A stretch of 64,000 bases of DNA from Hyphomonadaceae bacterium BRH_c29 (GTDB taxonomy: Bacteria; Pseudomonadota; Alphaproteobacteria; Caulobacterales; Hyphomonadaceae): assembly GCA_000961695.1 (NCBI GenBank), contig LADW01000091.1:1-64000 (forward strand), read 5' to 3'. Each line of letters begins with the position of its first letter. The first letter of the stretch is position 1. This document shows positions 1 to 64,000 of this stretch, one piece after another. A program made the translations under genes and the position numbers. The notes beneath the pieces were generated by a model. That model did no database searches, was not told the DNA's origin, and was given only the letters and a program-made list of their open reading frames with translations.

Positions 1-393
1 CGCGTGCGCTGCCAGGCCGGGACGCTGGCGATGGTCCGCGAGGGGCGCACGCCCAAGGGCGCGGTGATCACGACGGCCGAGCTTGCGGGGATCATGGCGG
101 CGAAACGCACGCATGAGTTGATCCCGCTCTGCCATCCGCTCGCGCTCAGCAAGATCGCCGTCACCATTGTGATGGATGATGAACTGCCCGGCTTCCGGCT
201 GACAGCCGAAGTGCGCCTGACCGGGCAGACAGGTGTCGAGATGGAAGCACTGACGGCGGTCAGCATTGCAGCATTGACGCTCTATGACATGCTGAAGGCA
301 GTCGACAAGGGTATGGTGATTGAAGCCATCCGCCTTGAGGAGAAGAGCGGCGGCCAGACAGGTGACTGGGTCGCCGGAGTTGAGGCGCCATGA
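1..393 (+). CDS. moaC: MoaC, cyclic pyranopterin monophosphate synthase (5' end outside window)
   Basis: The reading frame is open to the first base, so the N-terminus lies upstream; about 130 C-terminal residues are visible. MoaC turns the MoaA product into cyclic pyranopterin monophosphate, the first stable intermediate of molybdenum cofactor synthesis. Seen: the family block [15 protein letters not shown], the [16 protein letters not shown] block, and [11 protein letters not shown], which keeps the Asp and Lys equivalent to the catalytic residues of the E. coli enzyme. The stop overlaps the moeA start (ATGA), so the two are translationally coupled. It fits the demand of the nitrate reductase encoded further on. 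Confidence 0.96.
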
Positions 394-1574
394 TTGAATT
401 CGAGGAGGCACTGGCCCGCGTCATAGCTATAGCGCAGCCACTCGGTTTCGAGACGATCCCGCTCGAGCAGGCATCGGGACGGGTGCTCGCCGAGCCGGTC
501 ACGGCCCGCTTTGCCATGCCGCGTACGGATGTGTCGGCCATGGATGGCTATGCCGTGCGCGAGGATGATCTCGGCGATGTGCCGTTCAGCCTGCCGATCG
601 CCGGAGAGGCTGCGGCCGGCGCGTCACCGGGGCAGGTACTGCCAGACCGCTCAGCTTTCCGCATCTTTACCGGCGCGCCGGTCCCGCAAGGCGCGGACCG
701 CGTGATCGTGCAGGAAAACACCGAGCGGGAAGGTGATCGCGTCACCTTTCTTCGCCCGCATGGGCCCGGCCGCAACATCCGGACGGCCGGTTCGGATTTT
801 GAGACGGGTGAAGTTCTCATCCCAGCGGGCGTGCGGCTGTGCTGGCGGGCGCTGACGACGGCGGCGGCAGCCGATCAGGCCGAGCTGTCCGTTTACCGCC
901 AACCGCGCGTTGTGATCCTTGCTACGGGCGATGAACTTGCCGCGCCGGGAGAGGCTCATGCCCGCGCGGGCGCGATCCCAGAGAGCGTTTCGCCGGGCAT
1001 CGCCACCTTCGTGGGTCTGCAAGACGGCCTTGTGCTGCGCCGCGAGCGATTGCCGGATAGGCCGGACGCGCTGGCAGAAGCTGCTGCGCGCGCGCTTGAG
1101 GAGGTTGATCTCACCGTCATGATCGGCGGGGCTTCGGTGGGAGAGCGCGATTACTCGCGCTCCGTGTTCGGCCCGGCCCCCGACTATGTGTTCCCGAAAG
1201 TTGCCATCAAGCCGGGCAAACCTGTCTGGCTGGCGCGAGTGGCCGGGCGGCTGGTCATGGGTCTGCCGGGAAATCCGACCTCGGCACTGGTGACTGCGCG
1301 CCTGTTCCTCGCGCCGCTGCTTCAGGGACTTGGTGGCGGCGATGCGTCCGGGGCGGTTGTTTTCGAGACAGGGGTCTGCGCCGACCCGCTACCGGCCTGC
1401 GGTGATCGGGAAACCTTCCTGCGTGCGCGCCGGACCGACAGGGGGCTCGTCCTCGCAGACTCGCAGGACTCCGGCAGCCAGAGATCGCTCGCCGCCTCGG
1501 ATGCGCTCATCCGCAGACGGCCGGGCGCGGAAGCGGAGCCGGCCGGTGCAACGGTGGTGTTCGCACCGTTCTGA
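390..1574 (+). CDS. moeA: MoeA, molybdopterin molybdenumtransferase
   Basis: A 394-residue cytoplasmic protein of normal MoeA length. The family enzyme inserts molybdate into adenylated molybdopterin. Seen: [14 protein letters not shown] near residue 40, GDEL near 180, the MoCF-domain block [11 protein letters not shown] near 247, then [11 protein letters not shown] and [12 protein letters not shown] near 290. The last about 70 residues form the usual C-terminal beta domain. The start overlaps the moaC stop by 4 bases. Together with moaC it serves Moco supply for NarG. Confidence 0.97.
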
Positions 1575-1604
1575 AACCTTGAACAACAGGAATGAGAGAC
1601 ACTC

Positions 1605-1982
1605 ATGACGGACAACGAACAGACTATCCGGGACTTCATCGCGGCCTGGTCCCGGCTCGATGTCGATGAAATTGTCAGCTACTTTGCGGCCGATGGTGTC
1701 TACCACAACATGCCGTTCAAGCCGGTCAATGGCCATGCGGAGCTGAAAGTGTTCATCGCCAATTTCGTCAAGGACTGGACCAGGACGGACTGGGAAATCC
1801 TGACCCTGATCAGCGCCGGCGACACAGTGGTGGCCGAGCGGCTGGACCGCACGAAACTTGGCGAGCACTCCGTAGACCTGCCCTGTTGCGGCATCTTCGA
1901 AATGCATGATGGCAAGATTCGGGTCTGGCGCGATTATTTCGATATGGCGACCTATACGCGAGCTGCATCAGGTCGTCAGTAA
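1605..1982 (+). CDS. NTF2-like / limonene-1,2-epoxide hydrolase family protein
   Basis: A 125-residue small alpha+beta-barrel protein with the SnoaL/LEH pattern: an N-terminal helix with FIAAWSRLDVDEIVSYFAADGVYHNMP, then the beta-sheet part ending GIFEMHDGKIRVWRDYFDM. Relatives include limonene-epoxide hydrolases and many uncharacterised proteins, so the substrate is unknown. It begins 30 bases after moeA with a plausible ribosome site (aacaggaatgagag region) and may be read through from the moa genes. No motif links it directly to cofactor synthesis. Confidence 0.8.
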   Translation: MTDNEQTIRDFIAAWSRLDVDEIVSYFAADGVYHNMPFKPVNGHAELKVFIANFVKDWTRTDWEILTLISAGDTVVAERLDRTKLGEHSVDLPCCGIFEMHDGKIRVWRDYFDMATYTRAASGRQ

Positions 1983-1996
1983 AGTGTGTCTCGTGA

Positions 1997-2010
1997 TTGA
2001 TCCTTGTCAA
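1997..2010 (+). promoter_or_regulatory. Fnr/Dnr-type box upstream of nrdJ
   Basis: Sequence TTGATCCTTGTCAA, i.e. TTGAT-N4-GTCAA. This is the Fnr/Anr/Dnr/NnrR consensus (TTGAT-N4-ATCAA) with one change in the right half. The same two half-sites occur at 7593-7606 and, inverted, at 5556-5569. It lies 114 bases before the chosen nrdJ start. No convincing -10 hexamer was seen at class II spacing, so the start point of transcription is not assigned. Confidence 0.7.
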
Positions 2011-2031
2011 ATCCGGATGCGGCACTTGTCG

Positions 2032-2055
2032 GGGCGCGCCAGTGCTCGCGCGCCC
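2032..2055 (+). other. Perfect 8-bp GC hairpin in the nrdJ leader
   Basis: GGGCGCGC at 2032-2039 pairs with GCGCGCCC at 2048-2055 around an 8-base loop. No T-run follows, so it is not a standard terminator. It sits between the Fnr-type box and nrdJ and could end the upstream transcript or be a structured leader. No B12-box was recognised, although the gene product uses cobalamin. Confidence 0.45.
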
Positions 2056-2123
2056 TGCGTCACGCCGCACCGAATCACAGAGCCTGATCGTCCTTCCGAA
2101 GACCAACGACAAGGATGATTGCC

Positions 2124-4319
2124 ATGCCCTTCGACACGCCGCTCGCTGAAGAAATCTGGGACAAGAAATACCGCTTCCGCTCCGATGCGGGCGAAGATGC
2201 CGACCTTGCCGCCACGCTCGACCGCGTTGCTGACGCTGTATCCAAGGCGGAGAAGCCAAGGAACCGTAAGGTCTGGCGGACGCGGTTCCGCGAGGCGTTA
2301 GCCGACTTCCGCTTCATTCCCGCCGGGCGCATCCTCGCTGGAGCCGGGACGGCGCGGAATGTCACGCTGTTCAATTGTTTCGTCATGGGAACCATCCCGG
2401 ACAGCCTGCCAGGCATTTTTGAACATTTGCGCGAAGCCGCCACGACGATGCAACAGGGTGGCGGGGTCGGCATGGATTTCTCCACGATCCGCCCGTCAGG
2501 GGCACCGGTCATGGGCGTGGGGGCACAGGCCTCCGGGCCGCTATCCTTCATGGACACCTGGGACGCGATGTGCCGGACCATCATGTCGGCCGGCCAACGG
2601 CGCGGGGCGATGATGGGGTGCCTTCGGATCGATCATCCTGACATCGAAGCCTTCATCGATGCCAAGCGAGATGGCGCGCGGTTCCGCAACTTCAACCTGT
2701 CGGTGCTGGTGACGGACGCCTTCATGGATGCGCTTGAGGCGGGGAAGGACTGGGTGCTTGCCTTCGAAGGGCAGCCCTATCGCACGATCCCGGCTTCTGA
2801 ACTCTGGGACCGGCTGATGCAGGCGACATACGATGCTGCCGAGCCGGGCGTCATCTTCATCGACCGGGTCAACGCGCTCAACAATCTGGCAGGCATCGAG
2901 ACGATTTCCGCGTCCAACCCCTGCGGCGAGCAGATGCTGCCGCCGTATGGGGCCTGCCTCCTGGGCTCGATCAATCTGGCGCAGCTGGTCGCCTCCCCCT
3001 TCGAAGCGAACGCCGGAATCGACGAGACCGAACTCGAAGTGCTCACTGAAACCGCAATTCGCTTCCTTGACAATGTGATCGACATTTCCCGCTTTCCACT
3101 GGAAGCGCAGGCAGAGGAGGCCCGCGCCAAGCGCCGGATCGGTCTCGGCATAACCGGGCTCGCTGATGCACTGATATTCTGTGGCGCGGCCTACGGATCG
3201 GACGCCGCCCTCTCGCTGACCGAGCAGTGGATGGCGGCGATGAAGCGTGCAGCCTATCGCACCTCGGCGCATCTTGCGGCAGAGAAGGGGGCCTATCCGC
3301 TCTACGACAAGGCCATTCTGGACCGGCCCAATCTCGTGGGACTTGACGAGGAAACCCGCGCGCTGATCGCGGTGCATGGCCTGCGTAACGGCTGCCTGAC
3401 TTCGATCGCCCCGACGGGCACGACGTCCCTGCTGGCCGACAATGTCTCCTCAGGCGTCGAGCCTGTTTTCGCTTTTTCGTATTCCCGAAAAGTGCGCCAG
3501 GCGGATGGCTCGCATGTTGAGGAGCCCGTCACGGATTATGCGCTTCGGGCCTGGCAGAGGCTTCACGGAGATGCCGCCCCGCCGGAAGACGTATTCGTCA
3601 GTGCACAGACCCTGACGCCCCAGGATCATCTGCGCATGCAGGCCTGTGCGCAGCGCTTCATCGACAGCTCGATTTCCAAGACCGTGAACTGCCCCTCCGA
3701 TATCAGTTTTGAGGATTTCAAGCATGTCTACCACGAGGGCTACAGGCTTGGTTGTAAGGGCCTCACAACGTACAGGCCGAACGCCATTACCGGCTCGGTC
3801 CTCTCGGTGGCCGAGACGCAACGCGCGCCGGACCGGCTTGAAGTGCCGCTCGCGCCGCGGGCACGCAGGCTTGAAGGCGCAACCTACAAGCTGAAATGGC
3901 CGCAGAGCGCGCATGCCGTCTATGTGACGATCAACGATACAGATGAGGGGCAGGGTATCCGGCCTTTCGAGATTTTCGTGAATTCCAAGAACATGGACCA
4001 CTATGCCTGGACGCTGGCGCTGACACGGATGATCTCGGCTGTTTTCCGGCGCGGCGGCGATGTCAGCTTCGTCGCCGAAGAGCTTCAGGCCGTATTCGAT
4101 CCGCAGGGCGGGGCATTTATGGATGGGCGGTACGTGCCCTCGCTGCCGGCCGCCATTGGCCGGATTGTGGCCGAGCATCTTGGCGATCTGGGGGAGACGG
4201 ACACCACACCTGTCAGCCGCTCCGATGCAGCTTGTTGTCCGAAGTGCGGTCATAAGGCGTTGATCCGAAAGGAGGGCTGCGACACCTGTCTGGACTGCGG
4301 TCACTCGAAATGTGGTTAG
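2124..4319 (+). CDS. nrdJ: Class II (adenosylcobalamin-dependent) ribonucleotide reductase NrdJ
   Basis: 731 residues from the ATG at 2124; AAGG at 2111-2114 is at good distance from it, whereas the in-frame ATG at 2115 abuts it. The family reduces ribonucleotides to deoxyribonucleotides with adenosylcobalamin as radical source and needs neither oxygen nor a small subunit. Seen: FNCFVMG, QQGGGVGMDFS, the active-site NPCGEQMLPPYGACLLGSINL, and the catalytic-site loop SIAPTGTTSLL. The C-terminus carries CCPKCG followed by CDTCLDCG, the redox-cysteine/zinc-ribbon tail. With the Fnr-type box upstream it is probably the oxygen-independent dNTP supply during nitrate respiration. Next gene: NnrS. 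Confidence 0.96.
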   Translation: MPFDTPLAEEIWDKKYRFRSDAGEDADLAATLDRVADAVSKAEKPRNRKVWRTRFREALADFRFIPAGRILAGAGTARNVTLFNCFVMGTIPDSLPGIFEHLREAATTMQQGGGVGMDFSTIRPSGAPVMGVGAQASGPLSFMDTWDAMCRTIMSAGQRRGAMMGCLRIDHPDIEAFIDAKRDGARFRNFNLSVLVTDAFMDALEAGKDWVLAFEGQPYRTIPASELWDRLMQATYDAAEPGVIFIDRVNALNNLAGIETISASNPCGEQMLPPYGACLLGSINLAQLVASPFEANAGIDETELEVLTETAIRFLDNVIDISRFPLEAQAEEARAKRRIGLGITGLADALIFCGAAYGSDAALSLTEQWMAAMKRAAYRTSAHLAAEKGAYPLYDKAILDRPNLVGLDEETRALIAVHGLRNGCLTSIAPTGTTSLLADNVSSGVEPVFAFSYSRKVRQADGSHVEEPVTDYALRAWQRLHGDAAPPEDVFVSAQTLTPQDHLRMQACAQRFIDSSISKTVNCPSDISFEDFKHVYHEGYRLGCKGLTTYRPNAITGSVLSVAETQRAPDRLEVPLAPRARRLEGATYKLKWPQSAHAVYVTINDTDEGQGIRPFEIFVNSKNMDHYAWTLALTRMISAVFRRGGDVSFVAEELQAVFDPQGGAFMDGRYVPSLPAAIGRIVAEHLGDLGETDTTPVSRSDAACCPKCGHKALIRKEGCDTCLDCGHSKCG

Positions 4320-4340
4320 AAAGCAGAAAGGATGATTGCC

Positions 4341-5537
4341 ATGGCGACCAGTGCTGAACGGATACGTGCCTACAGGGGACCGGCTCTGTTCAGCCTGGGC
4401 CTGCGGCCTTTCTTCCTGCTCGGGGCGATCTGGGCGGCGATTGCCGTACCGCTCTGGATCGTCACCTACGCCCTTGGTCCGGGCGCACTGCCCGTGGAGG
4501 CGGGCCTTGTGTTCCATGTGCATGAAATGGTGTTCGGCTATGGTTCGGCCATTGTGGCGGGCTTCCTGCTCACCGCCGTGCCGAACTGGACAGGGCGGCT
4601 CCCCGTTTGCGGCCCGCCGCTCATGGTGCTGGTGGCGCTCTGGGTCGCGGGGCGCGCCGCCATGTTGTTCCAGCCGGGTCCCGTCTGGCTTCCTGGCGCC
4701 ATCGAATGCACGTTCCTCGTTGTCTTTGCGGGGCTTGTCTGGCGCGAGGTGATTGCGGGTCAGAACACCCGCAATCTCAAGGTCGCGGGGGTGGTCAGTG
4801 TCCTTGCCCTTGCCAATATCGCCTTTCACTGGACGAGCATCACGGCGGGCGGTTTGCCGCAAGGCGCGATCCGGACAGGCTTTGCCTCAATGCTCTTCCT
4901 TATATTGCTGATCGGTGGGCGGATCACGCCGAGTTTCACGCGCAACTGGCTCGGCAAGCGGGGCGGGCCGATGCCAGCGCCCTTCGGCCGATATGACGGT
5001 GCTACCCTGATCGCCTCGCTTGTGGCATTGGTGGCATGGTCGGTGTTCGATGGCGTGCAGGCGGCATCAGCCTTGCTCCTTGTCGCGGGTGTCATGAACA
5101 TCGTCCGGCTTGGGCGTTGGCAGATCCAGCGCACGCTGGCCGAGCCGCTCGTGACGATCCTGCATGTGGGCTATGGCTGGGCGGCCCTGGCGCTGCTTCT
5201 TCTGGGATTGAGCGGCCTGTTTCCGGCAAGCGTTCCACGCATTTCGGGTGTCCACGCCGTCGGCGCAGGCGCAATCGGGGTGATGACGCTTGCGGTGATG
5301 ACGCGTGCAAGCCTGGGCCACACGGGGCATGTGCTGAAGGCCGGATGGGGGACGGTGCTGATCTATGCCTTCGTGAACTCCGGCGCACTGGCGCGCGTCG
5401 CTGCACCCTTTTTTGAGGCATCGCTTCAGATGCAAGTCAATCACATTGCCAGCGTCCTCTGGGCCGGAGCCTTCGCGCTCTTTGCGATTGTCTATGGTCC
5501 GAGACTGTTAGCTCCGAGGCCCGACCGCACCTCTTGA
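4341..5537 (+). CDS. nnrS: NnrS family membrane protein
   Basis: 398 residues, almost wholly hydrophobic with about 12 membrane segments. NnrS proteins are haem- and copper-containing membrane proteins linked to nitric oxide stress and denitrification. Seen: the N-terminal ALFSLGLRPFFLLGA, VFHVHEMVFGYGSAIVAGFLLTAVPNWTG with conserved His residues, GGRITPSFTRNWL, and HAVGAGAIGVMTLAVMTRASLGHTGH. Start chosen at 4341 because AAGG at 4328-4331 is correctly spaced from it; an in-frame ATG at 4332 is too close. It follows nrdJ by 21 bases, so they are likely co-transcribed. Confidence 0.94.
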   Translation: MATSAERIRAYRGPALFSLGLRPFFLLGAIWAAIAVPLWIVTYALGPGALPVEAGLVFHVHEMVFGYGSAIVAGFLLTAVPNWTGRLPVCGPPLMVLVALWVAGRAAMLFQPGPVWLPGAIECTFLVVFAGLVWREVIAGQNTRNLKVAGVVSVLALANIAFHWTSITAGGLPQGAIRTGFASMLFLILLIGGRITPSFTRNWLGKRGGPMPAPFGRYDGATLIASLVALVAWSVFDGVQAASALLLVAGVMNIVRLGRWQIQRTLAEPLVTILHVGYGWAALALLLLGLSGLFPASVPRISGVHAVGAGAIGVMTLAVMTRASLGHTGHVLKAGWGTVLIYAFVNSGALARVAAPFFEASLQMQVNHIASVLWAGAFALFAIVYGPRLLAPRPDRTS

Positions 5538-5555
5538 CCGGTCGATGCCGGTGAC

Positions 5556-5569
5556 TTGACCACCATCAA
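5556..5569 (-). promoter_or_regulatory. Fnr/Dnr-type box upstream of moaA
   Basis: Plus strand TTGACCACCATCAA, which on the minus strand is TTGAT-N4-GTCAA: exactly the half-sites found upstream of nrdJ and in the regulator/narK gap. It lies 18 bases after nnrS and 173 bases before the moaA ATG, leaving room for a long structured leader. Confidence 0.68.
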
Positions 5570-5671
5570 TCGGCGGCCGCGCGCACATCAAAGACAGGCT
5601 ACTGCGTGCGCCCATAAGCTTCCACTAATTCGCTCCGAGCCGTTTCGCCTAAAGCGCGTCTTTATCCCAGC

Positions 5672-5741
5672 GCCATGGCGGCCCGGCCGAGGGTGACGGG
5701 GGAAACCCCGCCGCCTCCCGTGCTTGGAAAGGAGCCTTGCG
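5672..5741 (+). promoter_or_regulatory. Structured moaA leader, possible Moco-type riboswitch
   Basis: Directly before the ribosome site, GGCGG (5677-5681) can pair with CCGCC (5711-5715), enclosing a hairpin CGGGG (5697-5701), GAAA loop, CCCCG (5706-5710), followed by CTCCCG. A GNRA-capped hairpin and a GCCTCCCG-like 3' end just ahead of a moa gene recall the Moco RNA motif of moaA leaders. The resemblance is from memory, not from a covariance search. The AAAGGAG ribosome site (5728-5734) lies immediately downstream, where a switch could control translation. Confidence 0.42.
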
Positions 5742-6734
5742 ATGACTAATCCCGGCGCGGTCGCGGCGGATGCCTTCGGGCGCAGGTTCCGCTATTTGCG
5801 GCTTTCGGTAACGGAAGTCTGTAACTTCCGTTGCACCTATTGCCTCCCCGACGGCTATCGCAAATCCGGCCCGATGGATTTTCTGGCGGCTGACGAGGTT
5901 GACAGGCTTGTTCGGGCTTTCGCACAGCTCGGTATCCGCAAAGTACGCCTGACGGGCGGGGAGCCAACAGTCCGCAAGGATCTTGCCCAGTTGATCGCAC
6001 GTGTCTCTGCACAGCCGGGGATTGAGAAAATTGCGTTGACGACGAATGGCTGGAATTTGTCCCGTCACGTCGATGAATGGGTCCATGCCGGACTGACCAA
6101 TCTCAATGTCAGCATGGACGCCCTGGACCGGGAGGCTTTTCATCGCATCACCGGGCATGACCGGCTCAATGATGTCCTGGCCGGACTGGGGCGCGCGCAG
6201 ACGCTTCCCCTGAATGCCGTGAAAGTAAATGCGGTCCTGCTTCGTGACGGACTGAACGAAGATTTTTCATCCTGGACTGGTTTCGTCCGAGAGCGTGCGA
6301 TTTCCGTACGTTTCATCGAGCTGATGCGGACCAGCGACAACATGGCGTTTTTCGACGCTCAGCACGTCAGCGGGCAGGTATTGCGGCAGTGGCTGGAGGC
6401 AAAAGGTTGGAGGCCGGCAGAGCGGGGGGCTGATGATGGTCCGGCAGTCGAGTTCACGCATCCGGATTATAAGGGCCGTATCGGTCTGATCGCGCCTTAT
6501 GCGCCGGGCTTTTGTGACGGTTGCAACCGCTTGCGTGTGACAGCGCGCGGACAGCTGAGACTTTGCCTGTTCGGGCAAGGCGGACGCCCTTTGCGCGACC
6601 TGCTTTGTTCTGATGATCAGATCGGGCTGCTCAAAGACCGCATTGTTGACGCCCTGGCTTTCAAACCTGCCGCGCATGGTTTGCACAATGCAGACCCTGG
6701 TGACATCAGAAATCTGGCCCAGATGGGTGGCTAG
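5742..6734 (+). CDS. moaA: MoaA, GTP 3',8-cyclase (radical SAM)
   Basis: 330 residues from the ATG at 5742, preceded by AAAGGAG; a TTG 18 bases upstream overlaps that ribosome site and was not used. MoaA carries out the first step of Moco synthesis from GTP with two 4Fe-4S clusters. Seen: CNFRCTYC (radical-SAM cluster) near residue 28, LTGGEP, the C-terminal cluster FCDGCNRLRVTARGQLRLCLF near 250, and the terminal Gly-Gly needed for catalysis in the family. A Fnr-type box and a structured leader precede it. It converges with the regulator gene, one base apart. Confidence 0.97.
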   Translation: MTNPGAVAADAFGRRFRYLRLSVTEVCNFRCTYCLPDGYRKSGPMDFLAADEVDRLVRAFAQLGIRKVRLTGGEPTVRKDLAQLIARVSAQPGIEKIALTTNGWNLSRHVDEWVHAGLTNLNVSMDALDREAFHRITGHDRLNDVLAGLGRAQTLPLNAVKVNAVLLRDGLNEDFSSWTGFVRERAISVRFIELMRTSDNMAFFDAQHVSGQVLRQWLEAKGWRPAERGADDGPAVEFTHPDYKGRIGLIAPYAPGFCDGCNRLRVTARGQLRLCLFGQGGRPLRDLLCSDDQIGLLKDRIVDALAFKPAAHGLHNADPGDIRNLAQMGG

Positions 6735-6735
6735 T

Positions 6736-7503
6736 CTAGCTCTGGTCGAGCACGCCTTGCTGTCGTTCGGTGTAGGCCTTGCCGAGCGTGTTGCGGTCCT
6801 GAGCATAGTGATTGTCGATCAGGGGGCTTGGACGTGCCAGACGTTCAAGAACGGTGACATTGCTGAATCCAACGCGGGCTCCGTCAACACTGACACCCTT
6901 GTCGGACAGTTTCGAAAAGGCGCGGGACAGGTTTTCCGGTGTCATCCCGAGAAGAGCAGCGAGAACTCGCTTTTCATGTGGGAGCACAATTTCGTCCTTG
7001 CCGCCCTGCCGGGCTCGCTGCGTGAGGAGGTAATTGGCGAGGCGCTCCGTCGAGTCGCGCAGCTTGTGATTCTTGATCGAGCGAACAAGGCCGCGATAGC
7101 AACCTGCAAGTTCCTCGGACACCGCATATCCGAAAACGGCATTTTCTTTCATGCCGCGCCGGAGCGAGTCGCCCGGCACCATGAGGATTTCCGACCGTTC
7201 CAGTGTGACCGCGCTCATCAGCGCGTCGGACTCGAGCACCACGGCTGCAAGAATGAATGTTGAGACCGGCCGAAGGATGGCCAGCGTTGTGTCCTTGGAC
7301 TTCCAGCCGGCGCCCAATTCAACGGAGCCTTCCAGCAGGATGTAAAGGAAATCAACGGTGTCACCTTCCATCAACAAGGTTGTGTTGGCAGGAAATCGCT
7401 GGAGGAAGGCGCCGTTCATGGCCGTATCGAATGTCGCATCGTCTGCGCTTCGGAAAAATGATGTATTTCGGACGCGTTCGGCATCGGCGTTTCTAATAGG
7501 CAT
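6736..7503 (-). CDS. Crp/Fnr-family transcriptional regulator (Dnr/NnrR-like)
   Basis: 255 residues: an effector beta-roll (about 15-125), dimer helix, and a C-terminal winged helix-turn-helix (about 175-215). The recognition helix TPENLSRAF has E190-x-x-S193-R194, the E-x-x-S-R signature that reads TTGAT half-sites in Fnr relatives. There is a single Cys (134) and no N-terminal cysteine cluster, so it should not sense oxygen by an Fe-S cluster as Fnr does. A Dnr-like haem/NO sensor is the best inference. About 40 residues follow the winged helix, longer than usual. A Fnr-type box lies 90 bases upstream, suggesting autoregulation. Probable controller of the nar/moa/nrdJ genes. Confidence 0.88.
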   Translation of the reverse strand: MPIRNADAERVRNTSFFRSADDATFDTAMNGAFLQRFPANTTLLMEGDTVDFLYILLEGSVELGAGWKSKDTTLAILRPVSTFILAAVVLESDALMSAVTLERSEILMVPGDSLRRGMKENAVFGYAVSEELAGCYRGLVRSIKNHKLRDSTERLANYLLTQRARQGGKDEIVLPHEKRVLAALLGMTPENLSRAFSKLSDKGVSVDGARVGFSNVTVLERLARPSPLIDNHYAQDRNTLGKAYTERQQGVLDQS

Positions 7504-7592
7504 GCATTCTCCAGAGACGCTTAGCAGCTTTTACTTATTCAATTCAGCGTCGCTCGTCTCCGCTGACACTCCGCCTCACGCTTAAAGAGAAC

Positions 7593-7606
7593 TTGATTAA
7601 TGTCAA
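7593..7606 (+). promoter_or_regulatory. Fnr/Dnr-type box between regulator and narK
   Basis: TTGATTAATGTCAA, i.e. TTGAT-N4-GTCAA, the same half-sites as the boxes before nrdJ and moaA. It is 90 bases from the regulator start and 210 from narK, so it more likely serves the regulator gene. Confidence 0.7.
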
Positions 7607-7728
7607 GCTCAAGCCGGATCCATGTCTGGTCCTTCGCGTGCGCGAGTCATGCCGGAACCACAGCTTCGTCAGTCCTCCGAAGATTGATTTCAAACGGCGC
7701 CCCCAGAGAGCATCTGGCAATAGGACAC

Positions 7729-7742
7729 TTTACAAATATCAA
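7729..7742 (-). promoter_or_regulatory. Imperfect Fnr/Dnr-type box close to narK
   Basis: Plus strand TTTACAAATATCAA; the minus strand reads TTGAT-N4-GTAAA, one base from the GTCAA half-site of the other boxes. Its centre is 80 bases from the narK ATG. A class II promoter at this position would start near 7777 with CATTCT (7765-7770) as a weak -10 and give a leader of about 40 bases. Confidence 0.5.
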
Positions 7743-7815
7743 GGCAAACCCGCGCACCAGGCGGCAGACATTCTTCTCGTACTAGGGAACTTTTGCCCGA
7801 GCGGGGGGCCACATA

Positions 7816-10551
7816 ATGCCACTTTCGACCACAATGCCGGCAAAAGGCGCCAATCGTGCGTTGGGGCTGACCACTGTCGCCTTCACAGCATGCTTTGCCG
7901 TCTGGACCATATTTGCCATCCTCGGGCTGCAGATCCAGAAGGATCTCGGGCTTACTGAAACCCAGTTCGGACTGCTCGTCGGCACGCCAATCCTCACAGG
8001 ATCTTTGTCGCGACTGTTTCTCGGAATCTGGGCCGACCAGTATGGTGGCCGTATCGTCAACCTTGCAGTCATGCTGCTGTCGGCATTGGCAACCTGGCTT
8101 CTGACCTTCGCGACGACTTATCCGCAATTCCTCGTTGCCGCGCTTGGTATCGGGATCGCAGGCGGATCGTTTTCGGTCTCGATCACCTATGTTTCGAAAT
8201 TCTTTCCGCCGGAAAAACAGGGGGCGGCGCTTGGCATTGTTGGCGCCGGGAATGTCGGTGCGGCCGTGACCAAGTTCGCAGCCCCCATTGTCATGGCGTC
8301 TTTGGGCTGGCAAGGCGTTGCCAATGTCTGGGCGATCGCCTTGGTCATCGTGGCACTCGTTTTCTTCTTTCTGACCTCGGATGACCCGGAACTCGCTGAA
8401 CGGCGGCGCAGCGGCGTGAAGCCCCGCAGTTTTGCCTCTCAGTTCGAACCCCTGCGCAATGTGCAGGTCTGGCGTTTTTCTCTCTACTATTTCTTCGTTT
8501 TCGGCGCGTTTGTCGCTCTGGCACTTTGGCTGCCGCGCTACCTGATCGGTGTGTACGGCTTTGACATAAAGACAGCCGGCATGCTGGCCGCAGCGTATTC
8601 GATCCCTGCTTCGGTCTTCCGGATCTATGGAGGTCAACTGTCTGACCGGGTCGGTGCCCGCACCGTAATGTACTGGACATTTCTGGTCGCGGCCGCAGTC
8701 ACCTTCTTTCTGGCCTATCCGCCAACCTCCTATGTGGTCGATGGTGTCAGGGGTCCAATCAGCTTCCGCCTCGCCACAGGACCGGTCCCCTTCGTGATTG
8801 CGATTTTCATTCTGGGCTTTTTCATGAGCCTCGGCAAGGCAGCGGTCTACAAGCACATTCCTGTCTACTATCCGAAGGATGTGGGGGCAGTTGGGGGCCT
8901 GGTCGGCCTTATGGGCGGGCTGGGTGGTTTCATTTTGCCGATCACTTTTGGCCTGCTGAATGACCTGACGGGCGTCTGGACGAGTTGCTTCATGCTGCTT
9001 TTCCTCATTGTGTCAGCCTCGTTGATCTGGATGCACCTGGCCATCCGGCATATGGAACGCGAGGCCATGGGCGAGACCCTCGATGCCCTGCCTCAGCTAC
9101 CGGAAATGCAGCCCATCCATGGCGAGCGGGAAGCGCGCGCTCTTGCGCCGAAGCTGATCCAGGACTGGCGCCCGGAAGATCCAGAATTCTGGGATACGAC
9201 AGGCAAGAAGATCGCCAGTCGCAACCTCTGGCTCTCGATTCCGGCACTGCTCCTGTCTTTCGCTGTCTGGATGGTCTGGTCGGTCGTTGTCGCGAAGCTT
9301 CCGCAGATCGGGTTTGATTATTCAACGGACCAGCTTTTCTGGCTGGCGGCCCTTCCTGGCCTGTCAGGTGCGACACTGCGCATCTTCTACAGCTTCATGG
9401 TGCCCGTCTTTGGTGGACGGCTGTGGACCACACTGACGACCTGGTCGCTGCTGGTGCCCGCGCTCGGAATCGGTTTTGCTGTGCAGAACCCGGAAACGCC
9501 TTACTGGATCATGCTCGCGCTTGCGCTGCTCTGCGGCTTTGGGGGAGGAAATTTTGCATCCTCAATGTCGAACATCGGATTCTTCTATCCGAAGCGTGAG
9601 AAGGGCAATGCACTGGCCATGAATGCCGGGCTCGGCAATCTCGGCGTCAGTGCCATGCAGTTCATCGTACCGCTGGTCATCACGGTTGGCGTGTTCGGCT
9701 TTCTGGGCGGCGAGCCGCAGGTGACCGGGGAAGGCGGCGAGCTCTTCCTTCAGAACGCCGGCTTCATCTGGGTGCCGTTCATCATCGCCAGCGCCTTTGC
9801 CGCGTGGTTCGGCATGAACGACCTGTCGAGTGCCAAGGCATCCTTCTCGGACCAGGCCATCATTTTCAAGCGCAAGCATAACTGGATCATGTGCTGGCTC
9901 TACACGGGCACGTTCGGTTCGTTCATCGGATTCTCAGCGGCTTTCCCGCTTCTGACCAAGACGCAGTTCCCCGAAGTGAACGTCCTGCAGATTGCCTTCC
10001 TTGGGCCGCTGGTCGGTGCGTTGTCTCGTTCGTTCACCGGGTGGATCTCGGACCGGTTCGGCGGTGCGCGTGTGACGCTGGGTGTGTTCCTCCTGATGAT
10101 GGCAGGTACGGTCGGAGTGCTCTACTTCCTCGCCATCAAGGATGCGCCGGGCGCGTTCATCGGCTTCTTCGTCTCTTTCATCGTCCTGTTCTTTGCGACG
10201 GGCGTTGGCAATGCGTCGACCTTCCAGATGATCCCCGCGATCATGCGCAAGGAGATCGCCCGGCTGGAGCCGCAGATGAGCGGGGCGGACCGTCTGCGCC
10301 AGGCCGAAAAGGAAAGCGCAGCGATCACCGGCTTCACCAGCGCGATCGCCGCCTATGGCGCCTTCTTCATCCCGAAGAGCTTCGGCATGTCGCTGGCCGC
10401 CTCCGGCAGCGCCGCGCCCGCCCTCTACGGCTTTCTCGGCTTCTACGTCTCCTGCTTGCTCATCACCTGGTTCGTTTATGCGCGCCCCGGCGGCCTCCTC
10501 TTCGATGTCGAGAACGCCAAGCGCACTGAATCAGCGACTGCGACCGCCTAA
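7816..10551 (+). CDS. narK: Fused NarK1-NarK2 nitrate/nitrite transporter
   Basis: 911 residues with two complete MFS modules. Module 1 (about 10-430) resembles NarK1-type nitrate/proton symporters (TETQFGLLVGTPILTGSLSR). Module 2 (about 465-900) resembles NarK2-type nitrate/nitrite antiporters and carries GFGGGNFASSMSNIGFF and KGNALAMNAGLGNLG, the nitrate-signature type. A cytoplasmic linker (about 430-465) joins them. Such fusions are known from denitrifiers such as Paracoccus. It heads the operon, 15 bases before narG, and brings nitrate in and nitrite out. Start chosen at the ATG after the G-rich run at 7802-7807. Confidence 0.95.
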   Translation: MPLSTTMPAKGANRALGLTTVAFTACFAVWTIFAILGLQIQKDLGLTETQFGLLVGTPILTGSLSRLFLGIWADQYGGRIVNLAVMLLSALATWLLTFATTYPQFLVAALGIGIAGGSFSVSITYVSKFFPPEKQGAALGIVGAGNVGAAVTKFAAPIVMASLGWQGVANVWAIALVIVALVFFFLTSDDPELAERRRSGVKPRSFASQFEPLRNVQVWRFSLYYFFVFGAFVALALWLPRYLIGVYGFDIKTAGMLAAAYSIPASVFRIYGGQLSDRVGARTVMYWTFLVAAAVTFFLAYPPTSYVVDGVRGPISFRLATGPVPFVIAIFILGFFMSLGKAAVYKHIPVYYPKDVGAVGGLVGLMGGLGGFILPITFGLLNDLTGVWTSCFMLLFLIVSASLIWMHLAIRHMEREAMGETLDALPQLPEMQPIHGEREARALAPKLIQDWRPEDPEFWDTTGKKIASRNLWLSIPALLLSFAVWMVWSVVVAKLPQIGFDYSTDQLFWLAALPGLSGATLRIFYSFMVPVFGGRLWTTLTTWSLLVPALGIGFAVQNPETPYWIMLALALLCGFGGGNFASSMSNIGFFYPKREKGNALAMNAGLGNLGVSAMQFIVPLVITVGVFGFLGGEPQVTGEGGELFLQNAGFIWVPFIIASAFAAWFGMNDLSSAKASFSDQAIIFKRKHNWIMCWLYTGTFGSFIGFSAAFPLLTKTQFPEVNVLQIAFLGPLVGALSRSFTGWISDRFGGARVTLGVFLLMMAGTVGVLYFLAIKDAPGAFIGFFVSFIVLFFATGVGNASTFQMIPAIMRKEIARLEPQMSGADRLRQAEKESAAITGFTSAIAAYGAFFIPKSFGMSLAASGSAAPALYGFLGFYVSCLLITWFVYARPGGLLFDVENAKRTESATATA

Positions 10552-10566
10552 GAAAGGACCCTCCCA

Positions 10567-13500
10567 ATGAGCCATACTCTCGACAGACTGACCTTCTTCA
10601 GGCGGCAGACCGAAACCTTTTCCGAAGGGCACGGGGTTCTCAATGATGAGGACCGGACCTGGGAGGAGGCCTACCGGAACCGCTGGCGGCACGACAAGAT
10701 CGTACGCTCGACGCATGGCGTGAACTGCACCGGATCCTGCTCCTGGAAGATCTACGTCAAGGGCGGCATCGTAACCTGGGAAACCCAGCAGACCGACTAT
10801 CCGCGTACGCGCGACGACCTTCCGAACCATGAACCGCGCGGCTGTGCGCGAGGTGCGAGCTATAGCTGGTATCTCTATTCGGCCAACCGGGTGAAATATC
10901 CGCTGATCCGTGGACGACTTCTGAAAAGCTGGCGGGAGGCGCGCAAGACGATGCCCCCTGTGGCCGCGTGGAAGTCTATACAAGACGATCCAATCAAGCG
11001 CCTGAACTACACTTCCAAACGTGGCATGGGCGGTTTCGTTCGCGCGCGCTGGGACGAGGTGAACGAAATCATTGCGGCCGCCAATTCCCACACGGTGAAG
11101 CAATGGGGACCGGACCGCGTCTTCGGCTTTTCGCCGATCCCCGCCATGTCGATGGTGTCCTACGCCGCCGGTGCGCGCTACCTGCAGCTCATCGGCGGTG
11201 TGACGGGGTCGTTTTATGATTGGTATTGCGACCTGCCGCCTGCCAGCCCGCAGACCTGGGGCGAACAGACCGACGTTGCTGAAAGCGCCGACTGGTACAA
11301 CTCCAACTTCCTGATCCTCTGGGGTTCGAACGTGCCCCAGACCCGCACGCCGGATGCGCATTTCTACACCGAAGCGCGCTACAAGGGCGTCAAATCCGTC
11401 GTGATCTGCCCGGATTATTCGGAAGCCTCGAAATTCTCCGATCTCTGGCTGGCGGCCAAGCAGGGCACCGATGCCGCTCTCGGCATGGCGTTCGGGCATG
11501 TCATCCTGACGGAATATCACCGCGACCGCGAGGTGCCGTACTTCCGCGACTATGTGCGCCAGTACACCGACCTGCCGCTGCTGGTCCGCCTCGTCCCGCA
11601 GGAAGACGGATACGTGCCGGAACGCCTCCTGCGCGCCTCCGACTTCGACAAATCCCTCGGCGAAGATGCCAATCCCGACTGGAAGACTGTCGGAATCGAC
11701 GAGACGACCGGCAAGGTCGTGGTGCCGAATGGCTCCATTGGCTTCCGGTGGGGCGACAAGGGCAAGTGGAATTTGGAGGAGAAGGAGAGCGGCGGCGCCG
11801 ACACGAAACTCCGGCTCGGCCTGAAAGGCGCTGAGGACGAAGTGGCCAAGGTTCGCTTCCCGTATTTCGCCAACACTGCCTCGAACGGCTTTGCCTCCAC
11901 AGACCATCCGAGTGTCCTGACCCGGAACATTCCGGTCAAGAAAATGAAACTGGCAGACGGCACCGAGGCGCTGGTGGCCTGCGTCTATGACCTGCTGATG
12001 GCCAATTATGGCGTCGATCAGGGCTATGGCGGGGAACATCTCGCCAGCTCCTACGACGACATGGAGCCCTATACGCCCGCCTGGGCCGAGGCGATCACTT
12101 CTGTCCCTCGTGCGAACATTATTGCAACGGCGCGGGGCTTCGCCACCAATGCCGAGAAAACCCGTGGCAAGTCCATGGTGATCATCGGCGCCGGGATGAA
12201 CCACTGGTATCACATGGACATGAACTACCGCGCGGTGATGAACATGCTCATCCTGTGTGGCTGCATCGGACAGTCTGGCGGGGGCTGGTCGCACTATGTC
12301 GGGCAGGAAAAACTCCGCCCGCAGACCGGCTGGGCCCCGCTCGCCTTTGCAACCGACTGGGTGCGCCCGCCGCGCCAGCAGAACTCGACGTCCTTCTTCT
12401 ACGCGCACACAGACCAATGGCGCTACGAGACGGTTCCGGTTGGCGAGATTCTGTCGCCGACCGCCGAAGCAGGCGACTGGGCCGGCAGCTTCATCGACTA
12501 TAATGCCAAGGCAGAGCGCATGGGCTGGCTGCCATCGGCCCCGGCGCTGAAGACGAACCCGCTAGAGGTGGCTGCGCGCGCCAAGACGGCAGGGCAGGAG
12601 CCGAAAGACTATGTCGCGGCGGCGCTGAAGTCTGGCGACCTGGAAATGTCCTGCATGGACCCGGACGATCCGCACAACTGGCCGCGCAACATGTTCGTCT
12701 GGCGCTCCAACCTGCTCGGCTCTTCCGGCAAGGGGCATGAGTATTTCCTCAAACACCTCCTCGGCACCGATCACGGCGTGCAGGGCAAGGACCTCGGCGA
12801 AATGGGCCATGACAAGCCGCGCGACGTGGCCTGGCATGATGAGGCGCCGCGCGGAAAACTTGACCTGCTCGTGTGCATCGATTTTCGCATGTCCACGACA
12901 GCCGTCTATTCCGACATCGTGCTGCCGACGGCCACCTGGTATGAGAAAAACGATCTCAACACCTCCGATATGCACCCCTTCATCCACCCGCTCGGGGCTG
13001 CGGTAGACCCGGCCTGGGAAAGCCGCACCGACTGGGAAATCTTCAAGGGGATTGCGAAGACCTTCTCCGAAGTGGCACCGGAAGTTCTGGGTGTCGAAAC
13101 GGATGTGGTTTTGTACCCCATTCAGCATGACACCGCAGGAGAGATGGCCCAGACCCATGGCGTGAAGGACTGGTACAAGGGCGAGTGCGAACCGATCCCG
13201 GGGAAGACCATGCCTACGGTCGTCGCCGTCGAGCGCGACTACAGTCAGATCTACGCCAAGTTCACCTCGCTCGGGCCGCTCATGGACAAGCTCGGCAATG
13301 GCGGCAAGGGCATTGGCTGGAACACCCAAGCCGAGGTCGACAAGCTCGCCTCGCTGAACGGCGCGGTGCTTGATGACACGGTCGCGAAAGGGCGTCCGAA
13401 GATAGAGACCGACATCGATGCCTGCGAGACCATTCTCATGCTCGCCCCGGAAACCAATGGCGAGGTTGCGGTCAAGGCCTGGGAGGCATTGGAAGTCCAG

Positions 13501-14301
13501 ACCGGGCGCGAGCACACCCATCTCGCCCGTCCGAAGGAAGACGAGAAAATCCGCTTCCGCGACATCGTCGCCCAGCCGCGCAAGATCATCACCTCGCCGA
13601 TCTGGTCGGGCATCGAAAGCGAGCATGTCAGTTACAATGCCGGCTACACAAACGTCCACGAACTGATTCCCTGGCGCACGCTGACCGGGCGTCAGCAGCT
13701 CTATCAGGACCATGACTGGATGCGGGCATTTGGCGAGACGCTGGTGGTCTACAAGCCGCCGGTCGACCTGAAGACGCTGCACGTGAAGGGTGACAAGCCG
13801 AACGGCAATCCGGAGATCACGCTCAACTTCATCACGCCGCACCAGAAATGGGGCATCCACTCCACCTATACCGACAACCTCCTGATGCTGACGCTCAACC
13901 GGGGCGGCCCGGTGGTGTGGGTGTCGGAGACCGATGCGAAGCGGGCAGGGATTGTCGATAATGACTGGGTCGAGGTCTTCAACGCCAATGGTGCGTTGAC
14001 GGCGCGCGCGGTCGTCTCACAGCGGATCCGCGAAGGCACGATTTTCATGTACCACGCGCAGGAGAAGATTGTGAATACGCCTGGATCGGAGATCACCGGT
14101 AAGCGCGGTGGCATCCACAACTCCGTCACCCGCGCGATCCTCAAACCCACACACATGATCGGCGGCTACGCGCAGCTTGCCTACGGCTTCAACTATTATG
14201 GCACTGTCGGATCGAACCGCGACGAGTTCATCATCCTCCGGAAGATGAACAAAGTCGACTGGCTCGATACCCCCGCCGCTCAACTGGAGGGCGCACAATG
14301 A
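10567..14301 (+). CDS. narG: NarG, membrane-bound nitrate reductase catalytic subunit
   Basis: 1244 residues, the standard NarG length. It holds the bis-MGD molybdenum centre and the FS0 cluster and reduces nitrate to nitrite on the cytoplasmic side. Seen: the FS0 ligands H50, C54, C58 and C93 in STHGVNCTGSCSW and RGCARG, and D222 in DWYCDLPPASP, equivalent to the Asp ligand of molybdenum in E. coli NarG. A GAAAGG ribosome site precedes the ATG. Its stop overlaps the narH start by 4 bases. Confidence 0.98.
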   Translation: MSHTLDRLTFFRRQTETFSEGHGVLNDEDRTWEEAYRNRWRHDKIVRSTHGVNCTGSCSWKIYVKGGIVTWETQQTDYPRTRDDLPNHEPRGCARGASYSWYLYSANRVKYPLIRGRLLKSWREARKTMPPVAAWKSIQDDPIKRLNYTSKRGMGGFVRARWDEVNEIIAAANSHTVKQWGPDRVFGFSPIPAMSMVSYAAGARYLQLIGGVTGSFYDWYCDLPPASPQTWGEQTDVAESADWYNSNFLILWGSNVPQTRTPDAHFYTEARYKGVKSVVICPDYSEASKFSDLWLAAKQGTDAALGMAFGHVILTEYHRDREVPYFRDYVRQYTDLPLLVRLVPQEDGYVPERLLRASDFDKSLGEDANPDWKTVGIDETTGKVVVPNGSIGFRWGDKGKWNLEEKESGGADTKLRLGLKGAEDEVAKVRFPYFANTASNGFASTDHPSVLTRNIPVKKMKLADGTEALVACVYDLLMANYGVDQGYGGEHLASSYDDMEPYTPAWAEAITSVPRANIIATARGFATNAEKTRGKSMVIIGAGMNHWYHMDMNYRAVMNMLILCGCIGQSGGGWSHYVGQEKLRPQTGWAPLAFATDWVRPPRQQNSTSFFYAHTDQWRYETVPVGEILSPTAEAGDWAGSFIDYNAKAERMGWLPSAPALKTNPLEVAARAKTAGQEPKDYVAAALKSGDLEMSCMDPDDPHNWPRNMFVWRSNLLGSSGKGHEYFLKHLLGTDHGVQGKDLGEMGHDKPRDVAWHDEAPRGKLDLLVCIDFRMSTTAVYSDIVLPTATWYEKNDLNTSDMHPFIHPLGAAVDPAWESRTDWEIFKGIAKTFSEVAPEVLGVETDVVLYPIQHDTAGEMAQTHGVKDWYKGECEPIPGKTMPTVVAVERDYSQIYAKFTSLGPLMDKLGNGGKGIGWNTQAEVDKLASLNGAVLDDTVAKGRPKIETDIDACETILMLAPETNGEVAVKAWEALEVQTGREHTHLARPKEDEKIRFRDIVAQPRKIITSPIWSGIESEHVSYNAGYTNVHELIPWRTLTGRQQLYQDHDWMRAFGETLVVYKPPVDLKTLHVKGDKPNGNPEITLNFITPHQKWGIHSTYTDNLLMLTLNRGGPVVWVSETDAKRAGIVDNDWVEVFNANGALTARAVVSQRIREGTIFMYHAQEKIVNTPGSEITGKRGGIHNSVTRAILKPTHMIGGYAQLAYGFNYYGTVGSNRDEFIILRKMNKVDWLDTPAAQLEGAQ

Positions 14302-15827
14302 AAATCCGTGCACAGATCGGCATGGTCCTGAATCTCGACAAATGTATCGGGTGCCACACTTGTTCGGTGACCTGCAAGAATGTCTGGACCAGTCGCGACG
14401 GCGTCGAATACGCCTGGTTCAATAATGTTGAGACCAAGCCCGGTATCGGCTTCCCGAAAGACTGGGAAAACCAGAAGCGCTGGAACGGCGGCTGGCGGCG
14501 CAAGAAGAACGGCCGGATTGAGCCCAAGATGGGGGCAAAGTGGCGGATCCTTGCCAAGATCTTCGCCAACCCGGACCTGCCCGAGATCGACGACTATTAC
14601 GAACCGTTTGACTTCGACTATGCCCATCTCCAGACCGCGCCGGAGATGAAGGCCTTCCCGACCGCCCGCCCGCGTTCGAAGATCACGGGCGAGCGGATGG
14701 AGAAGATCGAATGGGGCCCGAACTGGGAGGAGATTCTCGGCGGGGAATTTGAGCACCGCAGCGCGGACTATAATTTCGAGGGCGTCGAGAAGGCGATTTA
14801 CGGGGCCTTTGAAGAAACCTTCATGATGTACCTGCCGCGCCTGTGCGAGCATTGCCTCAATCCGACCTGCGTGGCAGCCTGCCCCTCGGGGGCCATCTAC
14901 AAGCGCGAGGAGGACGGTATCGTCCTGATCGATCAGGACAAGTGCCGCGGCTGGCGCATGTGCGTTTCGGCCTGTCCCTACAAGAAGGTCTATTACAACT
15001 GGGAGAGCGGCAAGTCCGAGAAGTGCACCTTCTGCTATCCGCGCATGGAAGTTGGCCAGCCGACCGTGTGTTCGGAAACCTGCGTCGGGCGCATCCGCTA
15101 TCTCGGCGTGCTGCTTTACGACGCCGACCGGATCGAGGCGGCGGCGAGCACGCCGGACGAGCATGACCTGTATCAGGCGCAGCTCGACGTCTTCCTGGAC
15201 CCGAATGACCCCAAAGTGATTGCGCAGGCCCGCGCCGATGGCGTTCCCGAAGCCTGGCTTCACGCCGCGCAGCACAGCCCGGTCTACAAGATGGCGATGG
15301 AGTGGAAGGTCGCCTTTCCCCTCCACCCGGAATATCGCACGCTGCCCATGGTCTGGTATGTTCCGCCTCTGTCGCCGATCCAGTCGGCGCTCGCCGCTGA
15401 TGCGCTGGAGGCCGATGCCGAGATGCCGGAGGTCTCTTCGATGCGGATCCCTGTACGCTACCTCGCAAACCTTTTGACCGCAGGCAAGGAAGAACCCATC
15501 GTCGCCGCGCTCGAACGTATGATGGCGATGCGCAAGTACATGCGGGCCAAGTCCGTCGAAGGCGTCATAGATCATCCGACGGCGGAGCGGGTCGGTCTGA
15601 CAGCGCGACAGATCGACGAAATGTACCGCTATATGGCGATTGCGAACTATGAAGATCGGTTCGTCATCCCGACGACCCACCGCGAAACGAGCGAGGATGC
15701 CTACGGGCTTCGCGGCGGATGCGGCTTCACCTTCGGAAATGACTGCTCGGGCGGGCGTACTGAACTCGGACTGTTCGGCAAGGACAAGCGTCCGCGCGCT
15801 AAAACCAAAACACCACTGGAGATCTGA
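14298..15827 (+). CDS. narH: NarH, nitrate reductase iron-sulfur subunit
   Basis: 509 residues, the electron-transfer subunit linking NarI haems to NarG. Seen: four cysteine groups, CIGCHTCSVTCK near residue 16, CEHCLNPTCVAACP near 183, CRGWRMCVSACPYKK near 216, and CTFCYPRMEVGQPTVCSETC near 243. The Trp in CRGW replaces a Cys and marks the 3Fe-4S centre typical of NarH. ATGA overlap with narG. Confidence 0.98.
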   Translation: MKIRAQIGMVLNLDKCIGCHTCSVTCKNVWTSRDGVEYAWFNNVETKPGIGFPKDWENQKRWNGGWRRKKNGRIEPKMGAKWRILAKIFANPDLPEIDDYYEPFDFDYAHLQTAPEMKAFPTARPRSKITGERMEKIEWGPNWEEILGGEFEHRSADYNFEGVEKAIYGAFEETFMMYLPRLCEHCLNPTCVAACPSGAIYKREEDGIVLIDQDKCRGWRMCVSACPYKKVYYNWESGKSEKCTFCYPRMEVGQPTVCSETCVGRIRYLGVLLYDADRIEAAASTPDEHDLYQAQLDVFLDPNDPKVIAQARADGVPEAWLHAAQHSPVYKMAMEWKVAFPLHPEYRTLPMVWYVPPLSPIQSALAADALEADAEMPEVSSMRIPVRYLANLLTAGKEEPIVAALERMMAMRKYMRAKSVEGVIDHPTAERVGLTARQIDEMYRYMAIANYEDRFVIPTTHRETSEDAYGLRGGCGFTFGNDCSGGRTELGLFGKDKRPRAKTKTPLEI

Positions 15828-15830
15828 CCC

Positions 15831-16514
15831 ATGGCGACGACCTATCGCGCGCTCTCGCGCCTCCTGTCTTATCCGGAAGCACAGCTTCAGGCTGAAGCAC
15901 GCCTGTGCGTTGATGTGATACGGCAAGAAGGTCTCGTACCGGAACGCATCGTTGCGTCACTCGGCAAGCTGGCGGATCACATAGCCGGCGGCGATCTCTA
16001 TGATGTTCAGGCGACCTATGTGGACCTGTTCGACCGGACGCGGAGCGTTTCGTTGCATCTGTATGAACACGTCCATGGCGAGAGCCGTGAGCGCGGGCCG
16101 GCCATGGTCGGGCTGGTCGAGCTCTACCGGGCCCAGGGTCTGGAAATGGAGGTCAGCGACCTGCCGGACTATCTTCCGGTATTTCTTGAATTCCTCTCGA
16201 TCCTTCCCGATGCAGAAGCCGCGTCGCTGATCGGTGAAGCCGCGCATGTCCTGGAAGCGATCGCCGAACGGCTCAAGAAGCGGCAGAGTCTTTACCGGGC
16301 TGTTTTCGGTGCCCTCCTGGCGATTTCCGACCGGCTTGCAGACCGGACGGCTGTTGAGAGCCTGCTGGCGATCAAGGACGATGATCCCAACGACCTCGAT
16401 GCGCTCGACAAGGCCTGGGAAGAAGAAGCTGTCACCTTCGGCCCCGGATCGGAAAAAGATGGCTGCCCCAAGGCGCAGGCCATGCTCAACACCATGCAGG
16501 GAACCAGGCAATGA
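15831..16514 (+). CDS. narJ: NarJ, nitrate reductase assembly chaperone
   Basis: 227 residues, helical and acidic, as in the NarJ/DmsD chaperone family that guides cofactor insertion and membrane docking of NarGH. Seen: YRALSRLLSYPEAQLQ at the N-terminus and LHLYEHVHGESRERGPAMV near 75, the best-conserved NarJ block. It starts 3 bases after narH. The gene after it is a porin, not narI as usual; the stop overlaps the porin start (ATGA). Confidence 0.94.
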   Translation: MATTYRALSRLLSYPEAQLQAEARLCVDVIRQEGLVPERIVASLGKLADHIAGGDLYDVQATYVDLFDRTRSVSLHLYEHVHGESRERGPAMVGLVELYRAQGLEMEVSDLPDYLPVFLEFLSILPDAEAASLIGEAAHVLEAIAERLKKRQSLYRAVFGALLAISDRLADRTAVESLLAIKDDDPNDLDALDKAWEEEAVTFGPGSEKDGCPKAQAMLNTMQGTRQ

Positions 16515-17710
16515 AATGCTTATTCCCCGCCTGCTTGTCGGGTCTTACAGCGCTTGCGCTGGTCCTTCCAGTGCAGGCACAGGAGGCCGAGAGCACCGTC
16601 AAGCCGATTCTGGAGCTGCGGCTTCGCGCCGAGCAGGTTGATCAGGACGGCCTCGACAGCACCACGGCACTGACGCTTGCGGGCCGGTTCGGCCTCGACG
16701 CAAAGCTAGGTAAGGGATGGAGCGCGCTGATAGAAGGCGAAGCCGTTGGTCACCTTACAGATGACTTTTCCGACACGGTAGAAATAGTACGCGGAAAGGC
16801 TGTGATTGCGGATCCTGAAGCGTTCGAACTCAACCGATTGCAGGTAACCTGGAAAGGTGAACGGGCGAATGCCGTGATTGGCCGCCAGAGGATCATCTTC
16901 GATGATGCCCGGTTTGTCGGCAATGTCGGATTCCGCCAGAACGAGCAGACCTTCGATGCTGCCCGGATCGGCTTTACGGGCTTCCGGAATGTCACCCTGG
17001 ATTATGTGTTCATCGACAAGGTGCACCGCGTTTTTGGTGACGAGAGTCCTGCGGGGGAGTTCGAAAGCGATTCTCATCTGGTGCGTGCGGGCGTCGAGAC
17101 TGCAATCGGCAGCTTCGTAGCGACCGGGATGTTTCTCAATTTCGATGAATCGGCCGGCGCCTCTGGACAGACTCTGGCTCTTGGCTGGTCCGATTCCTGG
17201 AAATTGGAGGCGGGTACGCTCGGTCTGAATGCCCGGTTCGCGCAGCAGAGCGAATATGACGGAAGAGGTCCCGCGCAAGACCTGGGCTATCAGTCCTATG
17301 GCGCGAGCTTCGCGCGCGAGGATATCACGTTTGTCGGCGGTGTCGAAATCCTCGAAGGCGCCGGTGGACGTGGATTTGCAACACCGCTGGCCACTTTGCA
17401 CGCCTTTCAGGGGTGGGCGGACGTGTTCCTCAACACGCCCGCGGCAGGTGTTCGCGATTTCAGCCTTGGACTGAAGGGCGGTGGAGTCGACCTGATCGAT
17501 GGGGCCAAGCCGGCCAACTGGGCGGTCTTCTACCACGATTTCGACAGCGACAATGGCAGTCTCTCCTATGGATCGGAGCTCGACGCGATCTTCCGCATTC
17601 CGGTCAATGACTGGCTGACATTGGAAGCCAAAGGCGCTGTTTTCAATGGTGCCGACAACGGCCCTGCAGACAGGACGAAATTCTGGCTGGCGCTGGAAAC
17701 GCGCTTCTAG
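16511..17710 (+). CDS. Outer-membrane porin, alginate-export-like, inside the nar operon
   Basis: 399 residues with a signal peptide (KCLFPACLSGLTALALVLPVQA, cleavage probably after VQA) and alternating amphipathic strands ending in Phe (FWLALETRF), the outer-membrane beta-barrel signature. The block RLQVTWKGERANAVIGRQRI with DDARFVGNVGFRQNEQT is typical of the alginate-export (AlgE-like) porin family, many of whose members are not alginate-specific. It overlaps narJ by 4 bases and precedes narI by 24, so it is firmly in the operon. Nitrate or nitrite passage across the outer membrane is an inference from position only. Confidence 0.82.
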   Translation: MKCLFPACLSGLTALALVLPVQAQEAESTVKPILELRLRAEQVDQDGLDSTTALTLAGRFGLDAKLGKGWSALIEGEAVGHLTDDFSDTVEIVRGKAVIADPEAFELNRLQVTWKGERANAVIGRQRIIFDDARFVGNVGFRQNEQTFDAARIGFTGFRNVTLDYVFIDKVHRVFGDESPAGEFESDSHLVRAGVETAIGSFVATGMFLNFDESAGASGQTLALGWSDSWKLEAGTLGLNARFAQQSEYDGRGPAQDLGYQSYGASFAREDITFVGGVEILEGAGGRGFATPLATLHAFQGWADVFLNTPAAGVRDFSLGLKGGGVDLIDGAKPANWAVFYHDFDSDNGSLSYGSELDAIFRIPVNDWLTLEAKGAVFNGADNGPADRTKFWLALETRF

Positions 17711-17734
17711 CCAAGCAACGAAAGGAGGCCAGTC

Positions 17735-18505
17735 ATGGCTCAGGAACACGTGAGTACACTCGCAACCGCAGGCTGGCTCGACCAGGCCATGTTTGGCTAT
17801 TACCCCTACATCGCACTCGCGGTGCTCGCCGTCGGATCGGTCCTCCGGTTCGATCGTGAGCCTTACACTTGGCGTTCCGGCTCGTCCCAGCTGTTGCGCC
17901 GCAAGCAACTCGTACTCGGCTCGGTACTTTTCCATGTCGGCGTTCTGATCATTTTCGGCGGGCATTTCGTCGGCTTGCTGACGCCAATTCAGGTCTTCGA
18001 CGCGATCGGTGTTAGCCACGGCGCCAAGCAGGTGCTTGCCATCGTCGCCGGCGGGGTCGCTGGGGTGTTCGCGATTCTTGGCGCTCTCATCCTGCTGCAT
18101 CGGCGCCTGTTCGACCCGCGCATCCGCGCGACGTCCAGCTTCGGCGATACGGGGATCCTTGCGCTTCTGACTGCGCAGCTCGCGCTTGGCCTGTCGACCA
18201 TCCCGCTGTCGTCCCAGCATCTGGATGGTTCGGAGATGGTGAAATTCATGTCTTGGGCGCAGAGCATCTTTACCTTCCAGCCCGGCGCGGCGAACCATGT
18301 CGCGGACGTGCATTGGATATTCAAGACACACCTGTTCCTCGGACTGACCATCTTCCTGGTCTTCCCGTTCACCAGGCTTGTCCACATGCTGTCTGCTCCG
18401 GTCTGGTATCTGGGGCGCCGTGGCTGGCAGCTGGTGCGTACGCGCCGCGACATCAAGGCGGACAAGACACAGGCTGCGGAAGTTGCCGCGAGGAGGGCGT
18501 CATGA
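17735..18505 (+). CDS. narI: NarI, nitrate reductase cytochrome b subunit
   Basis: 256 residues with five membrane segments; it oxidises quinol and passes electrons through two haems b to NarH. Seen: candidate haem ligands in VLFHVGVLIIFGGHFVG (two His, near 69-79) and DVHWIFKTHLFLG plus RLVHMLS (near 190-215). It is slightly longer than many NarI proteins because of a charged C-terminal tail. AAAGGAGG precedes the ATG. Separation from narJ by a porin is unusual. The stop overlaps the next gene (ATGA). Confidence 0.96.
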   Translation: MAQEHVSTLATAGWLDQAMFGYYPYIALAVLAVGSVLRFDREPYTWRSGSSQLLRRKQLVLGSVLFHVGVLIIFGGHFVGLLTPIQVFDAIGVSHGAKQVLAIVAGGVAGVFAILGALILLHRRLFDPRIRATSSFGDTGILALLTAQLALGLSTIPLSSQHLDGSEMVKFMSWAQSIFTFQPGAANHVADVHWIFKTHLFLGLTIFLVFPFTRLVHMLSAPVWYLGRRGWQLVRTRRDIKADKTQAAEVAARRAS

Positions 18506-19635
18506 CACTGGCGAGTGCCGTCTTCCACGGTGTTGAAATCCCCGAAAGCCTTTTGGCGTCCGAGCTACAGAACCATCAGGCGCCGACCCTGGCGCAGGCA
18601 CGTGTTCTGGCAGGCCGGGCGCTTGCCGCCAGGGCCGTGCTGCTTGCACGCGGTCAGGAGCTTGGCCTTGTCGCCGTGCCCGAAAAAAATGCGGATGGAC
18701 AGGAAGAAACGCCTGACGAAGCATTGATCAGGGCTGTCCTGAGCGAGGAGGTCGAGGCTGAGCCTGCCTCGGAAGAAGCTATCCGCGCAGTGTACATGAG
18801 CAATCCGGAGGGCTTCCGGTCACCGCCGCTTCTTGAGGCCTCCCACATCCTGATCTCGCCTTCGGATGCCAGCGCTTCGGCATCGCATATTGCGCGCCAA
18901 CAAGCGCAAGCCCTGATTTCGGACCTTCGGGCAGATCCGTCCGGGTTTGCAAGGTTGGCGGCAAGCAAGTCGGCATGTCCGTCTGCGGCGGAAGGGGGGA
19001 GTCTTGGCCAACTTCGTCCTGGTGACGTGCTGCCCTCCATCTGGTCCGCGCTCAACGTCATGGATGCTGGCACGATCGGCCCCGAACCTGTCGCCAGCGA
19101 GCATGGCTGGCATGTCTTGCGGCTCGATCATCGCTGTGACGGCGAGCGCCTGCCTTTCGACTATGTCCGGCCGCACATCGCGATGCGGATTGAAGCGCGC
19201 GCCTGGACAAGAGCGGCCGCTGTCTATGTCGACGGGCTCCTCGCCGAATCTTCCGCAAATCCGGGTCTCTGCCTCACGGAATCGGGTGAACTCGCAGACG
19301 GACATGGAAATGTCGCACAAGCCGACGGACTGCTCGGCCAAGCGCTTTCGGATGTGGGGCGCGCATATGACGCCCTCAGCCCTACGGCCCGGGCGCGGCT
19401 CGATCATGCTGCCTCCAGTGATGGCGAGGTTGCGACCGTGCTTCTCTCGCGGATGATAAGGGCGTTCCTGTCCAAGGCCGGCGATGAGATCTGGACACAG
19501 CTGATCTCGCGCTTGCGTGACAGCGATACGCCGTTATCGGACAGTCTCGATCTGATTGTGACCCACCAGCTTCCACCTCTGCGTAAGACACATGCGCTGA
19601 TCGCAATGAGACAAGGGCCGCAAGCGACCCCTTAG
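18502..19635 (+). CDS. PpiC-type (parvulin) peptidyl-prolyl isomerase of the nar operon
   Basis: 377 residues from the ATG overlapping narI; a longer frame reaches further upstream but lies over narI. The parvulin domain spans about residues 110-215 (LEASHILISPSDAS, AAEGGSLGQLRPGDVLP, GWHVLRLDHR). No signal peptide is visible, so it is probably cytoplasmic, unlike SurA or PpiD. A PpiC-type gene after narI is also known in Pseudomonas nar operons; help in folding or maturation of the reductase is the usual proposal. The C-terminal about 130 residues are helical and not recognised. Confidence 0.85.
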   Translation: MTLASAVFHGVEIPESLLASELQNHQAPTLAQARVLAGRALAARAVLLARGQELGLVAVPEKNADGQEETPDEALIRAVLSEEVEAEPASEEAIRAVYMSNPEGFRSPPLLEASHILISPSDASASASHIARQQAQALISDLRADPSGFARLAASKSACPSAAEGGSLGQLRPGDVLPSIWSALNVMDAGTIGPEPVASEHGWHVLRLDHRCDGERLPFDYVRPHIAMRIEARAWTRAAAVYVDGLLAESSANPGLCLTESGELADGHGNVAQADGLLGQALSDVGRAYDALSPTARARLDHAASSDGEVATVLLSRMIRAFLSKAGDEIWTQLISRLRDSDTPLSDSLDLIVTHQLPPLRKTHALIAMRQGPQATP

Positions 19636-19650
19636 GGAAAGGAAAAGGTC

Positions 19651-20211
19651 ATGGACAATTCCGGAGAGTTCAAGCCGATTGAGCGGATCCCGCACGACCT
19701 TCTTCGGGAACCGCTCATCTGGTTCTTCGCGGAGCATTACCGTCATCGTGACGTCTGCGCCCGGTTGATGGCTCTGTCGCAATCGGTCATCTTCGACGAA
19801 GCGGCAATGCGTGACGTCTACGTTTTCCTCGACCAGGATCTGCCATTGCACGTTATCGATGAGGAAGACGACCTGTTTCCGCTGCTTCGCCGACGCTGCG
19901 AACCGGACGACCAGATCGAGAAAGTGCTTGGAATGCTCTCGGCCGAACATGCCAATGACATGATGGATGCGGGGGCGGTCAAGTCTCTTGTCGCGCGGGC
20001 GCTGGCTGAGCAGCGGGGGCTTGCCTCCTTTGTTGAGGCCCGCTCAATCATCGAACCCTTCTGCCAGCAGCAGAAGCGCCATATCGCCGTCGAAAACGCG
20101 GTAGTCCTGCCCATTGCAAGGCATCGCCTGAATGAGGCGGACCTGATCAGCCTGGGTCAGCGGCTCGCGGCGCGTCGTGGGCTCGACAATCCGTTCACGG
20201 ATGCCGCATGA
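19651..20211 (+). CDS. Hemerythrin-like HHE domain protein
   Basis: 186 residues, mainly four helices with His/Glu pairs that can bind a di-iron centre: FAEHYRHRD (near 28), DLPLHVIDEEDDLFP (near 68), SAEHANDMMD (near 100) and KRHIAVENAVVLP (near 144). Proteins of this type sense or handle oxygen, NO or iron. AAAGGAAAAGG precedes the ATG. It lies at the end of the nar operon and overlaps the carbonic anhydrase gene by 4 bases. A role against nitrosative or oxidative damage is inferred from position and family. Confidence 0.85.
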   Translation: MDNSGEFKPIERIPHDLLREPLIWFFAEHYRHRDVCARLMALSQSVIFDEAAMRDVYVFLDQDLPLHVIDEEDDLFPLLRRRCEPDDQIEKVLGMLSAEHANDMMDAGAVKSLVARALAEQRGLASFVEARSIIEPFCQQQKRHIAVENAVVLPIARHRLNEADLISLGQRLAARRGLDNPFTDAA

Positions 20212-20846
20212 TCCGGACGTTACTGGAAAACAACATGCAATGGGCGAGTGCGCGCGTGCGCGCTGAGCCCGATTTCTTCCGTCGGCTGTCTGCCCAGCAA
20301 GCGCCCGAATATCTCTGGATCGGATGCAGCGACAGCCGTGTGCCGGCTAACGAAATTGTTGGTCTCGACCCGGGCGAACTGTTCGTGCATCGTAATATCG
20401 CGAACCTTGCGCCCCCGCGTGACATGAATTTTCTCGCCGTGCTGCAGTTTTCCATAGAGGTGCTGAAGGTGCGCCACATCATTGTCTGCGGACACTACGG
20501 TTGTGGCGGCGTGCGGGCTGCGCTGGACACGCAGAGACGCGGGCTGATCGATCACTGGCTGCAGCCCGTAGCCGATCTCGCGCACAGACACGAAGATCAT
20601 CTCAAGGAAATTGCCGATTTCGACACCCGCGTGAACGTTGCGTGCGAGCATAATGTGCGGGCGCAAGTGGAATATCTCGGTCACAATCCCTTCGTCGCGG
20701 ATGCTTGGCGGCGCGGCCAGAAGCTTGCGATCCATGGCTGGATATATTCCATTCGTGACGGTCTGTTGCGCGACCTTGACCTGAGCGTCGAACGTTCGAG
20801 GGATGTTGACCGTCTCGCTTCGAGAGCGTGGTTTCCCGATGGATAA
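20208..20846 (+). CDS. Beta-class carbonic anhydrase
   Basis: 212 residues, cytoplasmic. It interconverts CO2 and bicarbonate. Seen: zinc ligands C40 (WIGCSDSRVPAN, with the D42-R44 dyad), H96 and C99 (VCGHYGCGGVRAAL), all intact, and GELFVHRNIAN. It starts inside the hemerythrin stop and overlaps mobA, so it is translated as part of the nar operon tail. A carbonic anhydrase in a nitrate-reductase operon is unusual; pH or bicarbonate balance during respiration is a guess. Confidence 0.95.
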   Translation: MIRTLLENNMQWASARVRAEPDFFRRLSAQQAPEYLWIGCSDSRVPANEIVGLDPGELFVHRNIANLAPPRDMNFLAVLQFSIEVLKVRHIIVCGHYGCGGVRAALDTQRRGLIDHWLQPVADLAHRHEDHLKEIADFDTRVNVACEHNVRAQVEYLGHNPFVADAWRRGQKLAIHGWIYSIRDGLLRDLDLSVERSRDVDRLASRAWFPDG

Positions 20847-21414
20847 TGTCGGTGTCGTCATCCTTGCAGGCGGGCTGGGAACGCGTCTGGGCGGCGGCAA
20901 GCCGGAACGGCTGTTCCGGGGACGGAGGTTGATCGATCCTGTTCTTGACTTGGCGAACGCCTGGCGTCAGCCTGCCGTCATCTGTGTGCGGGAGCAGGGA
21001 CAGGTGAGAGGGGATGGCTTTGAGCAGATTTTCGACCGGCAGGGTATTGAAGGCCCCCTTGCCGGATTGCTTGCTGCGTTCGATTGGGGACGCAGCAAAG
21101 GTCTCGACCGGTTTCTCACCCTGCCTTGCGATACGCCCTTCTTGCCCGACGACGTCCTGCCAAAGCTCCTGTGCGCATCCATGGACAGTAACCGGCCGGC
21201 CGTCGCGACGTCGAACGGGCGCCGCCACCCAACCTGTGTTGTCTGGCCGACGGAAGCATTTGTCTGCGTAGAGAGCTATGCGGAAACCGGGCGGCGAAGT
21301 CTGACGGCTGCACTCGATGCCTGCCATGCTGTCGATGTGACGTGGGCGGAAAGCGCGCCGGACCCGTTCGTGAACATCAACACGCATGAAGATCTTATCA
21401 GCTTCCAAAGCTGA
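20839..21414 (+). CDS. mobA: MobA, molybdenum cofactor guanylyltransferase
   Basis: 191 residues from the ATG at 20839, overlapping the carbonic anhydrase stop by 8 bases. MobA attaches GMP to Mo-molybdopterin to give the MGD form used by NarG. Seen: VVILAGGLGTRLGGGKPERLF (nucleotide loop), IEGPLAGLLAAF, and LPCDTPFLPDD (metal/substrate site). An upstream in-frame start at 20803 would lie deeper in the previous gene and was not chosen. It completes the set moaC, moeA, moaA, mobA in this window. Confidence 0.93.
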   Translation: MDNVGVVILAGGLGTRLGGGKPERLFRGRRLIDPVLDLANAWRQPAVICVREQGQVRGDGFEQIFDRQGIEGPLAGLLAAFDWGRSKGLDRFLTLPCDTPFLPDDVLPKLLCASMDSNRPAVATSNGRRHPTCVVWPTEAFVCVESYAETGRRSLTAALDACHAVDVTWAESAPDPFVNINTHEDLISFQS

Positions 21415-21469
21415 CCACTTGAGACGTTCAACTGGACGCGGCTGGTCCCCCAGGTTTGGCAAGATTTTT

Positions 21470-21883
21470 TTACATTCTCATGTCCGCCAATGAGATATCT
21501 GCCAGCGTGCTTCGGTTTAGATCGGCAAGAAAGGCGTTGCTGGCAGACTGCAGCCGGGCCCGGAGACGGCAGTGACGGACAATGGAGCAGGTGCCTCCGC
21601 CAACGGAGAAACACTCCACGAGTGTCTGGCCATCTTCCAGGAGTTCGACCAGATCGCCGAGTTTCAGGTCCTGGGGCGCCTTGGCCAGTCTCGCGCCACC
21701 GCCGGCGCCACGCCGTGTTGTGACCACGCCGGCATCGACCAGTTTCTGCATGATCTTGGCAAGGTGGTTTCTGGAGAGCCCGAAGTCTTCCGATAATTGT
21801 GCCGTCGAGACGGGATGATCCGGTGTCGCGGCCATACGCATAAGCATGCGCAATCCATAGTCAGTGAATGAGGTGAGACGCAT
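21470..21883 (-). CDS. nsrR: NsrR-like Rrf2-family repressor
   Basis: 137 residues starting MRLTSFTDYGLRMLMRMA, the NsrR hallmark. The start at 21883 was chosen because GGGGGAGG lies just before it. The helix-turn-helix is at about 25-50 (FGLSRNHLAKIMQKL). CFSVGGGTCSIVRHC (near 85-100) supplies the three cysteines that bind the NO-sensitive Fe-S cluster. It faces the truncated haemoglobin gene across a palindromic operator. It probably represses that gene and itself until NO destroys the cluster. Confidence 0.9.
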   Translation of the reverse strand: MRLTSFTDYGLRMLMRMAATPDHPVSTAQLSEDFGLSRNHLAKIMQKLVDAGVVTTRRGAGGGARLAKAPQDLKLGDLVELLEDGQTLVECFSVGGGTCSIVRHCRLRARLQSASNAFLADLNRSTLADISLADMRM

Positions 21884-21903
21884 TGCCTCCCCCTGCCACA
21901 TGA

Positions 21904-21926
21904 AATCGGTATTTACAATACCAATT
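21904..21926. promoter_or_regulatory. NsrR-type operator between nsrR and the haemoglobin gene
   Basis: Two 11-base halves around one central base: AATCGGTATTT and, on the other strand, AATTGGTATTG, matching at 9 of 11 positions. The core GGTATT-TAC-AATACC is a perfect dyad. The 11-1-11 layout with AAT...ATT ends is that of NsrR sites (AANATGCATTT consensus). It lies 21 bases from nsrR and 46 from the haemoglobin start. Confidence 0.68.
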
Positions 21927-21940
21927 AAGCCTCTTAACCT
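21912..21940 (+). promoter_or_regulatory. Candidate promoter for the truncated haemoglobin operon
   Basis: TTTACA (21912-21917) as -35 and TAACCT (21935-21940) as a weak -10, 17 bases apart. The -35 lies inside the NsrR-type operator, so bound repressor would block polymerase. Confidence 0.35.
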
Positions 21941-21971
21941 GAACTACACTGAAGTTCTTAAGGAGCGTTGC

Positions 21972-22436
21972 GTGTCCGGAGCAAACCCACCGCAGACTGT
22001 CGCATATACGGTGCGTCCTGAGGAAACGGCTGTGCTTGCCGAGCGGACCGGGCTCGATGAAATGATGCTGTCCAGGTTGGTTGGGACCTTCTATGAGCGC
22101 ATCCGGTCTGATCCTGCCCTGGGGCCGATATTTGAGGCGCGCATCGGGAACTGGCCGGATCATCTGGACCGGATGGTGGATTTCTGGTCATCGGTCGCGC
22201 TCATGACCGGGCGGTACCATGGAACACCCATGCAGGCGCATGTCGGGCTCCCGGTGAACGAATCCCATTTCGAACGATGGCTGACCCTGTTCCGGGAAGC
22301 GGCCCGTCAGGTTTGCTCGCCGGCCGGTGCCAACTATTTGATCGTTCGGGCCGAACGTATCGCCCGGTCAATCCATCTCGGCATCTCTGCGCAAGCAGGG
22401 ATTCCGAAGAAGGCCAAGAGGGGAAATGCAACATGA
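21972..22436 (+). CDS. Truncated haemoglobin, group III-like
   Basis: 154 residues from a GTG at 21972 with AAGGAG six bases before it. The longer frame from 21864 runs through the operator and was rejected. Globin features: FYERIRSDPALGPIF, WPDHLDRMVDFWSSV, and PMQAHVGLPVNESHFERWL with the proximal His. Length and the RMVDFW block suit group III trHb. A role in NO or peroxynitrite handling is supported by the NsrR-like gene and operator next to it. It overlaps the following HHE gene by 4 bases. Confidence 0.88.
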   Translation: MSGANPPQTVAYTVRPEETAVLAERTGLDEMMLSRLVGTFYERIRSDPALGPIFEARIGNWPDHLDRMVDFWSSVALMTGRYHGTPMQAHVGLPVNESHFERWLTLFREAARQVCSPAGANYLIVRAERIARSIHLGISAQAGIPKKAKRGNAT

Positions 22437-22975
22437 CATTGCCTGAAACGACCGCCGAGCTGACGACGTATATTGAAAACCGCTATCATGCGCGTCACCG
22501 GGAGCAATTGCCGGAGCTGAGGAGCCTGTCGGCGAAGGTGGAAGCCGTGCACGCGGAGAGTCCGGATGTGCCGGCGGGGCTTGCGGACCTTCTGGCGGAC
22601 ATAATTGGCGAGCTGGAAGTACACATGAAGAAAGAGGAGCTGATCCTCTTTCCGGCGATCCGCCAGGGGCATGGCTCGCAAATGGGTCATCCCATCTCCG
22701 TCATGCGCGCCGACCATGACGATCATCTCGGCGCGATCGCGAAAATCCGCTCTCTGACAAAGAATCTGACTTTGCCTGAACATGCATGCGGAACCTGGAG
22801 GCGGCTATACACTGGTCTTGGCGAATTTCTTTCTGACATCGAGGAACATATCAGGGTCGAAAATGACATCCTGTTCCCGCAGTTCGAGAGTGAAAAGCGC
22901 GCAGAGCCGGGACCATATGCGTCGTCTCCCTGCATGGCACATGAGTTTGAAGGCGGTGGCGAGCGGAATTCCTGA
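22433..22975 (+). CDS. HHE di-iron protein, RIC/YtfE-type catalytic domain
   Basis: 180 residues. Four-helix HHE protein with YHARHREQLPEL, EVHMKKEELILFPAI, HPISVMRADHDDH and EEHIRVENDILFPQF: the His/Glu spacing of the repair-of-iron-centres family (YtfE, ScdA, DnrN). The short N-terminal ScdA domain of full RIC proteins is absent. It overlaps the haemoglobin gene (ATGA), so both form an NsrR-type NO-response operon. Repair of NO-damaged Fe-S clusters is the expected job; the missing domain makes this less certain. Confidence 0.86.
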   Translation: MTLPETTAELTTYIENRYHARHREQLPELRSLSAKVEAVHAESPDVPAGLADLLADIIGELEVHMKKEELILFPAIRQGHGSQMGHPISVMRADHDDHLGAIAKIRSLTKNLTLPEHACGTWRRLYTGLGEFLSDIEEHIRVENDILFPQFESEKRAEPGPYASSPCMAHEFEGGGERNS

Positions 22976-22989
22976 ACTGGTGAACCGGT

Positions 22990-23673
22990 ATGTATGTGGC
23001 AAGAATATCTCAGGCGGAACGTCGTGAAACGGCTGATCGCAGGCTTCTGAAGGCGGCGTGCCGCATCATATCGGGATACGGTCTATCCGCATTGACGTGT
23101 GAAGACGTCGGGAAGCTTGCTGGCTATAGCCGGGGGCAAACCTACCAACGCTTCGGGTCCAAGGAGGGGCTGCTTATTGCTGCAGTCGAGCGGCTGCGTG
23201 CTTACAGACGGGAATGTGTGAAGCAGGACGCCCAGCGCGGCAAGTCCGGTATCGAAGAACTGATTGATTATTGCGGTCTTCACCTCGGCGCTTTGACCAA
23301 AGGTCCGGAAATGGCCGCCTATTTCGGTGTCTTGTCCGGTCCGGTACCGTCCAAGCAAAAGCTGAGGCAGGCAGTTGATGCCGCGCGCGCGGAGATTTTC
23401 GAAGAGATATCACTCCTGCTCGCTCAGGCGAGAAGAGACGATACGGTTCAGGATGGTGTCGATATCGAACGTGACGTCCCAATGATCTTTGGTCTGATGA
23501 GCGGCATTGCGCTCCAGTATCGACAATTCCGGAGTGCGGGCGATTTCCGCCAGGTCCGGCGCGATGCAGAAGTATTCTTGTGCAACGCCATATCTCCCAC
23601 ATCCAAATCCAGTTCGCAGGGGCGTGTCCTGGAATTGGCGGCTTCAGTTCCCAAGCCTGCTACAACGCAGTAG
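22990..23673 (+). CDS. TetR-family transcriptional regulator
   Basis: 227 residues. The N-terminal helix-turn-helix (about 15-65) reads LLKAACRIISGYGLSALTCEDVGKLAGYSRGQTYQRFGSKEGLL when split by position, with a Gln where most relatives have Leu/Val before Tyr. The C-terminal ligand domain is not recognised. It begins 14 bases after the HHE gene and may be in the same transcript. The target is unknown. It is the last gene before the tRNA-fragment scar. Confidence 0.82.
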   Translation: MYVARISQAERRETADRRLLKAACRIISGYGLSALTCEDVGKLAGYSRGQTYQRFGSKEGLLIAAVERLRAYRRECVKQDAQRGKSGIEELIDYCGLHLGALTKGPEMAAYFGVLSGPVPSKQKLRQAVDAARAEIFEEISLLLAQARRDDTVQDGVDIERDVPMIFGLMSGIALQYRQFRSAGDFRQVRRDAEVFLCNAISPTSKSSSQGRVLELAASVPKPATTQ

Positions 23674-23960
23674 GGCAAACACCCCGGGATTGAAGAAGGT
23701 CCTCGTCACCCGAAACTCATCGCGGTGCTTGGCTTTGAAGCGCGCCGCGTGACGGGCGAATCTCAACCTGATTGCCCTTCTCAGCGATCTACCCGGGCTT
23801 GGCGCTTCTGGATGCCATTTGCTGTGGGGCGCCTCTCTGCATTCCCAACAATGCCCGTATGTTCCTGCGACTTTCTAGCTGGCATCTAGCTGGAAGGGGA
23901 CGAGCAGAAACATCGAGAGCTATGTCAGGTCATATACCTTGGAAATAAAAGAGAAAAATA
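23674..23960. other. Gene-free stretch before the tRNA fragments
   Basis: No gene is recognised. CTAGCTGG occurs twice three bases apart (near 23875-23893). Open frames of about 50-60 codons exist on both strands but have no start context or known motif; they could be debris of a lost element. Confidence 0.4.
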
Positions 23961-24005
23961 TGGAGCGGGTAAAGGGAATCGAACCCTCGTATTCAGCTTG
24001 GCAAG
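23961..24005 (-). pseudogene. 3' half of tRNA-Gly(GCC), att-like fragment
   Basis: On the minus strand this reads from the anticodon loop (CTTGCCAAG, anticodon GCC) through a variable region, T-arm (GAGGG TTCGATT CCCTT) and acceptor strand to an encoded CCA (23961-23963). The D-arm and 5' acceptor strand are missing: bases beyond 24005 do not continue the tRNA. A fragment starting at the anticodon loop and ending at CCA is what a tyrosine integrase leaves at the far end of an integrated element. Confidence 0.8.
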
Positions 24006-24030
24006 ACTAACGCAAAGTACCCGGCCCCGA

Positions 24031-24065
24031 CGCCAAATCACGGTATTTGCGGTTTACATTTGGCG
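24031..24065. repeat. 8-bp inverted repeat between the tRNA fragments
   Basis: CGCCAAAT (24031-24038) and ATTTGGCG (24058-24065) are perfect inverted copies 19 bases apart in AT-richer DNA. They may be protein-binding arms of an attachment site or chance. Confidence 0.4.
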
Positions 24066-24141
24066 CTTATCAACCTTGTTTTTTATATGGAAATCCTTAG
24101 ATGGTTTACTGCTACTTCCATGTAAAATAACGAAAAACGCG

Positions 24142-24189
24142 TCGTTTACACCGAGAGGGTCAGCGGTTCGAGCCCGTTACCGCCCACCA
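24142..24189 (+). pseudogene. 3' half of tRNA-Val(UAC), att-like fragment
   Basis: The sequence runs TCG, loop TTTACAC (anticodon TAC), CGAGA, variable loop, T-arm (AGCGG TTCGAGC CCGTT), acceptor strand ACCGCCC and CCA (24187-24189). The 5' half is absent; bases before 24141 do not form a D-arm. Orientation is opposite to the tRNA-Gly fragment, so both CCA ends point outward from the 136-bp stretch between them. Confidence 0.8.
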
Positions 24190-24276
24190 TCTTCTGTATA
24201 GAGGCAGCCGCTGCCAACGGCATTTCCGTGATTGCAATTGAGCACAATCATACGCCTCTGTCGGAACGAACTCCTA

Positions 24277-24978
24277 TCAAAGTGTTGTATTCATTTGATA
24301 TCCGGGTGCGAAGACCAGCCGGACGGACGTAATGGCCTGAGCGTCTCTGCGCGTGGTTCGATCAATCACGAAAAGTCCTTCACCAATCCGGCATTGAAGC
24401 AAGTCTGCAACATGCTTGTCGGCACTGATTGCCGAAAAGGTGATATCCCCCGCGCTGTAGGGAATGTTTTTCACAAGCCATTCATTCGGGCTCAATTGTG
24501 AAAAATCGACGCTTTCGATGGCGGGAACGGCGTCCGGATTGATCCAGCGTTCCTCCACGACATAGGGTTTTAAGTCGGCGGTATGGATGCAAACAAGGTG
24601 GAGCATCTTTGTGCCGCGTTGCAACGCCATTTTCACGGCAATAGGGGGCGGGGCCGCAGCACGCTTCCGGGAAATCTGAGCGTAGCCGTAAGTGTGGCCC
24701 TTGTCGGTAATTTCCTTGCGGATAACGGGGATTTCCAATGTCGCCTTACGGACTGGAAACATGGCGACCCGTGTGCCGGCCTTCCGCTTGCGGTCCAGAA
24801 GCCCGGAATCGGCCAGGCTTTGGAGTGCGCGGTTCACCGTCGCGCGTGCACAGCCGAACTCCTTCGCGAGGTCTGCCTCATTGGGGATCAGGTCGCCCTG
24901 ATTCCAGACCCTTCCATGAATGCGGCGGACCACTTCTTCCTGCACCGCTTGCCAATTGTTGAAGACAGGCTGAGTCAC
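24277..24978 (-). CDS. hutC: HutC, GntR-family repressor of histidine utilisation
   Basis: 233 residues from a GTG overlapping the hutF stop. N-terminal winged helix (about 10-75: DLAKEFGCARATVNRALQSLADSGLL) and C-terminal UTRA ligand domain (about 95-230: LHLVCIHTADLKPYVVEERWIN). HutC represses hut genes and is released by urocanate. It follows hutF in one operon and faces the rest of the cluster across the 26.36-kb palindrome. It is the first gene after the tRNA-Val fragment. Confidence 0.94.
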   Translation of the reverse strand: MTQPVFNNWQAVQEEVVRRIHGRVWNQGDLIPNEADLAKEFGCARATVNRALQSLADSGLLDRKRKAGTRVAMFPVRKATLEIPVIRKEITDKGHTYGYAQISRKRAAAPPPIAVKMALQRGTKMLHLVCIHTADLKPYVVEERWINPDAVPAIESVDFSQLSPNEWLVKNIPYSAGDITFSAISADKHVADLLQCRIGEGLFVIDRTTRRDAQAITSVRLVFAPGYQMNTTL

Positions 24979-26339
24979 AGTGCGTCTCCGAGTTCTTGCA
25001 TGATCGCTCGGTAACGGCCGACGATGGCCTCGCGTGCAATGTGCTGGCCTTCGCGCACCATGTGACGTCCCGCTGACCAGACGTCGGTGACGAGGCTGTC
25101 ATCCCCCGCAAAGATGTAGCTGTCGAGAAGGGTGTCGCCGGTGCGCCCGGCGAGATCGATATGGCCATCGTCAATGGCGACAAGATCAGCCAGCCGCCCC
25201 TCTGAAATGCTTGCGTTATCGCGTCCCGACGCAAGCGCGCCGCCACGATTGATAGCATCAAATAGGCGCCGCCCTGTGGAGACATCAGGCATGGCGAGTG
25301 CGGCGCGTGACCGGTCACGCAGACGTTGGGAGTATTCGAGCGCTCGTAACTCCTCGGTGAGTGAAATGCGGATGTTGGAATCCGAGCCGATCGCAAGCGC
25401 ACCGCCCGCACCAAGCCAGGCGGTCGCGTTGAAAACGCCATCCCCAAGGCTGGCTTCCGTTACCGGACATATGCCTGCCACGGCACCGGTGTGGGCGAGC
25501 CGGGCCGCCTCATCGGCGTCCATCTGGATGCAATGAATCAGACACCACTTGGGCCCCGCGTCGCATTGGTCCAGGAAAAAACTGACAGGGCGCGCGCCAT
25601 GGACGGCCATGACCTCGTCCACTTCTGCTTGCTGTTCAGAGAGGTGCATGTGAATTGGACCGTCGCCTGCAAGCTCGCTTGCAGCTTGCAGGTCCCGAGC
25701 CGCAACGGCGCGAAGGCTGTGAGGCGCAACGCCAAGACGGCAGTCGCTGGGCAAGTATCTCATCGTATGTTGGGCCTGGCGGTGCAGCTTCGCGAAGCAT
25801 TCGAAGTCATTTCCGAAGCGAATCTGGCCCGGCCCGAGTGGCCGACCGTCGCAGCCGCCGAATTCGTAGTGAACCGGCAGAAGCGTCAGGCCGATGCCTG
25901 TTTGTGCTGCGGCTGCGACGATCCGATCCGACATTTCGGACAGTTTGTCATACGTGGCGCCGCCGGGCTGGTGATGCAGATAGTGAAACTCGACGTTTGC
26001 TGAATATCCCGCCTCAAGCATCTCCATCTGCACGAAGGCGGCGATGCCTTCGACATGATCCGGGGTCAGCCGGTCAAGAAACCGGAACATCAGCCGGCGC
26101 CATGTCCAGAATGAATCGCTGGGATCCGGGCCTCTGCGTTCTGTCAGGCCTGCCATCGCTCGCTGGAAGGCGTGCGAGTGGGCGTTGGCGGGTGCCGGCA
26201 ACAGGATGCCTGTCCGGTGACCTTCGGATTGTTGTCCGGTACGGACTGAAATGATTGTGCCCGACTCGTCAAATTCAACGCGGACATCCTTGGCCCAGCC
26301 GCCCTCAAGAAGTGCAGTTCGCGCCGAGATGACTGTCAT
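24975..26339 (-). CDS. hutF: HutF, formimidoylglutamate deiminase
   Basis: 454 residues from the ATG at 26339, with AAGGATGG properly placed before it; the longer frame from 26402 crosses the operator. An amidohydrolase that converts N-formimidoyl-L-glutamate to N-formyl-L-glutamate and ammonia. Seen: PAPANAHSHAFQRAMAGL (metal His pair), EFHYLHHQP, GVAPHSLRAV, PIHMHLSEQQAEVDE, and ALAIGSDSNIRISL with the metal Asp. It works with HutG in the five-step route. Confidence 0.95.
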   Translation of the reverse strand: MTVISARTALLEGGWAKDVRVEFDESGTIISVRTGQQSEGHRTGILLPAPANAHSHAFQRAMAGLTERRGPDPSDSFWTWRRLMFRFLDRLTPDHVEGIAAFVQMEMLEAGYSANVEFHYLHHQPGGATYDKLSEMSDRIVAAAAQTGIGLTLLPVHYEFGGCDGRPLGPGQIRFGNDFECFAKLHRQAQHTMRYLPSDCRLGVAPHSLRAVAARDLQAASELAGDGPIHMHLSEQQAEVDEVMAVHGARPVSFFLDQCDAGPKWCLIHCIQMDADEAARLAHTGAVAGICPVTEASLGDGVFNATAWLGAGGALAIGSDSNIRISLTEELRALEYSQRLRDRSRAALAMPDVSTGRRLFDAINRGGALASGRDNASISEGRLADLVAIDDGHIDLAGRTGDTLLDSYIFAGDDSLVTDVWSAGRHMVREGQHIAREAIVGRYRAIMQELGDAL

Positions 26340-26362
26340 TAACGACCATCCTTGACTCAATA

Positions 26363-26378
26363 ATATGTGCAGACATAT
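26363..26378. promoter_or_regulatory. Candidate HutC operator
   Basis: ATATGT-GCAG-ACATAT, a perfect 6-4-6 palindrome midway in the 73-base gap between the divergent hutF and hutI genes. GntR/HutC operators are short AT-rich dyads with TGT/ACA cores, and the position would control both operons. Confidence 0.6.
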
Positions 26379-26412
26379 AAAAAATCTTTCCGGAATTGGC
26401 AATGAGGGAATG

Positions 26413-27606
26413 ATGCTCCTGACTCACGCAAATCTGGCGACATTCGATGCCGACGGGGCATATGGCCTTGTAACGGATGGCGCGATCTGGATTGAGAGTG
26501 AGTGCATTCGCTGGGTCGGACCGATGCAGGATGCGCCGCAGGAAACTGGGGCGGGAGAGCGCCTGGATCTTGGCGGACGGCTGGTTACGCCTGGACTCGT
26601 TGACTGCCATACGCACATCGTTCACGCGGGCAATCGTTCCAAAGAATTTGAGATGCGCCTCGGCGGAGCTTCATACGAAGAAGTGGCGCGAGCAGGTGGG
26701 GGCATCAATTCAACTGTCACGGCGACGCGAGACGCAAGCGAGGAAGACCTGCTTTGCAGCGCCCTGACTCGCGTTGATGCACTGATTTCGGAAGGCGTCA
26801 CGACGCTTGAAATAAAATCAGGATACGGACTTAATATTAAGTCGGAACTCAAGATGTTGCGTGTGGCCCGAAAGATCGCGCGTGAGAGACCTGTCCGGGT
26901 AAAAACCAGCTTTCTCGGGGCGCATTCCGTCCCGGCTGAATATTCCGGCCGGGCGGATGCTTATCTGGATGAAGTTTGCTTGCCTGCGCTGGCTGCTGCC
27001 GATGAAGCGGGGTTGGTCGACGCTGTTGACGGGTTTTGCGAAGGGATTGCGTTCAGCCGTGAGCAAATCCGGAGGGTTTTCGAGGCGGCGAAATCTCTGG
27101 GGTTGCCAGTGAAGCTGCATGCCGAACAATTGTCAAATCTCGGAGGCGCACAGCTCGCGGCCGAGTTCAGCGCCATGTCGAGTGATCATTTGGAATATGC
27201 GACCGAAGAGGATGTCGCAGCCATGGCTCGTGCCGGCATGGCGGCCGTTTTGCTTCCTGGCGCGTTCTATTTTCTGCGGGAAACGAAGCTTCCGCCGCTC
27301 GAGGCGCTGCGAAGCCATGGCGTGGCGATGGCGCTGGCCACCGACTGTAATCCGGGAACGTCCCCCCTGACCTCACCTCTATTGGTCATGAACATGGCGT
27401 GCACCTTGTTCAGAATGACGCCCGAGGAGGCATTGTCTGGCGTAACCCTGCATGGTGCGCAGGCGCTGGGATTGAATGACTGTGGAAAGCTCTGCGCAGG
27501 TGCGCGGGCCGACCTTGCAATCTGGGACGTCGAGCATCCGGCAGAGCTGGCTTACAGGATTGGCTTCAACCCTTTGCACAAGCGTATTTTCGCGGGAGCG
27601 ATGTGA
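26413..27606 (+). CDS. hutI: HutI, imidazolonepropionase
   Basis: 397 residues from the ATG at 26413, five bases after GAGG; the adjacent ATG at 26410 is possible. It hydrolyses imidazolonepropionate to formimidoylglutamate. Amidohydrolase motifs: [21 protein letters not shown] (metal His pair), [20 protein letters not shown], and [12 protein letters not shown] with the metal Asp. First gene of the plus-strand hut operon; it overlaps hutH. Confidence 0.96.
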
Positions 27607-29144
27607 TGATGACTCTCGTGCCGGGCTCCGCGACACTGGCCCAACTTGAGACTGTTTGGCGCGCAGGCGCTCCGGTGAGACTGTCGGAGACGGCGCGTCC
27701 CGCAATAGAAAAGGCAGCGGCCATAGTCGCCGAGGCGGCTTCGGGTGAAGTGGCCGTGTACGGCGTAAATACCGGGTTCGGAAAGCTGGCCAGTATCAAG
27801 ATCAGGCCGGAAGACACCGAGACTTTGCAACGCAACCTTGTGTTGTCGCATTGCTGCGGAGTCGGCGAAGCGCTCGACGTGGCAACGACACGATTGATGA
27901 TGGCGCTGAAGCTCCTGTCGCTCGGGCGTGGAGCGTCAGGCGTGTCCTGGCGGACCATCGCCATGATGGAAGCCTTGCTCGACAAGGGCGTGACGCCGGT
28001 CATCCCCGGGCAGGGGTCTGTCGGCGCGTCGGGCGATCTTGCGCCATTGGCGCACATGGCTGCCGTCATGATTGGCGAAGGTGAAGCCCGGCTCGGCGAT
28101 GAGCGAATGCCTGCCATGCGGGCACTTGCAAAGGCGGGGCTCAAGCCCGTCACGCTCGGTCCCAAAGAGGGGCTCGGACTTATCAATGGCACTCAGTTTT
28201 CGACTGCCTGCGCTCTGGCGGGGCTGTTCGCCGCTAAGCGTACCGCGTTACAGTGCGTGGTTTCCGCAGCGCTTTCCACGGATGCAGTCATGGCATCGAC
28301 CGCGCCATTGCTGCCGGAAATACATGCGTTGCGCGGACACAAGGGACAAATTCGCATAGCGCGCGGGATGCGCGAACTCCTTGAGGGTTCCCAGATACGG
28401 GAAAGCCATCGTAGCGACGATTCACGCGTGCAGGATCCTTACTGTATCCGCTGCCAGCCACAGGTGACGGGTGCGGCGCTCGACCTTCTGGATTTTGCCG
28501 GGCAGACACTTGAGATCGAAGCAAATGCGGTGTCTGACAATCCGCTCGTTCTTGTCGAAACGGGGCAGATTGTTTCGGGTGGGAACTTTCATGCGGAGCC
28601 CGTCGCATTCGCCGCCGATCAGATCGCGCTTGCGATTGCCGAGATCGGCGCAATCTCGCAGCGCCGCGTCGCATTGATGGTCGACCCGACGCTGTCCTTT
28701 GATCTGCCGCCATTCCTGACACCGGAACCAGGATTGAACTCGGGGATGATGATCGCGGAAGTGACATCGGCAGCCTTGATGAGTGAGAACAAGCACCTGG
28801 CCAATCCGTGCTCAACTGATTCCACGCCAACGTCTGCCAATCAGGAAGATCATGTATCGATGGCCGCGCATGGTGCGCGCAGGCTTCACCGCATGAACCA
28901 GAACCTTGAGATGATCATCGCGGTGGAGTTGCTCTGTGGTGCACAGGGCGTCGAATTTCGCGCGCCGCTGGAAACTAGTCCGGCGTTGAAACGTGTGCTT
29001 TCGATGCTTCGTGAAAAGGTAAGTCGCCTCATGACCGATCGATACATGGCGCCCGATCTGGAGCAGGTCGCTATGATGGTCGCCAACGGAGATTTCTCTG
29101 CTGCAGCGGGGCTGCCGGCATCCATTGATGGGGTCACGGCATGA
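27606..29144 (+). CDS. hutH: HutH, histidine ammonia-lyase
   Basis: 512 residues; the ATG at 27606 overlaps the hutI stop (TGATG) and is six bases after GGGAG. It removes ammonia from histidine to give urocanate. Seen: [11 protein letters not shown] and [15 protein letters not shown], whose Ala-Ser-Gly makes the MIO prosthetic group (near residue 143). [15 protein letters not shown] and [10 protein letters not shown] are also conserved. It overlaps hutG by 4 bases. Confidence 0.97.
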
Positions 29145-29941
29145 CCCCCGTGAGTGTCCAGCGTGGCGATAGCCCCGTCGTGCTCGGTGTCCCGCACAGC
29201 GGCACTTTCGTGCCAGCCGATATTTTCAGCCGACTTACCCCACTGGGGCAAAGCCTTTCTGATGCGGATTGGCATGTCGACCGTCTTTACGAAGGCCTCC
29301 TTGCAGGAGCCACGATGGTGAAGGCGAATTTTCATCGCTATGTCATCGACGCAAACAGGGACCCTTCGGGGGCGAGCCTCTATCCCGGGCAAAACACGAC
29401 CGGGCTCGTGCCGATCACCGATTTCGACGGGCAGCCTTTGTGGCGCACTCCGCCCGACGAAGAAGAGATAGAGGTGCGGCGCGCAGCCTGGCATTTGCCG
29501 TACCATGCCGCCTTGAGTGCGGAACTGGCGCGCGTGAAAGCGATCCATGGTGTTGTCGTCCTGTACGATTGCCACTCGATCCGGTCGCACGCACCTTACC
29601 TGTTTGAAGGGACCCTACCGGATTTCAATATCGGGACGAACAACGGCGCGACATGCGATCCAGCACTGGAGCGCGCAGTATCCGAAACGTGTCGCAGGGT
29701 TCGAGGCCACACCATGGTTGTGAATGGCCGCTTTCGGGGGGGCTGGACGACACGCTTTTACGGTCGACCGGAAGACGGTGTACATGCAGTGCAGATGGAG
29801 CTTGTTCAGTCGACCTACCTCGCAACAGAAACGCTTCCCTTCGACTATGACGACGGCAAAGCACGGCTCATCCGCGGACATCTCGCGGCGGTTCTTGAGG
29901 CGCTTGAGCGCTCAGCATATCAACTAAAAGGCACATCATGA
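29141..29941 (+). CDS. hutG: HutG, N-formylglutamate amidohydrolase
   Basis: 266 residues. It splits N-formylglutamate into glutamate and formate, the last step of the HutF route. Seen: [30 protein letters not shown] and [19 protein letters not shown], with the metal-binding His and Asp residues of the family. It overlaps hutH and hutU by 4 bases each. It is the formylglutamate-type, not the arginase-like formimidoylglutamase also called HutG, in agreement with the presence of hutF. Confidence 0.94.
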
Positions 29942-31602
29942 CCGACCCACGCCATAACATGCGGGATATCTACCCGGCGACTGGAACCGAGATCACGGCA
30001 AAGAGCTGGCTGACCGAGGCGCCGATGCGAATGTTGATGAACAATCTGCATCCGGATGTTGCTGAAAATCCGCATGAGCTGGTCGTCTATGGCGGAATTG
30101 GACGTGCAGCACGCACATGGGCTGACTTCGACAAGATTGTTGCCAGCTTGAAAGAGCTGGAAGCAGACGAGACGCTTCTCGTCCAATCCGGAAAGCCGGT
30201 TGGCGTATTCCGCACGCATGCCGATGCGCCGCGCGTCCTGATTGCCAACTCGAATCTGGTGCCGCATTGGGCCAATTGGGACCATTTCAATGAGCTCGAT
30301 AAGAAAGGGCTCGCGATGTACGGTCAGATGACCGCCGGGTCCTGGATCTATATCGGGTCTCAGGGCATCGTGCAGGGGACATATGAAACCTTCGTTGAGG
30401 CTGGCCGCCAGCATTATGGCGGAGACCTCAGGGGGCGGTGGATATTGACGGGTGGATTGGGTGGTATGGGCGGCGCTCAGCCGCTGGCTGCCGTCATGGC
30501 GGGAGCGTGCTGTCTTGCGGTTGAGTGCGACGAGACGCGGGTCGATTTCCGTCTTCGTACACGGTATGTCGATGCGAAGACATCGAGCCTCGATGAAGCA
30601 CTGGAGATGATCGCCGGCTGGACAGCAGCGGGCGAAGCGAAATCTGTAGCGCTGATCGGCAATGCGGCGGATATATTCCCCGAGATTTTCGCCCGCGGTG
30701 TGCGGCCGGACATCGTGACGGACCAGACAAGCGCGCATGATCCGCTGCACGGATACCTGCCACAAGGCTGGACCATCGCAGAGTGGCGCGAAGCACAAGT
30801 GGTGGAGCCAAAGCGCGTCGAACAGGCTGCCCGGGCCAGCATGAAGATCCAGGTCAAGGCAATGGTCGATTTCTGGAATGCCGGCGTGCCAACACTCGAT
30901 TACGGCAACAATATCCGGCAGGTGGCGAAAGACGAAGGCCTTGAGAATGCATTCGACTTTCCTGGGTTCGTCCCGGCCTATATCCGACCGCTGTTTTGTC
31001 GGGGTGTCGGGCCGTTTCGCTGGTGCGCCCTGTCGGGAGACCCTGAGGACATCTACAAGACGGATGCAAAGGTGCGCGAACTGGTGGATGATCCGCATCT
31101 GCACAACTGGCTCGATATGGCGCGTGAACGGATTCCGTTCCAAGGGCTGCCCGCACGCATCTGCTGGGTCGGCCTTGGGGTGCGAGACAAGTTGGGTTTG
31201 GCTTTCAACGAGATGGTGCGAAACGGGGAGCTGTCTGCGCCGATTGTGATTGGCAGAGATCATCTGGATTCAGGATCTGTCGCCTCACCCAATCGCGAGA
31301 CGGAAGCCATGAGAGATGGTTCGGATGCCGTTTCGGACTGGCCACTGTTGAATGCCTTGTTGAATACGGCATCGGGCGCAACCTGGGTGTCGTTCCATCA
31401 TGGTGGCGGTGTCGGTATGGGCTTCTCCCAGCACTCGGGCATGGTGATTTGCTGTGACGGAACAGAAGAGGCCGATAAACGCATCGCACGGGTACTCTGG
31501 AATGATCCGGCGTCAGGCGTCATGCGCCACGCAGATGCAGGATATGAGTCGGCGCTTGAATGCGCTGTCGAGCATAAACTCAACTTGCCGGGTATTCTAT
31601 AG
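29938..31602 (+). CDS. hutU: HutU, urocanate hydratase
   Basis: 554 residues, normal length. It hydrates urocanate to imidazolonepropionate with tightly bound NAD+. Seen: [22 protein letters not shown] (NAD-binding loop), [21 protein letters not shown] with the reactive Cys, and [19 protein letters not shown]. The order hutI-H-G-U places the second enzyme last; all four genes overlap, so the operon is tightly coupled. Confidence 0.97.
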
Positions 31603-31661
31603 TGGCAAGCTAAAAGTTAAGCATAGGCAGCGCTTAAAATCATGGTGCTTGGAAAGTCTTC

Positions 31662-32240
31662 TTATCCTCCGGGGCGCGGCGGCGCCGCGACTCCCATCCA
31701 GGCATTGATCTCGCTGGCGAGCATCTGAGCATGCCGCAAGCTCAGCTTGGCGTGCGTGCTGATAACCCAGCGGACACTTTCGTCCGTCGCCACGAGGAGT
31801 GGAACGCGCTTTGCGATCAGCATTTCCTCGGGGAGGGCGCCGCTGGCGAGGGCCAGATTGTAGTGCTTCTTCGAATTCATCTCGGCAGTGCCAGATTTCG
31901 GGGCGAGCTCGACATAGGCATAGCGGAACTTGTCCAGGTCGCGGATCAGATTGCGTGTACGCATGAAGCCCCATTCGATCGGGATCACAGGGTACGTGGT
32001 CAGCGTCACCGTACCGACGATCCGGTCGAAAACCACACGTAAATGCTGGGATCCGAAAAGGCCAACCAAAAGAATTCCGATCCCAAGGACAAACAGGAGC
32101 GTGCGGGCATGCTCGACATCAGACGTGATGTTGAGAACCGCCAGCGCGATGAGCCCGATGCCGGCAAGTGACATCAAGGCGGCGCTGACCCAACTCGGTT
32201 CGAAGAGAACCAGCGTATCTGCATTGTGCCGAATTTTCAT
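31662..32240 (-). CDS. Conserved membrane protein, function unknown
   Basis: 192 residues, with two membrane segments near 17-37 and 46-64 followed by a soluble C-terminal domain of about 120 residues (YVELAPKSGTAEMNSKKHYNLAL). No family was recognised. The C-terminal part, read as strand then helix (ESVRWVISTHAKLSLRHAQMLASEINAWM), looks like a small PH-like cytoplasmic domain, which is only an impression. It converges with hutU across 59 bases without a clear terminator. Confidence 0.7.
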   Translation of the reverse strand: MKIRHNADTLVLFEPSWVSAALMSLAGIGLIALAVLNITSDVEHARTLLFVLGIGILLVGLFGSQHLRVVFDRIVGTVTLTTYPVIPIEWGFMRTRNLIRDLDKFRYAYVELAPKSGTAEMNSKKHYNLALASGALPEEMLIAKRVPLLVATDESVRWVISTHAKLSLRHAQMLASEINAWMGVAAPPRPGG

Positions 32241-32304
32241 ACGAGTCCTATCCTCTCGGTTTCAGAGTCTTCTGTGCAATGCTCCACGCAAAGGGACTAT
32301 GCTG

Positions 32305-32325
32305 TCCGCCATCAAATCTGGCGGA
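32305..32325. repeat. 7-bp hairpin upstream of a small secreted protein
   Basis: TCCGCCA and TGGCGGA flank a 7-base loop in the 140-base divergent gap, 55 bases before the ATG at 32381. It could be an operator or leader hairpin. Confidence 0.35.
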
Positions 32326-32380
32326 GTCCGGGCGGGATGTGCGTTGAAGAGCGTGAAGGCATATTACAACGGAGACTCAG

Positions 32381-32791
32381 ATGCGTTTTAGCTCAATTCC
32401 CGGAACCTGTGTGCACGCCCTTGGCTTGGGGCTTTGCCTGATGATGGCCGTTGGCAACCAGGCGAGCGCCGAGCCTGCCGCGTGTGCCATACCGGTTCCC
32501 GCCGGGGTCCCGGTCCCGGAAGGCTTGAATATCCAGACCTGCAGCGCTTCTGAAAAGATCACCGGCTTCCACGGCAAGGCGCCGCTGCCGGCGGATGTGG
32601 ATGCCAGCTTCGCGGCGCTGAAAGCGACGTACAAAGCCGATGGGTTCGCGCTGTACGACAACTCTCATGGCAAGATCCGCAGCGTGATATTCGGTGGGAA
32701 GGGGCACCGCAAAGGCGAGATTCAGCTCAATCCGAAAGACGGCTACCTGTCGGTGTCGATCAACCTCTACCCGGCGGACATAACGGAATAG
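32381..32791 (+). CDS. Small exported protein, function unknown
   Basis: 136 residues with a signal peptide (hydrophobic ALGLGLCLMMAV, likely cleavage after ASA near residue 30). The mature part is about 105 residues with two Cys in the first stretch (AACAIP and IQTCSASE), probably a disulfide in the periplasm. A ribosome site ACGGAGA precedes the ATG. No homologous family was recognised. Confidence 0.68.
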   Translation: MRFSSIPGTCVHALGLGLCLMMAVGNQASAEPAACAIPVPAGVPVPEGLNIQTCSASEKITGFHGKAPLPADVDASFAALKATYKADGFALYDNSHGKIRSVIFGGKGHRKGEIQLNPKDGYLSVSINLYPADITE

Positions 32792-32809
32792 GTTGAAGGG
32801 CAAGCAGCC

Positions 32810-34072
32810 TCAGCCCAGCGCCTTCAGCATCTTCGGCACAAGAGCCTCATTGTGGATGCAGATATTCGCGACCGATTCATGCGAGAAGCTCGCGCCGGTG
32901 TACCAGGTGCCGCGTTCACCCTGCATCTGACGCATGCGGGCGATGAGACCGGCCTTGATCGCCTCCGGCTTATATTCCGCGAAATACTCCCAGATTTCTT
33001 GCTGGATTACGGCATTGATCGTGGCGCCACGCTTGGTGACTTCTTCGCGCAGGATTTCGATCAGTTCCGACCCCGAATACGTGCCGGGCAGCTGGTTGGC
33101 GATGTAGAGATGACCGCCGAGACCCGCATCATAGCCCTCCCGCCGGGCAGACATGAGTAAACCGGGCTCAACGCCGGGCAGGCAGGTTTCGCTATAGTAT
33201 TCGATCTGCTCCTGGAACCAGTCCTCCGAAGAGATTAGGGTCGTGGCATAGCCGCCCCACTGGATCGAGTCGCCGACGACACGTTCTGATTCGGTCGGCT
33301 CCAGCAGGGCCGAGAACCGGTCGACTGGCATGGCGCAGACGAGTGCGTCGAAATGTTCTTCCGTGCCGTCCGCCAGCACGATCCTGTGGCCGTTGACGGT
33401 GCGATCAATCTGGCGGACCTGCGCTTCAAGGTGCACATCCAGTTTCGCGGCGAGGCGTTCCCAGAACTCGCTCCAGCCTTCGACGGGCATATAGATCTTG
33501 TTGAGCGTGCCGGAGAGGATCAGGTCCATATCCACCCAGCGCATGGCGTGCAGGATCGGCACGGTCTTGAGGTCGCCATATCCCATGCCGGTGACCGTAC
33601 GCATCATCATCTTCTCGATCTTGCCGAGCTTGCGTGCGCGGAGCCATTCGATGGCCGGTGTTGCGGCCTCATCAAGGGCCGCTTGTGGCGGCGCGTCGGA
33701 CTCCAGCGCTTTCAGCAGCTTGCGCCGCGCCTGCACGTAGCGGATGCCCTGCACAGCCAGTGGGGCGCCCGGCCCGGAATTGAAGAAGTCGCGGGCAGGC
33801 ACGCCGTCGATCTTGTGCGGCACGATTTTCTGGATGGTGATGCCGTCGGCGCGCATCCACTCCATGACGCGACGGTGCGACATGATCGTGTAGCAGGTGC
33901 CGAACTCGATGAGGTCTTCGCCTTGCAACACGCTCAGGGATTTGCCGCCGACGCGGTGGGATTTTTCAAACAGCGTAACAGAATGTCCGCTCTGCTCTAT
34001 CAGCAGGCGCGCGAACGTCAGGCCAGCAGGGCCTGCGCCGAGAATGGCGATGCGCTTACCGCCCGGCTTCAT
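32810..34072 (-). CDS. FAD-dependent amine-oxidase-like oxidoreductase
   Basis: 420 residues. The N-terminus has the dinucleotide fold RIAILGAGPAGLTFARLL and the Glu of the FAD ribose site in VTLFEKSHRVGGKS, as in monoamine oxidases and phytoene desaturases. DALVCAMPVDRF near 245 is the second FAD-contact strand. The substrate region is not recognised. The C-terminal end GTWYTGASFSHESVANI matches the usual FAD-pyrophosphate contact of the family. No signal peptide. Confidence 0.8.
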   Translation of the reverse strand: MKPGGKRIAILGAGPAGLTFARLLIEQSGHSVTLFEKSHRVGGKSLSVLQGEDLIEFGTCYTIMSHRRVMEWMRADGITIQKIVPHKIDGVPARDFFNSGPGAPLAVQGIRYVQARRKLLKALESDAPPQAALDEAATPAIEWLRARKLGKIEKMMMRTVTGMGYGDLKTVPILHAMRWVDMDLILSGTLNKIYMPVEGWSEFWERLAAKLDVHLEAQVRQIDRTVNGHRIVLADGTEEHFDALVCAMPVDRFSALLEPTESERVVGDSIQWGGYATTLISSEDWFQEQIEYYSETCLPGVEPGLLMSARREGYDAGLGGHLYIANQLPGTYSGSELIEILREEVTKRGATINAVIQQEIWEYFAEYKPEAIKAGLIARMRQMQGERGTWYTGASFSHESVANICIHNEALVPKMLKALG

Positions 34073-34185
34073 CTGAAATACTCACAACAGCACTGGCAGA
34101 TAGGACTAGCCCATTGCGTCGCCGATGCAAGGCGAATGCTGTCGCTTGTGTGTCAGAGTTTGCGCGTTTTGGTAGGGAAGGTCGT

Positions 34186-35913
34186 TCAACCGTTTACAGT
34201 GCGGCGAGCGGCAGGATTCCCGTCGCCTAATGCGGGGAGGCTGCTGCGGTCGGTCAGGTTGCCCACGGTTGCCGACGACGGCAGCGTGATCGTGATCGCG
34301 TTGCCGATCTTGTTCAGCGGCCTCACGGCAATCTGGGCGCCTTGGCTGTTGAGGTATTTCTTGATCAGCGCCAGCTCCAGGCCGCGGGTCACATATTGAT
34401 TGGTGCCGGGGCGGGTTTCGTCGCCATAGGGCTCGAAGAAGTCGGAAACCTCTGCCGGGCTCAGCGGACGGCCGCGGTCGACAATCGTGACATGAATGCG
34501 GTTCTCATCGTCTGGCGTACAGGTCAGCACGACGGGGTCAATGGAGACCATGGAGGCGCGCTTGAGCAGCTTGACCACAGTGGACGTAAAACGCGGTCCA
34601 TCGATCATCACGACGCCAAGATCCTGCGGGATCGACACCTTGATACGGTCGAACGTTGCTTTCTCCCAGGTCGCAGCCGCCCAGAGCTGGTCGGGCGAGA
34701 GCAGCTCGCGCAGGTCTTCCGGCGCTTCATTGGAGAAGGTGCCGCCAGTCTCGCCTTCTGCATAGTCCTCAATATCGCGCACCAGGTCGAGCAGGTCGCG
34801 GGCGACCTTGTCGATGCTGTCGCAATGGCTGCGGATCTCTTCACGTGAGAATTCGATGCGCGAGCCGGACGACATGGCTGAGGCCAGCGTCATGATATAT
34901 TTCAGCGGGCCGGCAAGGTCGGTCGAAGCGCGCGAGATGAAGCGCGACCGGGCACCCAGGGCGTCATTGATCGTTTCCTGCGCAGCCAGAAGCGAGCGCT
35001 GCGTCTCTTTCTGCAGGTTGATGTTCGTGTGTGTGACGATGAAGTTCCGGTTGGCCGACTGGGTCACCGAACGGATGAACCAGTCGCTGCCTTTGACCGA
35101 GATTTCCTTGGTGCCGAGATCGGCTGCGCTCGGCACGAAATCCGGGAAGTAATTCTGGTGATAGGTATTGGCCACCAGGCGCTCGCCGGTTTCGGTGAAG
35201 ATGGCAAAGCCGTGCCGCGAGGTTTCGAGCGACTGCTTGAGCAGATCGTGCGCGCGTTCGGTTTCGGTGCGCGACACAACCAGTTCCAGCGTCGACTGGA
35301 AGAAGTTCCGTGAACTGACAAGCAAGGCGATCGACAAGGCCAGGCCGAACAGGGTAGCCGTCATTGCCGTTGCAGTATGATACTGCAGCAGACCAAGCAG
35401 CTGGACGACAGTGGCCGCCGTCATGTAGCGCGCCGCGACACCCACCATTGGCGCAGTGAAGCCTACCACGCCGCAGCACATGCCCATCGATACGCCGATC
35501 ATGGTCAGCTGCTGGGCTTCGGTCTTTTCCAGAGGCACCAGCATCAGGCCCGTCCACCACAGGCCGAGCACGAAGGAGCCGATTTCAGCCTTCTTTACAA
35601 ATCGGCCAGACGGGACGCGACCACTGTCGAGGTCAAGTGGTCTCAGGCCGCTGAAGAACATAAAGCCGGAATAGAAAGCGATCGGAAGCCACCAAGCAAA
35701 CACGGTCCAGCAAAATCCGCTTTCGCGGCTGGCCGAGAACATGCCCAGAAGGATGGTGGCATTGATCAGCGTTATGACGCTGATCGGGATCTTGTATTTC
35801 TGGAACCGGCTCAGCATGTGCAGGTTCATCGGCCCGCGCACGCTCTCATCGATCTTCGGGGAACCGAAGAGGATCAGGTCAAGAAACGTGAAACGGGTCG
35901 CCGCACTGGTCAT
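34186..35913 (-). CDS. Membrane sensor with degenerate histidine-kinase core (pseudokinase candidate)
   Basis: 575 residues: about six membrane segments (45-200), a coiled linker, a PAS-like segment (about 225-300), then a kinase-like core. In the H-box F325-ISRASTDLAGPL the phosphoacceptor His is replaced by Thr331 and the Arg by Ala334. In the ATP-binding part the N-box Asn is replaced by Arg (VVKLLKRAS) and the G1 box has lost a Gly (VDRGRPLS). It therefore probably cannot autophosphorylate on His. It may act as a scaffold or allosteric partner of another kinase. No response regulator is adjacent. The gene before it is a divergent GT-C-like protein. Confidence 0.75.
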   Translation of the reverse strand: MTSAATRFTFLDLILFGSPKIDESVRGPMNLHMLSRFQKYKIPISVITLINATILLGMFSASRESGFCWTVFAWWLPIAFYSGFMFFSGLRPLDLDSGRVPSGRFVKKAEIGSFVLGLWWTGLMLVPLEKTEAQQLTMIGVSMGMCCGVVGFTAPMVGVAARYMTAATVVQLLGLLQYHTATAMTATLFGLALSIALLVSSRNFFQSTLELVVSRTETERAHDLLKQSLETSRHGFAIFTETGERLVANTYHQNYFPDFVPSAADLGTKEISVKGSDWFIRSVTQSANRNFIVTHTNINLQKETQRSLLAAQETINDALGARSRFISRASTDLAGPLKYIMTLASAMSSGSRIEFSREEIRSHCDSIDKVARDLLDLVRDIEDYAEGETGGTFSNEAPEDLRELLSPDQLWAAATWEKATFDRIKVSIPQDLGVVMIDGPRFTSTVVKLLKRASMVSIDPVVLTCTPDDENRIHVTIVDRGRPLSPAEVSDFFEPYGDETRPGTNQYVTRGLELALIKKYLNSQGAQIAVRPLNKIGNAITITLPSSATVGNLTDRSSLPALGDGNPAARRTVNG

Positions 35914-36217
35914 GGGGCCACCTAATCACAACTGAGATAAGTTATAGTTCACATGGAATAGAGATTTCAGGTCCCGGATTTACCTGTTCTTTACCAGCGA
36001 ACCTGCTGTCGCGGCTTTAGTTTCTGCCCGGCAGGCAGATGGGGCGACCCGGTATCTGTCTCGCTATCATTCTGCACGGAGTTCCGGCCGTAACCAGATA
36101 TCCACAGGCCAGTGCCCGGAATTCCTTCAACCTGTCACGGGATGGCGCGTTTTAGCCTTTCCTATACCTAGCCCGCCTATGGTTACCGTCTGATACGGGC
36201 ACGGGACAGGACCGGAT
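35914..36217. promoter_or_regulatory. 304-base divergent gap between the pseudokinase and the GT-C-like gene
   Basis: Contains no gene. For the minus-strand gene, TATAAC near 35945 can be a -10 and AGGTGG directly before the ATG a ribosome site. For the plus-strand gene, ACAGGA precedes the ATG at 36218. No palindromic operator stood out. Confidence 0.35.
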
Positions 36218-37987
36218 ATGACGTCAACACGCAGCATTTCCGGCACGGCACAGCTCTGGGCATGGGCTATGGCCGCGACGATCTTCCTCAGCGTTGTGGT
36301 GGTCAGCCTGATCAAAGGACGCCTTGGTCAGCCAGGACCGGACGGCGACGATGTCATGCGCCTCGTGCAGATCAAGGACTTGTTGGCGGGGCAGGGCTGG
36401 TTCGATTTGTTCCAGTATCGCCTTGGCCCGCAGGGCGGCACACTTATGCACTGGTCTCGCATTCCCGATGTACCAATCCTGACCCTGACTGCACTGTTCG
36501 ACCTGTTCCTGCCGAGCGAGACGGCGCTTGCCTGGGCGATTACCGCCTGGCCGCCGCTCAGCCTGCTGATCGTTCTTGCGGGGCTCGCGCTGGCGGCCCG
36601 GCACCTCGGTGATGGGAAGTTACTCGTCTTCACGTTCATTGTCGCGCTGCCCGTCCTGTTCGCGCATTTCCGTTTCCTGTCCGGGGCGATTGACCATCAC
36701 AACCTTCAGCTAGGGTTCCTCGCTGTTGCCGTCGGGGCGTCGCTGGATCGACTTGTCGCGCCGCGCAGCATGGCGCTCAGCGCTGTCATGCTGGCATTGT
36801 CTGTGGCCGTGGGCATTGAGCTTTATCCTTTTGTAGCGGTACTTTGTGGCTTCCACGCGCTGGACTGGGCAATCCGGGGCGAAACCGTGCGGCGGGGAAC
36901 GGTCGCATTCGGCGCGATGCTGGCAGTCGCAATTGCAGTCTGCTTCTTCGGCACCGTGCCGCCGTCCCATTGGGGGCGGGTCTATTGTGACAGCCTGTCG
37001 ATCATCAGTTTTCTGGCCCTTGCGGTTGGCGGCGGCGGTCTGGCCTTGAGCGCGATGTTCCTGTCCGGCTACAGCTTGCGCATACGGCTGGTTGGTCTTG
37101 TTGCGGTCGGTGCCGCGTGCGGTGTGGTGTTTGCTTTCCAGGGACCGCAATGCCTCGCAAACCCGTTGGACGTGCTGGCGCCGGACGTTCGCGAGATCTG
37201 GTTCAACTCAATTACTGAAGCCCGCCCCATGTTCGCGCAGGGCGGCGGGAACTGGACCTTCATCGCCTATGCCATGGGTACGAGCCTTGTTGGCCTTGCC
37301 GCGTCGGTGAGGGGAGTTTTGCGCGGCGGGGATACGCGTACGCATCTCCTGTTTGCGTTGCTGCTCTCGCTCGGCATCATTCTGATGCTGTATCAGGTCA
37401 GGTTCTATGTTTTCGCCAGCCTGCTCGCGATTGTGCCATGTGCAATGTGGGTGATGCAGGTTTACGACGCCGGCCGGAAAGAAGGCGGCAACCGCGTCGC
37501 CTATCTGGCGCCATTGGTTCTTGCGAACCCCGCACTCTGGGCTCTGCCGCCCGCTATTCTGGCCCCGGCGCCGGAGGCGAAAGCAGAGGAGGTGGCCTGC
37601 CTCTCGGAAGACACGCTCACGGCTCTGAGCTCCGTACCGCCGGGCATGATCCTGTCGGATGCGAATGTCGGCGCACTATTGCTGAACCGGACCGCGCACT
37701 CGGTGATGAGTGCCAATTACCACCGCGATACAGCCGGCATCGCAGCCAGCCTGAAAGCCTTTGGCCTGCCGCCGGATGAGGTGCCTGCGCTGCTCGCAGA
37801 GAACCAAGTCGACTATGTGTTGATGTGTCCGGGCGCGGCAGAGAACACGACATTTGCTCGGCTTCGTCCGGACGGGTTCCTCGCCCGGCTGAGCGCAGGA
37901 GATGTGCCCGAATGGTTGCAGCCCGTTGCGCCTATGTCGCCGGGTGTCTCCTCCGGACGCCTCTACCGCGTTATACCCGACAATTAA
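36218..37987 (+). CDS. Polytopic membrane protein, GT-C / STT3-like
   Basis: 589 residues with about 11-13 membrane segments in the first 430 and a periplasmic C-terminal domain of about 150. The first loop has GPDGDDVMRLVQIKDLL, an acidic pair as in GT-C glycosyltransferases (STT3, PMT, PglB), and a later loop has SGAIDHHNLQLGF, like the DHH-type motif of STT3-related proteins. A lipid-linked sugar donor is the family expectation. The acceptor is unknown. Single-gene unit; the neighbours do not suggest a glycan pathway. Confidence 0.68.
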   Translation: MTSTRSISGTAQLWAWAMAATIFLSVVVVSLIKGRLGQPGPDGDDVMRLVQIKDLLAGQGWFDLFQYRLGPQGGTLMHWSRIPDVPILTLTALFDLFLPSETALAWAITAWPPLSLLIVLAGLALAARHLGDGKLLVFTFIVALPVLFAHFRFLSGAIDHHNLQLGFLAVAVGASLDRLVAPRSMALSAVMLALSVAVGIELYPFVAVLCGFHALDWAIRGETVRRGTVAFGAMLAVAIAVCFFGTVPPSHWGRVYCDSLSIISFLALAVGGGGLALSAMFLSGYSLRIRLVGLVAVGAACGVVFAFQGPQCLANPLDVLAPDVREIWFNSITEARPMFAQGGGNWTFIAYAMGTSLVGLAASVRGVLRGGDTRTHLLFALLLSLGIILMLYQVRFYVFASLLAIVPCAMWVMQVYDAGRKEGGNRVAYLAPLVLANPALWALPPAILAPAPEAKAEEVACLSEDTLTALSSVPPGMILSDANVGALLLNRTAHSVMSANYHRDTAGIAASLKAFGLPPDEVPALLAENQVDYVLMCPGAAENTTFARLRPDGFLARLSAGDVPEWLQPVAPMSPGVSSGRLYRVIPDN

Positions 37988-38076
37988 GCGTCACCGTTCC
38001 CCTCGCGGGATGTGTTGACCGGCGCCTGCCCCGTGACACTATCGCCTGAAAAGACCATCAGGCGGAGGAAAAGGGA

Positions 38077-39558
38077 ATGGAAGCGTCATTTGACGGGCAC
38101 AAGCTGCGCATCGCCGTGCTTGGCGCTGGCATGAGCGGGCTGGCAACGGTCGCAAAGCTGAAAGAGGCGGGTTATTCGAACATCGATCTGTTCGAGAAGT
38201 CCGAAGGCGTCGGCGGCACCTGGCGGGACAACACCTATCCGGGGTGCGGCTGTGATGTGCCGAGTCATCTCTATTCCTATTCCTTCGATCCCAATCCGGA
38301 CTGGGATTATAAATGGTCACTCCAGCCGCAGATCCTCCAGTACTTTGAGGACTTCGCCGACAAGTTCGGCGTGCGCCAGCACTGCCACTTCCATTCCGAG
38401 ATCACCGATTGCCGCTATGATGAGGCGACGAACACCTGGGCGCTGACCAAGGCGGATGGCGCCACGCACACAGCGGATGTGCTTGTCTCCGGGCTCGGCC
38501 AGCTCAACATTCCCTCCATCCCGGACTTCAAGGGCAAAGACCGGTTCGAAGGTCCGTCCTTCCATTCTGCGCGCTGGGACCATTCGGTCGACCTCACCGG
38601 CAAGACAGTCTGCGTCATCGGCAACGGGCCGAGCGCGGTGCAGTTCCTGCCGGAAATCCAGAAGCGCGTCGGCAAGCTGATCAACTTCCAGCGCTCGCCC
38701 GCCTGGTGCCGCCCGCGCGGGAACCGCAAGTATAATGCAGCCGACAAGCAGGCCTTCGCCAAACAGCCCTGGCGCATCAACTGGTATCGCTGGCGCATCC
38801 GCGCCTTCGCCGATTTCGGCTTCTCGGCCTTCCTTCAGGGGGAGAACGGCATGTCGAAAGCGCTGAAGAAAATGTGTCTGAAGCACCTCGACGACCAGGT
38901 TAGTGACCCGGCGAAACGGGCGCTGCTGACGCCGGACTTCGAGCCAGGCTGCAAACGGATCCTGATCTCTGACGACTATTACCCGGCCTTGGTTCAGCCG
39001 AATGTCGAGCTGCTGCGTCAGGGCGTGCGGGAGATCACACCCAAAGGCGTGATCGGCGAAGATGGCGTGGAGCGCCATTGCGATGTCATCATCTACTCGA
39101 CCGGCTTTCAGTCGACCGAATTCCTGACCCCGATGCATGTCTATGGGCGGGAAGAGGTATCCCTGAACGAGACGTGGAAGGCGGGCGCTGAGGCCTATAA
39201 GGGCGTCGCGGTGCCGGGCTTCCCGAACTTCTTCCTGCTTTATGGGCCGAACACCAATCTCGGGCACAATTCGATCATCCTGATGGTGGAGCACCAGCTT
39301 GGCTATGTGCTGAAGGCGATCGACCGGATTGCCGCGCACGAGGTCGCCGCACTCGACGTAAAACCGGAAGCGATGAAGGCTTATAATGACCAGCTGCAGG
39401 CCGACCTCAGCAAGACGGTTTGGGCAGGCGATTGCGCGAGCTGGTACAAGACTGAAAGTGGCAAGGTGACCAATAACTGGTCGGGCAAGACCACGGAGTA
39501 TGCAGCCGTAATGCGCGAGTTCGACTCAGAAAGCTGGCAGGTTATTCCAGCTGAATAA
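38077..39558 (+). CDS. FAD-dependent monooxygenase, FMO / Baeyer-Villiger type
   Basis: 493 residues. FAD site GAGMSG at 16-21 and ribose Glu in FEKSEGVGGTWRDNTYPGCGCDVPSH when split by position. FEGPSFHSARWD near 160 fits the type I BVMO fingerprint F-x-G-x-x-x-H-x-x-x-W-[PD]. NADPH site GNGPSAVQFLPEI near 180. Such enzymes turn ketones into esters or oxidise S/N compounds; the substrate is unknown. GGCGGAGG precedes the ATG by a workable distance. It stands alone between the GT-C-like gene and the mre operon. Confidence 0.88.
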   Translation: MEASFDGHKLRIAVLGAGMSGLATVAKLKEAGYSNIDLFEKSEGVGGTWRDNTYPGCGCDVPSHLYSYSFDPNPDWDYKWSLQPQILQYFEDFADKFGVRQHCHFHSEITDCRYDEATNTWALTKADGATHTADVLVSGLGQLNIPSIPDFKGKDRFEGPSFHSARWDHSVDLTGKTVCVIGNGPSAVQFLPEIQKRVGKLINFQRSPAWCRPRGNRKYNAADKQAFAKQPWRINWYRWRIRAFADFGFSAFLQGENGMSKALKKMCLKHLDDQVSDPAKRALLTPDFEPGCKRILISDDYYPALVQPNVELLRQGVREITPKGVIGEDGVERHCDVIIYSTGFQSTEFLTPMHVYGREEVSLNETWKAGAEAYKGVAVPGFPNFFLLYGPNTNLGHNSIILMVEHQLGYVLKAIDRIAAHEVAALDVKPEAMKAYNDQLQADLSKTVWAGDCASWYKTESGKVTNNWSGKTTEYAAVMREFDSESWQVIPAE

Positions 39559-39577
39559 GGCAGAAGATTAAGCTGCG

Positions 39578-39593
39578 CTAACCTTAGATTAAC
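39578..39593 (+). promoter_or_regulatory. Near-consensus CtrA-like site
   Basis: CTAA-N7-TTAAC, one mismatch from TTAA-N7-TTAAC. It lies 20 bases after the monooxygenase stop and 144 bases before the perfect site at 39722. Confidence 0.35.
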
Positions 39594-39721
39594 GATTGGT
39601 GTACGGTACGTTCGACGCTCTTTGCGGGTGACGTGGCCGGTCGTCTTGAATCTTCAATAAAACCAACGGAACTCACATATAGGAACGGATCGTACCACTT
39701 ATCTGCGCGCCGTCCCTTGCA

Positions 39722-39737
39722 TTAAAGCGGCGTTAAC
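39722..39737 (+). promoter_or_regulatory. Perfect CtrA-type site upstream of mreB
   Basis: TTAA-AGCGGCG-TTAAC matches the alphaproteobacterial CtrA consensus TTAA-N7-TTAAC at every fixed base. It is 89 bases before the mreB ATG in a 267-base gap. It implies cell-cycle control of the shape operon, by inference. Confidence 0.6.
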
Positions 39738-39822
39738 GGCAATGGGTCTATGGGGCTGTGTAGAGAATTACACACGCGCGCCAGGATCTGTCGCCTGGCC
39801 GCTCAGGAAAAGAGCGCGGTAA

Positions 39823-40866
<1,044 letters not shown>

Positions 40867-40902
40867 GGGCGTTATAACCAGCAAATACAGAGGACCCGCC
40901 AT

Positions 40903-41781
40903 ATGGCACGTTCGGGCCGGTCAGCTCAGAAAGGCGTCCGGCGCTCCCCCAAGCGCCTTGTTCTTGGCGTGCTTATTTTTGGCTTCGCGGCGCTGATTAT
41001 TGCCCAGTCCGCACCGCAAATCCGCAATGTTTTCAATCCTGTGCGCGCTTCTGTCGGCGACCGTCTTGGTGGCGGCGAACAGGTCGGTATCTGGGCCCGT
41101 CTGACCGGTCGTGCTGCGCAGGAAGCGCGTATCCGTGATCTTGAAGCCCAGGTACGTGATCTTTCGCGTTACAAGGCAGCCGCGATTTCGATGGCCGAGC
41201 GCCTGGAAGCCTACGAAGAAATTCTCAACCTGATGGGCGAGCCGCCGGTCAAAGGCGTCACCGCGCGCGTGACCTCCGAAAGCGAAGGCCCGTTTGCGCA
41301 GACGCTGCTGGCCAATGCGGGCCGCTCGCATGGAGTCGAGCCCGGCTCAGTGGCGATGAACGAGGGCGGCCTGGTCGGCCGGGTGATCCAGCTGGGCGAA
41401 CGGTCTTCCCGCATCCTGCTGGTGACGGACTTCAACAGCCGCGTGCCCGTGATCGGCGAAGTGTCCGGCGTGCATGCCATCATGCAAGGTGGCTCGACCA
41501 GTTCCGGCACGCTCACCGATCTGCCCGAGCGAAGTGACTTCATCGAAGGCGAGCGCATTCTCACGTCGGCGGAAGGCGGCGCGTTTCCGCGCGGCCTGAT
41601 CGTTGGCGAAGTGCACCAGTCGGGCAATGACTGGCGTGTCAAATACGCGATGAGCGAAGGCTCCAGCGGCTATGTCCAGCTGATCCCGCCGCCGACCATC
41701 GACCGTCCAATTTCTACCGGGGACCTCCTGCCGGCGGATGGATCTGTGACGGCCAGTCCGGCACAGGGGGCGCGCCGCTAA
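40903..41781 (+). CDS. mreC: MreC, rod-shape periplasmic scaffold
   Basis: 292 residues: a short basic cytoplasmic start, one membrane helix (about 20-38), a coiled coil (about 70-110: AAQEARIRDLEAQVRDLSRYKA, split by position), and the two-beta-barrel core (ARVTSESEGPFAQTLLANAGRSHGV onward). It links MreB to PBP2. AGAGGA precedes the ATG. It abuts mreD, sharing base 41781. Confidence 0.95.
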   Translation: MARSGRSAQKGVRRSPKRLVLGVLIFGFAALIIAQSAPQIRNVFNPVRASVGDRLGGGEQVGIWARLTGRAAQEARIRDLEAQVRDLSRYKAAAISMAERLEAYEEILNLMGEPPVKGVTARVTSESEGPFAQTLLANAGRSHGVEPGSVAMNEGGLVGRVIQLGERSSRILLVTDFNSRVPVIGEVSGVHAIMQGGSTSSGTLTDLPERSDFIEGERILTSAEGGAFPRGLIVGEVHQSGNDWRVKYAMSEGSSGYVQLIPPPTIDRPISTGDLLPADGSVTASPAQGARR

Positions 41782-42332
41782 TGCCCCGCAATTCGTCAGC
41801 CCGGCGCAAGCAAAGCCTCTGGTCGAAGTCGGGTCCGAGCGCCCGGCTTACCTTTGGCTGTTTCGTGATCACGGTTGTGGGCCTGTTCGGCCTGACCCGG
41901 AACGACATTTTCGGGCTGTCCTTTGCCTGGCCGCATGCGGCGCTCTGGGGCGCGGTCGGCTGGGGCAGGGTCGGCTTGTCGATCCGGCCGATGATCGCCC
42001 TGATCGCGTTTGGCGCCATTCAGGATGTGATCTTTCATGCGCCCTTCGGCAGTTTCGAAGTCATCAACCTGCTGACCTATGCGGCCAGCACGGCCATCGC
42101 GAGCGAGTTCGACGTCACCAGTGAGCCGCTGATTGCAATTGTGGCTTCGGTCATGCTGTTTGCAGGCGCGTTCCTTGTTCTGTGGCTGATGGCCTCGACC
42201 CTGGAGGATCATGCGGTGCGCGTGGTGCCGTTGATCGCGGCCATGCTGACCACCGGCATGCTCTACGCACTGGTCCACAAGATATTCGATCTCGGACGCA
42301 AGCCGGGCGAATCCGTGGGGCAGGCGACATGA
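41781..42332 (+). CDS. mreD: MreD, rod-shape membrane protein
   Basis: 183 residues with about five to six membrane helices (from residue 24 on) and a basic N-terminus. It belongs to the elongasome membrane core. Identification rests on length, topology and position between mreC and the PBP2 gene, with MIALIAFGAIQDVIFHAPFGSFEVINLLTY resembling the MreD core when split. It overlaps mrdA by 4 bases. Confidence 0.88.
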   Translation: MPRNSSARRKQSLWSKSGPSARLTFGCFVITVVGLFGLTRNDIFGLSFAWPHAALWGAVGWGRVGLSIRPMIALIAFGAIQDVIFHAPFGSFEVINLLTYAASTAIASEFDVTSEPLIAIVASVMLFAGAFLVLWLMASTLEDHAVRVVPLIAAMLTTGMLYALVHKIFDLGRKPGESVGQAT

Positions 42333-44263
42333 GCAAGTCGTTCCATCCGGATCAGGAATTTTCCCGCCGTGTGCTGATGGCGGGCGTCGGCGGCGGTGTC
42401 GTTTGGGCGGGCCTTGTTGCGCGCCTTTTCCAGCTTCAGATCCTGGAAGGCGAGAAGTATGACGCGCTTGCCAATGCCAACCATATCAAGCTGGAACTTG
42501 CCCCGCCGCAGCGCGGGCGCATTCTGGATCGGTTCGGAAAGCCGTTGGCTTCGCACCGGCGCGCCGGACGTGTCGCGGTCATCCCGGAGCTGCTGAAAGA
42601 TCCGGCGGCGACCATCGCAGCAATTGGCGGGTTGATCGATCTGTCCGACACGCATGTCGAGCGTGTGATGGAAGACATCCACCGTGCGCGTCTTCGCCGC
42701 GCGGCCTTCCTGCCGGTCATCGTGGCGAACGAACTGAGCTATGAAGACTTCGCGCGCATGAATGTGCACGCGGCGGAACTGCCCGGCGTTCAGGTGGAGA
42801 TGGCGCTGACGCGCTCCTATCCGCGCGGGCGTGATTTTGCCCACGTGCTCGGCTATGTCGCGCGCGCCAGCCAGGACGATCTCGACCGGCTGACTGAAGG
42901 CAAGACAACCGACGAGGCAACGACCATTGAGCGGATGTTCCGCCATCCCGACATGCGCACCGGCCGTCAGGGCATGGAGCGCTTCGCCGAGGAATGGCTG
43001 CGTGGCAAACCGGGCTTCAAGAAACTGGTCACCAATGCGGCGGGCCGCGTCATTGATCAGATCCCGGATGAGCGTCTTGCGCCGGAAGCGGGCAAGGACC
43101 TCTTCATCACGATCGACATGGACCTGCAGCGCGTTGCCATTGAGCGGTTCGCGGGTGAGAGCGGGGCCGCCGTCGTGCTGGACGTCGAGAGCGGCGATGT
43201 GCTCGCGATGGTGTCGACGCCAGCCTTCGATCCGAATGATTTCGTCAACGGGATTTCCGGAACGGATTACGCGGCTTTGCGCGATGACACGCGTGCGCCG
43301 CTCTATCCTCGCGCTCATGGCGGCGTTTACCCGCCGGGCTCCACGTTCAAGATGGTCGTTGCGACAGCTGCGCTGGAGACCGGCGCGATCAAGCCGACCG
43401 ACCGGGTCCATTGCAACGGCTACTATCATTTCGGCAATCGGACCTGGCACTGCTGGAAAAAGGGCGGGCACGGATCCGTCGACCTGCACGGCGGCATCAA
43501 GGGTTCGTGCGACGTTTATTTCTACGAAGTCGCCCGGCGCACCGGCGCGCAGGCGATTGCCGACACAGCCCGCAAGTTTGGCTTCGGAGAGGCCTGGTCA
43601 CTCGGTATGACTGGCGCACGCGGCGGCCTCGTGCCGGATCCGGAGTGGAAACTACGGGTTCGCAAGGAACCGTGGTTTGAAGGTGAAACGCTGAACTTCG
43701 GGATCGGGCAGGGGCAATTGGGGGTGACCCCGCTCCAGCTGGCCCTGATGACTGCGCGGATTGCTGCGGACGGCAAGCCGCTCAAGCCGAACATGATCGG
43801 GCTTGGTCCGAAGGATCCGGATGAGCACACGCTGGATGCGCCGCTCGATCCGGCCATCATGGATCTCATGCAGTCCGGCATGTACGGCGTGACCTCCGAA
43901 GGCGGCGGCACGGCCTACCGTTCGGGTGACCTCGGCCTCGGCGGACCGCGCCTCGCTGGCAAGTCGGGCACCGCGCAGGTTCGCCGGATTTCGCAAGCTG
44001 AGCGCGACAGCGGTATCCGCAAGGGGCTCAATATCGAGCGCGAGTTGCGCGATCACGCCTTGTTCGTCGCCTATGCGCCGGCGGACAATCCGAAATATGC
44101 GTGCGCCATCGTTGTCGAGCATGGCGAGAGCGGCTCCGGCGCTGCAGCCCCGGTGGCGCGCGACATCCTCGCCCACGCCATCCGTACCAATAGCGGCCGC
44201 AAGCCCGTCTGGACGAAGAGCGCCGCGATCAAACCTTCCGAAGAAGAAGGCACACCGACATGA
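42329..44263 (+). CDS. mrdA: PBP2 (MrdA), elongation-specific peptidoglycan transpeptidase
   Basis: 644 residues from the ATG at 42329 that overlaps mreD; a longer frame to 42182 lies over mreD. One membrane anchor (about 15-37), pedestal domain (about 50-200) and transpeptidase domain. Active-site motifs: PPGSTFK with Ser338, the SxN-type region near KGSCDVYFYEV, and GKSGTAQ. Partner of RodA, whose gene overlaps its stop. Confidence 0.97.
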   Translation: MSKSFHPDQEFSRRVLMAGVGGGVVWAGLVARLFQLQILEGEKYDALANANHIKLELAPPQRGRILDRFGKPLASHRRAGRVAVIPELLKDPAATIAAIGGLIDLSDTHVERVMEDIHRARLRRAAFLPVIVANELSYEDFARMNVHAAELPGVQVEMALTRSYPRGRDFAHVLGYVARASQDDLDRLTEGKTTDEATTIERMFRHPDMRTGRQGMERFAEEWLRGKPGFKKLVTNAAGRVIDQIPDERLAPEAGKDLFITIDMDLQRVAIERFAGESGAAVVLDVESGDVLAMVSTPAFDPNDFVNGISGTDYAALRDDTRAPLYPRAHGGVYPPGSTFKMVVATAALETGAIKPTDRVHCNGYYHFGNRTWHCWKKGGHGSVDLHGGIKGSCDVYFYEVARRTGAQAIADTARKFGFGEAWSLGMTGARGGLVPDPEWKLRVRKEPWFEGETLNFGIGQGQLGVTPLQLALMTARIAADGKPLKPNMIGLGPKDPDEHTLDAPLDPAIMDLMQSGMYGVTSEGGGTAYRSGDLGLGGPRLAGKSGTAQVRRISQAERDSGIRKGLNIERELRDHALFVAYAPADNPKYACAIVVEHGESGSGAAAPVARDILAHAIRTNSGRKPVWTKSAAIKPSEEEGTPT

Positions 44264-45480
44264 GTAGCGATGGCGGCTTCAGCGGGTACAGCCGCGGCGA
44301 GGCGCGGACACGCACCGCGCGGTCGCTCAGCTTTGACACATCTTCCGGCGTTCTGGGCAATCTTGCGCGCCTGCCCTGGGGCGTCATCCTTCTGATCGTC
44401 GCCATGGCGCTGATCGGCATCGCGATGCTGTACTCATCCGCCTACACAAACCCGGCCGAGCAGCATCTCTGGAAGCTGCAGCTGATCCGCTTCGTCATTT
44501 GTTTCGGCATCATGATCGTACTGGCTTTGCTGCCGCTCTCCTGGTGGATGAACCTGTCCTGGCTCGCCTATCTGGGGACCATTGTTCTGCTGCTGGCAGT
44601 GGAATTCTTCGGCACAACGGGGGGCGGCGCGCAGCGCTGGATCAAGATCGGTCCGATCGGGGTGCAGCCGTCAGAGTTCGCAAAGCTTGCCGTGATCATT
44701 GCGTTGGCGCGGTATTATCATGGGATGCTGGGCGTCAATGGCTCGCGCTTTTTCATCCATATCGGCGCCGCGGTAATCATCCTGATCCCGGCAGCACTGG
44801 TCTTCATGCAGCCTGACCTTGGCACCGCGCTCGCCATTATCGCATCTGGCGGCATCGTCGTGTTTCTTGCTGGCCTGTCCGGCCGGGTCATTCTGGCAGG
44901 GGTCGGGGCGGCAGCCGCGGCGGTCTGGCCGGTCTACCTGTTCGTGCTGGAACCGTATCAGCGCGGGCGAGTCGATACGTTCCTGGCTCAGCTGTTTGGT
45001 TCCAGCGGTGCGTCGACCTCGCTTGGCGAGAGTTACCAGATCGAGCAGGCGAAGATCGCCATCGGCGCCGGTGGCCTTAACGGCAAGGGCTGGCTGCAGG
45101 GCATTCAGTCCCAGCAGGATTATGTGCCCGAGCAACATACCGACTTCATCCTCACGGTGATCGCGGAGGAGTTCGGCTTCCTCGGCGCAACGGCCATCCT
45201 GGTCGGCTTTGCGATTCTGCTCGGCTGGTCACTCTATACGGCTTTCCAGTCGGCCAGCAGTTTTGGCCGCTTCGCTGCCGCCGGGGCCGCCGCGACGGTC
45301 GCCTTCTACGTGGTCTTCAATGTCGCCATGGTGCTTGGCCTGCTACCCGTCGTGGGTATGCCGTTGCCACTCATTTCGTACGGTGGCACAGCGATGCTGA
45401 CCGCGATGTCATGTTTCGGATTGGTCCTGTCGGTCTATCTGCATCGCGACGACAAACTCAACACGACAGGGTTGTTCTAA
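44260..45480 (+). CDS. rodA: RodA, SEDS-family peptidoglycan glycosyltransferase
   Basis: 406 residues with about ten membrane helices. It polymerises lipid II with PBP2. Seen: the SEDS blocks GGGAQRWIKIGPIGVQPSEFAKLAVI (split by position), FMQPDLGTALAI, EQHTDFILTVIAEEFGFLG with the catalytic Asp, and MPLPLISYGGTAML. The N-terminal about 40 residues are a polar extension. Last gene of the shape operon. Confidence 0.97.
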   Translation: MSSDGGFSGYSRGEARTRTARSLSFDTSSGVLGNLARLPWGVILLIVAMALIGIAMLYSSAYTNPAEQHLWKLQLIRFVICFGIMIVLALLPLSWWMNLSWLAYLGTIVLLLAVEFFGTTGGGAQRWIKIGPIGVQPSEFAKLAVIIALARYYHGMLGVNGSRFFIHIGAAVIILIPAALVFMQPDLGTALAIIASGGIVVFLAGLSGRVILAGVGAAAAAVWPVYLFVLEPYQRGRVDTFLAQLFGSSGASTSLGESYQIEQAKIAIGAGGLNGKGWLQGIQSQQDYVPEQHTDFILTVIAEEFGFLGATAILVGFAILLGWSLYTAFQSASSFGRFAAAGAAATVAFYVVFNVAMVLGLLPVVGMPLPLISYGGTAMLTAMSCFGLVLSVYLHRDDKLNTTGLF

Positions 45481-45561
45481 CCCGAGCGCAGCAGTCGGCG
45501 TTGATTTTTATTTCGTCGTCTATAGTTTCCCGCGAAACATTATACCCCGGGGAGAGGGAAT

Positions 45562-46986
45562 ATGGCGACAATCGCTCGCAAGTCCGAGACGTGGAGCTCG
45601 CGCTTTGGTTTTATCATGGCCGCCGTCGGTTCGTCGGTCGGTCTCGGTAATTTCTGGCGGTTCCCTTATACAGCCGGTGAGAATGGCGGCGGCGCCTTCA
45701 TCCTGATCTACATTGCGTGTGTGATCCTGATCGGCCTGCCGGTACTGATGGCGGAATATGGCATGGGCCGCAAATCCGGCATGTCCGCCGTCGAGGGTGT
45801 GGAATCGCTCGCGCGCGCTGAGGGCAAAAGCCAGAACTGGGGCTTTGTTGGCTGGGTCGGTACGATCACGGCGACGTTCATCCTGTCCTTCTACATGGTG
45901 ATCTCAGCCTGGCTGCTGGCCTTTGCGATCCAGGCCTTCAAGGGCGGCTTTGCCGGCATGGATGCTGCGGCATCGGGTGCGAACTTTGCCAATGTGATCG
46001 GTCAGGGCGAGCATCCGCTGGCGTCGAAATGGTACATGCTGCTGCTGATCGCGCTGTTTATCGCGGCGAATGTCGCGATTGTCGGCCGCGGTGTGAAGGG
46101 CGGCATTGAAAAGGCGGCCAGCATCCTGATGCCGGCCTTTTTCGTGATCCTCCTCGTGATCGTCGGCTTCTCGCTGACGCGCGGCAATGCGGCAGAGACG
46201 TTCGCCTTCCTGTTCCAGCCGAAATGGGAAGATGTCGGCTTCAAGACGTTCCTTGAGGCGGTTGGGCAGGCCTTCTTCTCGATCGGCGTTGGCGTCGGCC
46301 TCATGATCACCTATGGGGCCTATCTTGATCGTGGCACCAACATCCCGCGCGCGTCCGTGATCGTGGCGGGATCTGATACGTTCGTGGCGCTGATCGCCGG
46401 TTTTGCGATTTTCCCGGTCGTCTTTGCGGCGGGTCTCGACCCGGCTGGCGGGCCAAGCCTCTTCTTTGTGTCGATGCCTGTGGCGCTGGGCGGTCTCGGG
46501 ACGATCGGCTTCATCATGGCGATCCTGTTCTTCGCGCTGGCCCTGTTCGCGGCCTTCACCTCGTCGATCTCGCTGCTGGAAGTTTCGGTCTCATGGCTGG
46601 AAGAGCGCCAGGGCGTGACACGGCTTGGCGCGGCAACCGGCGTTGGCTTCATGCTCTGGCTCGTCGGGGCGGCCTATGTGTTCTCGACCGAGTATCTGGA
46701 CTTCATGGACTTCATCACCGGCAACGTCCTTCTGCCTCTCGGGGGGCTATTGGTGGCGGTCTTTGCAGGCTGGGTCCTGTCGCGTGACATGCTCGAGTCC
46801 GAACTCGGCGAGGGCAGCATCATGAACATCTGGCGCTTCCTGATGCGCTGGTTCGTGCCGGCCTTTGTCGGGTTCGTCCTGTTCTTCGGCTTCTTCGACA
46901 AGATCCAGGACCAGTACCACGTCCAGCTGCCGGGCTTCCTGGAGTCCCTTCTGGGCCCGAACTATGAGCTGCCGCCCGCAGAATAA
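45562..46986 (+). CDS. NSS-family sodium-dependent transporter
   Basis: 474 residues with 11-12 membrane helices. Seen: SRFGFIMAAVGSSVGLGNFWRFPY (split), the sodium/substrate site of the neurotransmitter:sodium symporter family, and AFFSIGVGVGLMITYGAY in helix 6. Probable substrates are amino acids or amines; they cannot be read from sequence. GGGGAGAGGG precedes the ATG. It is a single gene ending at a strong terminator. Confidence 0.93.
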   Translation: MATIARKSETWSSRFGFIMAAVGSSVGLGNFWRFPYTAGENGGGAFILIYIACVILIGLPVLMAEYGMGRKSGMSAVEGVESLARAEGKSQNWGFVGWVGTITATFILSFYMVISAWLLAFAIQAFKGGFAGMDAAASGANFANVIGQGEHPLASKWYMLLLIALFIAANVAIVGRGVKGGIEKAASILMPAFFVILLVIVGFSLTRGNAAETFAFLFQPKWEDVGFKTFLEAVGQAFFSIGVGVGLMITYGAYLDRGTNIPRASVIVAGSDTFVALIAGFAIFPVVFAAGLDPAGGPSLFFVSMPVALGGLGTIGFIMAILFFALALFAAFTSSISLLEVSVSWLEERQGVTRLGAATGVGFMLWLVGAAYVFSTEYLDFMDFITGNVLLPLGGLLVAVFAGWVLSRDMLESELGEGSIMNIWRFLMRWFVPAFVGFVLFFGFFDKIQDQYHVQLPGFLESLLGPNYELPPAE

Positions 46987-47038
46987 AGGGGCCTGGTGGG
47001 GGGCGTCCCACACCATGCAGAACACCATTTAAACACCG

Positions 47039-47053
47039 TATATGGACCATATA
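47039..47053. repeat. 7-1-7 palindrome before the terminator
   Basis: TATATGG-A-CCATATA, a perfect dyad three bases before the terminator stem. Possibly a second stem of the terminator or an unrelated site. Confidence 0.4.
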
Positions 47054-47056
47054 AAG

Positions 47057-47085
47057 ACGGGCCCTCCACCATGTGGAGGGCCCGT
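47057..47085. terminator. Bidirectional terminator between NSS transporter and pip
   Basis: A perfect 13-bp stem, ACGGGCCCTCCAC with GTGGAGGGCCCGT, and a 3-base loop (CAT). AAAG precedes it and TTTCTAT follows it, giving short U-tracts on both strands. It lies between two convergent genes. Confidence 0.88.
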
Positions 47086-47112
47086 TTCTATGTGATCCGG
47101 CTGGGGCAGGGG

Positions 47113-48102
47113 TCAGGCGCGGACGCGGCCTGCGTAGACTTCCGCGAAATAATCGGTCGCCTGGATCAGCTTATCGACAATGCCGGGCTCCATGGAAGAG
47201 TGGCCAGCATCCGGCACGATATGCAGCTCGGCCTTCTTCCAGGTTTTCGACAAGGCCCAGGCGGTCGACAGCGGGGTCACCACGTCATAGCGCCCGTGCA
47301 CGATGACGCCGGGAATATCCTTCAGCTTTTCGCCGCATTGCTGGAGCAGCCAGTCATCGGTGGCGAAGAAGCCCCGGTTGACGAAATAGTGGCATTCGAT
47401 GCGGGCGAAGGCATCGACGAAGTCGTCTTCATTGAAGCGCGGCGGCGTTGTGAGCGGGCCCTTGATGGACAGCGTCTCGCCTTCCCAGCGCGACCATGCG
47501 CGTGCCGCATCGATGCGGGCTTGCTTGTCGCTGCCCGTGAGGCGCCGGTGGAACGCCATCAGCAGGTCACCGCGTTCTTCCTCGGGGATTGGTGCGATGT
47601 AGCGGTCATACGCATCCGGGAACAGGCGGCCTGCGCCGCTCTGATAGAACCACTGGATCTCAGGCTTCGAGACGAGGAAAATGCCGCGCAGGACCAGACC
47701 CAGCGTCCGCTCCGGATGAGTCACCCCATAGGCGAGTGACAGGGTGGACCCCCACGATCCGCCGAAGACCAGCCACTGATTGACGCCAACATGCTCACGC
47801 AGTGCCTCAATATCGTCCACCAGGTCCCAGGTCGTGTTCTCGCGAAGCTCGGAATGTGGTGTGGAGCGTCCACATCCGCGCTGGTCGAACAGGAAGATGC
47901 GATAGCGCTCAGGATCGAAAAAGCGCCGCATTTCGGGGCTTGAGCCGCCTCCGGGACCGCCATGAAGGGCAACGACGGGCAGGCCGTTGGGATTGCCTGA
48001 TTCTTCCCAGTAGATTTCGTGGATATCTGAGACGCGCAACCTTCCGGAGCGGCGGGCTTCGTGTCTGGGATACAAAATGCGGCGGGGCGGGCGTCTATTC
48101 AT
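47113..48102 (-). CDS. pip: Proline iminopeptidase (S33 alpha/beta hydrolase)
   Basis: 329 residues. It removes N-terminal proline from peptides. Seen: LHGGPGGGSSPEMRRFFDP (oxyanion region), FDQRGCGRSTPH, the nucleophile elbow GGSWGSTLSLAYG, and the late Asp and His in VIVHGRYDVVTP and DAGHSSMEPG. Full length of the proteobacterial enzyme; cytoplasmic. Confidence 0.94.
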   Translation of the reverse strand: MNRRPPRRILYPRHEARRSGRLRVSDIHEIYWEESGNPNGLPVVALHGGPGGGSSPEMRRFFDPERYRIFLFDQRGCGRSTPHSELRENTTWDLVDDIEALREHVGVNQWLVFGGSWGSTLSLAYGVTHPERTLGLVLRGIFLVSKPEIQWFYQSGAGRLFPDAYDRYIAPIPEEERGDLLMAFHRRLTGSDKQARIDAARAWSRWEGETLSIKGPLTTPPRFNEDDFVDAFARIECHYFVNRGFFATDDWLLQQCGEKLKDIPGVIVHGRYDVVTPLSTAWALSKTWKKAELHIVPDAGHSSMEPGIVDKLIQATDYFAEVYAGRVRA

Positions 48103-48157
48103 TCACTCTTCACCTAATTTCGTTCAAACTGCCGTCTGAGGTGGACATGGTTCCATT

Positions 48158-48183
48158 CAATACGTACAGAATATTACGTATTG
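48158..48183. promoter_or_regulatory. 9-bp dyad upstream of a lipoprotein gene
   Basis: CAATACGTA and TACGTATTG are perfect inverted copies around 8 bases (CAGAATAT). It ends 30 bases before the lipoprotein ATG and lies in the divergent gap with pip. Probable operator or leader hairpin; the binding protein is unknown. Confidence 0.5.
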
Positions 48184-48213
48184 GGGCCCAAACAGAATGC
48201 AGGTGGCTGTTTG

Positions 48214-48834
48214 ATGCGTAGCGTAATTCTGGGTGTATCCCTATGCCTTCTTGCAGGATGCGCAACCGTTTCTATGGTTCCGGGCGAAGCGCTGGTTCAA
48301 GCCGGTCTTTCGCAGAACCAATCTGCCTTGCGCTCTGCTTCCACGGATTATTGTGAACACGCGGTTGATGCCGGCTGGGTGAAGTCGAATGGCGGCCTTG
48401 CAGGGCTCGCCAGCACGCTGATCAACGGCATCACCAGCGACCAGGAACGCGCTGACACATATGCCGCGCGCATTGGTGCAGGCTCCGAAGCACCGGCCCT
48501 GGTGCTCGCCCGCATCGTCAACGATACCCAATCCGCCCGCTCCGGGCTCAGGACTGTCAGCCAGGAAGCCGACACGCTGCTGAGCGATGCAGGCAAGGCC
48601 GGTGCGACCCGCGCAGATGTGATGAGCTATGAGCGCGCACTCGTCCGTGCCCAGATGGCTTATCGCAGCTTCCAGAGCGCGCTCGGTGAAGTGTCTGCCC
48701 GTTCCGACATGGATATAGACACAGCGCCGGTCGACAAGGAGCTCGACGCGTTTGCGAACGTGATCGATACGGCACGTGACACGGCGGACCGTCTGGCCGA
48801 CAAATACGCGTCCGTCGGCAACGCCGCGTCCTGA
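48214..48834 (+). CDS. Lipoprotein, function unknown
   Basis: 206 residues from the ATG at 48214. The start MRSVILGVSLCLLAGC is a lipoprotein signal with lipobox LAGC, Cys16 being the lipid site. The mature part is helical (QSALRSASTDYCEHAVDAG; DTARDTADRLADKYASVG) and resembles small periplasmic coiled proteins, without a named family. A longer frame upstream would cross the dyad at 48158-48183. Confidence 0.75.
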   Translation: MRSVILGVSLCLLAGCATVSMVPGEALVQAGLSQNQSALRSASTDYCEHAVDAGWVKSNGGLAGLASTLINGITSDQERADTYAARIGAGSEAPALVLARIVNDTQSARSGLRTVSQEADTLLSDAGKAGATRADVMSYERALVRAQMAYRSFQSALGEVSARSDMDIDTAPVDKELDAFANVIDTARDTADRLADKYASVGNAAS

Positions 48835-48836
48835 TT

Positions 48837-49193
48837 TCAGGCGCGGTCTTTAAGCCCGCCAAATGCACTGCACGCCCAACCTGCCAGCATCAAGACTCCG
48901 CCAAGAGGCGTGATCGCGCCAAACCAGCGCGGTGCGCCCAGCGCCATCGCATAAAGCGTGGCGGCAAAGATGATGGCGCCAGTGATCATCAGCCAGCCGC
49001 CCGTCCGGATCAGACCGCCACGACCTGACAGACCGATTGCGAAAGCCGCTGCCGCATGGGGCAGCGCATACAGCGTCGCCGTGTGCCACCAGTCCGTCCC
49101 TTCCGCCGTCAGCCGTCCGTCCAGCGCATGCGCCCCGAACGCGCCAAGGGCGACGGTGAAGAAGCCGAGCAAAGCTGCGGCACGTATCAGCAT
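48837..49193 (-). CDS. DUF423 (YgdD-like) membrane protein
   Basis: 118 residues from the ATG at 49193. Four membrane helices. FTVALGAFGAHAL near residue 12 and RWFGAITPLGGVLMLAGWACSAF near 85 are the family blocks. Function unknown. It overlaps the preceding gene (ATGA), making a three-gene minus-strand operon with 49193-49684 and 49681-50109. A longer in-frame start lies inside the upstream gene. Confidence 0.85.
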   Translation of the reverse strand: MLIRAAALLGFFTVALGAFGAHALDGRLTAEGTDWWHTATLYALPHAAAAFAIGLSGRGGLIRTGGWLMITGAIIFAATLYAMALGAPRWFGAITPLGGVLMLAGWACSAFGGLKDRA

Positions 49194-49684
49194 CAGGCAG
49201 GTTCCTTTTCCGCAGGGGATTTTCCGGCCCGTAAAGCGCCGTAGCAGAGCACTGCCCATCCGGCAGGCATAGCAAGGACAGCGGCAATCCGGGTGGCAAT
49301 CTCAAACATGATGAAGGCTGTTTCGGCAACGGAGGGATCCGGATTCCCGAGATCAATTGTATGCGTGGCGAGCCTGAATGCCATTACAGCAGGGCTGAAC
49401 TGCTGGAACAGGGCGAGGGCTGCGCCGACAAGGAATAGCCATGCTGCAACACCGGCAAGTGGCAGGCGTTGCGACAGGAGCGACGCACAGAGGATCGCTG
49501 CCAAGGCCTGGATCTGAACCATGCCAACGACAGAGATCGGGTACGGGGCCGAAGAGACGACATAATAAGTGTCGAGGAGAACGTCGTCGATGGTATTTGT
49601 CGGGTGGGGCAAAAGCAGCATGCCCAGTGAAAGGGCCAGCGAGATCAAGGCCACACCAGCCGCAGCAGCGACAAGCCGGTTCAT
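49193..49684 (-). CDS. Small polytopic membrane protein, function unknown
   Basis: 163 residues with four predicted membrane helices (near 5-25, 48-70, 77-97 and 128-148). No family recognised. It overlaps both neighbours by 3-4 bases, so expression is coupled to the thioesterase gene before it and the DUF423 gene after it. Confidence 0.68.
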   Translation of the reverse strand: MNRLVAAAAGVALISLALSLGMLLLPHPTNTIDDVLLDTYYVVSSAPYPISVVGMVQIQALAAILCASLLSQRLPLAGVAAWLFLVGAALALFQQFSPAVMAFRLATHTIDLGNPDPSVAETAFIMFEIATRIAAVLAMPAGWAVLCYGALRAGKSPAEKEPA

Positions 49685-50109
49685 GCGGTTCCGTTTCTCC
49701 GGGGCAGGGCATAGGTGACGACCGCATGGCTCGCCGGCTTCGTCGCGCCTTCGATGCGGACGTCGACATCCATCACGGCCAGCGACTGTCCGATCTTCAT
49801 GATGCGGGCATCCGCCAGCACGACGTCGCCGATACAGGGGCGCAGGAAACTCATGTTCAGGCTGCTCGTCACGGCCATTGGCTCCAGTCCTGTCACGGTC
49901 ATCACGGCAAAATAGGCCGCCGTGTCGACCAGCGACATTTGCGTCGGTCCGGATATATAGCCGCCTGGACGCAGATTTGTCTTGTCGGCCCTTAGTCGCA
50001 CCACGGCACGGCCTTCTACCATCTCGACAATCTCAGTCCGTACCGACTGGCCTTCAAACGCCTGGCGCAGGAAGTTGTTCGCTTCGTCCGGATTCATCTT
50101 GCAGGTCAT
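49681..50109 (-). CDS. PaaI-like hotdog-fold thioesterase
   Basis: 142 residues with the hotdog pattern: LRPGGYISGPTQMSLVDTAAYFAVMT (split by position) carries the central helix, with ...SSLNMSFLRPCIGDVVLADARIMKIGQSLAV as the following strands. Probably an acyl-CoA thioesterase. Asp at the start of the helix (VDTAAY) fits the catalytic position of PaaI relatives. First gene of the three-gene minus operon. Confidence 0.84.
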   Translation of the reverse strand: MTCKMNPDEANNFLRQAFEGQSVRTEIVEMVEGRAVVRLRADKTNLRPGGYISGPTQMSLVDTAAYFAVMTVTGLEPMAVTSSLNMSFLRPCIGDVVLADARIMKIGQSLAVMDVDVRIEGATKPASHAVVTYALPRRNGTA

Positions 50110-50213
50110 GTTACCTCCCTTGCGTCACCCCTTGTCGTCTGGGCATCCCTCGTACACCCTAGCTTGCATGACAGGCCCGCCAAGAGGTCACCCAGAGGAA
50201 GGAACCGCTAACA

Positions 50214-51323
50214 ATGCTCACTGCCGGCGACGAATACCCGATCCACCAGACACCCGAACCGGTCGCTTATTCCGGGTCTGACCGGAACTTCTACGACCGC
50301 TATTTTTTCAACGGGTATTCCGGCGATGGATCTGTCTTCTTCGCGGCGGCGATGGGGGTCTATCCGCATCTCAATGTGATCGACGGAACCATTTCTGTTC
50401 TGCATGAGGGCAAGCAAAGCTCGGTTTATTTCTCGCGGCCGCTGAACATGGAGCGGATGGATACGTTCATCGGTGGCATGTCAGTTGAGGTGCTGGAGCC
50501 GCTGAAGCGTATCCGGCTGAAACTGGAAGAGACCGAAGGCATCGCGCTGGATGTCGAGTTCACGGGCCGGGCCTTTCCGGTTGAGGAACCGCGCTTCACG
50601 CGCCGCCAGGGCCCGCGCATGCTGATGGACCTGACACGCATGACGCAGAATGGCCGCTGGTCCGGCAAGCTGCGCATCGATGGCAAGGAGATCGAGGTCA
50701 ATCCGGATAGCTGGACCGGGACACGTGACCGCTCCTGGGGCGTGCGCCCGATTGGTGCGCCGGATGCCCAGCCGCTGATCCCGCCGCTCGATCCGCAATT
50801 TTACTGGATCTGGACGCCGACGAACTTTCCGAACCTGTCACTCTATTTTCACGTCAATGACGATGCGAAAGGGGAGGCCTGGAACAAGCGCGCCGTGCTG
50901 GCCATGGACGGGGCAAAGCAGGGGGAGCACCTGCACCTGGACGACGCGCATATGGACGTCACCTACGCGCCCGGAACGCGCCGCATGGCAAAGGCGCGGT
51001 TAAGCGTGAAGGACGGTCCGGGAAATCCGCATACAGTGGATTTCGAGCCCATCGGCACATTCTTGATGAAGGGCATTGGTTACGGCCACCCGAAATTCCG
51101 GCACGGCATGAGCCATGGCGACCAACTCATTGTCGAACGGGAAGACATGGACCCGAACGCTGCCTGGAACATTCCGGAAAACCTGCACATCCAGGAAATC
51201 GTGCGGGCGAAACACACCGGCCCCGGCGGACTGTCGTCCGAGGGGATCGGTGTCTTCGAGCAGCTCTTCATGGGGCCGCACGCGCCGAGCGGCTTCAAGG
51301 ACCTGCTGGACGGGGCGGCGTAA
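50214..51323 (+). CDS. AttH/CrtC-like (lipocalin-like) protein, function unknown
   Basis: 369 residues, no signal peptide, rich in beta strands. It looks like the two-domain lipocalin-like proteins related to AttH and hydroxyneurosporene synthase, with WTGTRDRSWGVRPIG near 165 as a typical conserved turn. The identification is from overall pattern. GAGGAAGGA precedes the ATG. Single gene facing the thioesterase operon. Confidence 0.6.
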   Translation: MLTAGDEYPIHQTPEPVAYSGSDRNFYDRYFFNGYSGDGSVFFAAAMGVYPHLNVIDGTISVLHEGKQSSVYFSRPLNMERMDTFIGGMSVEVLEPLKRIRLKLEETEGIALDVEFTGRAFPVEEPRFTRRQGPRMLMDLTRMTQNGRWSGKLRIDGKEIEVNPDSWTGTRDRSWGVRPIGAPDAQPLIPPLDPQFYWIWTPTNFPNLSLYFHVNDDAKGEAWNKRAVLAMDGAKQGEHLHLDDAHMDVTYAPGTRRMAKARLSVKDGPGNPHTVDFEPIGTFLMKGIGYGHPKFRHGMSHGDQLIVEREDMDPNAAWNIPENLHIQEIVRAKHTGPGGLSSEGIGVFEQLFMGPHAPSGFKDLLDGAA

Positions 51324-51336
51324 CGCGGCAAGCTTT

Positions 51337-52320
51337 CTATTGAACAATTGCTTCGCAGGAGCGGGCAGTCTGACCGTTTCCGAAACCTTCGGCCAGACTT
51401 CCGCCGCCAAAGATGCCTGGGCCTCGTTCGCCACATCCTGAAATGGCTGTTACGAATTCATCAGGCGTTGGTCCTGACCAATACCGATAGAGTGTTGTCC
51501 ACTTGCCCTTCTCGAATTGGCCAAACATAGTGTAGGAGACGTCAGCGAACCGAAATTTAGATGTTGCGTCGTCCCATGCGTCCCCAAAAGACCGATCTTC
51601 CTGTCCTGATCTGTCTATGATTTTCGGGACCATTGCGATTTTTAGTCGGTGACGGTCAGAATTTCCAAAGAAACGAAAGTCCAATCCGTCGTATGCAGAC
51701 TCCGGTCCTTCAAGCGGAACCGTCAGATTTGTTTGCAGGTTACCATCAACCGGATAGTCGAGTTCGACCCTCAGAACTACCCGCCGGTCTGGAAGGACTC
51801 TCCATGTGTTCTCATCCGTCAACGATGCACCTTCAGCCTGAATGAGAATGACGATCTTGTCCGGTTTGTTTCGGTCCGGAACGGTGTTGGGAAATTGCGT
51901 GGGCAGGTTCTGGAAGTCGATCGGGATGGTCAATATCATCCTGTTGGGGTCCATGTTCCTGTTCATTTCTTCCATCCTGGCTTGGGTCAGTACGATAGTC
52001 GGCCCATCCGGCGATACAGTCGGCAAGTTCAAGTCAGGTGTCTGCCCAATTCCAGGTATGGATACCCTGTCGATCAGAGTGGAAGCGGTCTGGGCTGTCG
52101 CAGCCGTGGCCTCCGCGAGCGCACTTTGCTCGCATGCCGCGATTTCAGCAGGCTTTTTGCGAACCGTGCTCGCACGCTTCCCGTTCGTGATGCATTGGGA
52201 ATAGGCGGCCTCATAGGCCGCCACGAACGCAGGCGATTTGCCTGACAGGTCCGGCGCGGCCAGCCCTGATAGAGCGAAACAGCACGCTGCAAGCAGAGAC
52301 GTCAGGATACGGTATTTCAT
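51337..52320 (-). CDS. Exported protein, partner of the repeat protein, function unknown
   Basis: 327 residues with a signal peptide (SLLAACCFALSGLAA). The segment FVAAYEAAYSQCITNGKRASTV (near 32-53, split by position) and CEQSALAEA suggest a helical hairpin tied by two Cys. The rest is beta-rich, with VVLRVELDYPVDGNLQTNLTVPL. Two further Cys are near the C-terminus (ISGCGERG, ARSCEAIVQ). Its start overlaps the stop of the repeat-protein gene (ATGA), so the two form an operon. No family recognised. Confidence 0.66.
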   Translation of the reverse strand: MKYRILTSLLAACCFALSGLAAPDLSGKSPAFVAAYEAAYSQCITNGKRASTVRKKPAEIAACEQSALAEATAATAQTASTLIDRVSIPGIGQTPDLNLPTVSPDGPTIVLTQARMEEMNRNMDPNRMILTIPIDFQNLPTQFPNTVPDRNKPDKIVILIQAEGASLTDENTWRVLPDRRVVLRVELDYPVDGNLQTNLTVPLEGPESAYDGLDFRFFGNSDRHRLKIAMVPKIIDRSGQEDRSFGDAWDDATSKFRFADVSYTMFGQFEKGKWTTLYRYWSGPTPDEFVTAISGCGERGPGIFGGGSLAEGFGNGQTARSCEAIVQ

Positions 52321-53375
52321 TGGATTACCTCCAGTTTGGCATGCGCTCGCACTGCGGAGCCGTGATAGGTGATGGTCAGGTCATGCGTGCCGGGTTCGGC
52401 AAACCGCAGAGTCCATTCATCGTCGGACTTACGGTTGGTGAAGTGGCGCGCGACCTCTTGGCCCGACGCGTCGTAAATGTAGATCCCGCAATTGGCGGGG
52501 GGCAGGCCGCCAAAGGTCAGCGTCACGTCGCGCCCGGCCTTCAGGGGCGTGTCTGGCAAGGTCAGCGTCGGCTGCGCATCAATGCTGCCTGCTCCAACCA
52601 CCACGAAGTCCAGGCAGTCGGCATATTGCGCCACATCTGCTACAGCACGATCCATTTGCGGTGCGAAGCCGATGCAGGCTTTCCAGTTGCCCGTTAAGGA
52701 CGGCAGGCTGCTGCGTTGATACTCTCCGTCCGGTTTGTTCGCGGCGGTATAGAACCAGGCCGAAAGGCGCGGCGGTGTCTCATCCATGAAGATCAGTCCG
52801 CCATAACCCCGATTTTCAGGCAGGCCATGATACTTGACTGTGATGCCCAGGGTGGCATCCACGGTGGCGTTGTCGAGAGACAGGTAGGTCGAGTTGACGG
52901 GGGCGGTCGGCAGATCAATGATTTCCAGCGCGCTCGCCTGTGGCTGCGCCGCTTGTGTCGCGGCCCCCCGAAAGATCAGACTCGGGGCCGATATCTGCAG
53001 CGGGCTCAACGCCGCGCCGCGATATACCAGCGCTGGCGCTTCGATGCTGAATGGTTTGGACGCACTTCCCCGGAAGATGAGTGATGGCGCCGTGATCTGA
53101 AGGGGTGCGGATGAGGGAGCCCGATAGATGAGGGGCGGGGCGCTGATCGTAAGGGGGTGCAGCGAGGCACCTCGAAAAACGAGGGCCGGTGCTGTGATGC
53201 TCAGAGGTTTAGACTCAGGGCCGCGATATATCAGAGCAGGTGCGGTAATTGCCAACGGTGCCGATTGCGCGCCACGATAGATCAGCGGCGGCGCTGTGAT
53301 CTCCAGCGGCGTCTGCGCCAGCGCCGGACGCACGGCGCCCAACGCCAGAAGGCAGAGCCAAATGAATTGCCGCAT
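52317..53375 (-). CDS. Exported protein with seven 17-residue repeats
   Basis: 352 residues from the ATG at 53375: signal peptide (1-20, cleavage near ALA), then seven tandem 17-residue repeats at 23-141, consensus P-L-x-I-x-A-P-x-L-I/V-Y/F-R-G-A-x-x-x. A C-terminal part of about 190 residues begins near 160 (NSTYLSLDNATVDATLG) and ends in an Ig-like beta domain (FAEPGTHDLTITYHGS). Every repeat has alternating hydrophobic residues, fitting a short beta-hairpin each. Function unknown; a periplasmic or surface ligand-binding protein is a guess. Coupled to the gene after it. Confidence 0.72.
   Translation of the reverse strand: MRQFIWLCLLALGAVRPALAQTPLEITAPPLIYRGAQSAPLAITAPALIYRGPESKPLSITAPALVFRGASLHPLTISAPPLIYRAPSSAPLQITAPSLIFRGSASKPFSIEAPALVYRGAALSPLQISAPSLIFRGAATQAAQPQASALEIIDLPTAPVNSTYLSLDNATVDATLGITVKYHGLPENRGYGGLIFMDETPPRLSAWFYTAANKPDGEYQRSSLPSLTGNWKACIGFAPQMDRAVADVAQYADCLDFVVVGAGSIDAQPTLTLPDTPLKAGRDVTLTFGGLPPANCGIYIYDASGQEVARHFTNRKSDDEWTLRFAEPGTHDLTITYHGSAVRAHAKLEVIQ
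52953..53309 (-). repeat. Seven tandem 51-bp coding repeats
   Basis: Seven in-frame units of exactly 51 bases encode the 17-residue repeats of the exported protein. Units differ in sequence (for example LEITAPPLIYRGA, LSITAPALVFRGA, FSIEAPALVYRGA), so they are diverged rather than recent copies, while the length never changes. Confidence 0.9.
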
Positions 53376-53400
53376 CGGCGCGTCTGTCCTCCGGGTGGGC

Positions 53401-53420
53401 CCCGCGCCACAAAGCGCGGG
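53401..53420. repeat. GC hairpin in the leader of the repeat-protein gene
   Basis: CCCGCGC and GCGCGGG with a 6-base loop, in the 111-base gap between the serine hydrolase and repeat-protein genes. No T-run, so a terminator is doubtful. Confidence 0.35.
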
Positions 53421-53486
53421 CAAAGCTGGCGCAATCGCCAGTTCCTCCCTTGGTCAACGCAATCCGGTCAGAAGTTCCGCCAGAAA

Positions 53487-54623
53487 TTAGCTCATCAGGC
53501 CCTGCATGGTGAAGGCGGCGAGCATGCCGGCACGCATGTCGCCGGTGGTCGTGCCCTGCATCCGGTTCATGGCATAGGCGACGGTCATCCGGCGCTCCAT
53601 GTCGATCATGACGAGCGAGCCGCCATAGCCGCCCCAGAAGCAGGTCTGTTCGTTGAGCATGGGCATGGACGGACCGGCCAGACCGAAGCCCATGCCGTAG
53701 CGAACGGGCATTCGCAACACGAGGTCGTCGCCTTCGATCTGCAATTCGAGGGCGCGGCGGCAGCCTGCCTCCGAGAGATAGCGCTTGCCGCCTGAGACGC
53801 CGCCATTCGCCAGGATCGTATGAATGTTGGCGATAGAGCGGGCATTGCCCGTGCCGCCAGCGGCCGGGATTTCGGCGCCGCGCCAGGCACGTGTGCGCGT
53901 TTCAGAGACGTCGACGTCCGGATTGTTGAAGATCGCCTTCTGCAGGTCGGTCTCGCTGGCTTCCCTCAGGCCGCCGGTTTCCGGGGGCTTCAGGTCGGCA
54001 ACGCGGGAATCCTCCGTGGCCGGAAGGCCGATATGGAAGTCTGCACCCATAGGTTCAGCAAACTCTTCCCGGAAAACTGTGCCGACGCTGCGTCCGTCAA
54101 TCCGGCGGATGACTTCTCCGACCAGATAACCCTGAGTGACCGCATGATAGCCGGGCTGGGAGCCGGGTTCCCAGAGCGGCGCCTGCGCTGCGAGCAGGCT
54201 GGTCGCCTTGTCCCAGTCATAAAGATCATGTTTGTCCATTGGGGCGGTCCAGCCTGCGAGACCGGCTGAGTGGCTCATCAGGTGGCTCACCTTGATGCCG
54301 GCTTTGCCGTTCGCAGCGAATTCCGGCCAGTACTCGGCGACCGGCGCGTCGAAATCGAGCTTGCCCTGGTCGGCCAGCCACAGCGCCGTCAGGGCTGTCA
54401 TGGTCTTGGTCGTCGAATAGACGTTGACGATCGTGTCTTTTTCCCAGGGGCGTGTTTTTTCGGGATCGGCCCAGCCGCCCCAGAGGTCGATGATCGTTTC
54501 GCCGTCCTTCGTCACGCAGAACGAGGCGCCGATGTCGGTGCCGTCGGCAATGTTCTGCTCGAATTTCTCGCGTACTGCGGCGAACTTGCCGTCTGCCAGT
54601 CCGCCCACTTGCCCGTCAGCCAT
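53487..54623 (-). CDS. Class C beta-lactamase-like serine hydrolase
   Basis: 378 residues. S70-T-T-K73 in VNVYSTTKTMTAL is the S-x-x-K motif of class C beta-lactamases and EstB-type esterases, and YHAVTQGYLVGEV near 155 holds the usual Tyr. No signal peptide is visible, which favours a cytoplasmic esterase/lactonase over a true beta-lactamase. HSAGLAGWTAP near 115 is a common family block. Substrate unknown. Confidence 0.85.
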   Translation of the reverse strand: MADGQVGGLADGKFAAVREKFEQNIADGTDIGASFCVTKDGETIIDLWGGWADPEKTRPWEKDTIVNVYSTTKTMTALTALWLADQGKLDFDAPVAEYWPEFAANGKAGIKVSHLMSHSAGLAGWTAPMDKHDLYDWDKATSLLAAQAPLWEPGSQPGYHAVTQGYLVGEVIRRIDGRSVGTVFREEFAEPMGADFHIGLPATEDSRVADLKPPETGGLREASETDLQKAIFNNPDVDVSETRTRAWRGAEIPAAGGTGNARSIANIHTILANGGVSGGKRYLSEAGCRRALELQIEGDDLVLRMPVRYGMGFGLAGPSMPMLNEQTCFWGGYGGSLVMIDMERRMTVAYAMNRMQGTTTGDMRAGMLAAFTMQGLMS

Positions 54624-54697
54624 GCGTCACTCTCCCTGTTTGCCGGGACCGTAGTGGCCAAGGCGGGAGGCCGCAATTGTTTGCGTTGCGGAAGGGA

Positions 54698-55366
54698 TCA
54701 GCGTTTCCCGGCGAGACCGTAAAGGAAGATGCTGACAGCGCGCTCGACACTTACGCGAACGTCCTCGGCGCACGGTCGCACCGCCTGACTCAGCAGGGCG
54801 CGGCTCTGCAGGGGCGAGCGGACCATGTCCAGGAAAAGAGAGCCCAGCTGCTCAAAGTCGTCCGATTGTGGGATCTCTCCGGCATCGGCCCGGTCCTGAA
54901 GGTAGGCCGCGAGGCCTTCTCGCACTTTGTTGGGACCAAGTTTCATAAAGGTCTGGGCGAGGTCCGGGAACTTTTTGGCAAGCCCCACGATCAGGCGATA
55001 AAGTTCCAGTGAGTTGGGCTGGACCAGCTTGCCGGCGAACTGCTCTCCAATACGGCGCAGGCCTTCTTCGACGGGTGTGTGTGTCTGCAACTCCACGTCC
55101 AGCGCTGCGGTGACTTCCTTCATGCGTGTTTCGAGCATGGCGAGGAAGATGCCTTCCTTGTCGCCGAACTGGGCGTAGAGGGTCGTGAGCGATCCGCCAG
55201 CGCGGCGAACGATTTCGGACATGCTCGCCGCTTCGAAGCCCTGTTCGAGGAACACTTCCTGGGCGGCCTCAAGGAAAGCTGCGCGCCTTATTTCAGCGCG
55301 CGATTGGGCATCGGCGCCCCTGGTTGCCGCTTCTACTGTCGTGTTTTGATTTTTGGCGTCACTCAT
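54698..55366 (-). CDS. TetR-family repressor of the emrAB-like pump
   Basis: 222 residues: N-terminal helix-turn-helix (about 25-75: EVFLEQGFEAASMSEIVRRAGGSLTTLYAQFGDKEGIFLAML, split by position) and a larger AcrR-type ligand domain. It is divergent from the EmrA/EmrB-like genes, and two palindromes lie in the 106-base gap. It probably represses the pump and itself until a drug-like ligand binds. Confidence 0.9.
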   Translation of the reverse strand: MSDAKNQNTTVEAATRGADAQSRAEIRRAAFLEAAQEVFLEQGFEAASMSEIVRRAGGSLTTLYAQFGDKEGIFLAMLETRMKEVTAALDVELQTHTPVEEGLRRIGEQFAGKLVQPNSLELYRLIVGLAKKFPDLAQTFMKLGPNKVREGLAAYLQDRADAGEIPQSDDFEQLGSLFLDMVRSPLQSRALLSQAVRPCAEDVRVSVERAVSIFLYGLAGKR

Positions 55367-55379
55367 GGCTTGAATTTGG

Positions 55380-55395
55380 TGTAATGCGGATTACA
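55380..55395. promoter_or_regulatory. TetR operator O1
   Basis: TGTAAT-GCGG-ATTACA, a perfect 6-4-6 palindrome, 14 bases from the repressor start codon. Confidence 0.7.
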
Positions 55396-55423
55396 TTGCA
55401 AGCGCTGTAACATGAATTACACT
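55396..55423 (+). promoter_or_regulatory. Candidate emrA promoter
   Basis: TTGCAA (55396-55401) and TACACT (55418-55423), 16 bases apart. It runs through operator O2, so repressor binding would occlude it. Confidence 0.35.
55406..55421. promoter_or_regulatory. TetR operator O2
   Basis: TGTAAC-ATGA-ATTACA, the same palindrome as O1 with one mismatch in the left half, 26 bases further on. Confidence 0.6.
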
Positions 55424-55472
55424 TTTTAGGCCTATGAAACGGCCCTGAAACCAACTCCACGGATCTCCTCCC

Positions 55473-56798
55473 ATGGCCGTACAACCGTTCAAGCGCGATT
55501 CCTCCTCGCCGGCTGCCGCTCCTCCCACGGCACAGGCACTCAACCAGGCCGATGCCCCGGTCTCGAAGGCACCCGCCCCCGCCGCACCCGTGGCTGAGGC
55601 GCCTCCTGCAAACGATGCCCCCGTTCAGGATGCTCCTTCGACCGGTGGGCAGGGCCTGGTTGACCGTTTCAAGTCCGATCCCCGAAAGTATATCCTGTCA
55701 GGCGCCGGCCTCCTGCTGGCACTCTTCGTCGGGTATCAGGGAATTCACTGGCTTGTGGCTGGCCGGTTCGAGATCACCACGGACAATGCCTATATCCGCG
55801 CAGATATCGCGACCATCTCGCCGAAAGTGCAGGGTTATGTCGAAAAAGTGCATGTCACCGACAACCAGGTTGTGAAAGCGGGCGACCTTCTGGTCACGCT
55901 GGAAGTGGCAGACTATGCCACCCGCGTTTCCGAAGCCGCTGCGGCGCTTCAGCAGTCCATTGCTGCCGAGGCTCAGGCCAAGGCGGGCGTTGCTGCCGCT
56001 GAAGCCAACCTCCAGACAGCTGCCGCTCAGGTTTCCGCCCAACGCGACCGTCTCGTCCAGTCGAGAGCAGGCACGGTTGCTGCGGCAGCCGATTCCAAAC
56101 TCGCCGCCACCGATCTGGAGCGCTACACCGAACTTGCTGACAGAGGGCACTATCCCAAAGCCAGCCTTGATGCGGCTGCCACCAAGGCCGAAGCGGCGCG
56201 CGCGTCGCTCGACCAGTCCAATGCCGGGATCACCACCGCGCAAAGCGAACTGAGCGTGACCCAGGCTAATTACCACCGCGCCGAGGAAGACCTCAAATCC
56301 GCGAAGGCTGCCGTTGCAGGCGCCGAAGCTCAGGTCGAAGCAGCTCAGGCCCGCGTCGATGCGGCGAAACTGGACGCGACCCGGACGGAGCTCCGCGCTC
56401 CGTTTGACGGGGTCGTTGCCAACCGCGTCGTGGCCGAAGGCCAGCTGCTCAGCCCCGGCCAGCAGACCATGTCGATCGTTCCCGTATCGGAAGCCTATGT
56501 CATCGCGAACTTCAAGGAGACCCAGGTTGAGCGCATGCGCGAAGGCCAGGAAGTTGACCTGCACGTCGATGCCTATCCGGACCTGAAAGTGACCGGCACC
56601 CTGGATTCCGTCGCCCCAGCGACCGGAGGCCAGTTCAGCCTGATCCCGATGGACACGGCCACCGGCAACTTCACCAAGATCGTCCAGCGCGTTCCCGTGC
56701 GGATCAAGATCTCGGATGAAGCGCTGGCATCGGGTCTGATGCGGCCGGGTCTCTCGGTTGAGGCAACGGTCATCGCCAAAGGGGTGGACGGCAACTAG
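55473..56798 (+). CDS. emrA: EmrA-like membrane fusion protein
   Basis: 441 residues: a Pro/Ala-rich cytoplasmic start (about 1-70), one membrane helix (about 73-95), a biotinyl-lipoyl-like half (TTDNAYIRADIATISPKVQGYV, split), a long coiled coil (about 145-300), the second half (DATRTELRAPFDGVVANR) and a beta-barrel. It links the inner-membrane pump to the outer membrane. No clear ribosome site was seen at the ATG. Downstream: EmrB-like pump. Confidence 0.93.
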   Translation: MAVQPFKRDSSSPAAAPPTAQALNQADAPVSKAPAPAAPVAEAPPANDAPVQDAPSTGGQGLVDRFKSDPRKYILSGAGLLLALFVGYQGIHWLVAGRFEITTDNAYIRADIATISPKVQGYVEKVHVTDNQVVKAGDLLVTLEVADYATRVSEAAAALQQSIAAEAQAKAGVAAAEANLQTAAAQVSAQRDRLVQSRAGTVAAAADSKLAATDLERYTELADRGHYPKASLDAAATKAEAARASLDQSNAGITTAQSELSVTQANYHRAEEDLKSAKAAVAGAEAQVEAAQARVDAAKLDATRTELRAPFDGVVANRVVAEGQLLSPGQQTMSIVPVSEAYVIANFKETQVERMREGQEVDLHVDAYPDLKVTGTLDSVAPATGGQFSLIPMDTATGNFTKIVQRVPVRIKISDEALASGLMRPGLSVEATVIAKGVDGN

Positions 56799-56829
56799 GC
56801 CGCCCTCTCCGGCAACAAGGTCAGACCTC

Positions 56830-58389
56830 ATGGTCAGCGCAATCCGCGAAAAGACGTCTTCAGGGCTCGCGCTCAACATCGGCTTTTTTGCGATGGTGAT
56901 TGGGATGTTCATGGCGATTCTGGATATCCAGATCGTCGCCAGTTCCATCCGTCAGATCCAGGCTGGCGTATCGGCCAGCCAGGAAGAGATTGCCTGGATC
57001 CAGACCGGCTATCTCGTTGCCGAAGTCGTCGGCATTCCACTGTCGGGCTTCCTCAATCGTGTGTTCGGGATCCGCAGGCTGTTCATCATGTCGGCTGCGG
57101 GCTTCGTTGTTTCCAGCGTGCTCTGTGCGATGTCCTGGGACCTCGACTCGCTGATCTTCTTCCGCATCATCCAGGGCTTCAGCGGCGCGGCCATGGTGCC
57201 GACGACGATGGCGGCCAGCTTCACCCTGTTCCCGGCCGGGCGTTCGATGACGCAGCAGGTCATGATTGGCATGGTCGCCACGCTCGCCCCTTCCATCGGC
57301 CCAACGCTTGGCGGTTGGATCACGCAGCACGCATCCTGGCACTGGCTGTTCCTGGTCAATGTCGTTCCCGGCATTGCAGCGATCACGCTCGTCTTCCTGT
57401 TCATTCCGAAACAGAAGGGGGAGATTGCCCTCCTGAAGCGGCTCGACGTGACAGCGCTGGTTGCGATGGCGCTGTTCCTCGGCCTGTTCGAATGGATCAT
57501 TGACGAAGGCCCCGGCGAAAGCTGGTTCCAGAGCTCTGCCATCGTGAAGGCATCGATTGTTTGCGCCGTCGCCAGCGTGATCTTTTTCCGCCGTGCCCTC
57601 ACATCACCTGTGCCGCTGGTGGACCTTCGGGTCTTTCAGGACAGGAACTTTGCGTCAGGCGCTCTGATCGGCTCCGTGATGGGATTCGGTCTGTATGGGT
57701 CGGTGTTTCTCCTGCCGCTTTATCTCGGGCAGGTACGCGGGTATTCTTCGCTGCAGATCGGTGAAATCATGAGCGTCGCGGGCCTCGCCATGTTCATCGG
57801 CGGGCCCATCGCCGGTGCCATGACCAAGCGATATGACCCGCGCTTTGTCGTGGCTTTTGGCCTCACGCTGGCGGCAGCCGGCACCTGGATGAATGGTCAC
57901 ATGACATCGGAATCCAGCTTCAGGGAGCTGTTCTGGCCACAGGCCCTGCGCGGGGCCGGGCTGATCCTGACCATGGTGCCGACGACGAACCTCGCGCTCG
58001 GCACATTGCCGCCGGAGCGCGTGGCCAATGCGTCAGGCCTGTTCACGGTTTGCCGCAATCTTGGTGGGGCTATCGGGATCGCAGTTCTGACCACAATGAT
58101 GCTGCGCTTCAATCAGATGCATGAGCAGCTGATCGCCAGCGGCCTCTCCATGTCCCGCCCGGATGTGCAGACTTTCCTGTCCACAATGACCGCCCGCATG
58201 CAGGCGGCAGGTGTTCCGGACCCGGAAGGAACGGCCTTGGCCCAATTGGTCTATCGCGCGAAGCTTGAAGCCACCGTGATGACCTACAACAACCTGTTCC
58301 TGATCATGTCGATGTCGTTTGCGCTGGTCCTGCTGGTCGTGCTCCTGCTCGACAAGCCCAAGGGGCCTGCGCCAGCTGCGGCGCACTGA
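56830..58389 (+). CDS. emrB: EmrB-like DHA2-family MFS multidrug exporter
   Basis: 519 residues from the ATG at 56830 (AAGG before it); an earlier in-frame start lies in emrA. Fourteen membrane helices. MAILDIQIVASSIRQIQAGV (first helix D-motif), FFRIIQGFSGAAMVPTTMAA and SIGPTLGGWI (antiporter motif C) are typical. It exports hydrophobic drugs with EmrA. No outer-membrane factor gene is adjacent. Confidence 0.95.
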   Translation: MVSAIREKTSSGLALNIGFFAMVIGMFMAILDIQIVASSIRQIQAGVSASQEEIAWIQTGYLVAEVVGIPLSGFLNRVFGIRRLFIMSAAGFVVSSVLCAMSWDLDSLIFFRIIQGFSGAAMVPTTMAASFTLFPAGRSMTQQVMIGMVATLAPSIGPTLGGWITQHASWHWLFLVNVVPGIAAITLVFLFIPKQKGEIALLKRLDVTALVAMALFLGLFEWIIDEGPGESWFQSSAIVKASIVCAVASVIFFRRALTSPVPLVDLRVFQDRNFASGALIGSVMGFGLYGSVFLLPLYLGQVRGYSSLQIGEIMSVAGLAMFIGGPIAGAMTKRYDPRFVVAFGLTLAAAGTWMNGHMTSESSFRELFWPQALRGAGLILTMVPTTNLALGTLPPERVANASGLFTVCRNLGGAIGIAVLTTMMLRFNQMHEQLIASGLSMSRPDVQTFLSTMTARMQAAGVPDPEGTALAQLVYRAKLEATVMTYNNLFLIMSMSFALVLLVVLLLDKPKGPAPAAAH

Positions 58390-58397
58390 GGCGCGGG

Positions 58398-59381
58398 TTA
58401 GCCCCACAGGTCTCTCGACGGCGGGGCGACCATGCCATCCGAGAATTCCAGCCCGTGCGGCACATCTTCCTTCAGCCAGAGCGGCCCGTCGACATCGGCC
58501 GCATCGGCCAGTGCCGCCAGCAACACGGCTGGCGCCAATGAGATGGACCCGGCAACCATGCAGCCAACCATGACGCCCAGACCGCATTGGCGGGCAGCGC
58601 GCACCATGGCGAGCGCTTCGGTCAGGCCGCCGGTCTTGTCCAGCTTCACGTTCACCGCATCATAGCGCCGGGCAAGGTCCTGCAACTCGGCGCTCGTATG
58701 GGCGCTCTCATCGGCGCAGATCGCGACGGGTCCTGGCCGGCGCATCAGCCCGTCATCTTTCCCAGCAGGGAAGGGCTGTTCGATCAGCACGACGCCGAGC
58801 CGGGCGGCGGCCCCGGCAATGGCAGGCAATTGGTCCGCATTGAGACCTTCATTCGCATCGACGATCAAACGAGCATCCGGCCGGGCAGCGTGCACCGCTT
58901 CGATCCGCGCCAGGTCGTCCGGTCCGCCAAGTTTCAGCTTCAGCAACCGGCCCTGCGTCGTCTTCGCCGCCGCTGCCATCGCCTCCGGCGTGTCGAGGGT
59001 AACAGTCACAGCTGTTTCGACCGGTTCGGGTTCCGGCAGGTCGGCAAGTTGCCAGACGGGCTTCCCGCTGAGCTTCGCTTCAAGGTCCCACAATGCACAA
59101 TCGACCGCGCAGCGCGCAGCTCCCGCCGGCATCAGCGAAAGCAGCTCCTGACGTCCTATGCCGGCTTCTATCTGCGAGCGCGCTGCCTCGATCGATGCGA
59201 CCACTCCGTCGACCGTTTCGCCATAGCGGGCATAGGGCACGCACTCGCCGCGCCCCTGTTTGCCGCCTTCGGAAAGAGTGACCCGAACGGTCTCCGCGCT
59301 CGTCTTTGCGCCGCGCGAAATGGTAAACGCCACCTTCAGAGGTGACGAAATCGCTGAAATTTCAAGGTTTCGTTTGCCCAT
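58398..59381 (-). CDS. Dipeptide epimerase-like enolase-superfamily protein
   Basis: 327 residues: N-terminal capping domain and an (alpha/beta)7 barrel. Seen: DCALWDLEAKLSG, KLKLGG (acid/base Lys near 155), VDANEG, IEQPF and CADES (metal ligands), and VNVKLDKTGGL (second Lys near 245), the pattern of L-Ala-D/L-Glu epimerases (YcjG type). Probable use is recycling of murein peptides; other dipeptides are possible. Confidence 0.9.
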   Translation of the reverse strand: MGKRNLEISAISSPLKVAFTISRGAKTSAETVRVTLSEGGKQGRGECVPYARYGETVDGVVASIEAARSQIEAGIGRQELLSLMPAGAARCAVDCALWDLEAKLSGKPVWQLADLPEPEPVETAVTVTLDTPEAMAAAAKTTQGRLLKLKLGGPDDLARIEAVHAARPDARLIVDANEGLNADQLPAIAGAAARLGVVLIEQPFPAGKDDGLMRRPGPVAICADESAHTSAELQDLARRYDAVNVKLDKTGGLTEALAMVRAARQCGLGVMVGCMVAGSISLAPAVLLAALADAADVDGPLWLKEDVPHGLEFSDGMVAPPSRDLWG

Positions 59382-59468
59382 TGACGATCCAGAACGTTAC
59401 AATTTCATCGATTTAGGTCCGCAGTCCTTAAGCATGTTTTGCTAGGTTGAACAGGCTAGTAGCCATTG

Positions 59469-60590
59469 ATGTCAGTCACAACGTCCCCCGGTTTCGCGCT
59501 CGAAGAGAGCGGCGAACGTTCCACCCTCCGCGTCACGGGGGACTGGACGGTCATGACGATCAACACAATGGACGATGGCCTTCGGAACCTCAGGACAAGC
59601 TTTCCGCTGCAAATCGACGTTACCAGTCTGGGCCGTATCGACACGGCTGGGGCGTTTCTGATGGATCGCACACTGCGCGCCGCGCCGGAGGGCTCAGGCG
59701 TGATCGGCGAGCATGACGTTGCCCGCCGTCTGATCGAACAGGTTCATGCCGTTTCGGATCCCGTGCCACCGCTCCGCGCACCCGATCATGGTTTTACTGC
59801 CCTTCTGGAGCGGACGGGCCGGGGCTTCATGGGCGTGATGTCTGAAACCTGGTCGACACTTGCCTTCCTTGGCGAGTCGCTCACGGTGACGCTCCGGTTG
59901 CTGATGAATCCCTGGAAGCTACGCTGGACGTCCATCGTGGCCGTGATGGAAGAGGCGGGTCTGGATGCTATGCCGATCATCGCCTTCCTGTCCTTCTTCG
60001 TCGGCATGGTGGTCGCTTATATCGGCGCCACGACGCTCAGTGAATTTGATCTCGAAATCTATACGGTCGAGCTGATCGGCTATTCCATGCTGCGCGAGTT
60101 TGGCGTGGTCCTGACGGGCATTGTTCTTGCGGGGCGCACAAACTCCTCTTTCACTGCGCAGATCGGCACGATGAAGATGCGTCAGGAAATCGATGCCATG
60201 CAGACGCTTGGTCTGAAGCCGATGGACATCCTCGTCGCGCCGCGCATCATTGCCCTCCTGCTGATGACGCCTGCGCTGACCTTCGTGGCAACCATTGCCG
60301 GAATCGCCGGCGGTGTCGTGGTCGGCTGGTCGTCACTCGACATCAATCCGGGCGTGTTCCTTGACAGGCTGCAGGCATCTGTGCCGCTGGAGCATTTCTG
60401 GGTCGGCCTGTCGAAAGCGCCGATATTCGGCTTCGTGGTCACGCTGATCGCCTGCCGGCAAGGTCTCAGCGTCGGCGGCAGTGTTCAGTCGCTGGGAAAA
60501 GCCACGACGACCTCTGTGGTGCAGGGGTTGTTCGCTGTCATCGTACTCGATGCCTTGTTCGCCATCCTCTACATGAAGCTCGGCATATGA
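59469..60590 (+). CDS. mlaE: MlaE-like ABC permease with N-terminal STAS domain
   Basis: 373 residues from the ATG at 59469. The first about 100 residues form an MlaB-like STAS domain (LRVTGDWTVMTI, DVTSLGRIDTAGAFLM). The rest is the MlaE/YrbE permease with five to six helices, including FVGMVVAYIGATTLSEF, GYSMLREFGVVLTGIVLAGR and IGTMKMRQEIDAMQTLG. Part of a phospholipid transporter between the two membranes. It overlaps mlaF by 4 bases. Confidence 0.93.
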   Translation: MSVTTSPGFALEESGERSTLRVTGDWTVMTINTMDDGLRNLRTSFPLQIDVTSLGRIDTAGAFLMDRTLRAAPEGSGVIGEHDVARRLIEQVHAVSDPVPPLRAPDHGFTALLERTGRGFMGVMSETWSTLAFLGESLTVTLRLLMNPWKLRWTSIVAVMEEAGLDAMPIIAFLSFFVGMVVAYIGATTLSEFDLEIYTVELIGYSMLREFGVVLTGIVLAGRTNSSFTAQIGTMKMRQEIDAMQTLGLKPMDILVAPRIIALLLMTPALTFVATIAGIAGGVVVGWSSLDINPGVFLDRLQASVPLEHFWVGLSKAPIFGFVVTLIACRQGLSVGGSVQSLGKATTTSVVQGLFAVIVLDALFAILYMKLGI

Positions 60591-61351
60591 CGGACGATAT
60601 CATCATCCGCATTCGCGACCTCAAGACGGCTTACGGCAGTCATACTGTGCATGAGCATCTTGATCTCGATATACGCCGTGGTGAGATTATCGGCGTGATC
60701 GGCCCGTCCGGCTGCGGCAAGTCGGTCCTGTTGCGCGCAATCACGGGTCTGAAAGAGATGGCCGCCGGTAGTATCGAAGTTTTCGGGCGACGCCTTGAAA
60801 CGCTGGATGAGCATGAACGCTCCGATCTGGAGCAGCGCTGGGGCGTGATGTTTCAGGACGGTGCCTTGTTTTCGAACCTGACGGTCCGCGAGAATGTCGA
60901 AGTTCCCATCAAGGAACACACCGAGATCGCGCCGATGCTGCGTCACGAACTCGCGGACATGAAGATCCGTATGGCTGGCCTCGGCGCTGATGCCAGCCCG
61001 AAATATCCGTCGGACCTGTCCGGCGGTATGCGCAAGCGTGCTGCGCTCGCGCGTGCCCTCGCACTCGACCCGGAACTCTTGTTTCTGGACGAGCCGACAG
61101 CTGGCCTTGATCCGATCACGGCGGAGGGTTTTGACGCCCTGATCCGTAGCCTGCAACAGGCACTCGGCCTCACCGTCTTCCTGGTGACGCATGATGTGGA
61201 CACGCTCTACGCCACATGTGACCGGATCGCCGTGTTGGGTGAAAAACACGTGCTGGCGGTTGGAACGATCGATGAATTGCGTGCATTCGACCATCCGTGG
61301 GTGCAGGATTATTTTTGCGGACCGCGCGGCCGTGCCGCGACGGGACACTAG
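60587..61351 (+). CDS. mlaF: MlaF-like ABC ATPase
   Basis: 254 residues. Walker A GPSGCGKSVL (near 41), Q-loop MFQDGALFSNLTV, signature LSGGMRKRAALARAL, Walker B LLFLDEPTAGLDP, H-loop VTHD. Energises the lipid transporter with MlaE. It overlaps mlaE and is followed by mlaD after 17 bases. Confidence 0.97.
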   Translation: MTDDIIIRIRDLKTAYGSHTVHEHLDLDIRRGEIIGVIGPSGCGKSVLLRAITGLKEMAAGSIEVFGRRLETLDEHERSDLEQRWGVMFQDGALFSNLTVRENVEVPIKEHTEIAPMLRHELADMKIRMAGLGADASPKYPSDLSGGMRKRAALARALALDPELLFLDEPTAGLDPITAEGFDALIRSLQQALGLTVFLVTHDVDTLYATCDRIAVLGEKHVLAVGTIDELRAFDHPWVQDYFCGPRGRAATGH

Positions 61352-61368
61352 AAAGGGAACCCGGACCG

Positions 61369-62331
61369 ATGGAAACACGAGCAAATTATGCCGTCATCGG
61401 CGCTTTCGTCATTCTGGCGACACTGGCCGTCGCGGCCTTTGTCCTCTGGCTGGGTCAGTCCGAATTCCAGAGAGACTTCAAAGCCTATGACATCGTGTTC
61501 GAGGGGCCTGTCTCGCTCGAAGACGGATCAGCCGTGCGCTATATCGGGATCAAGGTCGGGGAAGTCTCCACCGTCCGGATCGACCGGGCAGACCCTTCCA
61601 AGGTACGCGCTCGCATCCGGATCGACCGCGAAACCCCGGTCAAAACAGATTCCACGGCCTCCATTCAGCTGGCCGGTATCACGGGCGTTACCTTCGTCCA
61701 GATCAGCGCGGGTTCGGCAACGTCCCGGCTTCTGGAAGCGCGCCCCGGTGAACCGGTGCCTGTGATCAAGGCTGAAAAGACCCAGCTCGACCAACTCGTC
61801 GCGGGCGGTGCCCAGGTGCTCGGTCAAGCGAATGACGTCATGGAACGGATGACGGTGTTGCTGACGGATGAGAATATCGACTCCTTCAGCAAGTCGCTCC
61901 AGAACTTTGAAACCATCACCGCCAAGCTCGCCAAGGATGATGGCCTGATCGATCAGGCGACTGCCGTGATGACGAAAGTTTCCAGCGCAACTGACGAGTT
62001 CGGGACTGCCGCAAATTCCTTCGGCAAGCTCTCAGCGAACGCGAACGAGAAGGTGACGACCGTGGGCGAGAGCCTCGATGCCTTGCTGGTTGAGGCCAGC
62101 AATGTCGTCGCGAGTGCCAATGCCGTCATGGCGCAGGGGAATGAGACCATGTCTCTGGTCAATGGTCTCCTCGAAGGCCCTGCCACAGGCGCCGTGGAAG
62201 ATACCCGCATGGCGGCGCAAGAGCTCCGTATTCTGATCAGCCGTATGGACCGCCTGGCCCGTGATATCGAGCAGAGCCCACAAAGCCTGCTCGTGGGTGA
62301 ACCGGTTCCTTATGAGGACAAACGCAAATGA
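61369..62331 (+). CDS. mlaD: MlaD-like MCE-domain protein
   Basis: 320 residues from the ATG at 61369, with AAAGGGA before it. One membrane helix (about 8-28), then a single MCE domain (about 40-115: YDIVFEGPVSLEDGSAVRYIGIKVGEVS when split, ITGVTFVQI) and a long helical tail (about 140-300) able to form the hexamer tunnel. It carries phospholipid in the periplasm. Overlaps the lipoprotein gene by 4 bases. Confidence 0.95.
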   Translation: METRANYAVIGAFVILATLAVAAFVLWLGQSEFQRDFKAYDIVFEGPVSLEDGSAVRYIGIKVGEVSTVRIDRADPSKVRARIRIDRETPVKTDSTASIQLAGITGVTFVQISAGSATSRLLEARPGEPVPVIKAEKTQLDQLVAGGAQVLGQANDVMERMTVLLTDENIDSFSKSLQNFETITAKLAKDDGLIDQATAVMTKVSSATDEFGTAANSFGKLSANANEKVTTVGESLDALLVEASNVVASANAVMAQGNETMSLVNGLLEGPATGAVEDTRMAAQELRILISRMDRLARDIEQSPQSLLVGEPVPYEDKRK

Positions 62332-62921
62332 TCCGTTCGATTTCCATTGCCTTCGCCGCAATCGCCCTGTCGGCTTGCGTCAGCGTTTTGCCGGAGCAGG
62401 AGGCCCCCGAAGGGCTCTACCGTTTCGCCGCTCCGGCCACGACCTATCCCCTTGATGCGGTTGTGGCTGTGCGGGAACCGGAAGCTTCCCGTTTGTTCGG
62501 CGGCCGGGCCATCGCCTCCGAAGATCAGGCCGGTAGCCTGCGTCTGGTGCGCGGTGTGGAGTGGGCTGACAATGCGACCCGCCTGATGCAGATCGCCATG
62601 CTGGATGCGCTCGACGACAAAGGCGAAGGCGTTGCCGTAGCCTTCGAGTCGAGCGTTCAGTCTGACTATGAACTCGTCTGGCGCGTCGAGGATTTGACGC
62701 TGGCTGGCACGCTCGCCCGCTGCCGTCTTGAGGCAACGCTCGTCGAGGCCGGAACGCGTAAAGTGGTCGCGCAGACCAATGTCGCAGCAGAAGCGCCTGC
62801 AGCTGGATCCAGCAACGCCGAACGGGCGCAGGCCCTCGCGTCTGCCGGGCGCGATTGTGCGGGTCAGATTGCCGGGTTCGTGTCCGAAAAAGCCGTCGTA
62901 GAAGACGCCTCAGGCAGTTGA
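62328..62921 (+). CDS. ABC-type transport auxiliary lipoprotein (PqiC/MlaC-position)
   Basis: 197 residues. Lipoprotein signal MIRSISIAFAAIALSAC (Cys17). The mature domain has the pattern of the PqiC-like ABC-transport auxiliary lipoproteins (GLYRFAAPATTYPLDAVV; RCRLEATLVEAGTRKVVAQ). It fills the place that soluble MlaC has in E. coli. Probably anchors the MCE tube at the outer membrane. Its stop overlaps the converging LtrA-like gene by 12 bases. Confidence 0.85.
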   Translation: MIRSISIAFAAIALSACVSVLPEQEAPEGLYRFAAPATTYPLDAVVAVREPEASRLFGGRAIASEDQAGSLRLVRGVEWADNATRLMQIAMLDALDDKGEGVAVAFESSVQSDYELVWRVEDLTLAGTLARCRLEATLVEAGTRKVVAQTNVAAEAPAAGSSNAERAQALASAGRDCAGQIAGFVSEKAVVEDASGS

Positions 62922-64000
62922 GGCCAGAATCTTCGGGTCGCTGGCGGCACGGATCGTTCGTGTCGCAGCTGCCAGCAACAGCAACCCCGCAAGGCTCTCC
63001 ACCGGCCACGGCGTGAGCGGCGTCACAAGACTCAGTACAGCGGTCGCCAGCAGGATGAAGCGGTTGATGCCTGACAAGTTCAGCATTTCGCGCGCGATCG
63101 TCAGGCCGATCAGGAAGACCGCAACTGAAACAGCGATTGTCCAGTGGCCGACAGCCAGCGGTGCGTGCGCATGCTGGGTCAGCATGTCGATGGTGGCCGC
63201 AACGCCTGCGCCGACCGCCGCTGCGCCGCCGAACACCAGGATGTGAGCGTATCCCCATGTGAAGGCCCGCCAGCGTTCCCGGCCCTGCAACTGGTCTTCG
63301 CGGGAAAAATAGATCCACCACATGGCAAAGGTGATGAGCGTAGAGCTTATGGCCAGGCTAATCAGCGACAGGTCGACCTCGCCGGCGTCAAAGGTCTCGC
63401 GAAGGGCGAAGGATGTCGACAGCAGCGTCTCACCCAGAACGATAATGGTCAGCAGGCCATACCGTTCCATCACGTGGTGACGGTGCCAGGGCGTCATGCC
63501 AGCGCGTTCGGACCAGAAGGGAACGATCAGTTCCAGCAGGGCGCCAATTGCGAACAGGCCGATCATCGGCAGGCTCCATGTCCAGAAGAACACGCCGATG
63601 ATGACCCAATAAACCTGCGTCAGAAGGATGCCTGTCCCATAGCGCAGGCATGTCTTCCGATAGGCCATTGAGCCACGCGCCGCCGAGAACCAGAGATAGA
63701 CCATGGCAAGGCGCATGATCACATAGCCGATCACCACGACCTTGATCAGGTGATTATGGTTGAGCTGCGTCACCCCGGCGGCCATCACCAGTGAACCGGA
63801 CAGGAAGACAAAGGTGGCCAGCTTGAACGACAAGCTGCCATCATCGAAGGCGGATGCGAACCAGGTATAGTTCAACCAAGCCAGCCAGATGGCGAAAAAC
63901 GAGAGCAGGAAGACGAAGACGCCTTCCACGTAATGCGCTTCGGTCAGCGCGTGATGCAGACCCGCCGCAGCCGCCGCGATGGCGATGACAGAGGCGAGAT
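62910..64000 (-). CDS. LtrA-like membrane protein (5' end outside window)
   Basis: At least 363 residues are visible; the frame stays open to the window edge, so the N-terminus lies beyond 64000. The GTG at 63929 is internal. About ten membrane helices. FAIWLAWLNYTWFASAFDD, MVYLWFSAARGSMAYRKTCLRYG and MERYGLLTIIVLGETLLS (all split by position) are the low-temperature-requirement-protein A pattern. Function unknown. Confidence 0.88.
   Translation of the reverse strand, partial: LASVIAIAAAAAGLHHALTEAHYVEGVFVFLLSFFAIWLAWLNYTWFASAFDDGSLSFKLATFVFLSGSLVMAAGVTQLNHNHLIKVVVIGYVIMRLAMVYLWFSAARGSMAYRKTCLRYGTGILLTQVYWVIIGVFFWTWSLPMIGLFAIGALLELIVPFWSERAGMTPWHRHHVMERYGLLTIIVLGETLLSTSFALRETFDAGEVDLSLISLAISSTLITFAMWWIYFSREDQLQGRERWRAFTWGYAHILVFGGAAAVGAGVAATIDMLTQHAHAPLAVGHWTIAVSVAVFLIGLTIAREMLNLSGINRFILLATAVLSLVTPLTPWPVESLAGLLLLAAATRTIRAASDPKILASTA

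Follow-up and report, generated by a model that had tools for sequence, protein, structure and literature searches.

Two tRNA 3′ halves that lie a short distance apart on opposite strands of this DNA probably mark the place where the proximal end of one integrative element, targeting tRNA-Gly(CCC), is fused to the distal end of another, targeting tRNA-Val(UAC), the two together forming a composite genomic island. The junction adds one more member to the composite islands, a kind already known, as are secondary attachment sites and multi-site ICEs; it would show, nearly down to the single base, how two islands with different tRNA targets can become one unit. The window, that is, the whole 64-kb stretch analysed (G000:C10:1-64000), comes from a 3.70-Mb genome (G000) in 96 contigs that is 94.6% complete. 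The features on which the argument rests are as follows, in window coordinates except for the last.

390..23673, plus strand: nitrate-respiration block, cargo on the left of the junction (Pfam for four gene names, reading by eye for the remaining open reading frames)
23872..23893, minus strand: paired arm-type repeats CCAGCTAGATGCCAGCTAGAAA of the Gly element proximal end, 68 and 79 bp past the CCA
23961..24001, minus strand: tRNA-Gly(CCC) 3′ part, core of the Gly element (41 nt, 'CCAAG...CTCCA'; 40/41 against the gene on contig C64)
24002..24044, plus strand: stretch that extends the Val distal arm as far as the Gly core (similarity weak, above chance)
24045..24141, plus strand: distal arm of the Val element, by homology to Val elements of relatives
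24051-24058 and 24103-24109, plus strand: GTTTAC(A)-type motifs in the distal arm
24121-24126: inverted TGTAAA in the distal arm
24142..24190, plus strand: tRNA-Val(UAC) 3′ part (to 24189) and one further base, attR core of the Val element (49/49 bp against contig C31)
24144-24150: GTTTACA within the Val core itself
24277..31602, unstranded: hut block, to the chromosomal side of the Val half (Pfam)
L135:14971-16095, minus strand: tyrosine recombinase (integrase) of the Val element (PF00589, E 2e-11)

Two tRNA 3′ halves and their source genes

The original prediction described a Gly and a Val tRNA 3′ half at this place, on opposite strands, and both are real. ARAGORN finds no intact tRNA in the 64-kb window, where each of the two 3′-end patterns has a single match at up to three mismatches, as against none in 100 shuffles. 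No direct repeats occur in the 2 kb around the junction. Among the matches listed from a plasmid collection, query coverage was at most 17% and confined to the tRNA parts, and no record covered 80%.

The prediction also took the halves for attachment-site fragments left by two elements, and in this it was right. The Val half is identical over 49/49 bp to the 3′ part, plus one base, of the intact tRNA-Val(UAC) at G000:C31:66713-66788. The Gly half had been assigned to tRNA-Gly(GCC), of which the amino acid stands and the anticodon does not: it matches the intact tRNA-Gly(CCC) on C64 at 40/41 positions, while the intact tRNA-Gly(GCC), which is present on C4, matches at only 31/41 with one gap and is ruled out as the source gene. 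The GCC reading depends on a single base at the element junction. The one difference from the CCC gene is a C-to-T change at position 66, for which a G-U pair in the acceptor stem is still possible (checked by hand), and the bases before the half, up to 24005 ('CTTG'), are also tRNA-like in appearance.

The Val element

The Val half is the normal distal attR of an integrative element that occupies tRNA-Val(UAC). Homologous elements of relatives carry the same core at their distal ends, and the G000 element has the intact tRNA gene at one end, on C31, and a copy of the 3′ part of that gene at the other, in the window, the two ends being on separate contigs. The order on C31 is lon, tRNA-Val, a gene for a Fic-domain protein, the tyrosine recombinase, a HEPN/nucleotidyltransferase gene and an open frame; an integrase, which the prediction had suggested looking for nearby, thus lies close to the intact tRNA-Val. 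Among all loci fetched, the sequence directly after the C31 tRNA-Val occurs only in G000, G002, G003, G005, G015, G026 and G158; at 17 further loci of the genus with an intact tRNA-Val it is missing. All seven genomes with this proximal end, G000 included, carry an integrase 95-99% identical to that of C31, and the same seven have a homologous distal arm. The arm together with the Val half was searched in 61 genomes, and the stretch between the halves alone in 398 genomes of the order, where it matched in six, G000 included; G015 is absent from that list, its arm coming from the 61-genome search. Both ends of the element lie on one contig in G026 (~60 kb apart) and in G158 (~55 kb apart). C31 and C10 would likewise be linked through one island, which spans a gap here because the two contigs are unjoined.

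More distant integrases, 57-65% identical, lie beside tRNA-Val or after a Val half in G035, G013, G015 and G158, so that related elements, too, use this tRNA. Counting Val integrases by length was rejected in favor of identity, since the 378-aa frames of G006 and G032 are unrelated. At two places an integrase 60-65% identical to the Val integrase follows a Val half (L171/L221, G158:C8, right of 61815; L179, G015:C10), which means that elements stack at tRNA-Val.

A trb-type element in the tRNA-Val of relative G026 shares its proximal end and distal arm with that of G000 and has an integrase 98.7% identical. There, the integrase is followed by TrbE-, TrbB-, TrbI-, CagX/TrbG- and TraG-like genes (trb-type transfer and coupling protein); the element also has a relaxase-like protein whose relaxase match is below the Pfam cut-off, beside a strong DUF3363 match. 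The C31 homology skips the trb cluster, jumping from the post-integrase sequence to what is the far end of that cluster in G026 (L135:16573-16907 against L182:19112-19441), which suggests a loss of transfer genes from the G000 Val element. Of the relaxase and type IV secretion genes of an ICE, the sole candidate seen in G000 is the open frame at the C31 end, which has no Pfam match when searched alone and resembles the G026 relaxase by eye. Genes for Fic-domain proteins adjoin both the Val integrase (L135:13720-14841) and the Gly integrase (L207:749-2305).

The Gly element

The 3′ flank of the Gly half carries CAGCTAGA twice, 68 and 79 bp past the CCA. We scanned 42 Gly cores, the window included, for exact copies of CAGCTAGA within 1 kb downstream and found them in four: the window (68 and 79), G035 (68 and 79), G015 (67 and 78) and G029 (66). 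At two further Gly halves, in G006 and G035, the repeat stands upstream, at a distance of 164 bp. The core scan missed the G006 tRNA-Gly(CCC) that is occupied, since its T-stem differs, but here too the repeat is present, at 68. The paired-repeat pattern, at up to two mismatches, has six matches in 4/10 genomes, each near a Gly(CCC) core, as against none for the reversed control, and the window copy is the only one in G000.

Gly 3′ halves without a tRNA 5′ half were also found, among the loci fetched, in G002, G006, G017 (two), G019, G029 and G035; one in G015 begins at a contig end, where its 5′ side is not assessable. As element ends in relatives, such halves show that tRNA-Gly(CCC) is the target of other elements in the genus. 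In G006, 151 kb are bracketed by an intact, armed tRNA-Gly(CCC) (C33:106576-106649) and by a Gly half accompanied by an integrase (C33:256307-257900). This distal half also carries arms, and the sequence beyond it is also found near armless tRNA-Gly genes in G032, G028, G007 and G036.

Because the left flank of the Gly half in the window carries CAGCTAGA arms at the offset found next to the occupied tRNA-Gly(CCC) of G006 and G035, and one base off that of G015, the element side of this half is the left. The prediction had placed it, for both halves, in the stretch between them; for the Gly half this does not hold, that stretch being the distal arm of the Val element. Over 1.06 kb the left flank has no match in 47 tRNA-Gly-region loci except for the arms and one 32-bp match on C64. 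The remainder of a Gly element was not recovered from G000: its other (distal) end was not found in the 96-contig assembly, the tRNA-Gly(CCC) on C64 has no arms within 1 kb, and the closest of 11 matches to the G006 Gly integrase is 34% identical, with none on C10.

The junction between the two elements

Homology identifies what lies between the halves as the Val element's distal arm, and a weak similarity to other Val elements continues as far as the Gly core. The arm alone is 77-78% identical in G003, G005, G026, G158 and G002b, and the arm with the Val half 83-84% identical in G003, G005, G026 and G158. Up to the Gly core, the score of 24002-24044 was reached by 21/5000 shuffles against G003 and 14/5000 against G005, and that of 24002-24047 against G002a by 4/5000. 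The GTTTACA-type motifs of the arm, which are putative binding sites, are matched by a doubled GTTTACA motif at the proximal end on C31.

The Gly core starts in the anticodon loop, as the Gly(CCC) element ends of relatives do, some of them a few bases earlier. Read by eye, the matching place in Val elements without a Gly end (G003 type) is CGAGGAAGAC and the tRNA-Gly on the same strand is CTTGGGAAG, which gives a short GG-AAG match at the crossover. Nine Val distal ends were seen, of which two, in G000 and G002a, have a Gly core, both beside nitrate genes. The alignment test for the Gly core was run on G002a, G003 and G015a and the remaining ends were read by eye; the score was no better than that of shuffles in G003 and G015a, and no core was seen in the Val ends of G005, G026, G158, G015b and G002b.

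A second species has the same order on G002:C40, with nitrate genes, a decayed Gly half, the Val arm and, at the contig end, the start of the Val half. The decayed half scores 47, whereas none of 2000 shuffles exceeded 34, and the whole junction is 72% identical between G000 and G002. The latter genome also has an extra copy of the Val arm (L181, G002:C58:2687-2804) with no tRNA-Val half, which is joined at GTCGTTT to a CoA-ligase-like frame (by eye); this join is either an internal rearrangement or an assembly artefact.

Cargo of the island and chromosomal flank

The junction separates a nitrate block from a hut block, as had been described. The nitrate-respiration block contains narK, narGHJI, moa/mob genes, regulators, a globin, a hemerythrin and a TetR gene; a 911-aa frame at 7816-10551 of the window has, by eye, the look of a head-to-tail fusion of two nitrate transporters (NarK). 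Window 1-22945 is collinear, at 78-84% identity, with part of the 151-kb G006 Gly element, where the nitrate block has the same orientation to the arm end as in the window. The block may have come with the Gly element. It is, however, also present in G028 and G032, where the tRNA-Gly(CCC) loci, the part of these genomes examined for arms, have none, and it is thus not tied to Gly elements. Nitrate respiration in this genus can be borne on islands of this tRNA-targeting type.

The hut block comprises, by Pfam, a GntR/UTRA regulator, HutF, an amidohydrolase (HutI-like), an aromatic amino acid lyase (HutH), FGase (HutG) and urocanase (HutU). Window sequence to the right of it lies 1-16 kb downstream of tRNA-Val in 6/8 relatives examined, at the following distances from that gene.

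Window 32.8 kb onward: 3.5 kb in G019, 10.8 kb in G004, 15.6 kb in G036
Window ~38.1 kb onward: 1.6 kb in G012, 1.2 kb in G016
Window 39.8 kb onward: about 15 kb in G020

These six relatives show the locus free of the element, the interval being filled by other DNA, from 1.2 to 15.6 kb; no gene of the right flank was found within 19 kb of tRNA-Val in G007 or within 13 kb in G033. This proximity in 6/8 relatives identifies the DNA on the right of the window as chromosome that lies downstream of tRNA-Val, which by position puts the nitrate block inside the Val element and the hut block outside it. We had considered the hut block as part of a second Val element and dropped this, there being no further Val half (at up to three mismatches) to the right of it in the window. 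The hut block is inside the Gly element in G006 and outside the Val attR here, a difference which the composite model leaves unexplained and which counts against it.

Probable origin of the composite island

The likeliest origin is insertion of a Gly element at a secondary site within the Val element. A Val element, with its tyrosine integrase and its arms with GTTTACA, is integrated at tRNA-Val(UAC), next to lon, and the DNA to the left of its attR would be island. Just inside its end there follows the proximal, arm-bearing end of a Gly element, made up of two arms CAGCTAGA, the Gly 3′ half and then Val-element sequence, and this last occupies the place expected of the tRNA-Gly 5′ half. A Gly element, acting through its own integrase at the anticodon loop, would have recombined at a tRNA-Gly-like secondary site in the Val distal arm and would have brought or adjoined the nitrate genes, after which the composite would have been carried along in tRNA-Val. 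One end of a second element is thus seen inside the first, the Gly arms and core standing directly within the Val distal arm, and secondary-site integration, rather than another recombination event, presumably put it there. Val-element sequence expected beyond such an insertion (about 150-293 of the query, nearest the junction) had no match in G000; parts of the same query, 28-150, did match in G000, and these parts recur elsewhere.

The strongest competitor, which we hold to be a good deal less probable, is that the Gly end was grafted onto the Val end by homologous or illegitimate recombination between islands, through deletion or gene exchange, and that ~130 bp of Gly element are left. Because both the far Gly end and its integrase are absent from the assembly, a graft by other recombination followed by decay is a possible history, and the presence of the nitrate block in G028 and G032 without Gly arms at tRNA-Gly also fits it. 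A junction placed in the anticodon loop, where the Gly(CCC) element ends of relatives begin, argues instead for integration, as does the same junction in a second species.

The history given in the original prediction, either a meeting of two elements at their distal ends with later loss of both or an inversion that brought two such ends together, is improbable. It accounts for two halves that both run to CCA on opposite strands over a short stretch. The Val element, however, was not lost: its attL, its integrase and the start of the element persist on C31. To the left of the Gly half lies the arm end of an element, not chromosome, and with the Gly element on that side no inversion is needed.

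Slightly less probable again is an island with two working attachment systems, Val and Gly(CCC), whose cores lie at one end, the Gly core being kept by selection because it is used; such an island could enter either tRNA gene or be put together from two parts of the chromosome. The near-intact Gly core, with one change in 41 and pairing kept in a junction that as a whole is diverged from that of G002, agrees with this. Against it stand the decay of the G002 copy of the core, the armless tRNA-Gly(CCC) on C64 and the lack of a G006-like Gly integrase in the incomplete G000 assembly. A reading in which the Gly half has belonged to the end of the Val element since ancient times, without any second element, is very unlikely: the two Val ends that bear nitrate genes (G000 and G002a) do carry it, but it was not seen in the other seven, and it comes with the arms of a separate, Gly, element family.

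Relation to known composite and multi-site islands

The proposed insertion of a Gly element into a Val element has a close counterpart in Shewanella putrefaciens CN-32, where CGI48 with nested GI21 forms a composite island (PMC8978831). In each case a tRNA-integrated island holds a second island of its own specificity that was captured, here probably, by site-specific recombination; both excise in CN-32, whereas here there is one end of the inner element, known from sequence alone. Salmonella genomic island 1, with its secondary attB and tandem arrays, is likewise an integrative element using a second attachment site, which in that case is chromosomal, whereas here it would be inside another element (PMC2297512). 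The tripartite ICEs of Mesorhizobium are similar in that one mobile unit has several attachment systems of different specificity; they have three att pairs and three integrases, in contrast to the one Gly core without a known integrase seen here (PMC8627217). An integrase for each att pair, as in the tripartite type, was not found in G000, whose incomplete assembly yields no close Gly-type integrase. Among the best matches of a literature search, none dealt with this locus or with a nitrate island in either tRNA-Val or tRNA-Gly(CCC), and accounts of these may exist elsewhere. In draft genomes, the paired arm repeats and the cores provide simple markers for the ends of both element families.

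Variation at other tRNA-Gly(CCC) loci

Three further observations concern tRNA-Gly(CCC) in relatives. The G006 gene (L259, C33:106576-106649) has a double, pairing-preserving change in the T-stem, GAGAG/CTCTT, where its attR copy (L263) reads GAGGG/CCCTT, as though the 3′ half had come with the element. Downstream of tRNA-Gly(CCC) at L226 (G009:C41) and L235 (G021:C34) stand motifs of the GTTTACA type that the Val elements have, and the Val family may thus have a Gly-targeting branch. In G028 (L229) and G032 (L230), tRNA-Gly(CCC) is flipped with respect to its crcB-like neighbor (by eye) when compared with six other genomes, which is a small local inversion.
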